Shown here: positions 1 through 64,000 of the stretch, piece by piece
Layout of the letters: each line of letters opens with the position of its first letter
Numbering within the stretch: the first letter of the stretch is position 1
Assembly (NCBI GenBank): GCA_964020085.1
Contig: OZ026601.1
Coordinates: 19,836,430-19,900,429 of the forward strand
Length of the DNA: 64,000 nt
Origin: Micromussa lordhowensis
Taxonomy: Eukaryota > Cnidaria > Anthozoa > Scleractinia > Lobophylliidae
Reading direction: 5' to 3'
The notes under the pieces: generated by a model
The model's input: the letters and a program-made list of their open reading frames with translations, nothing else
Told to the model about the DNA's origin: nothing
Database searches by the model: none
Made by a program: the position numbers and the translations under genes

Positions 1-284
1 TGTTTATGTTCTCTCAATCTGGCTCATGGCTGACCCGCTCAAGCCTCACTAAGGAGCTCCGGTCTATTCTACAGAAATGTGGCTTCTCGTCCACCAACTT
101 TTACTCCCACAGCTTCCGCATCGGAGCCGCCACATCTGCAGCCTCGGCAGGCATCCCTGCATGGCTAATCAAAGTTCTAGGACGGTGGAACTCAGACTGC
201 TACGAACTGTATATTAAAACTCCACAATCTACTATTTTAACTGTACCTAAACTGTTAGTTAGCCATGGAAGTTCTCATTCCTGA
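1..284 (+). pseudogene. Tyrosine recombinase C-terminus, Ngaro/DIRS-like retrotransposon (partial)
   Basis: The reading frame is open from the window edge to a stop at 282-284. It encodes the C-terminal catalytic part of a tyrosine recombinase. The conserved HxxR box is visible as HSFRIGAATSAA, followed by a second conserved block, LIKVLGRWNSDCYELYI, where the late box and the nucleophilic tyrosine lie. In this family the enzyme integrates a circular retrotransposon cDNA. The N-terminal part and any reverse transcriptase lie outside the window, so intactness cannot be judged. The paired 398-bp repeats just downstream (412-809 and 1635-2032) fit the split-direct-repeat tail of Ngaro/PAT-type elements. 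A Crypton-type DNA transposon is less likely because of those repeats. Confidence 0.75.
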
Positions 285-411
285 TCTTCGCCTTATCAGT
301 AATTTTAGTCTACGAACAGGGCACCTGACTTTTGCTCAAGCGTCATGACCCCACGTTATCTTACTGTGGGGGTATTGCGTCCCTCACTTAATTAAGCAAG
401 TTCCGCAATTC

Positions 412-809
412 GTGGCAGGGAAGTGCAGCCATTAGCTGCACTTTACCCCACAGTAAGCCTCTAGCCCACTGGAGACAGGTCCGGAGAAACTACCTATTCC
501 AAGGTGGCTACCCCCGGTACCACCTGATCTGTACTCCCCCCAGGAGGGGCTCCCCCTCCTGGTTCCCTCAGTCTCCCGGGACTGTGGGATATGGGCCTCA
601 CCCCTGGAGGCAGGTCTGGAACTTCTATTCCAGGGTGGCTACCCCCGGTACCACCTGATCTGTACTCCCCCCAGGAGGGCCCCCTTCCTGGGCCCCTACT
701 CCCTGTCGTCCTTCCCTGCCACCCAAATTTTACCCACAGCCAGTGTGTGATTTCCAAATGTAGTATTGTCAGTGGCATTTCAGACTAGGCCTCGAAAGAG
801 GATCATTAA
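412..809 (+). repeat. First 398-bp terminal-type repeat of Ngaro-like element (B1-like)
   Basis: These 398 bases recur at 1635-2032. By eye I see one substitution, near the start (gcagcc against gcaccc). The copies share the same end, just after aagaggatcattaa. Each copy contains an internal imperfect tandem duplication with a period of about 131 bp: the motif ggtggctacccccggtacca starts at 503 and again at 634. Open frames on either strand here, proline- and glycine-rich, are products of the repeat and not genes. Position after the recombinase gene fits a B1-A2-B2 tail. Confidence 0.8.
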
Positions 810-1634
810 GTTCAAGTTTATGGTCTCCATAAACTGATGTTAATGAGACCTGAGCAGGCACACACATTCCGCATTGTAACACTTTATTTCAGAGACAGGC
901 AACATTACGAACCTCTTGTCACGCTCATATGTAAATCCCAGTAACATGAGTACATGCCTCTAATTCTCTATCTCAAAGTCCATCAGGGATCTCCAGTTGG
1001 AAACAATTACCTCCTTTAGATATCACAACAAACCTTTCATTTCGTAAGTAAGGCCACTGTTATCTATATCCGTAAAAGACAGTGTATCAATGGTTCCAGT
1101 CATTTCTTTCACGTGTCCTCCGCATGCCCCTGACCTCTAATCAAGCTCACCCTCCTCGTTGTATTCAGTCTCTGTGCTAGTGCCGATCCTTCGCCACTAA
1201 GTTTCCCTTTTTCCCTCCCACCCTCCCATGACTGGAACCCTTGCTCCACACTTTAACTCCTAATACCTCGCTTTAGGTCTATCTTAAAGCTAAGAAACAA
1301 ACCATTTAGATTCATAGTAATGTTGGCAATGTATAGGCTTATACCTATTTTTCTTTCAAATCAAAAAAAAAAAAAAAAAAACGCAAGCTCTGACATTGCC
1401 CTCAGAGCTTAGTGGATTGACACTGAACATTCTTATCCTGACTTTGATTTTACAATATATCTGTATGTACTTATAGGTATCATTAGCTTTTAAAACTTAA
1501 ACCATTAAGGGCAATAGGCTACTACTATCCGTCTCTTAGCAACCTAAGACCTTGTTATTCAGAATGCACCGAACTTTGACTACATGTATATTTTTGTATT
1601 TTGGTGACACTCTGGTGTTCGTTAATAAAGAATG
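810..1634 (+). repeat. Segment between the 398-bp repeats (A2-like)
   Basis: About 825 bp of non-coding sequence separates the two 398-bp repeats. It contains a run of about 19 A near 1362-1380. In the Ngaro/PAT architecture A1-ORFs-B1-A2-B2 this would be A2. The matching A1 would lie at the 5' end of the element, outside the window, so this assignment is an inference. Confidence 0.5.
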
Positions 1635-2032
1635 GTGGCAGGGAAGTGCACCCATTAGCTGCACTTTACCCCACAGTAAGCCTCTAGCCCACTGGAGACA
1701 GGTCCGGAGAAACTACCTATTCCAAGGTGGCTACCCCCGGTACCACCTGATCTGTACTCCCCCCAGGAGGGGCTCCCCCTCCTGGTTCCCTCAGTCTCCC
1801 GGGACTGTGGGATATGGGCCTCACCCCTGGAGGCAGGTCTGGAACTTCTATTCCAGGGTGGCTACCCCCGGTACCACCTGATCTGTACTCCCCCCAGGAG
1901 GGCCCCCTTCCTGGGCCCCTACTCCCTGTCGTCCTTCCCTGCCACCCAAATTTTACCCACAGCCAGTGTGTGATTTCCAAATGTAGTATTGTCAGTGGCA
2001 TTTCAGACTAGGCCTCGAAAGAGGATCATTAA
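1635..2032 (+). repeat. Second 398-bp terminal-type repeat (B2-like), 3' end of element
   Basis: Near-identical direct copy of 412-809. Similarity stops after aagaggatcattaa, which I take as the 3' boundary of the element. The near identity suggests a recent insertion or recent homogenisation. Confidence 0.8.
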
Positions 2033-2590
2033 CCTTCCTATTGAACCCCGAAAGTAACGGTCCCCCTGAAAATAACGGCCCACCCGAAAGTAGCAATCCT
2101 TTGAATAAGTCACTAAAACTCTCTGAAAATGGATGGAACAGCCTGACTGCAGGACTGACGAATTTGAAGAGCTATTAAATAAGTCTTCAAATTTTGTGAT
2201 TTAATTTGTAACTTGACTGAGTGGTTCTTGAAACTGTGATCTATAAGCTGTACTTGACTGGTAGCAGAGTCAAATGATACAGTGTAATTAGTTGCATTGC
2301 AATATCATTCGGCCATTATGCTTTAGCCCCACTTTACCAACATTTAGTGCCTTTTTCTGTTTTTCTTTTTTTTTTTTGCAATCTGTTTTGTTTATGTGGG
2401 TAATTAGTAACATCCGCAAACAGAACTTTTAATTTCATGTTACGCGTCCGCTTTCAGTCTGAAACGACCGTGAATTACATGTTCCAAACAAAAGTTTTAA
2501 CCATCCGAAAGTAACGGCTACCTGAAAGTAGCGGCTACCCAAAAGTAACAGCCCCTTTTGCCTGCTAAATCCAGAAGTAACAGGTTTCAT
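2033..2590. repeat. Repeat-like block with gaaagtaacgg motifs
   Basis: The short motif cccgaaagtaacgg and variants recur near 2045, 2085, 2505, 2530 and 2545, at both ends of this stretch. It is non-coding and looks like a degraded short transposable element. No family is recognised. Confidence 0.4.
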
Positions 2591-2763
2591 TAGTATCGGA
2601 ATTCTACGGTACCTGACTCATCACCAGTCGTCTCTCAGTGATGCATTGAATGTTAACAAGGGCATGAACCTGGGAGCGTATGCTAAATAACTTTTCCCCA
2701 GTCTACTCTCACTCCTGTCAGAGACTCGGAGAAAGCTGGGGACAACTCAGAGGCACATACAAT

Positions 2764-2954
2764 GTGCACCAGTGCTTTCAATAGGACCAAGCACCTGCCG
2801 GAGCTCTGGCGGGTATTCTGTTGAAAGTTGCCAGGTATATTTCACTTTTAAAAATTCTTCAGAGAGAAATTCTCCTAGGCTTCTCGTATTACTCCGGCGG
2901 GTGCTGTTCCTAGGTAGCCTCCTACTTCAAATCTTATTGAAAGCACTGGTGCAC
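2764..2954. mobile_element. Short MITE with 20-bp terminal inverted repeats
   Basis: The left end gtgcaccagtgctttcaata (2764-2783) is the exact reverse complement of the right end at 2935-2954. The interior is non-coding. It lies in the last NOSTRIN intron, about 115 bp upstream of the SH3 exon. No clear target-site duplication was found. Confidence 0.65.
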
Positions 2955-3068
2955 TCTTACTTACCAAGTCCAAATTGAAATATTTTGTTAGCCATCAGTG
3001 ACATTTCTTTAGTCTTTTACTCTGCCATACTTATTGTGACTATTTTGTAAATCACTTTCTTGTTTCAG

Positions 3069-3244
3069 GGATCTGTCGATGTCGTGCTCTGTATGAATAT
3101 AAGGCTGCACAAAGTGATGAACTTGACATTTTACCAGGAGACGTTATCATGTTAACAGCTAAACTGGATGGTGGCTGGTGGCAAGGAGAACTCCATAATA
3201 AAACAGGAATATTTCCAGCTAGCTATGTGGAAGAAATTGGATGA
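3069..3244 (+). CDS. NOSTRIN: C-terminal SH3 exon, probably NOSTRIN (F-BAR/SH3 adaptor)
   Basis: A terminal exon follows a polypyrimidine/ag acceptor (tgtttcag ending at 3068) and stops with TGA at 3242-3244. It encodes about 57 residues that are almost exactly one SH3 domain: ALYEY motif, acidic RT-loop DELDIL, GGWWQGEL, and GIFPASYVEEI at the end. NOSTRIN is an F-BAR plus SH3 adaptor that binds endothelial nitric oxide synthase, dynamin and N-WASP, and its SH3 domain ends the protein. PACSIN, myosin-1e/f and other proteins also end in an SH3 domain, so this exon alone is not decisive. The convergent SPC25 next door matches the human NOSTRIN-SPC25 neighbourhood and tips the call. Upstream exons lie to the left of the window or were not recognised between 2033 and 3068. 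Confidence 0.75.
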
Positions 3245-5247
3245 CTGTGAAGAATGTGGACAAGATCGTATCAATGCCAACGCTAGCACTAGCACATATT
3301 GCCAGTAAAATATAATTTTTTGGTAAAAATACATACAGGTATGCTTTTATTACAATTCAGTTTGGAGAAAAAATCATTACTGTAAAAGACTACTGAAATT
3401 CAGATTATGTGATTATACTCTGCCAATACACGTGGTATACAGACATCAGCTAAATGCAATGAACTGCAGAGATGCAAACATTGGGCAGCAATATTGCAAA
3501 GGGACAAATTTTATCATGATATATTTAACAAGCAAGTCTTATTCAAAGTGGAGGTTGATAGTGGAAGAGGTTTCCTAAACCACAAAACAATTCTCTCTCA
3601 GTGTTAAAACACACTAAGAAGAACATGAAAAAATAATTATTAGCATCAATCTTTTTTAATTTTTAATTTGTAACAAACAGCAAATGAATAGATAGAGAAA
3701 AAAGTTGTAATATTTATTGTCAGTCAGTCTGATTCACAAACTAGTGGGTTGTGGAAGAGATTCAGAGTTAAGGAAGCCAATCAGAGCAGAATTAAACACT
3801 GTTCACTTGTCTTGATTTGTACTAGTCTGTATGCAGAACATGGCTGACAAGACCAATACTTATTAAATAAGCCAATCAGAGTGCTTTATTTTGTCTAATT
3901 TAGTTTTTCTAGTAATGGACCAGATAAGAAAGTATGCAACAAATCTTGTATATACTGAACTTATGGCCTGGATAGCCTGAATTTCAGCCATCTCATTAAG
4001 TTGCCCACTCCACAGAGTGTGACTCGAGGAGACCACTGAAACCCAGGGTATACCTTTAAGACAATGGGGCTGAATCCCTCAGAGACCTTTTAAATGTCTG
4101 CCTTTCAATGAACATCTGCATGTAAACTAGATATGACTGCAACAGAAATCCAGCCTGCTGTAATGTTATTTTAGAAAGAACTTTGCAAAGTTAATTTTTG
4201 TGAGGTTCTATTTATAGTGTTCAGCAATTTATTATGAGTGATGCTGGGGCAAGAAAAAAGTCACAAGTTATTGATGACAAACGTATTGATTGGTAATCTT
4301 ATTTTGGAAAATTTGAAGAAATAAATTTTAAACGTCATGATATTGCTCGTATCTGGTTTGCTTTACTGTTAAAAAATATGGATGAGAAATAGCATTGATG
4401 TTAAAACATCTGTATGGTTCTTAGTTACGATCTATTGGAGGACAGATGCTTAGATGACATCATGAACAAGTTTTCTTGCTTCTTTATTATATAGAACAAG
4501 TAGATTCCATGTTGCCATGGGTCTGTTTGGTAACTGATCACAGAAGACATCAAAATGACACGCCTAACAGCTTGTGATCCTTTTTTGTTCTTTCCGCATT
4601 TTGTTGTTATCTATGATCTATTACTGAGCAGACACAGGGCAACATGGAACGTATTTGCTAACTACACTGAACTCTCTCTAAGGTGGACACCCTCAGTAGT
4701 GGCTTCAGCTGTCCACTTTAGAGTATAGTTATGCAGAGAAGCAAGTGAAATTCAGCTGGAGGTGTCTACCTTACAAGGTTGCCCACTTAAAGAGAGTCAG
4801 TTGAGTGCGCTTGTAGAAATTTTTGAGCAAAGATCAAATATTTTTAACTTTGAAACCAGTTTGCTTAACTCTTGAACATCTTTTATTTTCAGTTCTCACT
4901 CCTGAAAAAAGTATTGACGTTACATGTACCTTTTCCTGCTGTTTGTCAGATACACTTATTTTGTAGGTCTTTCTTGGACTAACATGGCAGGCCTTAAAAG
5001 TATTTTGTCAAATCACTGGTTTGACAAATCACAGCTCAGTGACATCACCAGTCCGGTACATTTTACAAGTCTTTTAATTTATGGTACAATCATGAACTGC
5101 ACACAATAAAGTTTTTTTTCACACAGTTGTCATGAAATCAAAATAGCTTGAGTGTAAAGCACAGCCTTGTTTTCCTGACACCTTGTTCCACAAAATTTCC
5201 ACACATAACAGCTACATTTAACACTAGATTATTTACATTTCAATTAT
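3245..5247. other. 3' UTR and convergent spacer between NOSTRIN-like gene and SPC25
   Basis: No coding sequence is supported here. Candidate plus-strand polyadenylation signals AATAAA lie at 4320-4325 and about 5106. A degenerate inverted arrangement at about 4530-4640 resembles the foldback element at 23990-24200. The short open frames show no codon bias or family similarity. Confidence 0.6.
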
Positions 5248-8200
5248 TTACATGTCCATTGGTTTACCAGTTGAGCTACTTGGGTGTTTTACAAGATCTT
5301 TAAACTTTCTCCTCATGCTGATTACAAACATGGAAAAGTTGTTTGTGCTGTTGAGTTTCTCCACCATCTCAGCAAGTCCCTCAACCTCTGGCATACAATC
5401 CTTCACTGTCAACATGAATTTCAAAAACAAATTAAAGCTCAATGAAAGTAAAATGTTAGCTAAAATCATTGACTAAACCACAGGAGCGCCAAACACTCTA
5501 TCAGCAGTAAAAATAAATGTTCTGTTATTTGCCTGTGTTTGGGTGTCTTTGTGAGTCATTCAGAAGGGATTTGAATGAAGTGAAGGCAGTTTACTCTTCC
5601 GAATATTATCTCGTCTGCCACTTTGTAATTATGACACTCCAATTACATCTCAAGTTTCAATCAACATTGTTAACTACTAACTCTCATCAGGGGAGGGATT
5701 CTGAGGTGGTAACAATGTTAACCAAAACTATGTAATTGGAGGTTCAAAGTAACAGAGCAGCAGACGAGATAATATTCGGAAATGTAAACCTCCTTTCCAT
5801 CATTCAAATCCCTCAAAAGACACAGGAACACAGGTAAATAACAGTACATTTATTTTTACTGCTGATAGTGTTTGGTTCCCTGCGACTAAACCACATGTTT
5901 CTGCAAGCCTGGCTAGAAAACATTTACAGCTGCTACTTCCAGTTTAGTTTCAATACTTTCCCCTCAACTTTTAAAGTTTATTTTTCACAGCATACATTTA
6001 CAGAGTGATATTTATCATGGGGGAATTAAGAGCTGATCGCTAATAGGCAACAATTTAAACAAGTATTGTTACATTATTCAAACAGATTCTCTCGCCCTTT
6101 ATGCAATAATATAATAAAAGGATAGGGAATTTGTTGAAATCAAGGGTGAATAAAGGTGAGTAAAGTCTGTATACGAGCCACTTGACCCTTCAGACTGGCG
6201 CTTATCTCAGGTTTCAGCTGGAGTAATAGGCTGTTGCAAAATTGTGCAGGGAAGTGGGGTGAGTTTCAAATTTTGACCAATCGATAAACTGACACCACCA
6301 CATGAAAGATCACATTAAGAGTAGTCATTTGATCAAGTTTGATGCTTTTAGATTGAATAGAGACCAAGTTTTAGACCCTGAAATATGGTTCACATTCCAT
6401 AGGAACCTATCGAGACTGTGTCCCCCAAAACCATATAGACGCTTAAAGTTTTGTATGATTTCTATAATACTATGTGATTTTCATCTCAGCTTCTTTCAAA
6501 TGGTACTTGAATGATGGGAGTTTACAGTTGTCATAAAACTGATAAAAAATTTTAGAGTTTATATGGTTTTGAGGTATGCTGTCTCAACATTAGAGATGTT
6601 TGTATGGATTTTGAACCATGTTTCAAGGTCCATAACTTGGTCTCTGTGTACCCTAAAAGCATCAAACTTGGTCAAATGACTACTCTCAACATGATCTTTC
6701 ATGTGGTGGTGTCAGTTTATAGATTGGTTAAAATTTGAAACTCGGCCCAGTTCCCTGCACAATTTTGGAATGGCCTATTCTACTCTCCTCTGGATGGAAT
6801 GTTAGTCCATCACAGGGTTAACCCCCAGAATTAGATTCCCCAGTACCCATTTATACACCTGGATGGATAAAGCATAAACATAAAAATTAATAGCACATTT
6901 GCATTACCATTATATTTGTCATGATTAGTAATGGCCACAGTGAAAACAAAAGGCTTCTCTTCATCCTTTGGATCTATATACTTGAACACAAACTGCAAAT
7001 GCTCCTCTGAGAAATGGAGAGACAAATCAATTTTAGGTAAGATGACAGTAGTGAGGGCTATAATTATTATGTATGACAAACATGCAGAGGAAATGGCCCC
7101 CAGGCAATTTTCTTTATGTACACTAGAGAATGATTGCTACATAAAAAAATTTCAGTCTGGCCTGACATTTTAGCCCAGTTAGGGGGGGGAGGGGCTGAGA
7201 TTTCAGAATGGAATTTAAATCCAGGGTCAAACTCTTTGTGTGATCACCTTCTTGATCTGCTGCTTCCACAGACATCATCTGGACTAACTCCAGATAAAGT
7301 CTGTGTTTAAGCTTAGTGGCCCATCAGGGCAGCACGTGAAGTGAAGCATGAAGTGACTAGTGATAACAGTATGCTTACTCCCTCATGGAAAGAATGCAAG
7401 TCCACTGCATGGGTATCCCAGGAATTTAATTGCTGGTTTCCATTCAAACTCCAGGCTCAGGTTGTTTGAAAGGTGGATAATGCTATCTACCAGCAAGGAT
7501 TTCATTAAGGGCTGGGCAAATTGGCATAATGGCAAAGGCAAAGGCCGGGCACCAGGCAAATTGACTGGCTGTGAGAACAATTTTGCCCACCTGGTTTGAT
7601 CATATAGACAAAAGTTTTTCTTATAAGGAAGTTCTGTTCAAAATGCTTTGTCCGCCTGTGAAATTAACTCGCAAAGCAGACTCTCAACCAGTAAAAAGGC
7701 TTACTACACAACCATTCGAACCTATACCTCACCCCTCCCCCCCCCTGACAGCTCCCTGCAGCCATTCCCTTCCACCATTTTCTTTTTTCTTCAAAGCAGA
7801 AAGCCAGTTATTACTGGTAGAGTAAAAGCAAATGTATAAAACAGGGCCTACCATCAACCTTCTTAAAGGATAATCCCAGCCTTTCTTTAAAGTACTCTGT
7901 CCCTTTGGTAAATTGTTTGATCCTGTAAGAGGTGCTCTGTTCCTTGGCAGAAATTTCTGACAAAGGTAAGATGAGTATTTTCTGATCAGGTTACAATTTA
8001 CCACAATGTCGTAAATTGACTACTCCTCCTAACCTACATAAGTTTACTATAAGCTTATATTTACCTTTCTGTTGTTTCTGCAATCGCCCTTCAGTTTGTT
8101 CGAAATGTTTTTGGTTCTGATTCTTTTTCTCCACCAAGCGTTGCGCTGTTATCTGTAGCTCTCGAAGCTCTTTTTCGAGATTTGCAACTTCCTCAGCCCT

Positions 8201-8626
8201 CTTTCGTAGCTCTAAAGAGTGAAAAGAAAACTCCGATCGCTCGAGGAATAACGTTAATGTTTTGTAAAGTGTACACAACAGATCGATCGTGTTTTTAAAG
8301 CCACATTTATATTTGTTACGTACCTTCCAAATTTTTCTCACTCTGAAGATGGTATTGATTAATCGTCTCCTCCAAATGCTTCATCTTCTCTTTGAGTTAG
8401 AAAAGGAGAAGATGGTTAAATTTAGATTGACAAAATTAAGGATCACAAACAAACAAGATTTCATAAGCTTACCTTTCTCTCCAGTCAACATGTTTTCATG
8501 GTTCTCTTTATCCTCCAGGCGCGCTTTTCGAAACGATTCCCCAGTCCATTCGTTGAGAAATTTCTCTTGTACCTTCTTTAAGTTTAGGCTTAAATTCTCC
8601 AGTTCTTCATTTGTCGTAGATCCCAT
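5248..8626 (-). CDS. SPC25: Kinetochore protein Spc25 (NDC80 complex)
   Basis: Six exons on the minus strand: 8473-8626, 8324-8389, 8065-8211, 7852-7956, 6908-7006 and 5248-5405. All borders are GT-AG and all phases agree, giving 242 aa (human is about 224). The N-terminal half is a heptad-rich coiled coil (ELRKRAEEVANLEKELREL). The C-terminal half is the RWD-type globular domain, with FVFKYIDPKDEEKPFVF and EGLAEMVEKLNSTNNFSMF recalling human Spc25. Spc25 pairs with Spc24 and anchors the NDC80 complex to the inner kinetochore. The start at 8626 (MGSTTNEE) is chosen over an upstream in-frame ATG at 8704 because family similarity begins here. Intron 5 (5406-6907) carries two foldback elements and a SINE piece. 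A second, broken exon 1 lies at about 17884-17985. Confidence 0.93.
5481..5882. mobile_element. Foldback MITE in SPC25 intron 5 (arms about 150 bp)
   Basis: The left half (about 5489-5650) reads as the reverse complement of the right half (about 5720-5875), for example cgaatattatctcgtctgc against gcagacgagataatattcgg. The ends begin CAGGAGCGCCAAACAC and, on the opposite strand, CAGGGAACCAAACAC. The sequence gactaaacca occurs on both flanks (5471-5480 and 5884-5893), a possible target-site duplication. CAGG ends are hAT-like, but the flanking repeat is not a clean 8-mer, so the superfamily is uncertain. Confidence 0.7.
6227..6777. mobile_element. About 550-bp foldback MITE in SPC25 intron 5
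   Basis: The two halves are imperfect inverted copies. The ends are taggctgttgcaaaattg and, reversed, taggccattccaaaattg. Shared inner blocks include the acatgaaagatcac and gatcaagtttgatgctttta regions. A related half-copy lies in a MIOS intron at about 50200-50360 (gcctaatggccattttggag, then toward gatccggtgcaattggtcat), so this is a dispersed family. Confidence 0.7.
6778..6872 (-). mobile_element. SINE fragment, reverse orientation
   Basis: On the minus strand this reads ccatccaggtgtataaatgg and then gggggttaaccctgtgatgg, the middle of the SINE family found complete at 19758, 32456 and 43797. Within SPC25 it lies in the sense orientation. The tRNA-like head is missing. Confidence 0.6.
7500..7680. 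repeat. Dispersed repeat shared with MIOS intron 10
   Basis: This stretch of SPC25 intron 4 (ccgggcaccaggcaaattga, tgcccacctggtttgatcat, gtttttcttataaggaagtt, gtccgcctgtgaaa) resembles 26460-26610 in block order and sequence. It is a transposon-derived repeat of unknown type. Confidence 0.5.
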
Positions 8627-8704
8627 TTTGATGCAGAAACAAGGAGAAATCTTGCGATGAAAAGAAGAAGTTTTTCCCGGTGATATTTCAATTTTTCCTT
8701 CCAA

Positions 8705-8734
8705 CCAATGAAGACGCCGGAATAGATCACGTGA
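8705..8734. promoter_or_regulatory. CCAAT box and TCACGTGA E-box in SPC25 promoter (copy A)
   Basis: CCAAT at 8705-8709 and palindromic TCACGTGA at 8727-8734 lie between the divergent first exons. Copy B keeps both motifs with identical 22-bp start-to-start spacing (18067 and 18089). TCACGTGA is the core of the CLEAR/E-box element bound by TFEB/MITF/USF-type factors. The binding proteins here are inferred. Confidence 0.5.
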
Positions 8735-8946
8735 TATAAAGAAACCGCTGAACCACCTTACTCAGTTTCACCTTCCACCTACCCTCACTTCCCCTCACTT
8801 GAGACCTCACTTTCTATTCCGGCTGCTAGACATTTTATAGACCTTCGTTGACTTAAACTTGTTATTTTTCCCGTAAACAAGACGTGGATGACTTTAATTG
8901 TACCCATATGACACAGCCAGCTTCATTTTTCTGACGAATGTCCAAA

Positions 8947-9087
8947 ATGAGCAAGGGAAAGTGGCGAGTGTTGTGGTCTCTAAAGCAGCACCGCAGGACA
9001 AGTTCATCATTTGTGGCATCAAATATATTCCCCAGGAGATATGTCTGTACAAAGTCATCAGATCACAGCAGAACCATCTGATCGCAG
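8947..9087 (+). pseudogene. Decayed duplicate of MIOS exon 1
   Basis: Similar to the working MIOS exon 1 at 18299-18400, with ATG at 8947 and MSKGKWRVLWS in frame. A frameshift follows, so the conserved QDKFIICG and ICLYKV blocks fall in another frame. Small insertions are present. The splice-donor position that reads cag|gtaatatgg in copy B reads cag|ggaatatgg here, so the donor GT is lost. The ATG frame ends at a TGA before 9087. I call it a dead exon; it could still be transcribed from the SPC25 promoter region. Confidence 0.85.
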
Positions 9088-9155
9088 GGAATATGGAAAA
9101 TGAATTGTTTTAAAAAAGCTATGGAGTACCAGTAGTGATTCACTTCCTTTGGCTA

Positions 9156-9660
9156 GTAGTACTGCAATGTGGAATGGAGGAATGCCGGAACGCCAGAAAA
9201 CTTAAACCCGGAACGCCGAAATACTAAAACCAGGAATACAAAATTGCTAAACCCGGAAACTATGCATAAAAAATCCTAAACGGCAGATTCATAATCTTTA
9301 GTTTTTTTGACTCTCTTGTAGCTAGCTGAGTTCTCTTGAGACCTCCGACCAAAGTCCTTGGTGTGACAATTTCAACAAATTGTCCTACGTAGACTAATAG
9401 ACTAACAATAAAAGTACCAAGATCTGTTACCTTCACTATAATGCATAAAAGGTTTTCTCTCTCAGATTAAGCTCCAAACAAATTAATCGGATTACAAACG
9501 AAACGAACGTGTTGTTGATTTATTAGAGGCGGAGGCAAAGACTTTACAGCTGTTTTGTACGCCATATTTTCGCGAGAGACAATCGTACCCAGAGCTTCCA
9601 GATCCATCTCGCGCGGCTTAGAATTGGAAACAGAGAACACAATTATTTTTTATCAGATAA
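9156..9660. other. Spacer with no recognised feature
   Basis: Non-coding DNA between promoter copy A and the first Penelope fragment. A short degenerate motif (ccggaacgccg and aaacccggaa) repeats near 9185-9260. Nothing else was recognised. Confidence 0.4.
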
Positions 9661-9713
9661 TCTGGTTTTATCAACTGAGTTGATACTGTGAATTGGCCAC
9701 CGTAAAGAGGTTC

Positions 9714-9749
<36 letters not shown>

Positions 9750-10348
9750 GCGAATCGAGGAATTGTGGGTTGTGTGTGGTTTATATACAGAAAGATGGAG
9801 CTACGCTATTGGTTGATGCATGGTAACGTGAAAAACAACCGAATAAGTTAGTTGAATGAAAAGCGTTTGTTGATACCGTAAGTGCGGATTTAAAAAATGA
9901 AATTTTGTTCTAGGGTTTTGCGGCTTTACGTGCTTCCTTGATGTAGGGAAAGGCCGCAGACTGCCATATGTTGCTTAGTTTCTACAGAAACGCTGGGTGG
10001 TTAGAGCAGCAGGCTCAAGTAAAAACAGTCGCGCAAAAGTCGTACTAGTCGATGGCCAGTTCCAGCTTATCCTTCAAATACGTTGTTGCTGAGCTCGTTC
10101 AAGTGGAGGTGAATTATTGTGTTTCTGGAAATGTGCATTCGTGGTTCTGTTTAGATGTTTGACAATAGTGTCATTCGTCACGAACTCAATGAAGCTGGAG
10201 TAGCGGAAGGCTGTACAACTCGATGTAATTTCGAACGACTACGTTTGAACACAAACTATTTATTTTAATTTAATTTTCAGAATGTCCCCATATTAGTAAG
10301 GGAGAGTTCTCCCTGGCTAGGCGGTCTTTTTTTGACATTTGAATAAAG

Positions 10349-10386
<38 letters not shown>

Positions 10387-10610
10387 GATTGGGGAGATTC
10401 AAGTGTCTCGCGACCGGTTTAGATACGTTTTTGTCGTCTTTCTCTGTGTCACGAAGGTGTTCTCTGAATCGGTCGCCTAGTCGTCTCCCTGTTTGCAAAG
10501 AGTGCAAGTTATGCAGTAGATGACATTGGCTGAGGTACAGGTGAAATCCATTACCTGCTGATAGCTTTAGAAGATAAAGAATGAATGCTATACCGAGTAA
10601 TTGCATTGTG
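9660..10610 (-). mobile_element. Penelope-like element, 5'-truncated 3' portion
   Basis: The minus-strand frame at 10277-10606 contains GRRLGDRFREHLRD and VSKPVARHLNLPNHS, the C-terminal part of the GIY-YIG endonuclease of Penelope-like elements. The upstream zinc-knuckle-like NVIYCITCTLCK block is in another frame and the YIGE core is deleted, so the enzyme is dead. A tgat microsatellite (about 10351-10386) interrupts the end of the domain. Downstream (9690-9790) is a non-coding region (aaagctgacgttttgagcgt and gcccttcgtcagagcg) of the type that flanks such elements. Outer boundaries are approximate. Confidence 0.65.
10351..10386. repeat. (TGAT)n microsatellite
   Basis: About nine copies of a tgat/ttga tetranucleotide. 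They lie in frame with the dead endonuclease fragment, where they read SINQSINQSIN on the minus strand. Confidence 0.85.
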
Positions 10611-10895
10611 ACTAAACTTGATAGACAACAAATGCAAGGAAACGATGTTATGAGATTGTTATATTTCGATATAAATCTATATCATCTTCGGACTAGGCGG
10701 GATACAGGTAGCAGAGATTTAAATACTGCGAGATTGTACAACAGCATTACCACGTGAAAATGAAAAACAAACGAAACTGTCAAGAGAATAGGCGGAGTTC
10801 CCTACTGGCTTTTAAGCCATTGTTCAGAAATGGTGTTGAACGCTTGATATGATAAGCTTCTTTATATAGTAATAGATTCCAATTATCATCGCGGT

Positions 10896-11615
10896 CTATA
10901 TGTTTGTGTTATCACGTACGGTTTGGGTGAGAAATTCTTTGTTCATTACAGTAGAAGGTGAAATGTTCTCATTAGTGAAAATATCCGGTAAGTTGTATAA
11001 ATCTTGTATGTGTTTGATATTATCACAATCGTGCAGATGTTTATATATAGCGCTTTCTTTGTCCGTAAGTGCATGTTCTTGTATTCGGACAAGCAATATT
11101 CTGTTCGTTTTGCCGATGTACGAGGAATTACAACCAGGGCAGATGAATTCATAAACAACGTTTGATTGGCTTAATTGCGGCGTTTTGTCCTTAGTGCTTG
11201 TGAAGAAACACAATTTTGTGGTCTTTTCTTTTATTCGGATGTTAACATTGGGATCGACGAGACATCTCCGAAGCTTACGTTTAAGCTTCTTGACCAGTTG
11301 CGATGTTAGGTCACCGACGAATGGGATGGTAAGCCAGATAGTGGGATGCTGGTTGTTGTGGGAGGTGTCGTTGGCCGGATGAACTGAAGCCCTATTCTGC
11401 GCATTTGTTGTAAAGCGATGAATTAATAGGTTAGCAACACGTTTAGGAAAACCATTCCATGATAAAAACTTCCTAATCAGCTTGACCTCAGTTTTAATTT
11501 TGTTAGGAGTACAGATACGGTTAACGCGGTCAATCAGTGCTCTGACCCAAGAGATTTTGTGTCGCCAAGGTACAAAGCTGTCAAAATTAGTGTACTGTCC
11601 AGTAAAAGTATCTTT
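10896..11615 (-). pseudogene. Penelope-like GIY-YIG endonuclease portion (3' part of an inverted element)
   Basis: The minus-strand frame reads from TFTGQYTNFDSFVPW, just after the reverse transcriptase core, through a linker to a GIY-YIG-type endonuclease: YEFICPGCNSSYIGKT, then RIQEH. The frame is open to a stop at 10896. The open frame extends further toward 11906, but that part is antisense to the reverse transcriptase at 11616-12212 and is not protein sequence of the element. With that segment it forms one element with an internal inversion. Confidence 0.75.
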
Positions 11616-12212
11616 CTCTATCCACTCACACTGAATGAGTTCACATTGAAGGACACTTTCGACGCAGCAAATAGAATCCAAGCAATACCTCCAGCTTTGT
11701 TCGCCGAAGGTTATGAATTTGTCTCTTTTGATGTGGAATCTCTCTTTACGAATGTTCCTCTCCAGCGTACACTGAAAATTATTATAGATCGAATCTACAA
11801 TAAAAAGCTTGTCAAAACCAAACTTAAGAAATCTACACTTCGCAAACTCATCCGCGACACGTGCACGAAAACCGTCTTTTCCTGCAACAATAAGCTGTAT
11901 GAACAAACTGATGGTGTTAGCATGGGTGGATCACTTGGTCCAGTGCTGGCAAACATTATCATGACAGAATTTGAACATGAAACTATAAACAACCTCATCA
12001 GTCAGGGTCTAATTGCCTTCTATTGCAGATACGTAGATTACACGCTCCTTCTCATCAAACGCAACACAATCAACACTATTTTGGATCACTTTCACAAATT
12101 TGATAGAAATATCCGCTTTACTTTCGATTTATTCGAAAATAGCATTCCTCACTTTCTGGACATCAACATCGCTAGAGATGGCCTTGGCATCTATAGAAAA
12201 GATCCTTTTACT
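11616..12212 (+). pseudogene. Penelope-like reverse transcriptase portion (inverted 5' part)
   Basis: The plus-strand frame contains RT palm motifs: FVSFDVESLFTNVPL (first catalytic Asp), DGVSMGGSLGPVLANI, and YVDYTLL where the family has YVDD. The second catalytic Asp is replaced by Tyr (codon 12039-12041), so the enzyme would be inactive. Similarity stops at IYRKDPFT (12212), the same point where the opposite-strand endonuclease segment begins (KDTFTGQ). The N-terminal half of the protein is missing. The open frame starts at 11559, but its first residues are antisense to the neighbouring segment. Confidence 0.78.
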
Positions 12213-12217
12213 TGTTC

Positions 12218-12244
12218 GGAATGCACTTCTCAGAAGTGCATTCC
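12218..12244. repeat. Perfect 13-bp-arm palindrome at the Penelope break
   Basis: ggaatgcacttct (12218-12230), one central base, then its exact reverse complement (12232-12244). It begins 5 bp after the last recognisable Penelope residue. It could be a foldback formed at the repair junction. Confidence 0.7.
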
Positions 12245-12565
12245 AAACAGTGCATTACCAATGTTTTTGTCGCGTTCGAAAAGATTCTACCAGCATCGTT
12301 TAATTTTTTTAGAATGATGGATTTTACTGCGTGGTTGTGAGGGTGAATGGAATTCTATCATTATTCTCCTTGTGTCCCGTTTGTAGTGCTGACTGGCGAT
12401 CAATTTGTTGGGCGCGATAATGGCCCGCTTGAACAACAGGAGCAGGATAGCCACGTTTGTCGAAAAAATCGCACATTTCCTCTGATTTTAAGGAAAAATC
12501 AGAGTCATCACAACAAAGGCGACGAAGCCTAAGAAACTGAGAATAAGTGATAGTAATAGGACAAA

Positions 12566-12750
12566 ATGTATTTACATTCGGCGGAGCTAAACGTAGTGGC
12601 AGTGACAGAGAATGTAAATACTTTCCTATTGGTATGAACGCACGTGAGCCGCTATGGCGTTAATTGACTCTATTGTTATGAGGTATATAAGGTTTTGACA
12701 GTTGTAATGTAATCGTAATGTATTCTCAGCTCTCGAACTATCAACTTTTA
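12566..12750 (+). repeat. Split direct repeat A1 of a PAT/Ngaro-type element
   Basis: Starts atgtatttacattcggcgga and ends near ctctcgaactatcaacttt. It matches 14872-15045 with only small differences. It marks the 5' end of the DIRS-order element at 12566-15345. Confidence 0.8.
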
Positions 12751-13283
12751 AAATGTCGTCCGATGCTGATCTCGGCAGTATGAAGCGGAATTTGCATGAG
12801 ATTTCCCTCTCTATTTTTCAACTAGTAAATGGTATTGATTTGCAGGTGGACTGGATTCCTAGGTCTCTCAATGAGCACGCGGATGCCATAAGTAGGATCG
12901 TTGATTTTCACGACTGGGGTGTTTCGTTTGAATTTTTCCACCATGTAGACAACATTCCGTAGATCGTTTTGTTCATTCCCAAAACCGCAAATTACCCAAA
13001 TTCTTTTCCCGTTTCTGGAACCCTGACTCGGAGGGGGTGGATGCCTTTTTGTTTTGACTGGGCGGGGGAGAATAACTGGCTCGTTCCCCCAGTGTCCCTT
13101 GTTCCTCGGGTTATTAGGTCTATGGGCACTCTTATTGTGGGTCTCAGCTCCTCTTTGGTCCCCATTCTCCCTTTTCCGTCTGCGTTAAAGAGACCATTGT
13201 TTTTACCAATGTTTCTAATATTTTTGTTCCGGGCTCTACAGAGTCGATTTTTGATGGCCCTAAATTTAAGTCTCATGTATTAG
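12751..13283 (+). pseudogene. RT/RNase H C-terminal remnant of the DIRS-order element
   Basis: An open frame starting at 12753 encodes VDWIPRSLNEHADAISRIVD, typical of the end of the RNase H domain in DIRS elements. A second frame (12969-13281) carries MPFCFDWAGENNWLVPP and PRVIRSMGTLIV, the conserved post-RNase H region. The two are separated by a frameshift and stops. Confidence 0.7.
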
Positions 13284-13299
13284 CCGTCCGTTTGTCGGC

Positions 13300-13790
13300 T
13301 TGTTAGATTTGTGCTTCTAGGCTTAGTTTCCTTTCCACAGTTACGTGTAGTTACCCTGTTTAACCTACATTAAAGTGTGTTTTTTTATTTTGAGTGATTT
13401 GTTCTGTTTTTCTTTTGCCTCGGTGGCATTTATGCGGGTCTCGGTGACCTTGTTTGTACCTTCACTGATCCCGACAGGTCGTACCGTTACATTCTTGCGC
13501 GACCTCGGTCAGTTTTTAATCCTCCCAGGTTCTTCATATATATGGTCGCGTGCGCCTCGGTGGCGGTGTTCCATAACCCTTTTTTTTCCCCTTTCAACCT
13601 CTCTTTAAACTTACCAAAATTTCACTTAAATTCACGTGTACCCCCGCCTTAAGTACCTGTTATAGTGGTATCTTCATATTACGCGCTTTTCCTTTTATCG
13701 TTCCTTTTTTCTCGTGCATCTTTCCTTTTTTTATGTTTAAGTCCTTACATTGAATCCATATGGTGTTCTATTTCTTTTGTACTTTCAGAT
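13300..13790. other. Interior DIRS spacer with a block shared, inverted, with the 17044 MITE
   Basis: No conserved coding sequence. Around 13558-13640 (tttcaacctctctttaaact and on) the sequence matches, in reverse, 17225-17320 in the separate MITE at 17044-17807. The direction of transfer is unclear. Confidence 0.5.
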
Positions 13791-13805
13791 GTTTTCGCGA
13801 GCCCT

Positions 13806-14790
13806 ATGTGGGCTGAGCTTAACGATGTCAAAGCTCCCTCCCTACGCTGCTTAGCGGAAAAGCTGCCGGAGATAGTCCTTGGTTACAGGGCAGATTCCAC
13901 TACTCTCACTTACCTCAACGGTTTTAAGCGATAGCGTGCTTGGGCTAACAGATTTCCCGAGGTCACAGTGCTGCCTGCCACTCCGGCTTATGTTTCTTTA
14001 TACCTGCTCAGTATTCTCCAGGCTTCTAGTTCTCCTGCGCCGGTCCCTTCTACAGCATTCACTGGGCTCATGATATTGCTGGTTTCGACTCTCCTACCAA
14101 TCATACACTTCCCCAGAAGGTCCTGGAGTCCGCTATAAGAGAAGGCTATCACACTTTACTTCCTAAAAGCTCCCCATTACACCCGAAAGTTTATAAAAGT
14201 TGTTTCAGAGTCTCGATGGATCTTTGGTGGACACAAGATTCATGGCCATGGCGTTATTGGCCTTTGCGGGGTTCTTTAGATTTCATGAATTGGCTAATCT
14301 GAAACTTAGCTCTGCATGACACTCATTTTGAACTTGTTATAGAAAGCAGTAGAACTGATCAATATCGTGAGAGCGCTATTGTCCCCATTGTCAAGTCGAT
14401 CTGGTACAGATCTTTGCCCCCTAGGGTAATTTAGAGAAGTATTTATCGCAAGCCAAACTCACGTTTCCGACATCTTCCCAAGGTGGGGACGACTATTTGT
14501 TCGGCAATATTCAAACAAAGTCTGGCTCTCAGTTCATCCACCCAGGCTCCAAACTTTCTTATACAAGATGCAGAGAAGTTCTATTGAAGAAGATTGCGGA
14601 CGCAGGCTTAAATCCTAAGTCTTACTCTTGGCACAGCTTCAGAAGTGGCGGTGCATCTGCCGCCGCGAATGGTGGTATTTCCGATAGAATAATAAGCGCC
14701 ACGGTAGATGGCGTTCGGAAAACGCTAAGGATTCGATTCGATTTGCAGATTCGTTAGAGAGCCGATTAGCGGTCTCTATGTCTCTTGGAC
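13806..14790 (+). pseudogene. Tyrosine recombinase pseudogene of the DIRS-order element
   Basis: Similarity to DIRS/Ngaro recombinases runs in pieces across three frames: LRCLAEKLPEIVLGYR, then LHDTHFELVIESSRTDQYRE, then SYTRCREVLLKKIADAGL and WHSFRSGGASAAANGG with the HxxR box. Several stops occur. Just after the HxxR box an apparent single-base deletion (near 14696) shifts the frame, so the last conserved block and the nucleophile region are out of frame. It is not functional. Confidence 0.75.
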
Positions 14791-14819
14791 TGTAATTTTT
14801 TCCCGTTCTTTGTTTTCTC

Positions 14820-14870
14820 AGTTCGAGCTGCACACCCATTCCCGTCTCTTAGTCGTGAATATAAATAGGA
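14820..14870 (+). repeat. Split direct repeat B1
   Basis: agttcgagctgcacacccat and the following 31 bases recur at 15294-15344, directly before A2 here and at the element end there. Confidence 0.8.
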
Positions 14871-14871
14871 A

Positions 14872-15045
14872 ATGTATTTACATTCGGCGGAGCTAAACGT
14901 AGTAGTGACAGAGAATGTAAATACTTTCCTATTGGTATGAACGCACGTGAGCCGCTATGGCGTTAATTGACTCTATTGTTATGAGGTATATAAGGTTTTG
15001 ACAGTTGTAATGTATTCATCTCAGCTCTCGAACTATCAACTTTTA
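14872..15045 (+). repeat. Split direct repeat A2
   Basis: Matches A1 at 12566-12750. Sequence continues from 15046 to 15293 without a partner in A1, consistent with A1 having been shortened by the internal deletion. Confidence 0.8.
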
Positions 15046-15293
15046 TTTTTATATCTTACTTTATTCTTCTATCGATTGATTTTTTACCTTTAACCCCCAG
15101 AGGTTGTGCGAATGCATCGGTTGGGGAATACGTTCCCAATTTTTGCCCATTGGGTTTTTGGGTTTTCGTATCGGGTGGCGCACGTGAATAGTTAGCCTGA
15201 GTGGCTTTATGTAGGGATATTTATATATTATTCTTTAGTTATGATGTTGAACTTTGTATGATATTTGGACGGCATTAAACACTCAGGCTCCTT

Positions 15294-15345
15294 AGTTCGA
15301 GCTGCACACCCATTCCCGTCTCTTAGTCGTGAATATAAATAGGAA
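15294..15345 (+). repeat. Split direct repeat B2, 3' end of DIRS-order element
   Basis: Second copy of B1. Similarity ends with ataaatagga at about 15345. Confidence 0.78.
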
Positions 15346-16130
15346 GTACAGTCCAATTCGTCCTGTAATCGTACAAGTGATAACAAAATCAGACGACTGC
15401 ACAGCGGGAGTTCGATTTCTTTATCACGAGTATGATTACAGAAAAAAATTGGACGACACGAAGTGTTATCACTAATTAATCATAAAAAATGGTAAAAACA
15501 CTTCTAATCACGGCTTGAAAATTCACACAGATTTCATTTTCAACATTTTATACATGTCTGTTTTAAATTTTGGGGAACAAAAAGAACTAAGGGGCACGCC
15601 CAAACCCCCGGCCCCTTCCCTTGCTACGACATTGGGCTGTAGTAGCTGTAGTTAGTCTTCCATTTACCATTTACCATTTATTTATTCATTCTTTTACAGA
15701 TCTATTTACAGAAAGGGCATGCCCGCAACTAGCAAAGGCTAATCTGGGCGGGCCATGCCTTAATAAGCAAATTACAAAAGAAAAAAATATACAAACAAAA
15801 ATTTGATTTTGCTGCTGGAGAAGAGAGTCTTCGCAGGCACATACTGTTGTAATCTCAGAAGCTCAGGCCACTGACTGCAGAGACTGAGTCAAACACTGAT
15901 TGTAAGCCAACACATTTTAAAGACGTCAAGCTCCTCTGCAAATTTGCCAGTTGCAAAGCCAGCGGCGGCGAGCTGAATCAGTGTAGACGTCTAACTAGGT
16001 AATCCTGGATGGGATAACTGACAACGATATATGAAAGATCATATATTTGAACTGCGGAGAAAGATATGAAAACATCATTGATCATCGCAGTTATACACAC
16101 AACTTAAGCAGCATGTGAAATTAAAAATAA
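15346..16130. other. Repeat debris between DIRS element and tRNA-like sequence
   Basis: Inverted ends gtccaattcgtcctgtaatc (about 15351) and, reversed, near 15430-15455 suggest a small foldback element. At 15655-15790 a minus-strand tail with repeated aaatggt units looks like a LINE 3' end. No gene was recognised. Confidence 0.4.
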
Positions 16131-16135
16131 ATTCC

Positions 16136-16207
16136 GGCCTGAACGGGATTCGAACCCATGACCTCTGCGGTACCGGTGCAGTGCTCTACCAACTGAGCTA
16201 TCAAGTC
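16136..16207 (-). mobile_element. tRNA-like sequence (SINE head or tRNA pseudogene)
   Basis: On the minus strand a 72-nt tRNA-like fold can be traced: D-arm tagctcagttggtagagc, an anticodon arm around ctgcaccggtaccgcag, and T-arm tgggttcgaatccc. The acceptor stem has two mismatches and no clean anticodon stem forms. A-box and B-box promoter elements are present. I read it as a tRNA-derived SINE head rather than a working tRNA gene. The plus-strand frame across it is not a protein gene. Confidence 0.6.
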
Positions 16208-16575
16208 AACTGCATTCTTCACCTTCTAGGGTATATTGCGAACTCACAATGTGACCAGTTCCCAGTTGGCTTGATAGCTCGTTATGTACCCATTATGTAC
16301 CTAAACCTAATGTTAAAATGCTTAGTGGCCGTTACCAGGAACAACATTTTTGACACCTCAAAATCCTCGAACACATGGTCATCTTTTTACGAAGCTGTCC
16401 GCAACCTTAGGGTTTAGTCTAAAAGTTATTTTTCGTGTGTTAGAATCACCTCACTATTATAGCCATACCTTGTAGTTTAATCTAATCTTTCTTCTTCTTT
16501 TTTCTCTTTTTTTCTGAATTTTACTTGTCTATTATTTGTTTTACAATAACTACCGCGCTAATTCGCTAATTTTCA

Positions 16576-16682
16576 TTTCCAACAAGTGGACAGACGCATG
16601 AATTTGTAATGCATGCGATGTTCACACGATGCGATGTTATTGTAAGAAACAAATTGACGTCAGTTTTTCATGCGTCTGTCCT
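16576..16682. mobile_element. Short MITE with ggacagacgcatga ends
   Basis: The left end ggacagacgcatga is the reverse complement of tcatgcgtctgtcc at the right end. About 107 bp long and non-coding. Confidence 0.55.
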
Positions 16683-17043
16683 GTTATTGACAATGTATTT
16701 CGTCATAACATTGTCAAAGTAGTCTACGGATCCACTCGGCGTTACACCGTAGATCCACTGTAATTTCTCGGCAAATTAGCATACTCTGTCGCTAGACCTT
16801 GCCAGTGGCGTAATCAGCTTCACCAATCCAAGTTTGAATAAAGTTACGTACGTATGTATGGACGGTCTGTATGCTGTGTTTTAAACTATTAAAAACTTCC
16901 AGTCTGGCTGAAAAACCACACATGAAACAACAATGTAAAACCCAATTTACCACAACAGGTAATTTTGTTTTTCCCGTACAGTTTCACCGCCTTTTTAAAA
17001 CCTGTTCGTCAAAAATACCATAAAATTACAACTCAAGTAGCTC

Positions 17044-17807
17044 AGGCCTGATTACATGAGCCGGGCTGGCCCGTTTAGCCGGGCTGGTGTTAGTTTGCCG
17101 GGATCTCGGCACGTTTGTTAAACGCAACAAAAATCAACTCCGCGATTACATGACAACCGGGCCAGCCCGGTTAGCCGAGATCCCGGGATCGCCGTGCCGG
17201 GATCCCGGCTTACCGCGCTAAGATTTTTCCATGTAATCGCGTTTGGGTAAACGTGAATTTAAGTGAAATTTTGGTAAGTTTAAAGAGAGGTTGAAAGGTA
17301 AAAAAAAGGGTTATGGAGCACCACCAGACAGTTGCCCGACCGCACAATGGCACCCCAGGTTGTTGGGCAACTGTTTGAGTGTATCTACCAATTTTTAATT
17401 TCAAACTCTAATTTTAAAACAACAACAAATCTTCAAAATTTCCTATTTCCATCAATTTTACTAATCCTTTGAGAAAAACTATTTCTCTCCAAATATACCT
17501 AAAAATCACCAAAAAACTTACTAAACAACCCAAAACATAGATATGTGAGACGAGCAGAGAGATTCTTGATTGCTTGAAACGTAAACAAGATATTTGCATT
17601 AAAAACATAATACCCAGCCAAAATACGGCTTTCATGTTTCCCCCCCGCCTTAAGCCGATGAGAGTACAAAATCAAGCTCGCTCCGGTTTTTCCCACGGTT
17701 CATCGCATCAGCCATCAACCGATCAACCGAGCTGGCTCGCCTCATGTAATGCCGGCCTGAAAGTCATCTCGGCACACCGAGGCAGCCCGGCTCATCTAAT
17801 CAGGCCC
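17044..17807. mobile_element. MITE with ends ggcctgattacatgagccgg
   Basis: The left end ggcctgattacatgagccgg matches, inverted, ccggctcatctaatcaggcc at the right end (about 17787-17807). Subterminal GC-rich repeats of gccgggatcccgg occur near 17100-17210. The interior shares an inverted block with 13558-13640. Open frames here have no family similarity. It abuts promoter copy B. Confidence 0.65.
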
Positions 17808-17883
17808 ACAAAAATTCTTTCCTCCGGAAATGGCCATAAAAAACATTTTTCGTTCAAGAGTTGGTTTTGTTTGTTAATCCTCC

Positions 17884-17985
17884 AGAGGCGCGCTTTTGAA
17901 AGAGATTCCACAGTCCATTCGTTGAGAAATTCTTTTTGTGCTCTCTTCAAGTTTAGGTCCAGATTCTCCAATTTTTCCTTTGATC
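17884..17985 (-). pseudogene. Decayed duplicate of SPC25 exon 1
   Basis: On the minus strand EKLENLDLNLKRAQKEFLNE matches the working exon's ELENLSLNLKKVQEKFLNE. The region holding the ATG in copy A (atgggatctacgac) is replaced here by tctagatcaaagg, so no start codon remains. The splice-donor region of copy A (8460-8475) has no counterpart, because the duplication stops inside the exon. No further SPC25 exons follow, so it cannot make protein. Confidence 0.82.
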
Positions 17986-18066
17986 TAGAAACAGGGAGAA
18001 ATCTTCCCGAGAAAATCTTGCGATGAAAGAGGTTTTTCGCGGTGTTATTTCAATTTTTCCTTTCAA

Positions 18067-18096
18067 CCAATAAAGACGCTCGAGTAAGTCACGTGA
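18067..18096. promoter_or_regulatory. CCAAT box and GTCACGTGAT element in MIOS promoter (copy B)
   Basis: CCAAT at 18067 and GTCACGTGAT at 18088-18097, about 200 bp upstream of the MIOS ATG, with the same spacing as in copy A. The second motif resembles the CLEAR element (GTCACGTGAC) through which TFEB/MITF factors drive lysosomal and nutrient-sensing genes. That fits a GATOR2 gene, but regulation is inferred. Confidence 0.5.
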
Positions 18097-18298
18097 TATA
18101 AAGAAACCGCTGGACCATCTCCGTTCACTTCTTAGCTCACCTGACCTCCGACTTCACTTTCTTTTCCGGCTTTTGGAGACTTTTATAGTCCTTCGATGAC
18201 ATAAAACAGTAGTTATTTTTCCCTTGAACGAGACATGGATAACTTTATTTGTACCCATATGACACAGCTAGCTTCATATTTCTGACGAACTGTCCAAA

Positions 18299-21200
18299 AT
18301 GAGCACGGGAAAGTGGCAAGTGTTGTGGTCTCCAAACCAACAGGACAAGTTTATTACTTATGGCAACGAAATATGTCTGTACAAAGTCACCAGATCGCAG
18401 GTAATATGGCAAATGATTTAAAAAAAAAAACGGAATACCACACTTAGTAGTTGTGATTCACTTCCTTTAACTTTGGCACCTTACGTTAGGCAAGATGTGT
18501 CTAGACGGAACCAACAAAAATGTGGGGAGGGGATGGTGGGTATGACAGGTCATAGATCAATTTGAACATAAGTGGCGATCAATAGCCCAATTTCGATATA
18601 TTAAAATTCAGCCTAAAACAATAGACCTCAGCACGAGGCTCGTGGGAATAAACCCCACAAACTCTGTAGTTATTCCCACGAGCCTCGTGCTGAGGTCTAT
18701 TGTTTTAGGCTGAATTTTAATATATCGAAATTGGGCTATTCCTATCTTTTGCATGCTACATCTGTGTAAAGCACATGAGAATTCCGAACTTGATCACCCT
18801 TTTAAAAGAGTATTGACTTTAAATAAATTGATCTCCCAAGAACAATATAATTTAAAAAGTAAGTCTTATCTGTACAAGCACTTGACAGGCCTCCACCAAC
18901 CTGAAGCATTGTAAGTATTAACCCATTGACTACCAGAGCTTTTTTCCAAAAACACCTTTTTGGACATTTGGGAGATTTTCAGCCAGGATATGAGCCAAAT
19001 TACCTCCAATCTACTCAAAAAGGCATTTGCAACATGATAGCATGCCTTTCTTTCCACCAGCACCAGAAATCAACATTTGGAAATTTGAAAAGTTTGTGGA
19101 TGAGAAAGTGACCTAGGTCTTTAGGCTTTTCAGGTTTTCGTAAAAAAAAATTTTGCCTTTCCTTTTTCTCGTATTCTTATCTTTTTGCGACAGTTACTGA
19201 CCTTCTACTGAGCTTGCTTCCAGTTCAAAAATTTCAGAGAAAGCATCATCAAGACAGACAATTTTTACCATGGAGTAGCCAAGTTCTCTTTTTTCACTCA
19301 AAAACCATACTGGATAGGAATCCATCCATTTCACAAAAAAATACACATGTAGTCACGGCAATCATTCTTGCTAAAGGATGACCAGGAGATAACACAAGAA
19401 CACAGTGTGGTCTGATAAACAAGTGCCAGGCCCCTATCGGGCAAATCATAAACAGTGTCCAGTCTCTTTTTTGTAGAATTATGTTCTACAAACCCATTCA
19501 ATGGAATGGAAGGTCACTGAAAATTCTGAGGGGGGTGGAGGGATCTCAAAAGCCAAATCACCGGTACATAATCGGAAGTATGAAGCAGTGGGGAGGGTCA
19601 AACCCAAAAGTGGAGGAGGTATGGATACAAGTATTCTGGAACAACACAATTGACTAGTTTGTGTTTGTGCTTTACAGGAAAGTCCTCCAAAGGCTGCCGG
19701 CGGAAGAAGTCAAGGTATTGGTCTGTGCCTTTAGTGAATCCTACTCCTTTTGACTATGGGAGGCGCGGTGGCCTTATGGTTAGTGCGCTTGACTCCGGAG
19801 CGAGCGCTCCAGTTCGAGCCCTGGCATGGGACATTGTGTTGTATTCTTAGGCAAGACACTTTACTCTCACAGTGCCTCTCTCCACCCAGGTGTATAAATG
19901 AGTCCCCGCAAATTTAATGCTGGTGGTAACCCTGCGATGGACTAGCATCCCATCCAGGGGGGATTAGATATATTCCTAGTTGCTTCATGCTACTGAAACC
20001 GAGATAAGCTCCGGCCTGATGAGCCACTAGGCTTGTATGCAGACTTTACCTTTACCCTACTCCTTTTGACTGACAATAGCATGGCAGTGCAGATGTAGAA
20101 AATGAAAAGCATTATTTTGTGATATGGAAATTAACTATGTGCACAAAACAGTAAAACATGGTTTATCTCTAACATTTTAAACCCATAAAACATGGTGTTT
20201 TGATCAAGTAGAATGCATGCATTTTCTAGTGTTTGTTATATCTGCTATACAATATATTTTTTTGTGTGTGTTTTTTTTTGTGTGTGTTTTGTTTTGATAG
20301 TGATTCAGCTTTCTGATGATACTTACGCATCACTTTTGTCTGTCATGGCTGATATACAATATCTAAAGGTAACTTATACAAAGCATAGAAGCAAAGGTGA
20401 TACAATTCATGTAATCTTTCAAGCACTTGTCTAACCACGCAAGCACGCACACCCACAACCCTGGACAGAACTAGTTGAGAAGAAATTGGAAAAAAAAAAC
20501 CACCATCGTTTTCCTGTTATACAAACTGAAATTCAAAATGGTGTTGAATTAATTGTAGTTATCCCTTTCCCTTTTACACTGTTGTTTTGGTTAATACTGT
20601 GTTGTATAGACATGTTGATTTTTAGACCAAAACAATGTTAAATGGGGTTGGTGGGGTCCAACTTTGGTGTAGTTTGATCACATTTTATAAATTAAATAAC
20701 TGAGCTACTATGCACGCTCTCATTGGTCAATAGGTTTGTTTAGATGAGAGTATGTAACACTGTTGTGACATTTTAGATTTGCGCATATTTTTGAGAATTA
20801 TTTCATAATAGCAATAGAGCACTTTTTCCATGTTTATGAAGCCTCCTCTAAACACTCGGGGGAGGGGAGGGGGAGAATTCTTGAAAGTTATGCAAACCTT
20901 CGACTGTGTCTTGGGTTTGCATAACTGTCTCCAATTCTCCCAACCCTCCTTGTGTTTAGATGAGGCTATGTAAACACAGAAAAAGTGCTCCATTGCTTGA
21001 ACAGTACTGTGTACAATCGATTGTAGCTTTTTAACCCTCTTACCCTTAGTTAGAGCTCCTTAGTAATGCTACTCATATTTTTTTTAATATAGTGTGTTGC
21101 ATGGTACCCAAAATCTGAACCAGAGAACTTGTTAGCTGTTGGACAAGCAAATGGCAGAGTTCTTGTTACATGGTAAGAATATGCCATAGGTTGTGCCTTT

Positions 21201-24200
21201 AACCTACAGAGCTTTTATTTTTTCTCTTCTGATAGGATATTCTTACTACCAGATATCATGTTCGGCATACACTGGTGTAGAACAATGTATAATCTACCGC
21301 ATCTTGAAAATGTTTTGGCAAGTTGTGTGGTACAATGAAACCTGTATTGATGCAATGTGAGCCTTGCCTTTTTCCTATAATTTTTGTTAACAATGGTGTT
21401 AAGAAGATTCCTATATGATAGAGTGACTGGGAAAGATACACTGGTTATGGCATTGTATTCAGGAAGTTTGCATTTTGAACACTGTTTCTAAAACAATTAT
21501 TATATTGAAGTCTGGGATAAAATAATAAAGGATTATACTGGTTGGGATTTTAGAATGTGGCCATTGGCTGTATGAATAGGAAATCCCAAAATTTGAGATC
21601 ACAATTTTATTTATTTTCAGCATTGGAAATGAAAACAGTCAAGCAAACTTTGGACTTGCAAGAGAATTTGGTAAGAATCAACAACTCATAAATGTTTACA
21701 GACACTGAAAGAATAAAGTTATCAGTTAAAATGAAATATGATGTTGACATAAAATGAAACAAATATTTTAATTATTTTAATTTCTAAAGTTCCAAGGCAT
21801 TCACGGCAATGTAACAGTCTTGCATGGAATCCTGTTGAGAGCAATTTGGTAAGTACAATCTTTAGAACTCCAGTTATATAATTATGAAAATAATGGTAAT
21901 TGGACAGAGTAAAGTACAACATAGGAGAACTTTTAGTTTCATAATCAGACAAGCATGCAGCATGAGGGCATTTTGAAATTATTAGCATGATTACTCTCTG
22001 AATTGTACAACACAAAATTAAATTACTAATATATAAATAACAAATTTCGAGACTAAAAAAAGGCTTTTGAGAACTTCGTTTGAGTAAAAAGGTCAGTAGC
22101 ACTGTCTGTAAGTTTCAAAAACTGTAGGAAATACCATGAAGGAAGCCAATACAGCACAGGTAATTGACATGCAAATGGCGTAGGTATCCAATTGCAGGGA
22201 TCAAATTATAAAAAGTTATGATAAGATACCTGTAATTGGACTTGATCAGGCACATGGAGAACCAATCATGATCTTGAGAATTTTTTGTAGATACGATTAT
22301 TGAATAAATGATACACATAATCTTGAACCTGGAATAATAACTATATTTTTAACAGTTTATTGGGGGGAGTGCCGTCCAGTTCTCTGGGACATGTAGATTT
22401 TCCTGCTAGGCAAGTAACTTTACTTTCTCACTTGCCAGATGGACAAAGGCTCGGGCAAGTCATGAGCATGAAAAGTTATTTGTCAAATGAGGAAATGATC
22501 AGTAATTATGTCGAAGAAAATCACTCCGATAGAAATTGTCAGGTGACTGTCGGCCAACTGTTAGCAGACAAATAACCAACAGACTACTGATAGGTCACAG
22601 AAGGCCAATATAAAAATGTGACTGTATATCATAGCAATAAAACCAACGCTTAATGCACTAAAACATTTCAGCCAGTCAAAGTCCAAGTGATTGACAACCT
22701 ATGCAAATTGCATGACGTTGCTTGTGATGGAGTATTGGCATGGTAATGACATGTTAATTGATTTTTAGCCAATGGGAGGAGAAACAGGGAAGTCAGTTTC
22801 TCAACAGAAGTCCGTAGATCCTCTATTTTTGTCTTTCCCCAGCTCCACCCCACCTGTGTTCATATCCCTTACAGTGAATATTTTGCTTGACATCTGTATG
22901 AACTTGAGATAGATTCCATGGACAGACTAGGAGTGAAGAAAGGTTTTATTTCTTCTCAGCTGGCAGCTGGACTTGACAAAGTTAGGAATGATGTTTCTCT
23001 TCTTGTTTGGGACATTAATGTTCAACTCAGTGAGTAAACTTACCATTTAATCTAACTTACGCTGAAGGACTTAAGGGATTACAAGCAGTACAACTTGTCA
23101 ATTTGATTTCATGTACTGTAGGTTGATAAGTCAACTAATCCACATGGCATTATCATTTTATTAAGTAAATAATACATGTTGTCAAAATCACAAGTTTGAG
23201 AGCATACATTTTCTTGAGCATGTTTTTATCGGCGAAAGAAATGTCAAGGTTACCTACATTACAATCTTGGACAAAATAAATGGAACATCTGGACCACCCC
23301 TCCTCCCATTTCAATGATGCCAAAATGGCGCGTTTTTTGCTCCTTCCTGCCTTCATCATTGCTTTGGAGGGGAAGGGGGCTAATTGAACATTCCTTTTTA
23401 TTCTGTCCAAGATTGTAGCTCTCATGCAATGTCTAGTTACAATTGATGACGAGCGTTTCTTACGGAGGAAAATTGAAGTGGAAACCGTGAAACTGAGTAT
23501 TTTTCCATGAGAAAATAGTATTTTGAGGGAAAGTGTGTGCTAATATAGGTATCTGTTTTCTGCAAATAATTAGCTTCCATAAAGTATTTATTAAATCAAG
23601 GTCATTATACACAGTCATACATGCACACATCAGATAATAAGTGTATGTCTCCCATTTGGATTATTTTGTTATCAGGTGTTAGAGACAGTTCAATTCAAGA
23701 AAAAAGGTTGGTGTACAACTGTCCAACTTTGTTTCCATTGTTAAAACAGGTTCTGATCAGTGTTTTTCCTGTCATTGATTAATCAGGCCATGTCAGATAG
23801 ATCAGATAATTTGTAGTACAATGTATATGAACAATCAGTTAAAGCCATAGTCAAGTTTATATAATGTTTTTAACCAGATGATAAGTCGCTTGACACTTGC
23901 CAAAGATGTACTTGCTGGAATGAGAGTTTACCAAATATATTTTTCTAGGTTCCATTTCTTGTTCACATAATATGTCGAATTATTTTTGCATTTTGATTGG
24001 TTCTTACTTTTGAAAGAGTAGGACAGATGCATGGGTTATGTGTTTGTTTGTTTGTTATATAAAACAAACAGTAATAGATCACAGATGACATCAAAAATGT
24101 GCTAAGACCATGGGCAACACACTCGCCTAATGGCTTGTGTGCCACTTTATTGTTCGTACTACATTTTGATGTCATCTGTGATCTATTCCTGAACAGATGC

Positions 24201-27200
24201 ATGGTGGACTGAAACAAGTTGAAAGTGACCAAACTAGCTGTCAGTAAGTGCAAAAAAAGCTGAATAACAGCTCATAAAGAACATTTATTTTTTGACGGAT
24301 TGTTTCCACTGAAATTTGATGAAATATTCCATTGAATCTAAACTAATTTAGCCTAAAAGAATAACTCTTGATACCTATTGTGAAGTGTTTTAATGTACAG
24401 TTTCCTTTCACATCCTTAATGTAGACATTCTGGAGTGACTGGTGGTAAACAGTCTCCCATCACTGTAGGAACAGGCTTTCAGGACCCGTCCACTGTAGGA
24501 AACAGACCTCTTGCAGAACTTTGTAAGCTGCTGTCATCTATGCTCAACTTGTTCACTGAACATTGCTTATGGTATAACTGTATTTGCTAGTTCTAAGACA
24601 TTGGAATCTAAATGGCCAACACTAAACATTAAATATGTTGTCTAATATTACAAATTTTAAGCGTAATTCAAACTAACTTGACATTGATCAAAACAGCGAA
24701 ATGTTGAAATGAAATCGCAAGTAATGCAATTAAACTAAATCTCTTTCAGTTTTTCAGCATTATTTTGGATCTTGAAACCTTGGAAAGTTTGAACTTCCTA
24801 CTTGTACCACTCTGATAATTACAGTTCAGCTTTATAACTTTAGGGTTGGAGACCGAATGACCTTCCATAAGCTGGGCATGGATAAAGTCTGAAACTGCAC
24901 AATATCCTGTTAACTCTAGTACTGTTTTCTTGTGTTTTATCCTCTGCTGATTGAAAAGCATGTAATTATGTTTTAAAGTTGATCGATTTTCAGTGAATGC
25001 AGTGTACATCAATTGTACATCAAGCCTCTGGATTTGCTGTACCATGATCTGCTAATTCTAGTTTGTTTGCCTGCAGCTACTTCAGACCCAACTCTTTCCC
25101 TGGCATGGTCACCTAATGATCATAACAAATTAATTACTGGCCAGGCACAGAAGTTTCTGAGGGTGTTTGACATAAGAAGTGAGTACAGTACATCTGTTAC
25201 TGATTTCACCTAAACCTGATCATGACACTATACTTGCATGCAGAGTTGACATACCATATTCTTACTAATTTTCATGTGTACCAGATGTTCCAATTTTTGT
25301 ATTTTGGGAAATGTTTTTGATGAAAAGAGAATTATCTCCTAAGTGCCTTGTGGACAGTTATGGTACAAGAAGCTTTTCTTTTGCCTTGCTGAAATTGTGG
25401 AACTCAATACCAGAAGATAGGTTTAAAACTAAACTGAAGACTTACTTTTTTAAAAACGTTTTTACTTGATGAATTAGTGTGTTACTTTTCTTAAGTAATT
25501 GGGTAGTTATTTTAGTTAGTTATTTGTTCTATTTCATTTAGTTAATTGTTTGCTGTCAGGCACATTGAGTTGAGAAATGCGGCCTATAAAAATGTAAATG
25601 TTGTTATAATAATTGTTATCATTAAAATTACCACATGTATGAATTTTTCCCAGATAATTATCAAAATCTTGGATTGGTCTTTATTTACACTATTTAATGT
25701 ATCAGCATAATTTGACTTAAATTTAATTGTTTACCAAGCTACATGTACCAGTGACTGAAAAACATCTCTTCAATTATCAAAATTGGGGATTTGTTTTTTG
25801 CCTGTCTGTGTACGTGGTTACTGTAAAAAGTATTATGTTTCCAGCCACATCTGTTATAGCATTATATTTCTTAAAAAGCTACATGTAAATTGAGTATCTA
25901 TGTAATGGTAGACAAACATCCTTGTGACAAAGTGAATTATCTGTGTTTCACAACTGAAGTTTGAAAATGTGTTGAAAATGTTGCCCCCTCCCTCACTGTT
26001 GTAACTCAGGAGAAGTTGCAGGTACAGTGTAGAAGTGTTCACAATTGCAGTATGTTGGGGTGGGTGGAGGGGCTGGGCATGTATTGTTGCATGCAAGTGT
26101 TAGTTCGTTCTGTCTGTAAAAGCACCAAAAGTGCAAATTTGCCCCAAGACTTTTGTCCATGATGTTTAAAGTGTCTACTTTTTTTTGTAGACACCACTGG
26201 CCCTCACAATGCAGCTGTTACAAAAGCAGTCTATGGTGTGTGTGTTGACCCGCATGATGGACACAGAATTGCCTCATTTGCAGAAGTAATTTAGAACAGT
26301 CCCAATTCTTGTAATAATTATATTATAATAATAACTCAAAGATTGCAAAAGATCACTTTTTATTTCTGAACATTTCCCAATATTATTGGAAGGTTTGCGA
26401 GCACTGTGGAAAATTCTCCAAAGATAAGTTGTATTTGAAGGACAATAGTAGGGCATTCCAAGGGGTTTCATTAACAGCCGAGCACCGGGAAAATTTGAAC
26501 GGTTGTGAGGATGATTTTACTTGCCTGGTTTGACTATCTAGAGGAATGTTTTTCTTATATTAGAAGTTCAGTTCAATCAGTCTTGCCTGCCTGTGAAAAC
26601 CAGTTGCCCTCCTGCTGGAACTATTATCAGACCCCTGATCATTCCCATCACGCAAGTAGACAATGAATGTCTTATCCAAAGGCAGTAACTAGTTTTTTTT
26701 AGTGTCCTGTTGAAATATGTAACAGTAATCTCATGACTTTTCTTGTACAACTTAGAATAAACAACACCAACCTACCTAAATGCACTCAATATCGTGATTT
26801 TGATTACTGTCTTGTACAAATTTAGTGTGTATGAACTGTACATGTACATTATATGTTATAGTAATTAAAATTTAAATCTTTCTTTGCCACAGGGTCCCCC
26901 TGGTGTTATGTGTATCTGGGATGACCGAAATTTTGAAAAACCAGTATCCTTTTTTCATGGTCTACTTGAAATTATAATAATAAAATTAGTCACTGAGGTG
27001 TTCACCAAATACATTTATCTTTACTCATTACATGGCTTAGTGAACTGTGTTAATAAAAATAAATGGGGTGGGTCAAATTATGCAGAATTATCATAAAGAA
27101 GTTGAAAAGTACAGTAATTGTGAAGAAGAGCTCCCCGAAAAACCTGTCGGTCAACTGTTGACCAACAGAGTACCGACAGGTTACCAACAGGCTACCAACA

Positions 27201-30200
27201 GCTAACCAACAGCTAACCAACAGTTTCCCAAAGAAGAAAATTCATTGTGAAAACACGTAGTAAACATGACCCAAAAGTACACCTGTGTTACTTGCTTGCA
27301 GTCCAATGTTTTCTTTAAGATCCAGACTTTGTTCAAACCAATTTAATATTGCTTGTAATCAGCCAAGGACAACTTTAAAACCAGTTGCAAACTAGGAGAT
27401 GTCTGTGTGTTAATATACATGGAGTTGTGCTATTGAAGGAACCATGGCAGCAGCAAATGCATGAACGAATCAGTTAAGTTGGTTCTATAGGTAGCCAAGA
27501 TAGAGTTCTCTTCTTCAGAAAGTACCAAAAACAATCTTGAAGGGAGATCAGAATGTTCAGAGACATGGTTGGAGATGTATTTGTTGTGATTTTTTGTGTC
27601 TTTATAAAATAACTGACATACTACGCATGCCCTGATTGGTCAATAGAGTTGCAAAACCTATGCTCTATTGTACCGGTAAACACATAGAAAAGTGGTTACG
27701 TCAGCGTTCCCGTAATAGCCAAAGAAAGAGAGAAAAATTTCTCCAGCTTCGACCTAATACCGGCTTTTGGTCTGGAAATGTCTGAAGGCAAAAATTAAAG
27801 TGAAAATAAACCAAAACTGTAAATAAACAAATGAAAACAAAAGCGCGGAGGAAGACGGGTCCAGCAAGAAGAGACGATTTGCCATGGTGGACAGATCTTG
27901 ACATCTCTATGCGGGAACTCTGCCAGAACACTAGCAATAACAAATGTAATAAACAGTTTCGGCTTTCGCTGGCTGAGATGTCAGTAACACAAATATCTTT
28001 CATTCAACATATACATAGAAATTTACAAGGAAAAACAGGACCAGAAGTTGGTTCCGATACATAAGCTTATGCGCTCAAACTTTTCTTCCATTACAAAAAT
28101 TTTACGCCTATTCCGTTTGCGCTTAAGTTTAGAAAGAAGTTTTAAGCATTTTCGGTGCTTTCCGTGGTCTGGGTAGGATGCATTTCTGACTACAGGAGGG
28201 CTAGACTGATCAGTTTGGGTTGCTATTAAGCAGGGAAAATATTTCTTGTGAGTTGTCATGAGAAATTTTGAGTTTAAACTCAATGCATGCATGCATAACA
28301 CAATAACACAAGCAATAGCTCTCAGCTAAAAAAATACACAAAGACACTGACTTCATAGCCTTCAACATAAATACATTTTTGAATAAATTTTGAAAGCAGC
28401 GTTTCTGTAACTGACCTTTATTCCATTCGCAAACCTTTGGAAAGTTATTGTTGAATCACGTCGCCAAGTGTATTTGTTTGCAAACTGTCTGCACATGTAC
28501 AGTTTTTTAGTGTCGTCATTGTGTACAGAGTGCAAGTGACGAACATGCGTGATTACATTGTAAGATATGCAACTGAAATAATCAGTGATTATGACTGCGT
28601 ATTGTTCTTGTTTGGGGTCAGGCTTGTAAACCAACTTTTTATCTCCTTGACATCAGTCAGTTAATGACGATGACTCAAATGTGTCCTGTGACAGCCATTG
28701 CATGGAGCCCAACACGATCTGGCTTACTGGCCACACTTGGTAAAGAAAGTCCTGTTGTACAGCTTTACGACATTCAGCATGCCTCAGTTGGTAAGTGCTA
28801 TAGTCAAGTTAATGTGTTGACTGTTACTCAAATCATGTTGAATTTCTGTTAGGGTCACGTGTGTAAAAATAGTCATTATAATTGTTTATTGCTTTAGAAA
28901 ACGCTCTGTAAGGAAAGGCATGTTAAGAGCTGTACTTCTATTTAACAGTTAGATTATGAGCTTAAGATTTCTATTGCGCGTAGTTGACGAGGGTGCACAC
29001 ATAGAAATTGAGAGCGAGCCGCCAGTTTGTTAACAAGCACACACTGCTACGCTACTCACTATCTACTTAACAATTAGATTATGAGCTCGAGATTTCTATT
29101 GCGTGATAGTTGACGAGGGCGCAGCCCGAGTCAACTATCGCACGATAGAAATGGAGAGTGAATAATCTAATTGTTTAAGTATAAATCTACTAGTCGTTCA
29201 AAACTTAATCTAAATCCTCTTCTCAACACTTCGAAAACGCCAAGAAATGGTCGTCATATTGTTAACAAGTGCACACTGTTACGCTACTCACTATCTATCA
29301 CAGAATAGATAGTGAGTAGCGTAGCCAATCAGAGAACGGCCTTCGTGATAGAACGCTAGTAGATTTATACTAAATCAGAATACATGTAGATATAGTGAGA
29401 AGCATAGCCAATCAGAGAACACCATTCATGATAGAACTGTAGTAGACTTATATACCAACACTTGATAGAAATACAGATTAAATGTTCTATTAAAATTTCT
29501 TAATTAAAAGTAATAATGAGAAAGGAATATTTAGTCAACATTCCTTTTTTATGGGTAATGAAAAGAAAACATCAGAAGTACTATTGATTGATGATTTTTT
29601 TCCTGTTATTCTTTGTAGCTTCTCCAGCGTATGGAGTTGGATATGAGACAGAGCCTTCATTCATAGAAAGGAGTGTGAAACGTAAGGTCTTGTTTCTTGA
29701 TGTTATCACTAACTATAAAGTCGTAACCAGTGAGAATGTTATGTTTGTGCTCTGATTAACCCATTGACCCCCAGCGCTTTTTGCCAAGAACACCGTTTTT
29801 GGACATTTTGGTGTTTTTCAGGCTGGAGATTGGCCAAATTAGCTTCGATCTAGTCAAAAACGCATTTACAGTGTGACAGCTTGTTCTTCTTGCCCCCAGC
29901 ATCACGATTTGCAACATTTTGGCTCGGGCATGCGCAGAAATCAAAATTTTGAGATATTTTTTTTATTTTTTTTTTTCGCCCCTTCCTTTTTCTACTTTAC
30001 TTTTCTTTTTGCTGCAGTAATTGACCTTCTACTGGGCTTGCTTGCAGTTAAAAGAACTTTCAAGAAAGCATCATCGAGACAGGCAATTTTTACCATGGAG
30101 TAGTTGCGTGTAGTGGCAGGAAGTTTTGCACTGAGTTTTTCACTCAACTTTTTGAGGCTCCATTAGGCCGGTCACTCTGATCTGGGTATCATTGCAAAGA

Positions 30201-32433
30201 TCTTTTCCTCCTGCAGAAGTTGAGTATAGATAACGCCAAGTTTGGTCAAAAGTGATGACGTCAGAAGTGGAAGAAGGGCCAAGGCTCGTCAGGGCCGGTT
30301 ACGGCCGGCACGGGGATCAATGGGTTAACTACATTAAAAGCACAAAAAAAGAAATTTGTAAACCCTTGAAGACTTTAAATATATGCAAAATTCTTTGAAA
30401 GAAACAAGAAAAGCTTAATTAATGACATTTTACATACACTTCATGGACTATTTTGGTCTGAATGTCGATCACAAAAACAAAAATAAAACTTAGCTCATTA
30501 TTCTGATCAAGTGTGAACAGAGATGACTAAGAAATGGTGATTTACGAACACAATTCATTACCTGCAATTTGTATTGTGTTTATGTCAAACCAAGAAGACA
30601 TCAGAAACCATGGTAGGGTTTATGTTTGGATTATTAAAGGTGGGTAGCAATGGCACTTCAAAAGAGAAGTATCTTTATTAAATTTAGACCCACAGGGATC
30701 CATATTCATTTTTTCTGAATCGTCAGCCGGGCGAGTGAACCTGATGGCCTACTTGCCCGGTTCCATTTCGGGTCATCCAGACAAGAGTGCAGAATGGACC
30801 ACTCTAAAAGATGCCAGCGGTTAATAACATGAAAACTGCCTGCGATCATTTCATGGAAAACACTGCACTATCAAAGATGGCACCCAAACTTACGATCCCA
30901 TTGCAGACATAAAGTTGTGTGTTATTCTCCGTTATTCTTAATGTTTTAAGTGGATAAGTACCCAAACACAGGTAAAATGTACATCATAATATAGAATAGG
31001 AATTTTTGGAAATATTTTGTGGTTGAGCAAAACCTTACTCACCCAAAGGACGACTTTTTGAGTTACCTCAGTTGTCTGTGCCAGTTTGTAGTCATCTGGG
31101 ACGACCGGACGAATATGGATCCCTGGACCCAAAGAAAACCAGATAATGCTGTCTATATACCCACAAAATAATAATGTATAAAGTGTGAAATAAACAGACA
31201 GCCTTGATTATGTGCACACAAGAATTTTGGAGCATTTTTTGTGCATATTCACTTGATGTGACATAGTTTAGTGGTTTTGGAGGTTTTAAATTTCCACGTA
31301 AATACGGGATATGTTTTAGCCCTTGTAGGCACAGCAGTTAACCCTCCTAGCAGGACCAGCCACTCTCCATCAAAAAAGCCTTTAGCACTGTAACACCCAT
31401 TAAAGTTCTTTTTCACCTATAATGTAGTTTACTTTGTCTACAATATGTTTTTCTCTTTTCTTTTATATGACAGCCTCCGGGAGAGCTGTTTCTTCATTGT
31501 CCTGGCATCCTTCTCAAGAAAATCACTTGCTTACAATATCCCCATCAGGTGAGTAAAACTATTGTACAAACCTTGAGCTACTCAGGTTTCCATTTGTTAA
31601 ATACATTTTTGCTGCTTTGATGGTGATTCAGCTGATTTTAACATTGCTACTTGAGGTATCAAACTGTTGATAATGAATCACAAATATCCAGAGGTTTACA
31701 ACTTGAATAGGTGCTTGGCTAAGACACATTATTCTCACTTGTAGATTTATTATTTAAGTAGATTTATTATGTGTGAAAATCCTTCAGACATTACACACCA
31801 TCATATACAATATTTAGAAATCTCACAGGGTGGCATGATTTACAGTTCTTTGCATTGAATATTATAATTCTCATTGACATTTAAACATGTACTGTACATT
31901 TAAGAATCAAGGTTTGTAAAATTGCTCTACCAGTAGTTTTTTCATCGGACGAACCTGGCTAAACACAATTGAATATAAGTTAGAATGAACTGGAATCCGA
32001 TGCTGGAAAAGTAGTGAGAAAAAATTAGAAGAGTAAAGGTGATATTCACACTTAGACTATTTGTTGTTGTTGTTTTTTTGCACCCTAGAATGAAAATGTT
32101 TTAGACATGCAATCTAGATTAGTCTAAAGTAGTTTTGTCTGGAATTATATCACAAGTATTACATGAAGCACCACACCTTAGCTCTAGATAATTTTATTTG
32201 CTTCCCTTTGCAGGACTTGTACAAGACTGTACAGTTTTTGAAAGAATATCAGTAGTGAGTAGGCTTTATTCATTATAACCAAATTTAGTATACTTGTGAT
32301 TACTGCTTTTACTATGGTCAATATTTATTTTGATTAATTCCATTTGTGTATTTTTATTTTTCTCCAGGCCTGGTCCCCTAGCTCCCACCTTACTTGGGGA
32401 TGTGGAAAACATTTATTAGAATGTTCACAAGAG
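18299..32433 (+). CDS. MIOS: MIOS exons 1-16: WD40 beta-propeller
   Basis: Exons: 18299-18400, 20309-20368, 21093-21172, 21621-21670, 21790-21848, 22960-23029, 23676-23706, 24425-24522, 25077-25178, 26191-26285, 26893-26943, 28661-28790, 29619-29681, 31474-31548, 32214-32254 and 32368-32433 (residues 1-391). WD-type blocks include [66 protein letters not shown] and [15 protein letters not shown]. Exon 7 is a 31-nt micro-exon with an unusual donor (gttggt), the weakest call in the set. Exons 7-8 encode a linker ([11 protein letters not shown] to NRPLAEL) with little similarity to human until its end. Exon 2's acceptor at 20308 (gattcag) is chosen over tgatag at 20300 because the latter puts a stop in frame. 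Confidence 0.92.
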
Positions 32434-35400
32434 GTTAGTGTTAACATGATGGATGTGGTTTGTGAGAGGCACTGTGGCCTCATGGTTTGTGCGCTTAGCT
32501 CTGGATCTAACAGTCCAGGTTCAAGCCCTGGCTGGGGACACTATGTTGTGTTCCTGGGCAAGACACTTTACTCTCACAGTGCCTCTCTACACCCAAGTGT
32601 ATAAATGGGTACCAGTGAATTTAATGCTGGGGTAACCCTGCGATGGACTAGCATCCCATCCAGGGGGGAGTAGAAATACACCTAGTCGCTTCATGCTACA
32701 GAAATCAGAGATAAACGCTGGCCTGATGGGCCACTTGGCTCATGAGCAGACTTTACCTATGTGATTACTATGTCTGGCATATTATCCTGAGGTCTGCTGA
32801 TTGCAAATATCAAGACTCAACAAGCCTACCTTTGCAAACTTCGCAAGTTTACTTAAAGATCACAATGTTCATCTTCTCTCTCACTGACTGTGTAATTAAA
32901 ATGATTCACAACCTTCTCCAAACATTTGCTTTGGCTGCGGAATATTGCTTGACAAGTAAGCTTGCATGTTTCATTTTAAACAAGATGAATCATGTGTACA
33001 GTCTGGCACTACTAGGTCCTTTGTGGCTGGGGTATAACTTTAAGAATGCCAGATAATGGAAAGAGCACATCCAAAATAGCAAAATTGCCAAGTTTGAGGC
33101 TCCTGGCGTAAAGATTAAGTTAATACAACAGTTTGAATTTTTAGAAAATTTATGGGACATCTAGTATGAAAAATGTTGTTGGAGAGCAAAGTCTTGTTCT
33201 CCAACAACTTTTTCCATACAAATCTTATCAAACCTTTCAAAAATTCAAACCGTCATAAAATCTCATTCTTTAATGCCAGGGGCCTCAAACTTGGCCATTT
33301 TGTTACCTTTGACTAGCTTTTTCCATTTCTGGCATTCTTTTTAAAAGGAATAGTCCATAATTTTTTGAAAAGCAGGTCAGGTGATGGCCTAGCTGCAAAG
33401 GACCTATTAACTGGTATTCATAGACTGAACACTCCCTTCCACTTTCTGCTCTTACTGGATGCCCTGAATCACGCAATCTATAAAAAGTAGGATAAACTGT
33501 CACACAATACAACTGGAACTTGTCTTTCGCTACAAACCCTGTTACACACTGTTAAATATTTGGGTTCAATTACATCTGTTACAGTCATACGACTTTGAAA
33601 CTTTGTAACTATTTTGTTCATGTTACAGCCTGCAGAGCTGCCTCTAGAGGAGGACATTTCATTGAAAATGAAGAGAAGAGCATTTGCTGGATATGGAATT
33701 GAGTACCATAAGGTGAATACTAGTAATAAATTTTTGAGGCTTCTGTCACGCAGCTGTCCTAAATAAGGTACCTGGGAATTTCCTTAATGACAGCAGTTGC
33801 TAATTTTATTGGTATACAAAGAGAGATGCTGCTTGTAGATAAGACTAGCTTGTTCCAGGCTCTCTGTAGTTGGAGATGACCGAAAAAAAGAGGGAAATGA
33901 GAGAAAAAATGAGAGAGGACTAAGGCGAGGAATGGCCTTCTCTTCCTCGCCTTAGCCCCTTCATTTTTTGTCTTGCTTGCCCTCTAACCCAGTATTTCTC
34001 TCTTTACGGACCAAAACATCTCAAGCCGTAAATAAAAAAGATAATTCTGATTCCCAGTCATTGAGCATTCATGTGATTGCAATTGCAGCTTCCAATTCTC
34101 TGTGGAAAAGCCCCAGGGGTACTCCCAGAAAATTTGGGTGGGAATGTTGGAGCACAAGAGCACACTGTTAGCGTGAACTTGTAACATTGTGGTATCTGTC
34201 ATTTCTGACCAATCAGAATACTTCACTCTTGGTTGAAAGGAAGAAATTCAATGGCTTTAATGCAGGCTCTAGTCATTTTAAGCCTCCCACGTTGAGACTA
34301 CAAGAGGATTGGAACGAGACATGGGCACGTAGCACCAGTATGTAAAAGCCAAGTCACTTATTATATTCACTTTCGCAATCAACTTCAGCTGCAGACACCA
34401 AATTAAAGTTATGTCTGACCTTCCAGATTATCCAGAGGTTGTGCGGAAGAGTGCGGGATGGGGCTAGAGGAATCAACTTTTGTGGTGCAGACAGCTACTG
34501 TTATATTATTTGTTCAGATCTGGGTGTATATACAGTGTATGAGAAGCACAAATTTAATTGAAGGAAATTATATCAAGATTTACTGTGGGAGTCAAGCCTG
34601 CCAATGGGGTGATCACTACTTGGCCACCTCAGATTATTACTACATCATTAGAGAGAATGAGTATCGTAGAGTCACCAACATGGGTCAAGACAATTGAAAG
34701 TGGCAATTACTGACTTCATCCCAACTGTCGTAGAGGAAGCCACTTGTACTCTGCATTTGGTAATTACTACATCATATCTGTCAACAGGGGCATGTACTGA
34801 AAAGTGCACAACATGAACACTGATCAGGGTGGCATTGAATATAGTATCCATGAAGGGTTCCAAGATGGTCTCTATTTCTGGGGCATGATTCATTCTGTCT
34901 GCTGTTTGAGGCAAGCAGGCAAATGGAGTGTCACTTACCACAGGACCACCAACATGAATGACAACAGCGATGCGGGCACGTTCAGCATTCACAAGTCAGT
35001 GCTCAACTTCTACTTCTGGCGGCATAGCACTAACCAGTGGAAAAGCGTTTGGTAAATGGGATTGTATCAAATCTTTTGCGAATACCGGTAACACCGACAG
35101 TGCAGTCAACTGGAACAGTTTGAAAAGTGCTGGAAACTGTTACCAGCCTCCTTAATTGGAATTCCAGAGGGGTGGGGTGGGGTCTTAAAATAAATCCCTT
35201 CCATGTTGGAGGTATGGATATTTTTTCTGGAACTACACATGGGACATACATGCTATGGTCAATTGACACCGGTCAAAACAAGGTATCTGCTGACCAGTAT
35301 CACATGACCATATTGCGGGCTCAGGTTAAGAGCTCATTGAGGTCATATGTTTTTATGAAAATGAAAGCTGGCCAAGAACTGCTTTTCAATTGGATCGTAG

Positions 35401-38400
35401 GCTCAAGCCAGGTTAATTTATTGTAGTCAGGAGCTCTGCTTTTAGGCTTGGCTAAATCTATAAATTATTAATTTCCAGGAAAAAGACATAGAGAGAATAA
35501 CAGCTGATCCCAAGCTTGTTAAGTTGTGGTCATGGATTTGCCGTATCCTTTTGTAAAAAAAAAAATAGAAAGAAATTAAGCATGGTGCAGTCTGGCATGT
35601 GCTGATTGAGGACACAGCTAACTTCCAGAAACACTTTAAACTTGCTTACAATCGTCTTCATCTGAATATACAGTTAACTTGAACTTCCTGGGGAAACAAA
35701 AAAGCGACTTGAGTTACTGAGGTTCAACTTATCAGGGTCAGAGTCATGTTTAATCTTGCATGCATTTTTCCAGACATTCTCACTTTTTTATGTTTCATTT
35801 TAACTTGACTTATAGATATGCTAAAAACATTTATAAATCAGTTGTTGGTAAATATTGTCACTGTTTTTTGACCAACCACTGGTAAATATATTTAGAACAG
35901 AATTCAGTTATTGGGGTAAATTTCGGCAAAGGGCAAATGGTAATATTATTTTCTTTGAGGTGACAAGTTGAAGTAAAGTGATAGTAAATGGCTATAAAAA
36001 TGGGACTAAATCTAAGGGAAGTTGGCTTTTGTTTAAGTCAGGGGGGAGTTCAAGTTATTGTTAACCGAGATAAACTAGCGGGATTGTACTGGCCTAGTGG
36101 TTGAAGGGTATACTTGTATTTATCTGATGGACAAGAACCCAGAGGGAAAATTTTTCAAATTAAAGGTTTATAGGATCAAGATATATACATTCCAGCATAA
36201 CAAAAATAGTGGAAGGAATTTATATACTCCCTAAGGAAGGAATGGGGGGGGGGAAACGTTTTCCAATCCAGTTTCCTTGTCGATGTTGGTTACAGTTTAT
36301 CTCAGGGCACTCCCTTGTATGCTATATAGAGGGTAGGTATGTGCGACCCCAAAGGGTGTGATTTTTCAGCCGTTTTGGTCATAAACAGGGTATGAGTTTT
36401 GCACTCTAGTCTTGAAGTGGGTAATGGAAAAAAAAATAAAATGGAAAATAAACAAAAATGGAAATGTTTTATAAGAGGAAGCTACTTTTCCATCATTATC
36501 GATAAGACCATCAACAAAAGTCCTTCATAAATTATGTTTAGGGCAACTGTGCCCACTGCAATGGTCAAATAGGGTATCAAAGTTTTGATGACACAGAGAA
36601 CTAACTCTGAAGTGTAAATTTAAGTGCTAAATAAACCCGTGAATAACCCACTGGGCGTTAGCCCTAGTAAAGGGAATCGGGGAACCACACGAGGTAAAGA
36701 AAAAATATTTTGACCTCGGTGGGAATCGAATCCACGACCTCCGGATTAGATCTACCGTTACTCTGCCGACTGAGCTACGAGGTCGGTCAGAGAAAGTCGG
36801 GGACAATTTTAGATGGTGAATCGCGGCGAAGAGAAAGTAAGGGTACATATGAATGCATATGTACATTCATATGTATCAAAGTTTTGCTCAGGTTGTAAAT
36901 AGGGTAGGGAAAATGGATCATGTTTACTGTAGGTAGTCTCGACCGCTATGTTGTCTCGATGGCTGGGTGATAGTCGGTGAGTGTTCAATTAATATAGCGA
37001 CCGACTATCAGTCGATATTGCACAGACACATCTCGATCAAGTATCGGTGAAATTTCGGTGGGATATCGGTCAAGTGTCATTGATATATCGGTGAACTGTC
37101 GTACAAATATCAGGCAGTTGGGAAGCTTAAAAGCTAACTGCATCCACTTAATAGAGGTGACCTCTTAATGAGGTAAAGTTTACGGTAATTATGTGAAGCG
37201 AAATTCGGGAAATCGAATAGTGACTCCTTAATAGTGGTGGCCACTTAACAGAGGGCCGGTTAAAACAGGTTTGACTATGTATGATCATGGTTACTGTAGG
37301 TAGTCTTGACTGCTATGTCGTTCGATATATCAGTCAAGTGTCGGTGGATAGGCAAGACTGACATACAGTGTTGGTTTACTATCGGCCGACTATCGACCAA
37401 TATATCAACCAACATATCGGAAGCTTTTCGTTTGACCACTAATCAACTGATACTCAGTAGTGAAGTATTGGCGAGGTATCGGTGAACTAAAAACTATATT
37501 GGCCGACGCACATCTCGACCGATATATCGACCGACTATCACCCAAGTGTCGACCCGCTATTGACCGACTCTCAGTCGATATATCGGTTGAGTGTCAGTCG
37601 ACACTTGACTGATATATCGACCGACATAGTGATCAAGACTACCCACAGTAAACATGATCCGGGAAAATTGTAGATTTTGGTCATAAATAGAGTAAGAGAA
37701 TTGGGAAGCGGGCCGCACACCCCACCCATTTTTTCCGGGAGTTGACGCCCCTGCCCTCCCTGGAGCGGTTTATCTTGTATGAGACAACCTCATATGGGTT
37801 ACTTGTGCAAAGATATCCAGATATCAATGGTAAACTGAGTTTTGTGACAGCATAAGGAAAAGCAACACGTCTTCAGCTCTTTCCACAATTTGATTTTCCA
37901 ATCGACCTACACACACATTTTGGCATCTGCAAGTAGTATGGGAAAGATTTTTCTAATACACCATGACCCATTGTAACTCTTATTATTCATAATGTAAGTT
38001 TTTGTATTTTTAACATTATAGTCAATAGTTCCTTAGAGTATTTTAGTCTAGTTTTAAACACGATTCCTAGGAAGACCATGTAAAGTGATACGATTTCGTG
38101 TATAAATAAAGATTGATGATGATGATATGTATGTTCAATGGCAAATAATGAACTGAACTATGCAATTTTTTTAACTCTGATGGCAGTAATGCCACATCTT
38201 TGGTTAGCTTGTATGACAATTTAGTTATAAAAAAAATTACTTGATCTGACCTTAATAGTTGTTCAGGTGTAAAGTCCCTGAGGGAGCAAGGTATGTCTAG
38301 CAGTTTGTTTCTATTGGTATTGATTTTTTTATTAGAATGTATTAATAATAATAATAACTTTATTGGATGACACAATTACTAAAAATTCAGTAGTTTAAAT

Positions 38401-41400
38401 TGTGGCCATTAATAATAATATTGATAAAAAGTAAAAATATTCACACAGTACTCCCAGAATAAGTTAAAATTATTAGAAGGTTCTATGAATAGTAAAATGA
38501 TCGAGCTTAGAATTATTAACTACATATTTATTACTTAATATACTTTTTAAAATTCCTTAGAGTTGAAATACTTCTTGTGCCATCATCTAATGTGTTCCAT
38601 AATATTCTTGCACATTGCTGTTTGCATCACAATCAAAGCTCAAACTTTTTTTCCTTTTCTGTGTTACTGACTGGTTACCTGATTTGTTTTGTTGTTGTTG
38701 TTGTTTTCAGATAAATCTAAAAACCTTAAATATGATGGCATCAAGTCTATTATTGGTGGAGAAAACAGTGCTGGAGGTGTGTATGCCCTTAGTAGGTTGT
38801 GTTGCAGGTTGATTAAACCCATTGTATGCTAATTGATGTGCTTGAGAACTGGTGCCTTAAAAGTTTGCAGCATGCCTGATGCAATTCACAGGAAGGAGGT
38901 ATCCATGGCAACCCTCGAAGGGGAACCACCACTGCAAGGGGCAGCTGACCAGCAGCATCACACTGGAATATAATTCAGTTATCAGGAGAAATTATTTATC
39001 TCAGGAATTATTCGTAAGAACTAACCAAACCAAAGAGGGTAGTAGGAGAAGGGAGGGAATGGGAATCTGCAACAAGTCACAAACATGTACACGATCGATC
39101 TCCATTAATAAACCCCTCATGTAAAGTAATAAGCAATAATGTCTTTGTGAATTGAAAACCCTGATGGGCCACCCACAAAAGCGCATATTTCATAATAGGG
39201 AAGCCACTGGCCCAAGAATATCTTTGTAATAGAACTTAGGCACAAATAAAAATGATGTTCTCATTGTGAAAAGGTTAGTTTGTATGTTATATTATAATTG
39301 TTATACTGCTTTTCTTCCAATAAAGAATTGTCTTGAGAGCATGTATTTTTTGTTATTGTTTGACAGCTGTTTGTGCTCGAAGCAAAGCTGACTTGTACCA
39401 AGAACAGCGTCTTGTAGCCCCAGTGTATTTTAGTGATGAGAGGTAAGATTTAAACCAGCTTGCAAAGAAAAAAAACTTCTTCAAACTTGTTTACAGAAAT
39501 ATAGTTAGTGTGACACTGTTACTGACTCAGAAAGTGCTGATATAACGTGCACCAGCATACAAGCCTCCTGAAGCATTAAACCACATGCACACCCCTTGTA
39601 ACTGTTCTGTAGTTTGAACCTTGGATTCTAAGAAGCTTGTGTCATTGATGAATAGGATTGATAGTGATTGTTACTTCATGCAATTGCAGAAGGCTGGCTC
39701 TTTCTCTTTGTGGATGGGATTTTAAGAGTACTGGTGTCCCTCTGACAGAATATCTCAAAGAGTAAGTTCAGACAAGAAAATCACTACGAATCTCACTAAA
39801 AGCAAAGTCCCCTAACAGATTAATCTTTGGCTTCACTGTCAAGTGCTTGTTAAAATTTAAGACCTTTCTATGTAAGCACTGTTTTTTTTTTCATAAACAA
39901 TCAATATTTAGTTTCTTCTTACAATGTTAAAGGGGCACAGTCACAATATTTTGACTTATTTTGGCTGCTTACAAAATTGCTTCTAAATTGAAGGAAACCC
40001 ACAAATAATATTTCACTAAGAAAGAATAACACCAAAGCGATAATAATAAACTATAAAGAAACAAAGATGGTCAAGGATGGAGAAGATTGACGCAGATTAC
40101 AAACAGCAAACTTAAAAACCTTGGGCTAAACCTTTCAAGATGTGCAAACCATGACATAGCTCCTTTAGGACATAGTTAAGCAAACAGTTATTTGGATTTA
40201 AGGAAATGGAGGTGCAGTGACTGTATGGTTAGTGTGCGCTTCTCTAGATCAAGTGGTCTGGGTTCGAGCCCTCAGATATGTCCCGGATTGAATACTAATG
40301 AGATTCAAATTCCTTATGATAAGCATCACAAAGTGTCCTCATTAGGAAAAAGTCACCAAAACACACACAAGTCTGTCAAATACGAAGTAATATGAAAATG
40401 TCAAATAAACCTGCCAAATATGAAGTACTAATTAAACAATACTTGCGTTCAATCCTGGACATAAGTGCGAGCCCTGGCTGGGGATATTGTGTTGTGTTCT
40501 TGGGCAAGACACTTTACTCTCACAGTGCCTCTCTCCACCCAGGTGTATAAATAGGTACCAGCAAATTTAATGCTGGGGGCAACCCTGCAATGGACCAGCA
40601 TCCCATCCAGATGGGAGTAGAAATACTTCTAGTCACTAGAGGTGATGCTGCAGCTTTTAAGAAAGCTGCATATTAGATGAACTGAAATTGTAGTGTACAA
40701 CTTAAGGATCAAGACATGTTTTTGAGTTTTTCAAAATGCCTTATGCGCCTGCTGGCATAACAGACTGGGCTATGATGGTGAAAATGCAGCTTTATAGCCT
40801 GACAGCATTATAATTTCACTATTGCTAATATAGTTTTCATTATTAATGGAGAACATACTGACCTTTTGTTGTTATGGTGTGTTTTAAACAGGCTGCAGGC
40901 AGCTGGACAGCATGAGAGAGCTGCAGCGGTGGCCCTTTTTAACAACAAGATTCGAGAGGCTATTGAAATACTGAGCTCACAAAAAGCAAATAAAAATATA
41001 GGAGCTAAAGGTGGGGTGTTGCTTTACTTAGTACTGCACTAGATAATCTTTCATGGTTCAGGGAGATGGCCTTTGTTTAGACAGAATTTCAGCATGACTG
41101 GGTCCCCTCAGATAACAAGCACAACAGAGAATGACCACAACTTAACATTGTGTAGTTCCAGAAAATATCCATACCTCCCCCACGGAAGGGACTTTTTCTA
41201 TGACTCCCCACCCCTCTGGAAATTCCAATTAAGCTTCATACATTTCTTTAATTTTCTGGTCTTACAGATTTCCCCCCCCCCCCCCCTGAAATTCCAATCC
41301 CTTCTGTGGGGGAATATGAATGTTTTGTGGAACTACACATTTCAACATTTTATTAAAGCCAGTCAAGTGTTGTGTACAAAACCATGACACATCAACTTGT

Positions 41401-44400
41401 TCCTTCCCATTCTAGCCATGTTGAATTTGAGGCCTTCATGAATGAGGCAAGGTGGCCTAATACTTAGTGCATTGACTCCAGATTTAGAAGTCCAAGGTCG
41501 CTTTGTTGTGTTATTCATCAACACAATTAACCCACAAAGTGCCTTTCTCCTCCCAGGAGAATAATCAGGTATCAGTATATAGTGTGGGCAGCCTGACAGA
41601 ATGCCTGGGAGAAACCTATGATGGACTGCCATCCTGTCCCTCTGAATAACAATCCTCTTAGCTGTTTCATGCTAAAGAATTTGCCGAGACCTATGACCCA
41701 GTTGGGCTTAGAAGGCTAATTCACTACTCTTACATACAGTGGAATTCTGATTTTCAAACCCTCGATATTTCACACCTCCCAATTATTTGAACCAATGTTT
41801 TTCCCTTGACAAGAAATAATTTACCCCATCCTCAGAGACCCAGGGTCAGTCGGGTGGGGGGGGGGGCAAAGTCCAAACATGGGAAAAAAAACTTTCAGTG
41901 CAACTTTTTCTTTGTATAACGTTTTCCTGTTCTTTTGACTTTCCCTTGTCCCCACTTACTACCCCTGGGTCTTTGAGGATTAATTTACCCTTAAATTTTT
42001 TCCTTGGTGGTTAAAAAAAATCAGGATTCTGCTGTATGTAATATATGACCTTTTTAAATTAAACACTCTGTGTCTGATTATTATTTCATTGTTCATCAGG
42101 TACAACACTAAATGTGGTTGCCATGGCACTGTCAGGTTATACAGAAGAAAAGAAGACCCTCTGGCGAGATATGTGCAGGTCATTGTGTGGTCAGGTGGGA
42201 TAAGAAGAACATTAATTACCTGATCATTGGACATCCCTAAAAAATTCTTATTTAGCTTTTAAGAATTTCTAGGCAACAAGAATCACTATATGCCTTTAAG
42301 TAGAAGTGGTACAGCAATTTTCCAGGAAGCTACACAGTGGTTATCACATAGACATTAATGTAACATACATGTTAAGTAGGTGTGACATGATATAAATACT
42401 CCTCTTCAAGCTCTGGGTGTGTGGCATAATTGCCTAATGGTTACCACATTGGTATGAATCATGCCATACAAGTTTCTTCTCTCCACTGCAAATGGTTAAA
42501 ACCATAACTCAAGAAAAATACATGGCTTGATCGGGTTATTAAGGGGCTTTGTCTGTGGATACATGGCAATGGCCAAGTACTGTTGAGTTATGGATACGCT
42601 CTGGAGGTGTGATAGCACTAAACAGTGTAGGGTCACTCTTGGTTGTTGCCTCAAGCAACTCTCACCCTTCTTCCATGCTTACCAACCTCACACATGCAAT
42701 CAAAACCCAACAGTGTTGCATCATTAACCGCTGTCAACTAGGGTAATAGCCTGGTTGAGTACTTGTATGATTGGCTAGCTTTTCATCAAGAGGGAGTAAC
42801 AATCCTCATAGTTACTTCTTGTCATGTCCGTTTTAGAACCCAGGATTATAGGCTATGTTAGACCAATGTAGGATAAAAGTGAAGAACAGCTCTCACTGAA
42901 ATCTGTCAATCAACTGTCACCTGAGAAATTGCCAATTCTGGCCAACAGGTTTCCAGTTAGCTAACTGTTAAACCACTCAGGTTTTTCAAAAAGAGCATCA
43001 ACAGTTCATCGCCTGTTAGCATGAGGAGCTGTAGTTCAAAAACATATGTTGTAGGTTCTCCAATTTTTGTGCGCATCAAGGGTGTTAAAAAATAAACTTA
43101 AAGTCAGCCTTGCAATTTTGTCCAAGCTGCAAGTTTAATTTGATGATTTTATATTGTAGATGGAGAATCCTTACCTTAGATCAGCATTTGCTTTTCTAAC
43201 CACAGAATCTGATCACTTTGAAAGCATTTTGGTGAGTGAGTTCCTGCCTGTCTTCTGTAAGTTGTTTTCTTATGATATCATCAACGATGATATCAACTTA
43301 TGGGCACCACATTCTGTACAAAGAAGGATATAGTATCTACATCTACATAAGGGAGGGGGCTACTGAGGGATATATATACCCATCACTACAAGACTGAAGA
43401 CTACAAAATCAAAAGGGGGAGATAAAAAAACTAATATATACATACCGGTACTTAGATAAAAAAAAACCTAAACTCATAATTAAAGTGTTACAAAAGCAAT
43501 CCTGAGTGTCTAAATTTCAAAATTCATGCCAAAGAAACTTGCTGGAAAGATACTTGCCGTTGAATAGATTTGCTCAACAGTCAGTGTCATTCTCATGTTT
43601 AGTCAGTGGTGGTTACAAAGTATTAAATGTAGGATGTGTTTTCATTAAGGCTGAGGAAGGAATGGAAATTGAGGACAGAGTAGCTTTTGCATGCAAATAC
43701 CTTCCTGACAATAAGGTAAGTTAAGCTTGTGAAGAATAGTCACCTGGCTTCATGCTGTCACCCAGATATCAGCAACAGATAAATAAGTGGATAGCATAAT
43801 AGCTGCCTTGGCCTCGTGGTTAATGCACTCATCTCTGGATCAAATGGTCTGGGTTCAAGCTCTGGCCTGGGACATTGTCCAGTGTGTTCTTGGGCAAGAC
43901 ACTTTACTCTCACAGTGCCTCTCTCCACCCAGGTGTATAAATGGGTACCGGCAAATTTAATGCTGGGGGTAACCCTGCCATGGACTAGCATCACATCCAG
44001 GGGGAAGTAGAAATACTCCTAGTTGCTTCATGCTATAGAAATTGCAAATAGCTCCAACCTGATGGGTCACTTGGCTTGTATGCAGACTTTACCATTGGAG
44101 AAGTGAAAAACTTGAACCTGCACGGGACTGGAGAATAGAACTGCTCAACTAAAATGTCACCACTTCTGTCAAAGAGTTATGATTAGTTGATACTTAAAAA
44201 AAAGAACATTATTATACTCTACTTTCACCATTTTCGGCTGTAATATTCCAAGCTAAGGCTGCAGCTTTTGTGTGTCAAAAAACATTTAGCAAATAACAAA
44301 TTTCTTTAGCTGCAGTTCTAAATACCTTAAATGAAAAATTATTGGAGCTTCTCCTTCCTTTTGCAAAAGAAATGATCTACTTGTTACTATACTGTATGTT

Positions 44401-47400
44401 CTTACTGTTAGATCTTTTTCAGTAACATGTTGTGATAATGGATCTGCATTCTTGGAAATCTTAGTGGCTTTTTTGGTATTTCAGTTACTTCAGTTCCTTG
44501 AAAATTTGTCAACAAAGTTGAGTAATGCTGGTGATTTAGATGGCATCCTCCTAACAGGTGATGATCATGTTTCTTTGGGGTTTGTAGTTTTAAAAAAAAA
44601 AGAATAAAGAATTGCTGAGCTTATAAGCTGTATTCCCAGGCAACAATCATAGACTTTTCGCTTTGTTCAAGTTTTAAACTCAAACGTGTCCCAAAAAATT
44701 CGGAAATTTTCAGTAGAGTTTCTTTTTCCGGGTATATTTAAACTGATAATTTAACAGCTCAGGTAGGATCCAGTTTTGTATAGAGTTTTCAGAGAAAGTT
44801 ATTTATTCCTACTGTATGCACAGATTAATGACATCAGATTGCATGTACATGACAAAGAAGTGAAGACAGGTACCTTTCAGTCAGACAGGCCTAGGGTTTG
44901 TGTCTGCACTCGGCAACAGAATACATAGAGATTACCAGTACTGAGAGGAAATATGTTTTATGCAAAGACTATCGGAACCTCTACCATATCCTTCTCAGAC
45001 TCATTAATAATTCATCATGGTTAGGCAAAAGAAGTCATGACCTTGACAGTGTTTGGATATCTGATCTTGATTAGTACAGATTTTTACAATTTTATTTCTC
45101 CATTTTCTCCTTAGTTTAAGTTTCCATTGAGAAAATATATCAAACACTCAAGACAGAATTTGACCAGATTTCCAAACACCTTGAAGAAAATACTCCTGTG
45201 TGTGTCATATTTTCGGCTATGTCCTCAGTGTTTGGAATGAGGTCAAGCACGGTCTTTCATGTTTGATATGTTACATGAAGTCCTGTGAGACTATTCCTTG
45301 CATATTTTTTACAGTTCTTTTAATGGCAGTTGTTTTAATGAAATTATTTCTGTCTTTACTTTTTTACCAGGAATTTCATCAGATGGAATTAACTTGCTTG
45401 AGAAGTATGTAAATAAGGTAAATTTATTCATTTTGTTTCTCACCTCTTACAATTATTTTCTATCTAGGCAGTGCCCTATGAGTGGAACATTAATTTTGCC
45501 TATCGCTCCTTTATACAAGAAAATTGAAGGTTGCTTTCATTGAGGAAATATATATCCTGCACATACATGTACTAGTAGTGATTCACTGCCTGCCGTATTC
45601 TGCAAGAAGAGTTTGTTCTGTCTGCCATAATTATAATAAATCTTTTATTGACCAAGCTTGTTTGGTCAAGATGGCTTGATATTGGCCTCGTTCTTTTTTT
45701 GGATGTTAATGAACCTCCACTGTATGAACATGCAAAAAAGAACTTAGCCAATATCCAGCCATCTTGACCGAAAACAAGCTTGGTCAATAACCGTTATGCA
45801 AATGTACAGTACTTGTTCTTTTTTTACTTATTTATGAATGTAAACTACATTCCAGTCCATAAAACTGCAAAAAAGAACATGGCTAATATCCAGCCATCCT
45901 GATCTCATCCTTGGTCAATAACCTATACGAGCAACCCTTGTTTTATTTACAGACAACTGATGTTCAGACAGCCAGTTTAGTCATAGTCAACTGTGTTCCT
46001 CACATCTCCAGTGAAGTTTCAAAAGATGCAAGAGTTTTATCTTGGATAGAAAAGTAAGACTAGTTTCCTCCAAATTAACTCATCAATTTGAAAATATCTT
46101 AAAATCACTTTCAATATCTTCCTGCACCTGAATGTATTGACCTCCTCCCCCTGACTGTCAGGATTCTGCTGTTATCAATTGGTAGTACAGCAACAGTGAC
46201 AAGTACTCAACGTGAATTAAACCTCACTAAAACATGACTCAGTGGTTTAAAAGTAATGGCAATGGTATGGTTTGGAAGCATTGTTTCTTTTTTCTTTTTC
46301 TTTTATCATACCACTTAAAAGGAAGAACTTTGCCTTTATTCTATGTTTACTTGTCTTCTAAACAAACTCACAAGAAGGCAGTGGAATAGTGAAAATTTGG
46401 AAAGTAATACACTATTCAAGGGGTCAAGAATCAATGTCTCATTGTATTATTATAATGTTCAGTTATAGAAATTTGCTGGACATGTGGAGACTTTGGCATC
46501 AAAGGTATTGTCCATATAGGCAAGATTATTGAATGAATAGTTGACTTTCAGCTCAATACATTTTCTTCCTGCTATGAAAGTAAACTTGCTGTAGTGTGAA
46601 CTAGCAAGTTCTGTTCACTTATAATTACTAATGATAATAATTTGGGAATCAGCTCTGAGTGCTAGTCAACTTGTATCATTCATTTGATTGTTTCTTTCTT
46701 CTTGGCAATGTTGCATCAATATAATTTGGAGTTCTTTGTGTGTTTCTGTTGAGTTATGGAAACATTAGTGGAAGTTTGGGAGAATGAGAAATATGCTATG
46801 AGAACACAAACTGCAGCCCAATGTTCTTACATGCACTGTGCGTCCTCCCAAACTTTCATGAGCGTTATGGCACAAAAAAATTGATTCTGTATCATAGTTA
46901 TATTGAAATTAAAGTTAGAGCTGGAAAGCTAAATTAACTAGTTGGTTTTCTTGTTATGCGTCTATCAATGTTAAGCTCAGGGCAGGGGGAGCTGGGCATG
47001 TGTGGGGTATTTGACTTTTCAGAAGAATTTTTGGTCAAAATCCCCACCACAGGGTCTGAAAAATGGGTAAATCCTCACCTTAGTGTAGCCTGTTGCTCTG
47101 CAGGCGTCTGTTCATTTCAAGAAAGGCATAATTTCTCACTGTCCGTGGATGTAGAATTATTAGAATCCCAACGATTCATTGTCTGGCAAAAAGCAAGAAA
47201 GACGGTATAAATGAAAAATCCATGCAATCTCAACAAAGTGAGGTGTTCCATCAATTTTTATTGAAAGTAGTTGTTTTATTCATTGAAAACAAGTAGTGCC
47301 TTCATAAGCCATGTACACTGTACTCCTCTGAGAGAACTTTATCAAGATGGCCACACAGATGAGCTCATGTGATGTGATTTTTTCCATTCCTCATCGCAAA

Positions 47401-50400
47401 AATTAAACATCGCCACCCTGATGCCCAGACTCCGACTCAAGTTCTCGAGGGTGGGGAAAGCAATCAAAATCAAAAGCCCCACATATGCTCTGGATTCCTT
47501 CCCTTGGGCTTAACATTGATAGAGGCATTAGCTCCCTGTACAATTTATATTCTATGTTGGCAAAAGTTGAATCAAAAGAAAATAAGGAAGGAGAAATTAA
47601 TAACAACATGTAATATGTAACTGTGTTTAACTTAAGGGAAAATAACTTCATTTCTTGGGTCTTTTCTCATAAGTAAATAATGGCCTGTATTTTTGCAGGT
47701 CATTGTTTGATATCCACTACAACCAAAAAGACCCGTCCCAGAAACCCCCTCAACAAGTGTTTGTTTCCTGTAACTTTTGTGGAAATTCTATCCTCACTAA
47801 CATGCTATCGACAGGTGAGTATCGATTTATCTGGACGTGAATCTCAATCTGTTTACATCCAGAACATCAAACATATACATCCCTAGCCACAATTCTTCTT
47901 GTGAAAATTTTCTCATCCACGCAATTTTGCCATCATTCCATTGTATAGACATGTACTGTAGTTACCATGGAAAAACCAAGACCATCTGCCAAATTGAATA
48001 CATTTACTAGTTGCTGAAATGGGCAAATTTCCATGTCTACCTGTACTTGTTTACTCCATAACAATAGACTAATTACAGTTTTCCACAGCAATAACATTAA
48101 CAGTAGCAGCAGTTAGTAAGGTCCACAAACAAAATTGATAGCAATGTTTTTCCACAGCTGGGCCGGGTTGTTCAAAGCCCGATTAAGCTAACCCAGGATT
48201 AGCGAGAATTTGATTTCAGTTTTGTATTTTTTCGGTGAGGTTTTGAGCTTGGGCAATGTCAAACTACACAAACGATAAGAAGTGAAAGACATTTTTAAAC
48301 AAGAAAAATTGATACTTCAGTTATCTCTTAAGCCTGGGTTAGCGTTAACTGCCTTTGAACAACCCAGCCCGGGCAATGATCTGTAGCAGTACAGGTTGTA
48401 TTTAAGATGGTGTTGCGTGCTGTAATGTTGGAAGTCTTTTACAAGTAAATTTTAAAAATTCAACAATAAAGAAGTATTGATGGTGTTTCACTTGTATACT
48501 TAAACTGAGTGCATTATTAATCATAATTATGATGTAACCTTTCAATGGACTTTGGAATGGTGCAGAGACTATTTGATGGTACCTTGAATTTCATCAGGTA
48601 CAAGACCAAGAAAACTTGCACAGTACTGCAACCCATCAAACAGAACAAAGGTAACAAAAGTAGGCCTTGTTTTTGATAGATCTCTAGTTGTCATTAACAA
48701 AGAGTTACTGATAACAAAGAATCATGCCCTTGAAGTGCAGTCAAAGCTCCAGTTGCGACCACCTCTCCTCAGTGACCAGTTGTCCAAAATACCAAAACGT
48801 TTCCAAGCCAAATCACTATTTGGAACCTCTTGTAAGCGACCACAACCTCTTTTAGAACTAAAAGTTTGAAATGTTCTTTTATTTTTAATTTCCTGTAAGT
48901 GACCACTTGATAGATAATGGAGCGAAAATTGTATAATAAGGTGTACAAGAGATGGAAATTTCTCAATGGGAAGCACTGGGTTTTTTCAAAATTGACTTTT
49001 CATATGAATAAAACATTTAAAACAAAAACCTACAACAAAGAAATTTGTTGGGTTTTAAAACCATTCCCCTCTATTAACTATGGATTATCCTTGTCTTGTG
49101 AGAAGGTCATTGACAATGATGCCACTATCATAGTCAATGTGCTATGCTGTGTTGCAGATTATGGCTTGTCCTGGCTGCCGTAAACCTCTTCCTAGGTGTG
49201 CACTTTGTCTGGTTCATATGGGAACACCCTCGTCACTTTCACAGAAGCAATCAAATCAAGGTGACTTTCATCAGTTTCAACTCTAAGGACATACAGTTTA
49301 AACATAGTTTAAAAACTTCTGGCTACCCCTTGCCTAAAAGGTGGTCTAAATGAGCTGAAGCTCATCAAGGCTGGAGCAGTTCAATTAACTTTAGTTAGTT
49401 TCCACCAAATGGTAGTTTACATGGTTTGCATGCCTTGCAAAGCCTTTCATAACAAAAAATAGGGTTTCTCCTTTAAATGTTCTTTAAATTCTCCTTGAAT
49501 TTTATCGAAATATCCATGTCTTGAATATCTGATGCACCCTTCCATTGGAGTTAGACCATTTTGTAATTTGTGTACACCCCCTCCCCCCATCTGGACAAGC
49601 ATTTTACATGTGATCCAGAGAAAAAAACAGCCCATGAATATTACCTTGTTGCCCTTGAATCACTCAATCTCAATCTTCTTTGTACCCTTGGATGCAGGGA
49701 AGAGTCTTGGCAAAAGGTCAGCATCTGAATTCTGCGTGAACCACCAACTCAGCCATAAACCAGATCTAACTTAGACATTGTTGAATATAAGCAGGGATAT
49801 GATGAAATCACTCAATTTCCTAACTGTTACCAATGTACATTTAGCAGATCCTAGTGCAGAAAAGCCAGCAAATGTTCGGAGTGTGAATCCTTTTAATAAC
49901 TGGTTCACGTGGTGTCAATCATGTCGACATGGAGGACATTCCAATCATGTTGTAGACTGGTTCAAGTAAGTGTTAATAGTAGATTGCAACACAGTCGTAT
50001 TTTTGGGAACGCGAGCGACGGTAAATATTCAAATGAAAGGTCTGGAGCGAGTGTAAAAATGGCAAGCGAGAATGGGGAGAGACGGCATGTGAGGCTCGCG
50101 CGCTACACACGATAGGATGACGCTTACGGCGCTTTGTGCCTTCCGCAAAAATCAGAAAATGACTGTTTTGCAGTCTATGTTAATAGTTAAACACCTCTAT
50201 GTTGCCTAATGGCCATTTTGGAGTTGTGCAGGAAACTGGGGGGAGTTTCAAATTTTAGCCAGTTGATAATCTGACACCTCCATATTAAAGATCCGGTGCA
50301 ATTGGTCATTTGACCAAGACTGGTGCTTTAAGGCTGAACAGAGAACAAGTTTTTGATAGGATTTTGTTTTGGGTCAACTCTGTTATGAGTTAGATCAACC

Positions 50401-50757
50401 AAAAGGGACTGTGTTTCTTTACATTTCCAAACACCAAGAACAGTAAAATACATGATGTTAGGAAATCCAATAAAAATGTTTGCAAGTGTGTGCTTAATCT
50501 TTGCATCTTAAACTAAAATTTAGGTGTTTATGGTGAAATGAAATGAAAAATCCCTCTACAAAACCTTTATTACAGTTATGATATCTTTTGTTTTAATTTG
50601 AACTATTGAGGAGTTTAAGAAAGATGATTGAATTGAAGTTGAATTCCTTTTCAGGGAGCATGCCGAATGTCCTGTGACAGGATGTGGCTGTCACTGTATG
50701 AATTTAGATTCTGTTGCTATGGCAATGCCAAATAATGACATCAGTTCCTCAACATAA
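18299..50757 (+). CDS. MIOS: MIOS, GATOR2 complex subunit (Mio/Sea4 family)
   Basis: Thirty-four exons join with consistent GT-AG borders and phases into 2646 nt, 881 aa (human MIOS is about 875). The order is an N-terminal WD40 beta-propeller, an alpha-solenoid, and a C-terminal zinc-binding region. MIOS works with WDR24, WDR59, SEH1L and SEC13 in GATOR2 on the lysosome, which relieves GATOR1 inhibition so that amino acids can activate TORC1. Hallmark blocks are [60 protein letters not shown] and [18 protein letters not shown]. The start at 18299 follows tgtccaaa and gives [13 protein letters not shown]. Introns make up over 90% of the 32-kb span and are full of SINEs and MITEs. Intron 11 is U12-type. 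Exon coordinates are in the three entries that follow. Confidence 0.95.
18581..18740. mobile_element. MITE that is a perfect 71-bp inverted repeat
   Basis: The left arm 18581-18651 is identical, base for base by eye, to the reverse complement of the right arm 18670-18740, with an 18-bp loop (ccccacaaactctgtagt). Ends are aatagcccaatttcgatata. A second, older copy with the loop in the other orientation lies at 51676-51838. It sits in MIOS intron 1 about 180 bp from the exon 1 donor, and its RNA would form a long hairpin. Confidence 0.88.
18918..19300 (+). mobile_element. MITE with TTAACCCATTGAC end, copy 1 (3' end degraded)
   Basis: Begins ttaacccattgactaccaga and shares long blocks with 29756-30328 (for example gcttgcttccagtt, cagacaatttttaccatgga and tggagtag). 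The right end is not recognisable. Confidence 0.65.
19758..20056 (+). mobile_element. tRNA-derived SINE, copy S1 (complete)
   Basis: About 300 bp. The head ggaggcgcggtggccttatg carries an A-box-like tggttagtgcgc and a B-box gttcgagccc. The body has gcaagacactttactctcac, ccacccaggtgtataaatga and atggactagcatcccatcc, and the tail has gcagactttacc. Related copies are at 32456, 40195/40452, 41443, 43797 and, reversed, 6778. Located in MIOS intron 1, sense orientation. Confidence 0.85.
20694..20990. repeat. Foldback-type repeat (gagcactttttccatgttta ends)
   Basis: The left arm (20817-20865: gagcactttttccatgttta, gaagcctcctctaaacac) pairs with the right arm (20940-20990: gtgtttagatgaggctatg, aaaaagtgctc). 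The upstream sequence ataactgagctactatgcac resembles ataactgacatactacgcat at 27606, so the element may be longer. Confidence 0.6.
22500..22640. repeat. Degraded repeat with ccaactgttagc/accaacag motifs
   Basis: Short motifs gtcggccaactgttagcaga and accaacagactactgatagg resemble the blocks at 27130-27235 and 42890-42990. These are probably fragments of one MITE family. Confidence 0.4.
23259..23420. mobile_element. MITE with acaatcttggacaaaataaa ends
   Basis: acaatcttggacaaaataaa on the left matches, inverted, tttttattctgtccaagattgt on the right. About 160 bp, non-coding, in MIOS intron 6. Confidence 0.65.
23990..24200. mobile_element. Foldback element around gatcacagatgacatcaaaa
   Basis: agatcacagatgacatcaaa (about 24077) and its inverse ttttgatgtcatctgtgatct (about 24165) flank a short centre. 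Degenerate relatives occur near 4530-4640. Confidence 0.55.
25320..25618 (+). mobile_element. 3' end of a CR1/L2-type LINE
   Basis: A short frame reads [20 protein letters not shown] and then [14 protein letters not shown] before a stop, the usual C-terminus of CR1/L2 reverse transcriptase proteins. A 3' UTR with cattgagttgagaaatgcgg and cctataaaaatgtaaatgtt and an AT-rich tail follows. It is a 5'-truncated copy in MIOS intron 9. Confidence 0.65.
26460..26610. repeat. Dispersed repeat shared with SPC25 intron 4
   Basis: Blocks ttcattaacagccgagcacc, ttgcctggtttgactatcta, gtttttcttatattagaagt and tgcctgcctgtgaaa match 7500-7680 in order. Confidence 0.5.
27120..27240. repeat. Tandem accaacag motif repeat
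   Basis: The unit (t)accaacagg/ctaaccaacag occurs about six times between 27150 and 27230 (gaccaacagagtaccgacag, gttaccaacaggctaccaac). Related single motifs lie at 22560 and 42920. Confidence 0.6.
27600..28380. other. Transposon-like interior of MIOS intron 11
   Basis: The start (ataactgacatactacgcat, cctgattggtcaatagag) resembles 20694. Overlapping open frames on both strands (27831-28064, 28023-28301) lack family similarity and codon bias. I treat them as non-coding. Confidence 0.4.
28935..29480. mobile_element. Nested palindromic repeats (ttaacaattagattatgagc family)
   Basis: 29065-29180 folds back: cttaacaattagatta ... taatctaattgtttaag, with tgatagttgacgagggcgc against gactcgggctgcgc near the centre. 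A partial copy of the left side is at 28945-29020, and ctactcactatctat motifs recur inverted at 29040, 29285 and 29305. It is a composite of several insertions. Confidence 0.6.
29756..30328 (+). mobile_element. MITE with TTAACCCATTGAC termini, copy 2 (complete)
   Basis: Starts ttaacccattgacccccagc and ends atcaatgggttaa, so the two ends are inverted repeats that include TTAA. About 570 bp in MIOS intron 13. Kolobok and piggyBac elements use TTAA targets, so one of these may have mobilised it. That is inference, as no transposase is present. Confidence 0.75.
32456..32762 (+). mobile_element. tRNA-derived SINE, copy S2 (complete)
   Basis: Head tgagaggcactgtggcctca with gttcaagccctgg, body gcaagacactttactctcac, and end gcagactttacc. 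Same family and orientation as S1, immediately downstream of MIOS exon 16. Confidence 0.83.
33075..33301. mobile_element. Foldback MITE with aaaattgccaagtttgaggc ends
   Basis: aaaattgccaagtttgaggc at the left and gcctcaaacttggccatttt at the right are inverted copies. A second inner pair (ttgttggagagcaaagtctt / gttctccaaca) lies at the centre. About 227 bp, in MIOS intron 16. Confidence 0.7.
33629..46504 (+). CDS. MIOS: MIOS exons 17-29: alpha-solenoid region
   Basis: Exons: 33629-33712, 35479-35542, 38711-38776, 39367-39442, 39690-39761, 40892-41010, 42100-42194, 43160-43231, 43650-43715, 44485-44557, 45371-45417, 45953-46053 and 46463-46504 (residues 392-717, with the last codon shared with exon 30). 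Recognisable blocks: [99 protein letters not shown] and [15 protein letters not shown]. Between exons 18 and 19 the protein is about 14 residues shorter than human. A short exon could be hidden in the 3.2-kb intron 35543-38710, or this loop may simply be shorter. Confidence 0.92.
33840..33975. repeat. Short foldback around ctaaggcgaggaa
   Basis: gactaaggcgaggaa and ttcctcgccttag are inverted around a short loop, with purine- and pyrimidine-rich shoulders. About 130 bp, type unknown. Confidence 0.45.
34420..35157 (+). pseudogene. Decayed intronless gene of an unrecognised repeat-protein family
   Basis: Coherent protein-like sequence runs through several frames, broken by stops and frameshifts. 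Blocks in order are [118 protein letters not shown] and [19 protein letters not shown] unit of about 40 residues (TNM..D......IH......YFW) appears to repeat. No introns are visible, so it may be a processed retrocopy in MIOS intron 17. I do not recognise the family and assign no function. Confidence 0.6.
35157..35250. repeat. Fragment of the gtggaggtatggatattttc MITE family
   Basis: ttggaggtatggatattttt and tctggaactacaca resemble 19610-19660 and, as a full foldback, 41149-41339. Confidence 0.5.
36640..36784 (-). mobile_element. tRNA-derived SINE with 73-nt tRNA-like head
   Basis: On the minus strand 36784-36712 forms a tRNA-like 73-mer. It has a perfect 7-bp acceptor pair (gacctcg/cgaggtc), D-arm tagctcagtcggcagagt and T-loop gattcgattccc. 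The anticodon arm is not well formed and lacks the usual T33, so it is not a working tRNA. A non-coding tail (cctcgtgtggttccccgatt) continues to about 36640. A different family from S1-S5, antisense to MIOS. Confidence 0.65.
36915..37660. mobile_element. About 750-bp transposon with many atatcggt repeats
   Basis: The left end ggatcatgtttactgtaggt (then agtct) matches, inverted, agtaaacatgatcc at 37647-37660. The interior carries a dozen or more forms of (a)tatcggt/accgatat in both orientations, and an internal partial copy of the end near 37280 (atcatggttactgtaggtag). Such subterminal repeats are often transposase binding sites. No transposase gene is present, so it is non-autonomous. Confidence 0.75.
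38020..38110 (+). mobile_element. LINE-like 3' tail ending in (gat)n
   Basis: cgtgtataaataaagattga followed by tgatgatgat is the kind of 3' end left by a 5'-truncated LINE. No coding part remains. Confidence 0.4.
40195..40645 (+). mobile_element. tRNA-derived SINE, copy S3 (interrupted)
   Basis: The head (40195-40275: tatggttagtgtgcgcttct and gttcgagccctcag) and the body (40452-40640: gcgagccctggctggggata, gcaagacactttactctcac) are separated by about 175 bp of other sequence. This may be an insertion into the SINE or two partial copies. Sense orientation in MIOS intron 21. Confidence 0.65.
41149..41339. mobile_element. Foldback MITE (tgtgtagttccagaaaatat ends)
   Basis: tgtgtagttccagaaaatat and ccatacctcccccacggaag on the left are inverted on the right as cttctgtgggggaatatgaa and tgtggaactacaca. 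A run of about 16 C lies at 41271-41286. In MIOS intron 22. Confidence 0.7.
41443..41710 (+). mobile_element. tRNA-derived SINE, copy S5 (divergent)
   Basis: An older copy: gcaaggtggcctaatactta, ccaggagaataatcaggtat, gatggactgccatcctgtcc. Order and spacing match S1. Sense orientation. Confidence 0.55.
43797..44095 (+). mobile_element. tRNA-derived SINE, copy S4 (complete)
   Basis: Head ctgccttggcctcgtggtta with gttcaagctctgg, body gcaagacactttactctcac, ccacccaggtgtataaatgg, and tail gcagactttacca. Sense orientation in MIOS intron 25. Confidence 0.83.
45645..45930. mobile_element. Foldback element (ttattgaccaagcttg ends) plus extra half
   Basis: ttattgaccaagcttgtttg and ggtcaagatgg at 45648-45672 are inverted as ccatcttgaccgaaaacaag and cttggtcaataa at 45759-45790. 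A further right-half-like copy (agaacatggctaatatccag, ccttggtcaataacc) follows at 45870-45930. In MIOS intron 27. Confidence 0.65.
47699..50757 (+). CDS. MIOS: MIOS exons 30-34: C-terminal zinc-binding domain
   Basis: Exons: 47699-47814, 48598-48650, 49158-49260, 49845-49965 and 50655-50757, with TAA at 50755-50757 (residues about 717-881). Likely metal ligands are in order: C741 and C744 (VSCNFC), C777 and C780 (CPGC), C787 and C790 (CALC), C831 and C834 (WCQSC), H839 and H842, then C853, C858, C860 and C862 near the end. This is the RING/zinc-ribbon-like C-terminal domain that holds GATOR2 subunits together. All conserved Cys/His positions I recall from human MIOS are present. Exon 31 ([18 protein letters not shown]) is a poorly conserved linker. 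Confidence 0.93.
48160..48372. mobile_element. MITE with gggccgggttgttcaaagc ends
   Basis: The left gggccgggttgttcaaagcc and the right ctttgaacaacccagccc are inverted repeats. Inner blocks ctaacccaggattag and aagcctgggttagc also pair. About 213 bp in MIOS intron 30. Confidence 0.75.
50200..50360. repeat. Half-copy of the 6227-6777 foldback family
   Basis: gcctaatggccattttggag, gagtttcaaattttagccag, ctgacacctccatattaaag and gtcatttgaccaagactggt follow the same order as the left half of 6227-6777. In MIOS intron 33. Confidence 0.6.
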
Positions 50758-51675
50758 CTTAGGTATTTTAACAAATTATAATGAAACAATGTCACTGAAG
50801 ATTTTGTGTCATGGACACTATGTTTGCAGTCCTAAAGCTTACTTGTTAAGAGGATTTTTAAGAAGAAAATGAGTGCGATTTCTACATTTAATTGTCAGAG
50901 GTTTTTGAATCCTCTGCCAGTTGGTGACTTGGTTCAAATATAAATCTGATTGAATAAAAATAGAATCTACAACACTTTTTAATGTAATTTGTTCTTAACA
51001 AACAGGGAATAGAACTGTTGTTAAGACAGCAATAGCTTGCATTGTCAATATACCCTGTCTGAGATTCCAAGAGATTCTCCACCTGAACTTTGAATGCAAC
51101 CACTTTTATTTCAAAGCCATGGCCATCTTCTCATTCTCCTTAATTTGCAAACATGAAGTCTTTTCTGTATAATGTATTGCTTTATAGGAAAAGACAAAAC
51201 CATAAAAATACAGAAAAAGATTTTTTTGATTTGTTGACAAAATAAGAACTTTCTACTATCTTAGCAGCCATATGGAATGCTTCCAGGATTTTGTCCACTC
51301 TGAAATCAGACTAGCCAGATAGATTTATTCTGCCCAAATAATGACCATCGGTTTAATTTATCCGATACTGCTCTCAATTTTGAATCAGATTCAAAACTTC
51401 AACTGAAAAAGCAACTGTTCAAATATCAAATATGATTGAAAAAGTGACAAAGTAGCTCGTGGTAGAGGTGATCAAAAATCTAGAAAACGAAGCAGAAATT
51501 TCAATTATTTGATTAAAAAGTGTTAATAGTGGTTTGTTTGTACAACAGAAATTTGATAGACATTTGCATATCTGACAGAAATGTATGAGGCATTCTTTTG
51601 TGCATGCTCCTCCAATCAGACAAAGGTTCCTCTTGCTCTCTGGTGTGTTAAACATGCAAATTTCAATTAACTGTA

Positions 51676-51838
51676 GAGTAGACGAATTTCGATATATTAA
51701 ATTTCAGCCTAAAACAATAGACCTCAGTACAAGGCTCTGGGGAATAACTACAGAGTTAATGTGGGTTTTATTCCCCAGAGCCTTGTGCTGAGGTCTATTG
51801 TGTTAGGCTGAATCAAATATATCGAAATTGGTCTATTG
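51676..51838. mobile_element. Second copy of the 18581 foldback MITE, loop inverted
   Basis: Arms match 18581-18740 (cctaaaacaatagacctcag and its inverse) but with several mismatches. The loop reads aactacagagttaatgtggg, the reverse complement of the loop in the first copy apart from small changes. Confidence 0.8.
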
Positions 51839-53464
51839 GCTGGATTAGTATTTCTCTTCTTCCCCAGGCTCTTTACACTCAGGCTTTGAGCAACAGACCT
51901 TTTTATCTTGAGAGGTTTGTTGCCCCATTTCAGACCATGTGAGAATCCTCTTTCACACTTCTTGAGAATTCTTGCTTTCAAATGTTCAAATAGTCTTGTG
52001 TTTATGAATGAATAATTCTTTGATGGATAAAAGAACCATTCTCTAGGGAATATCACATGGTCTGTAAATTAATGGAAAACAAACTGCCCAAGCTAAAATG
52101 GTCTATTGCACGCGTTTTTCTTGTTCCAGGCTTGCCTTTTGCAGCTCAACTTATTGGCAAGTGTCTCGGAAACAAAACATGTATTTTTATCAACAATTTG
52201 CTTTCTTGATTTCATATAACCTTTCATATGAGATGCAGAGTGATACTCTATCACTAATCCAAACAATATTTGATACTTGAACAGAAGGTACAGTTGAATG
52301 ATTGCATTATTCAGTTGCAGTTTTATTTCTTAGATTAAAATATCAAGCAATTTTGGATTAAAGAAATCATTGGTCATTATTTAAGCAGAACACGTGCCAT
52401 TTTGACTAGTAATTTTATAGGCTTCCCCTTTTGTTATTTTACACGATTTTGCACTTGTATGGACAATAAAATTTGTTTCTGAAAACATCATTTTTACGCA
52501 TAAAAAAACAGATCCTGAAATTATTGATAGTACCGTTTATGCATAATTGTGTGGTTAATATTTGTGGTCCTTAGATCAACTTATACTGTATAAGATCGTA
52601 CACAGCAGGGTTGTGATTGTTTTAATGTGTTCCACTGAAATTTCTTGTGTGTTTAGTAAATATGTTAATTATGTAGCTTTTTTACTTTTGCTTTGTGTTC
52701 TGTTTTTGGAATACTTAGAATAGAGACATCCTCTTCTTGTTCAAGCAGCTTGCTAGAAAAAGTTCCATTTTTGGGAGAACACATTAACTTAAACAGAAGA
52801 TAAGGCATTAATAACCCAGTCAATTTTGAATTTTAGAGAAACCGTACCTCTTATTTCGTTTGAAATCTTGATCGAAGTCAACTTGTGTTGACACTCTGAT
52901 CACACTATTTTACTTTTAAATGCCAAAAATAAAAGAAATGTTGAACCAACAAGTTGTGAAAACTGTTTTTTGCTTCTTAACACATATTTCGTAATGTTGA
53001 CCTGTGAACAGTGCTGACAAAATCCACTTTGATAAACACAATTGGACTACCACATGCATCGTAACCATTATATTAACCAGACTGCAAACATCAATTAATG
53101 AAACCAAATGTTTTCAATAGTTGCTGTCTGATTTGAACTACCAGTAATGGTGAAACAAAATCAAGTTTACTTGAAAAAGCTGTCTCTTTAAATAATTACT
53201 TAAAAATGCTGTCACTTTTGATACTTGAAAAGTTTCTACCTACTCTGTGTAAGGATGACAGCAATGTGATAGCTTTTAACAATTTTGAACAGCTTCGACT
53301 TGTTAAAGTAGATGGACACAAACGGCAAAGTGTGTGTGAACCATGTTTAAAATTTGTTGTTAATAAACAATCATAACTTTTATATTTGTTTATGCAGGGC
53401 CCTACTGAAGAGCACTTTATAGTGAAGTGGGTGCCCTATTTAAAATTTAATTATTGTTATTATT

Positions 53465-53477
53465 ATCATCATCATCA

Positions 53478-53515
<38 letters not shown>
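53465..53515. repeat. (TCA)n(TTA)n microsatellite
   Basis: Several catcat units followed by about 14 tta/att units. The frame across it (runs of His and Tyr) is not a gene. Confidence 0.85.
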
Positions 53516-53516
<1 letters not shown>

Positions 53517-55645
53517 TAACACTGTAAAAACCTGCATTAAAGAACCCATGATTTTCTGTACATGGTTGATGTTATTCTCGCATATTGGATGAGTAGCAAG
53601 AAATGAGTCTGAATAGATTGTCTTAAGAGTGAAAACAGTGATTTCTGATGTATGGTGTGCAGATTTTAAATCTGTTTTAATTAGTCCAAGGGGTTTCAGA
53701 AAAGCTCACTTGGGTTTTTAGGGCACAGGGTACTAGCACCTTCCATCTAAACCTTTATCACCATAAAAACACAGCTAGTGCATGGACCTTGGAAAATACT
53801 CTGTACAAAAGAAAAGAATATGGGACACACACCAGATCAAATTGGAATTGGGCTGTTGAAGAGGGAGGAGCAAGAATGAAAAGCAACAAACTCAAGCCAC
53901 AAATGATGCTGGGTCCAGGACTGCGACATACACCAGTGGTGCAAGGTGAGCACTCTCACCAATGAGCCAGCCATCCCTACTTCCTGACACAAATTAGAAC
54001 TCTCCTCTTTGAGCTTGTCTTTCCAAATGGTCCAAACCCGGACAGCCAAGACACCCTTTAAATTGTTAGTTTGTATTATTTCAGGTACAGTTACAGATGT
54101 GATAAATTTGTACCTTGTACCAAATTCATGAACTTGAGTCAAATACTCTCTGCTGTAATCAACAAAACGTTTTACTACCCTATAGCTAGGACTCTTACGT
54201 GTTACAATATGAATGTACAAGTAGTTTTATGTAAGCGTCTTCATATTGTATGAGAATGTCACTCATTGTGAAAATTTCAAATGCCCCAGCTTCAGACCAG
54301 TATTTGCAATTTCTCTCAGAATTTTAAAAACCTACCTACAATTGAAGCATTATTGCACATTTTTTCAGCTGAACCACAACAACAAACTTCATCAACAAAT
54401 TTCAATAGCCATTTTTTTACCTTTATCGCTTTTAATTTTTATTTGTGCTTAGCAGGGCACATGCAAATACTCAAAAGACTGCTATAGCCTGATCTTTATA
54501 CCCTGGCAAGATCCCAGACAGTGCGACATTCATCCATCGTGAAAACACAATGATCAAGATGTCTGAGAAATTCAGGGATTATAATAAACAGTACCCTTTT
54601 GACATTGTGCCCCAGACTTTGCATTAGTTGGTAATTAAATCCAATTTAGAGGGTCCACAAAATTTTTACACAAATCCAGCACACATCAACTGGTGTAGAT
54701 TAAACTCAAATATCACAATAGCAGCTTTAAACTCAAAAGAAACACAATGGCCGAAAAAAGGGGCATGGATGGGCAAAATTGGAGAAGATTTAAAAAATGG
54801 ATGGCAATTTGTGATAAAAACTTGAAAAATGCGACCCTGGTATTTTTTATTTTTGTCTCAATTTACATAATAACAAGATTTTGACAACCACATGTCATCA
54901 TTATCAAGTTTAAATTACGGAGTTGAATAAAATGTAAAAATGAATGTGAATAATATAATAGATATAATAAATAAACAAGAGAATATTCATTGACAAGGAA
55001 ACTGAAGCAGAACGTCTTCCATGAATAGAGTTTAATTAATTCATTATTATTTTTGATAATGGCAACATGCGGTTGTCAAAAAGTTACTGTCTTTTATTAG
55101 TGGTTTTATTTTTTAATGTTTTCATAAATGTTCCCTCATTATTTGCGAATATCATCCTTGTTTGTTATGTGGTGGTGATTTTGCCATTAAAAGGTTGTTT
55201 AACTCCTGATTAACCAAAAAACACTTTGTAGTGACATAGCCCCTTTAAACGCGAGTCATCATGCACTGACACATCACTAATATGACAAAATGAAATATAT
55301 ATACTTGGTTAAGACTCTATACAGATTTTTTCCCTCCATCCTTGTTTTATTGTCAGCAATAGCTACAAACACTTCCACTATATCAAACATCTGAGACATC
55401 TCTAACAAGTAAAACAGAAGGAGGAGGCCATACAATAATATGCCTATCCTTGCAACTGTTACATGTAGTCATATTGAAAATCCCTGAACATCAGTCTCTT
55501 GGGTATTCTATACAGTAACTGTCTCTTAGTAGTTTTTGAACATGTCAGCTTCATCATTATACAACCTGTGATTAAAGTTCCTTTTATCTCCTCAATCTGT
55601 AAAACTTTCACAGTAACAACTGAACAATGTTATTTGTGCATCTGC

Positions 55646-58600
55646 TTAGTAACCAAATCCATTTGATTGGGTTGACCCAAATATTTCAGGGAAATCAATT
55701 GTCATTGATACAGCTTCACCATAAAGCTCCAAATCTATAAAACAACAACATTTAAAGGAAATTAATTCTTTAGGTACTAGTTTAAAAAAAATTTCCACCA
55801 ACCCCCTACCCCTGCCAAAAGAATTTCCTCTAGCATGAATAGTTTATTAATGAAACATTGAAGCAATTTGATCCCTTTATAGTACCTCTGTTATTTGAAT
55901 TTTCTCCAAAAAAAAAAAGCATTCACTTAAGCGAAGGATAGAATCTAGCAGCCTGACTGCAAAATCATTAACCCTGGGTTATCAGACATGACTTTCTTTC
56001 TGAGCTGCAACTTTCTTTCTTTCCATTCTATTTTTCTCTGTCTTATTCTAACAACAAAAAATTGTGAACTATTTTTGACTTTTTGTCATAAATACTATTT
56101 ATTATGCTGTATGTGTGGTAAATAACCCATTGACTCCCATGCTGCCTGTAACCAGCCGTGATGATCATTGGCCTTTTTTCCACTTCTAACATCATCACCT
56201 TTGACCAAAATTGGCATCACCTATACTCAGGTTCTGCAGGAGATCTTTCCAATGATCTTTCCAATGATACCCGGATCAGAGTGATTTCCTGCAGCTACTC
56301 TTAGCTACTCCATGGTAAAAATTGGCCATCTCGATGACGCTTTCTCAGAAATTTTTCAATTGGAAGCAAGCCCAGTAGAAGGTCAATCACTGTGCACAGC
56401 GAAAAGAAAAGAAAAGTATAAAAAGGAAAGGCTAAAGAAATTCAAAAAAAAAACGAAAAGGCTAAAGACATAGGTCACTTTCTTGTCCAAAATTTTGATT
56501 TCTGCGCATACCCGAGCAAAAATGTCATAAAACGCGATGCTTGGGGATAGAAAGGCATGCTGTCCTGTTGTCCTGTTGTTTTTGAGAAGATTGGAGCTAA
56601 TCGGCCCATATCTAGGCTGAAAATCTCCAAAATGTCAGAAAAATGCATTTTTGGCAAAATGCCCTGGGAGTCAATGGGTTAAATTGTAAATTGTCTAATA
56701 CTCTCTTAAACTGTTTGTGTAAAGTGAATAAAATTGGCCTGACTTGAATAAGGCAGCCAATAGGAATCCCGTGACTTCACAGTCCAGAAATAATGTTGAA
56801 AACAATGAATGATGAAGTCATGTCATGTTTAAGTTTTGATATCCCACGAACCTGCCTGTGACTGAAGTTTTCTTTTTTTGTTCAGACTTTGCTAAGCTCC
56901 AAATTTCATTGTCACCTTAAATTACAGAGTAAAAGCATCACTTACCAAAGTCATTGTTGTACGGAATAATCCTTTGACCTGATAAGGAACAATTACGCTC
57001 CACTCTCCCTATAATTTCCACTGCTCCTTGGAGCTGTTCATCAAGCTAAACAGTTTGATAAAATAAAACTATCAGTGATTCAGCAAAAGATTTACAGTAA
57101 ATTATGTAATTCACCTTACTATGCCTTATTACCATATCCCCTGCCTCAATAGACCACTTCTGAGGGTCATTTTGCCTCTGTGTCAAGACAAGTCTTTGTG
57201 CGACACCATTCATGTGGAAATGTGTTCCATCTACATGTCCCAGACATGTTCATTTTCATGCAAATCAAACTCATTTTCATATGAAAGGTTTTGCATGAAG
57301 GCACAAGGTAACTCGGAAATAATGCCAACTTCTCTCGACTCAAGCATTTAGTCTGGCTGTATTTTAAGAAAGGTTGGTGTTCAATTTTGAAGTAATTCTT
57401 GTGACTCTAAGAAGGTGTGTATGGGTCGTACAAATCCTATATGAACACTGGTGAAACAAGAGGCTAGCAGGTGACCCAGCTTCCACAGAACAAAGCAGCT
57501 ACAAGTATTGTTACCATCCCTGGATTAGCTGGGTACATGCAACCATTGCAGGCAAACTCCCAGCATCTATGTCTGGTGGTTCTAGCAATTCCTAACCCGG
57601 ACAGAAAGAGTACTTTAATACGTACATGGTGGAGGTTTTGATGGATACCATGTGACTGAGTGACAATATTTATCAGAAATTATTATTTACTATTAAATAA
57701 TAATTTCTGATAAATATTGTCATCATTCTCTGGACTGCTTGTTGTGTTTTGTACCCTGCCCGTGTTGGGTTTCGGCCAGATTATCACCAAGCAACAGACT
57801 TACAGGTGCATCCAGAGTAACATTGACGATCTTTTGATCACATGCCATGAGCTTGAGCTCAGCTCCATTTGAACTTATCTGTTGGTTAAACCAAAAAGGT
57901 CCTTAGTAAAATGTTCACACATGCCTTTCCTTACGTGCACCTCTATACTTCAGACACCTAAAACCAAAATTCATATAACCTTGACTTCTGCAACACAGAG
58001 ACCTATACAATACTCTCGTATCTATGTCCTGTCACAGTAAGCGTTACTGCACCTTCAAAATCATTTGCACTTTTGCAAATTTACATCACAACAGATTTTC
58101 ACTCCCTCATCTCAGCATACCTCTAAGGAAACAGAAGTTCACTTCGCTGGGTATGTTTGTTGCTTATTTTCAAAGCTCATTATCTGCCATTGCAATTATG
58201 ACCAATGACAGCAACTTCAGAGTTTGCCAGATTTTGAAACGTGCAATAAGGAGGTTCGCCAGTGATAAAATTTTAGCAGGAAACCTTTGGAGTCACTCAA
58301 AAATTGCAATTTTCACACCAAACATGGTTACTGATAGAGATGATAGCTTACCCCAGGGATAATTCGCCCCCAGCCCCTACCCCGTCACGTGTCCTTCGTT
58401 CAAAAATGTTCGGTTGTACAGATTTCAACAAGATTTAAAATTGTTACCCTTAGTCAGCCGATGAAGACGATGTAATCTCGCACCCTTAGTCTCGGAAATT
58501 CTCTACTGTAGACCCGATCGTACAACTGTAATTTAGAAGAAGTTTAAACTTTCGGAACGAGATCGAATCCCACACTGCAAGGTTTTTGGGTAATTCGCCG

Positions 58601-58870
58601 GTCAGATTCGTAAACTATAGCTGACTATAGGCAAATGTTTCCCCCTGATATATAACTAAGATCTAATTCTTTACAAAAAACGACGAAAATTAAAAAAAAC
58701 TTATAGCGTAGGATGTTCTCGTGTGTTTGCAACAAGATAAAGCATCGAGAGCGAGCCCAGCTAATCTTGTTGTACTAACTTAAGCTTACCTCTGTTACGT
58801 TCCCTACCAGACAAACAATCTTTCCAGAATACTTTGGTAACATTGAAGCATTGATTCTTGGTGCCTCCAT
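55646..58870 (-). CDS. RPA3: Replication protein A 14-kDa subunit
   Basis: Four minus-strand exons: 58790-58870, 57804-57878, 56946-57045 and 55646-55734. They join in phase to 114 aa (human is 121). The start MEAPRINASMLPKYSG matches human RPA3 around PRSRINAGMLAQF. VCLVGNV, ELKLMACD and EIIGRV mark the OB-fold strands, and DLELYGEAVSMTIDFPEIF is the C-terminal helix that builds the RPA trimer core. RPA3 with RPA1 and RPA2 coats single-stranded DNA in replication and repair. The ATG at 58870 is 268 bp from the UMAD1 ATG, head-to-head. Intron 2 (57046-57803) carries a MITE and a perfect 29-bp-arm hairpin. Confidence 0.93.
56121..56682 (-). mobile_element. MITE with TTAACCCATTGAC termini, copy 3 (reverse)
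   Basis: Begins ataacccattgactcccatg and ends ggagtcaatgggttaa. The interior (accatggtaaaaattg, aagcccagtagaaggtcaat, ttttgatttctgcgcat) is the reverse complement of copy 2 at 29756-30328. Located in RPA3 intron 3. Confidence 0.73.
57169..57312. mobile_element. MITE of the gcctctgtgtcaagacaagt family, copy 1
   Basis: tttgcctctgtgtcaagaca, atgcaaatcaaactcatttt and gaaggcacaaggtaactcgg parallel 61767-61912 (ttgcctctgcgtcaaaatgc, acgtaaatcaaacacagttt, agaggcgcaagttaactaga). In RPA3 intron 2. Confidence 0.6.
57661..57722. repeat. Perfect hairpin, 29-bp arms and 4-bp loop
   Basis: The left arm 57661-57689 is the exact reverse complement of 57694-57722, with loop ctat. It is AT-rich and lies in RPA3 intron 2. 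It could be a minimal foldback insertion or a replication-derived palindrome. Confidence 0.9.
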
Positions 58871-59138
58871 GGCAAAATAACAGCAAATAACCTAGAAAAT
58901 CTAACGATTTTCTCAAACAAGTACACCACAACTTCGCGGTAAAAATCTAAAAAATTTTGGCGCGCAGTAGAGGGCTTTCTAAGACTTAGTCCTTTTTGGG
59001 CTAAGTTGATCCGTTTGGTACCAGGACAGGAAGGGCTCCCGCTATTTATGGATCTAACGTATTCTTGGAAAAAAACGGTTTCTCGTCATTCTGAAATCTG
59101 TCATTGCACAGTAATGCTGCAAGCAGCTAGACGTGGAA
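58871..59138. promoter_or_regulatory. RPA3/UMAD1 bidirectional promoter with E2F-type site
   Basis: 268 bp separate the two divergent start codons. TTTTGGCGCGC at 58955-58965 contains TTTGGCGC, the E2F consensus, common in promoters of replication genes. No TATA box was seen. Confidence 0.6.
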
Positions 59139-60806
59139 ATGAGTTTTCTTTCTGGTATTTATTCGAAAGTTTTGGGAACAAACTCGAAGAAAACTGAGCA
59201 AACATCTTCGGACTCGGGGACTAGTTTCACTGAGGCGTTCGATAATGAAGATGGCTTTGTCTTGTACACTGCTGATCAACACAAACGTTACAAGGTATGG
59301 AACGGGTTTGATTGCTCTGTTCTTAACATTACGAAATAGTTAGAGTATTTTCAAAAGTTGAGGTGTTTGTAGAGATACCGAATTCCGGGCGATCGCCAAT
59401 AATTTTTTTATTAATTACCTTCTAACTTCTTGACCCTAAAAACGTTGTTCAAAAATACGTCAAATATCCAAAATGTTTCCAACAAAAACGCCAAAAGTCA
59501 GCCAAAATGTCTCAGAAAAATGTATTTCATGGGCTTTCCTTCGTATTGCCTGGGAGATTTGCTGACTCGTACGGAGATCTCCGAGTCTGGAGATACGGTC
59601 TGTATCCCCCGGCGGGAGACTCCCGGACAACAGTTGTTTGGTTTATCTTATAAAAAATTAAGTTGGAAATAAGTGAGCTTAATATCAATCACTGCTGGTT
59701 GGTAAAAATATCTCTCTTTCAGTGCTTAAGGGATGTGGGGTACGGAGTTTCACAGGGAAATTATGCATTCATGAAAAGTACGTAGGGGTTGCTAGGAAAA
59801 ATCATCCCTGTTCTTGAGTCACGACTTAAGTAAAATATGCCCCCTTCCAGAAAAAGGATGATTCTTATGCCCTGACTAAGGCTCTTCCAGAATCAGCTGG
59901 GGGGGGGGCACAGAGTGCTCCAATGCCCCCTCCCCTCCCCCCGTATTGACCAAAATCAACTTAAGGCTAAACTTTTATGTGTTCCTTTATAGCACAGCGA
60001 CTACAACCCTGAAACTGCAAACTTGAAATCTTATGAACATGTGCAACAGAGTTGCCCCTACCCACCCTCAGGTAAAAAGGTCCTTTGAAGCTATGTCAGT
60101 GTTATCTGGCAATGTATTTAAGTGCTGTAACGATTTGGGGAACGTTATGATAATGCCATTACTAAGCCAGAGTTGTCAAAAATAACTCGCTATTGATGGG
60201 GGGGGGGTGTTTACAGTTTTAATCATGCTTTAGATCAGTTTTTCAGGCTTTGGATTTGAAATATCTTCTATTTCAGTTTTATTTGTTTTTTGTGGATTTT
60301 CAGGGGGGGGGGTCTTTTTAGCTTTCGGTTTTTGGTGATAAGGAAGGAGATTTTTTGGTTTTGTTTATTCCTTTGCCTTGTTCCTAGGCCTCTCTATTTC
60401 ACCTTGGTCAATCCCCCTTATTAAGTTCACTTGGTGTGCCATATAGATGACGCAAATAGACAATATCTGTATTCTTGGTATTGGACTGTTTAAACAAAGT
60501 GCATTGTTTACTGACATCATTTACAGTTAACTCATGTACCTTTCCACTGTGTCTCTAGCATCAAGTTCTTACACAACAGCAACTTCATCTATAGCTGCAG
60601 GAAAACTGACAGCTCAGAAGAAGACCACAACATTCCTTACAGTGTCTGATCTACCCATGGAGCTGTCCAAACAACTGCAGGCTGTCATGCAAATGAACCA
60701 AGGCACTCCTGATGTTCTTAGAAGATCCTTGCCGAATATTGACCAGTATCAGTATGACTTTTCTCTAGAGAGAGCTGTGTTAAGATCATTTGAAGGACAC
60801 ATGTGA
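59139..60806 (+). CDS. UMAD1: UMA-domain protein, UMAD1-like (ESCRT-I-associated domain)
   Basis: Three exons: 59139-59294, 59993-60071 and 60559-60806, in phase, 160 aa (human UMAD1 is about 137). The N-terminal MSFLSGIYSKVLG and DNEDGFVLY recall human UMAD1's short basic start and ADGFVLL. The C-terminal third, from FLTVSDLPMELSKQL to YQYDFSLERAVL, fits the UMA domain, with the YDFxLExxVL signature. In UBAP1 and MVB12 this domain contacts ESCRT-I. UMAD1's own role is poorly known. The first ATG is at 59139, and the reading frame upstream lacks an ATG. It is head-to-head with RPA3, exactly as in human. Intron 2 has three runs of eight or more G. Confidence 0.85.
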
Positions 60807-62858
60807 CTGGCTGTAGATGTGAATCCATTGACGAGACTTAGCAGTAGTCAGTTGAGTAATTTTCATTGAAAAGACAGAAAGAGATATGTACTAAGGATCT
60901 ATGTTTCTGTGATAAATTCTTTGCATAACTAATAAGACGTGAAAAAACATAAGCCAACAATCACAAAGTGATGTAGTAGTAAATTGTAGCCATTATTTGG
61001 GTCATTATACAATGCCTGTCCCCACTGGGGACACAAACAATGTCTGCAACGGAGAGCACGAGTGATGTGGCATACTTCACATTTGACACAAGAAACCACC
61101 TTTCCTCTGCACAGGGTTCTTAACTATTTGCTATCAAGTTCAGTTTCAGCGATGAAGGTTAAGTGAGAAAAAACTGGTGAGAGTGAAACATAAATTAAAG
61201 CTTTTAATCAATTTTTATAATCAATGAAGTACTTTCTCATGCGTGATTGGTCTGAAGATTTGACACACCCAAAACTGGGGTATATTGAAGGATATCTCCA
61301 TAGTGATAATCTCTAACTTTCAAAACGTTCAGCATGTTTAGTTTTCATCACAAATAAATTGTCACCTCGATAGAAACGATTGTTTAAACAGGCAAAGGTC
61401 ATAGCCAGACAGAAAATTCTTACCAAGGCACAATGCTGTCCATGTTTTTAACACATAGCCTCTTTGAGGATCCTGAGGTAAATAACCTCAAAATTTTTAC
61501 TGAGCCAGATTCCTCGGTTCACCTGTTGCTAGTTACAAACTTGTGGACCAAGCAAGATATGAAATTACAAGAAGTTATTTTAAAACCTGACATCTCTGAA
61601 ACATATTGGCCTTGTGGGAATTTATTTGAAGGATAATAAGAATAATGGCCTCTGGCCTCAATTTGTCTTCAAAATTGTTCATAAATGTGTTTCACGTCCA
61701 TGCACCAAGCATATTTTGCTTTTAGAATTTTTATTAGCTCCAAGGAGAAGGCCTTTTCCCAGTTGCCTATTGCCTCTGCGTCAAAATGCGTCTTCATGCA
61801 AATCCATTCATACGAAAATGTGTTCTGCCTACAGGTTTATTTTCACGTAAATCAAACACAGTTTTATATGGAGTGTTTACTGCAAGGACTTGTTTTGAAA
61901 CAGAGGCGCAAGTTAACTAGAAAATGTCCTATTTGTTTGGTAATCTTGGCCATTTTTCTTTATGAGAATTCAGATGTCTTTTATATCTGAAAATTCCGCT
62001 CAGTGAAATTAGAGATGGCAGACTCCATGGCATTGCCATCTTAGTTTGTTATATCACCAGACTTTTACTAATTCAACGCTGGTTTCCTTGGAACTTCCTT
62101 AAGTACATTCTTAGTTATTTTGTTGTAAATGTAGATGAAGGCGATTTGTATATAGATAGTCAAAATAAAAATGTTTATCATGAGATTTTAAACTTGCTTC
62201 AACATGGTTTATTAGTCTTTTTTTCAAATGGATATAAGTCACGACGTTAATACACTGTAAATACGCCGGCAACCTTATTTAACCAAAACTAAATAATAAA
62301 CAATTATTGGATGACGTCAATGTCAAGGTAGGGGTTTTCAGGCGAAGCTGAATTGAAGGCTGAGGTTGGTAACCCTTACCGAGACCTTGATTATTCTGGA
62401 TATCACAAAAATCGAATCAAATGATTGTTTTATTATACATTGAACGAAAAAAATGGAACTCATGTCTTTGCTTCTTCACTGACGGCTAGCAACACAAAGC
62501 GTGCGAACTTGACATGATTACCCTTAGAAATCATGCACTGCAGTCAAACATGACGTGATTGCTCATGACCTTGAGTGTCCTTGGCATGATTGTATAATCT
62601 GCAGCTAGATGAAGTCAAAGGCGCTGATTTCGAAAATTCGCTGTACGCTTTCGCCAATCAGAAAAGAGATGGTGAGTTCCATGTATCCACCTTGATTTGG
62701 CTTGATTGGGCTGAGGGGTGATAACCCTTCCGTAAAAAAAACAGAGGCAGAGATAATTCACTGTATCAGGGAGGCGCTGTGACTATACCTTGTAAGAGGG
62801 ATTCAATGACGCACGGGAGCCAAATCCCACAGGATACCCCGGGCCGACTAGGCCACTG
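60807..62858. other. UMAD1 3' UTR and downstream spacer
   Basis: A polyadenylation signal AATAAA lies at 62164-62169. A MITE at 61767-61912 lies before it, so the UTR appears to contain it. From 62176 to 62858 no feature was recognised apart from sequence leading into the LINE fragment. Confidence 0.5.
61767..61912. mobile_element. MITE of the gcctctg family, copy 2
   Basis: Ends ttgcctctgcgtcaaaa and ttttgaaacagaggcgcaa are imperfect inverted repeats. It resembles 57169-57312. Confidence 0.6.
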
Positions 62859-63256
62859 ATGCACCCTAAACACACCCTGAAGGTTGGTAACTGGAATGTA
62901 CGAACGCTTTACAGAAGTGGCAACATCGCACAGGTAGTAAGAGAGATGAAGAGGAAAGGTATAGACGTCACGGGCATCAGCGAAATGCACTGGACGAGCC
63001 AAGAGAAAGTGCAACTTGCAGAAGGAGACAGTATAATTTACTCTGGAAGAGATGATGACAACCACAGACAGGGAGTAGGTATATTGATGTCAAAAAGTGC
63101 AACTAGAGCCCTGATAGAGTGGAACCCCATCAGCGAAAGAATAATCCAAGCTTGGTACTATTCCAAATGCATCAAGCTTACAGTCATTCATGTATACGCA
63201 CCAGCGGAAGATACAGATGAAAAGGAAAAAGACGAGTTCTACAAAAGATTGCACTT
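62859..63256 (+). pseudogene. LINE endonuclease (EEP) N-terminal fragment
   Basis: VGNWNVRTLYRSGNIAQVVR, IDVTGISEMHW and LTVIHVYAPAEDTDE are motifs of the apurinic-type endonuclease at the start of RTE-like non-LTR retrotransposons. Database entries named craniofacial development protein 2-like are usually this domain. The ORF breaks off after KRLH at about 63250, where a different LINE segment starts. Confidence 0.7.
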
Positions 63257-63586
63257 AATGATGGCTCTGTGATTCTTCCATCTAAGTACGCCAGGAACAT
63301 TGGCGTCACGTTTGACAATGTACTGAGCTTTGAGCGCCATGTTACTGATATTTGCAAGTCTTGTTATTTTAATATTCGTTATATTTATCCTATTAGAAAA
63401 TTTTTATCTGCCGAGCATACGAAGATTTTAGTTAATGCCTTTGTTACCTCAAGACTTGACTATTGTAATTCACTGCTATACGGTCTTCCTTGTGGCCTTT
63501 TACATAAGTTACGGTTTGTACAGAATTGCGCAGCTCGCTTAATTTTAGGTGGCGGCAAGTATGACCATATCTTAGCTCCTAGTTAG
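63257..63586 (+). pseudogene. C-terminal reverse-transcriptase fragment of a CR1/Jockey-type LINE
   Basis: RNIGVTFDNVLSFERHVTDI, FVTSRLDYCNSLLYGLP and LRFVQNCAARLIL are the typical region after the RT palm in CR1/L2/Jockey proteins. It follows the endonuclease fragment with no RT core between, so this is a junction of two LINEs or a large internal deletion. Confidence 0.7.
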
Positions 63587-63591
63587 TATAG

Positions 63592-63725
63592 GTAATCATA
63601 CGGTTTCGAGTTCAATTTGGAATTAATTTGCACGAGTGCGAAGCGGCTCGTGCAATTTCAGCTTTTTGAAAAACTCACAAGTGCAAATTAATTTCAAATT
63701 GAACGAGAAAAACCGTATGATTACT
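63592..63725. mobile_element. Foldback MITE with gtaatcatacggtttcgagt ends
   Basis: taatcatacggtttcgagtt and caatttggaattaatttgca on the left pair with tgcaaattaatttcaaattg and aaccgtatgattac on the right. About 134 bp, directly behind the LINE fragment. Confidence 0.7.
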
Positions 63726-64000
63726 TATTAATAATACGATTATGATTACTTATGATAATAATACAAACATGAAAAAACTCGCGCAGAAAAATTGCCGGAA
63801 GATGTTTCTTGAAGCCATTTTTTCCCATTCGAGAAAACTTTTTTCAGAGTTTCCGTACAAAATTTTTGTCACTGCTTTACATGATATTATTGGCCAAAAT
63901 TTCTCATTGTCTTTCTGCCAATCATTACCCAGAATTACGATTTGTAATTTGCACTGGTGTTACACTTTTTGCACTGGTGTTACACTTGAACTGCACTGCT
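63726..64000. other. Window end, nothing recognised
   Basis: AT-rich non-coding sequence. A 15-bp phrase, tttgcactggtgttacac, is repeated near 63950-63987. Confidence 0.4.

Follow-up and report, generated by a model that had tools for sequence, protein, structure and literature searches.

The window, the whole 64,000-nt stretch of Micromussa lordhowensis DNA analyzed here, contains two genes on opposite strands, SPC25 and MIOS, and two copies of a segment that includes first-exon sequence of both. SPC25 is a kinetochore gene, and MIOS belongs to GATOR2, a complex that regulates mTORC1. The main features are as follows:

5302..8626, minus strand: SPC25 coding region, by homology extent, stop codon not placed (tblastn and splice-aware model, hand-edited)
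8505..9155, no strand: copy A of the duplicated unit (pairwise alignments with copy B), comprising SPC25 exon 1 minus its last ~33 nt, the spacer, the MIOS exon 1 relic, and ~70 nt of MIOS intron 1
8627..8946, no strand: copy A spacer, 320 bp (alignment and motif search)
8947..9087, plus strand: MIOS exon 1 relic of copy A (alignment with copy B)
9156..17872, no strand: interval with repeats (genome searches, window self-comparison, Pfam)
17873..18475, no strand: copy B of the duplicated unit (pairwise alignments with copy A)
17873..17989, minus strand: SPC25 exon 1 relic of copy B (alignment with copy A)
17990..18298, no strand: copy B spacer (left end approximate), at present upstream of MIOS alone
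18299..50730, plus strand: MIOS coding region, by homology extent, stop codon not placed (homology gene model and Pfam)

SPC25 matches Pfam Spindle_Spc25 (PF08234, the Spc25 C-terminal domain; E = 3.5e-22), and PDB entries for Spc25 match as well; two spurious 5′ exons were removed from its model, and an exon near 8211-8065 was taken from the ORF list. For MIOS, the WD40 (MIOS_WD40, PF21720; 3.6e-93), alpha-solenoid (MIOS_a-sol, PF21719; 2.5e-51), and zinc ribbon (zinc_ribbon_16, PF17034; 5.4e-21) domains were all found, using a query that excluded the exon at 37466-37547 and its neighbors (67 residues).

An earlier note on this DNA had described 8508-9155 and 17876-18475 as copies of one unit, and the alignments bear this out. 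Globally, 8505-9155 and 17873-18475 are identical at 485 of 568 ungapped columns (83 differences, ~85% identity), with 118 gap columns in 20 runs. The local alignment scores 312.5, whereas none of 300 mononucleotide shuffles exceeds 24, and blastn pairs 8507-9026 with 17874-18374 (78.9% over 535 columns, E = 4e-88) together with an extra 30-nt block at 93%. The two copies lie at one locus in the same orientation, and a search of the whole 581-Mb assembly gives just two matches to the unit. In each copy the first exons of both genes are present head to head, which reveals the gene order before the duplication. By definition, the 5′ ends of a pair with a bidirectional promoter lie <1 kb from each other on opposite strands. 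Measured by start codons, the separation is 320 bp in A and about 308 bp in B; the intact SPC25 and MIOS start codons are today about 9.7 kb apart.

As the earlier note had it, copy A keeps SPC25 exon 1 (8626-8473), with its minus-strand ATG at 8626 and a GTAAGC donor after 8473, and carries a broken MIOS exon 1. The latter measures 141 nt, compared with 102 nt in B, and contains insertions of 5, 15, and 19 nt; from its ATG at 8947, the shifted frame stays open for 44 codons, up to a stop at 9079, and the donor has changed from GT to GG (CAG/GGAATA). The only GT scoring >4 that might replace it is a weak site at 9134 (score 5.2 versus 5.8-12.4 in 22 model donors; the matrix was trained on these 22, namely 18 selected out of 33 MIOS-model donors plus four of SPC25). 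Copy B holds the intact MIOS exon 1 (18299-18400, 102 nt, followed by a GTAATA donor). Since this exon is colinear with human MIOS over residues 1-30 (40% identity), the insertions in A are derived. Residue by residue, the disabled A is nearer to human MIOS than the intact B at two positions (I/T and C/Y), which counts against the scenario favored below, and at one (L/P) B is identical to human.

The SPC25 relic of copy B lacks a start codon, as previously claimed, and we can refine this: The final ~33 nt of the exon and the donor are also missing. The only candidate minus-strand donors for it are at 17522 (score 9.2) and 17510 (7.0), both within a nested repeat at 17245-17653. Besides being truncated, this exon has also lost its ATG (the related frame contains none) and, through a 2-nt frameshift near the inner edge, its frame. 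Between the exon pairs of A and B, dN/dS is 0.34 (bootstrap 0.14-1.01; 63 codons), as would be expected if one lineage was free and the other constrained, but also under other histories.

Past the left edge of the unit, the best homology score is 15, equalled or beaten in 16 of 200 shuffles, and past the right edge it is 12.5, equalled or beaten in 71 of 200; searching the window by blastn with the flanks yielded no convincing match. The left flank of B scores 8 against the corresponding A sequence, within the shuffle range (187 of 500 shuffles score 8 or more). On the premise that the 67 bp adjoining B's edge are original, 1000 simulations gave a score that low in 0% of cases at 14.6% divergence, in 0.1% at 20%, and in 3% at 30%. 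The edge of B falls within SPC25 exon 1, so the duplication breakpoint, and not decay, probably removed the missing part of the exon, although a later deletion or replacement could also have truncated it. Clear decay is seen on the MIOS side only. Of the "reciprocal decay" put forward in the earlier note, the part concerning MIOS in A thus stands, whereas SPC25 in B was cut within the exon and has probably been defective since the duplication.

The copies were said to be separated by ~8.7 kb of retroelements, and the interval is indeed 8,718 bp long, much of it repeats. The identities below are those of the best relatives among the best 40 candidates scored per genome search:

about 9157-9295: repeat, best relatives 71-86%
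9655-9978, resuming at 10383-10547: repeat, best relatives 89-91%, then 75-85%
10544-10900: repeat adjoining the RT ORF, best relatives mostly 97-100%
11466-12314: RT ORF, presumably Penelope-like
12302-12553: repeat, best relatives 89-92%
12564-15360: element with split direct repeats, which we take to be DIRS/Ngaro-like; its end (14868-15345) has ten relatives at 92-96%
17045-17806: foldback element, ending 67 bp from B's left edge
17245-17653: repeat nested in the foldback element, best relatives 96-98%

Pfam RVT_1 was found in one of three interval ORFs tried, the other two having no match. Three of the repeats have best relatives at 92-100% (among the best 40 candidates), compared with 85% between the copies, and several interval repeats accordingly look, from these identities, younger than the duplication. 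Others have best relatives at only 71-92%, and one of these starts beside A's right edge, where matches to the repeat mostly begin between 9148 and 9187; some insertions may therefore date back as far as the duplication.

The best explanation, to which we give a probability of roughly 0.8, is that a tandem duplication split a head-to-head SPC25/MIOS pair and left each gene with one copy. Ancestrally, the two genes would have formed a head-to-head pair, their start codons ~320 bp apart, and would presumably have been served by one promoter. A ~600-bp tandem duplication, with one end within SPC25 exon 1 and the other ~70 bp past the start of MIOS intron 1, would then have given the order SPC25-[A][B]-MIOS. 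With the left breakpoint inside SPC25 exon 1, the SPC25 exon of B would have had no donor from the outset, so that copy A was the sole option for SPC25, and separation required just that MIOS, free to use either exon, settle on the nearer one, in B. The MIOS exon in A would afterward have acquired its frame-shifting insertions and lost its donor, and transposable-element insertions, several of them later, would have driven the copies 8.7 kb apart. At present each gene apparently starts in whichever copy is closer to it. The earlier proposal of a duplicated first-exon and promoter segment followed by separation of the genes thus holds as the best reading, with activity of a shared promoter as its presumed element. 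A pattern search of genome contigs for outgroup DNA returned 17 matching stretches, none from a relative, and viral contigs gave 0 matches.

The earlier note went further and saw subfunctionalization of the promoter itself. Both copies would then have been complete and bidirectionally active, each subsequently losing the regulatory elements of one direction. In its favor, the exon-level outcome is complementary, and a few motifs match in one copy only (in A, CCGGAA at 8717 and TCAGTT at 8762; in B, at 18170, a longer ETS match). However, B's SPC25 exon was apparently cut at the duplication edge, and the main candidate motifs, sought with generally known consensuses, are common to both spacers (in A, CCAAT at 8705, an E-box TCACGTGA at 8727, and TATAAA at 8735 on the plus and 8839 on the minus strand). 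The motif search of both spacers showed no clear sorting by direction of transcription, which leaves the promoter-level claim unsupported. Spacer divergence overall also matches that of the rest of the unit (38 of 298 columns versus 45 of 270 in the exon and intron parts; P = 0.19, with the right boundaries). A post hoc subset, the core and MIOS 5′ side versus the SPC25 exon and MIOS intron, gives 21 of 180 versus 32 of 160 (P = 0.04, with region boundaries off by a few bases). We consider strict promoter subfunctionalization improbable.

There is also little chance that a transposable element or an ectopic template switch, instead of tandem duplication, copied the segment and carried it to its place. 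The interval is rich in repeats, which come close to A's right edge and, as the foldback, to B's left edge, but the shared locus and orientation, edges consistent with one tandem event, and the lack of additional copies in the assembly search all point to tandem duplication. Least credible, to a degree that makes it barely worth entertaining, is an assembly artefact in which two alleles or haplotypes were placed end to end. The tandem arrangement is what this would produce, but the substitutions and gap columns between the copies are far beyond usual allelic divergence, the window contains zero Ns, and the assembly has two matches to the unit and no second N-terminal half of MIOS. For the latter, no second locus was found when the first 443 residues of the MIOS model served as query (a doubtful exon at 18780-18809 having been removed by hand); all off-locus matches overlap query residues 401-427, and we attribute them to a repeat mistaken for an exon at 37466-37547.

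Duplication-degeneration-complementation, or subfunctionalization, leaves two copies with complementary losses. The SPC25/MIOS copies resemble this, each keeping one intact first exon (SPC25 in A, MIOS in B), a complementarity at the exon level only, and both copies now apparently being needed. They differ in that the unit consists of a promoter plus two first exons and in that one loss was probably present from birth: Instead of two copies complete at birth that later degenerate, B has an SPC25 exon that stops at the duplication edge. Duplicated first exons and alternative promoters, in which partial duplication gives an existing gene body extra 5′ exons, are comparable in the origin of those exons, but the present case concerns two opposite-strand genes, and its surplus exons are defective. 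Loss of bidirectional promoters is a trend described before. The amphioxus genome paper (PMC6292497) describes the disentangling of ancestral bidirectional promoters and suggests a link with whole-genome duplication, each vertebrate round of which it would have followed. There, too, duplication ends the sharing of one promoter by a head-to-head pair, but the SPC25/MIOS event is local (~600 bp), copied no complete gene, and has an intermediate that is still visible. In a preprint (PMC12871316), the NPEPPS-TBC1D3 partial segmental duplication carries a promoter to another gene, and a fusion transcript arises. A promoter-containing partial duplication likewise alters how a neighbor is driven; unlike that case, SPC25 and MIOS retain their own exons and become uncoupled.

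Our literature searches found no report combining a bidirectional promoter with promoter duplication, nothing on SPC25 together with MIOS and coral, and, among the papers listed, no description of tandem duplication of a shared promoter and first exons as an uncoupling route. That small tandem duplications of this kind form a general route for uncoupling head-to-head pairs is a tentative suggestion, on the unlikely side. If it is true, a breakpoint in a first exon would tie that gene at once to one copy, one further loss would separate the pair, and the gap between the promoter copies would subsequently fill with transposons. Its signature, a spacer duplicated together with two first exons of which one is truncated, could be sought in any genome. 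The visible intermediate at this locus suggests that local uncoupling, here of a kinetochore gene from a GATOR2 gene, is possible with neither gene ever lacking a promoter, and it would be a simple way for two genes on one shared switch to separate.

Two segments, 8505-9155 (copy A) and 17873-18475 (copy B), are copies of one unit, as the earlier note proposed. In their alignment 485 of 568 ungapped columns are identical (118 gap columns; K2P 0.164), and the local alignment scores 312.5, against at most 24 among 300 shuffles. A search of the 581-Mb assembly (1,383 contigs; the window is on contig C7) with the duplicated unit gave two matches: copy A itself and copy B. Both copies have SPC25 exon 1, a spacer (320 bp in A, about 308 bp in B) and MIOS exon 1 in the same order. 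The head-to-head arrangement of SPC25 and MIOS, also claimed earlier, is therefore older than the duplication, and no outgroup is needed for this inference. The two genes were placed by tblastn, with human proteins as queries, and by splice-aware models edited by hand:

Coding regions of the two genes
8626 to about 5302, minus strand: SPC25, stop codon not placed
18299 to about 50730, plus strand: MIOS, stop codon not placed

Pfam supports both identities (Spindle_Spc25, E 3.5e-22; MIOS_WD40, E 3.6e-93, MIOS_a-sol, E 2.5e-51, and zinc_ribbon_16, E 5.4e-21). Residues 1-443 of the MIOS model have 51 matches in the genome; every off-locus match overlaps query residues 401-427, and we attribute these to a repeat wrongly taken into the model. 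MIOS intron 1 holds a foldback (18581-18740; 71-nt arms, 100% complementary), which a stretch at 51676-51838 resembles. Elsewhere, 36711-36784 is a tRNA by Rfam and not by ARAGORN, and an ORF at 62796-63272 is LINE endonuclease-like by eye.

MIOS exon 1 is 102 nt long in copy B and 141 nt in copy A, which has insertions of 5, 15, and 19 nt. Since the copy B exon aligns colinearly with residues 1-30 of the human protein, these insertions are derived. The copy A relic (8947-9087) meets a stop at 9079, 44 codons from its ATG, and its donor position reads CAG|GGAATA. From 8947 to 9650, the sole GT scoring >4 reaches 5.2 (at 9134), compared with 5.8-12.4 for the 22 donors of these two genes from which the matrix was built. 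The description of a frameshifted, donorless MIOS exon in A and a retained one in B thus holds. At 8938-8947, copy A has an additional in-frame ATG nine bases upstream of the broken one; copy B has ACTG there.

The SPC25 relic of copy B (17873-17989) retains a related frame (30 codons compared), with a 2-nt frameshift close to the inner edge and, as noted earlier, no ATG. Left-hand homology stops within the exon, whose last ~33 nt and donor are missing from B. Aligned with the corresponding part of A, the 67 bp beside this edge score 8, and 187 of 500 shuffles score at least as high; in 1000 simulations of homologous sequence, scores of 8 or less made up 0, 0.1, and 3% at divergences of 14.6, 20, and 30%, respectively. 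The simplest reading is that the edge is the duplication breakpoint and that the exon was without a donor from the start, although a later deletion or replacement could also have removed its end. Of the suggested reciprocal decay, the MIOS half stands; because the edge of B falls inside SPC25 exon 1, the other half is probably a truncation by the duplication. With the edge as breakpoint, SPC25 would have been confined to copy A from the duplication onward, and for the genes to separate, MIOS would only have had to adopt the nearer of its two exons, that of copy B.

Over 63 codons (33 MIOS, 30 SPC25; codons touching indels left out), the copies show 12 synonymous and 19 non-synonymous differences. 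The dN/dS of 0.34 (bootstrap 0.14-1.01, omitting failed replicates; MIOS 0.44 and SPC25 0.29, each with wide intervals) is compatible with each exon having one lineage under constraint and one free of it, and does not prove this. Two MIOS residues speak against this simple picture: the broken copy A has I and C, nearer to human (V and C) than intact copy B (T and Y). A third residue is P in both B and human and L in A. Differing columns number 38/298 in the spacers and 45/270 in the exon and intron parts (P = 0.19); when the core and the MIOS 5′ side were pooled (21/180) and set against the SPC25 exon pooled with the MIOS intron (32/160), P was 0.04, a post hoc contrast that should not be relied on.

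Promoter subfunctionalization, the earlier interpretation, is not shown by the putative promoter spacers. Both copies carry CCAAT, the TCACGTGA E-box, and TATAAA matches on each strand, with an identical 24-nt run holding the E-box and the TATAAA of the plus strand, so a motif search reveals no clear division of elements by direction. Matches private to A are CCGGAA (8717) and TCAGTT (8762); those private to B are a longer ETS match (18170) and a CCAAT within the SPC25 relic (17968).

The copies are separated by 8,718 bp, much of it repeats; the earlier note put about 8.7 kb of retroelements here.

Repeats between the copies (identities are to best relatives only, among the best 40 candidates scored per genome search)
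about 9157-9295: relatives 71-86%
9655-9978: relatives 89-91%, with 10383-10547, relatives 75-85%
10544-10900: relatives mostly 97-100%; adjoins a reverse-transcriptase ORF (Pfam RVT_1, E 2.9e-09)
12302-12553: relatives 89-92%
12564-15360: element that we take to be DIRS/Ngaro-like, with split direct repeats (12596-12714/14899-15017, 97% alike; 14817-14886/15291-15360, 89% alike)
14868-15345: element end, ten relatives at 92-96%, the rest lower
17245-17653: relatives 96-98%

With nearest-relative identity as a rough clock, some of the intervening sequence appears to have arrived after the duplication (copies 85% alike); other insertions may be as old as the duplication itself. A tRNA-Thr(GGT)-like gene also lies here (16134-16208, minus strand).

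According to the amphioxus genome paper, 25% of neighbouring protein-coding genes in amphioxus have bidirectional promoters; its CAGE-based figures are 12.83% for mouse and 7.84% for zebrafish, and it suggests disentanglement after every whole-genome duplication (PMC6292497). Compared with that account, the event here is local and its intermediate is preserved. A literature search, mostly of titles and abstract openings, found no duplicated bidirectional promoter splitting a pair. The original observation is confirmed and its interpretation partly supported, and the SPC25-MIOS locus is a clean, useful example.
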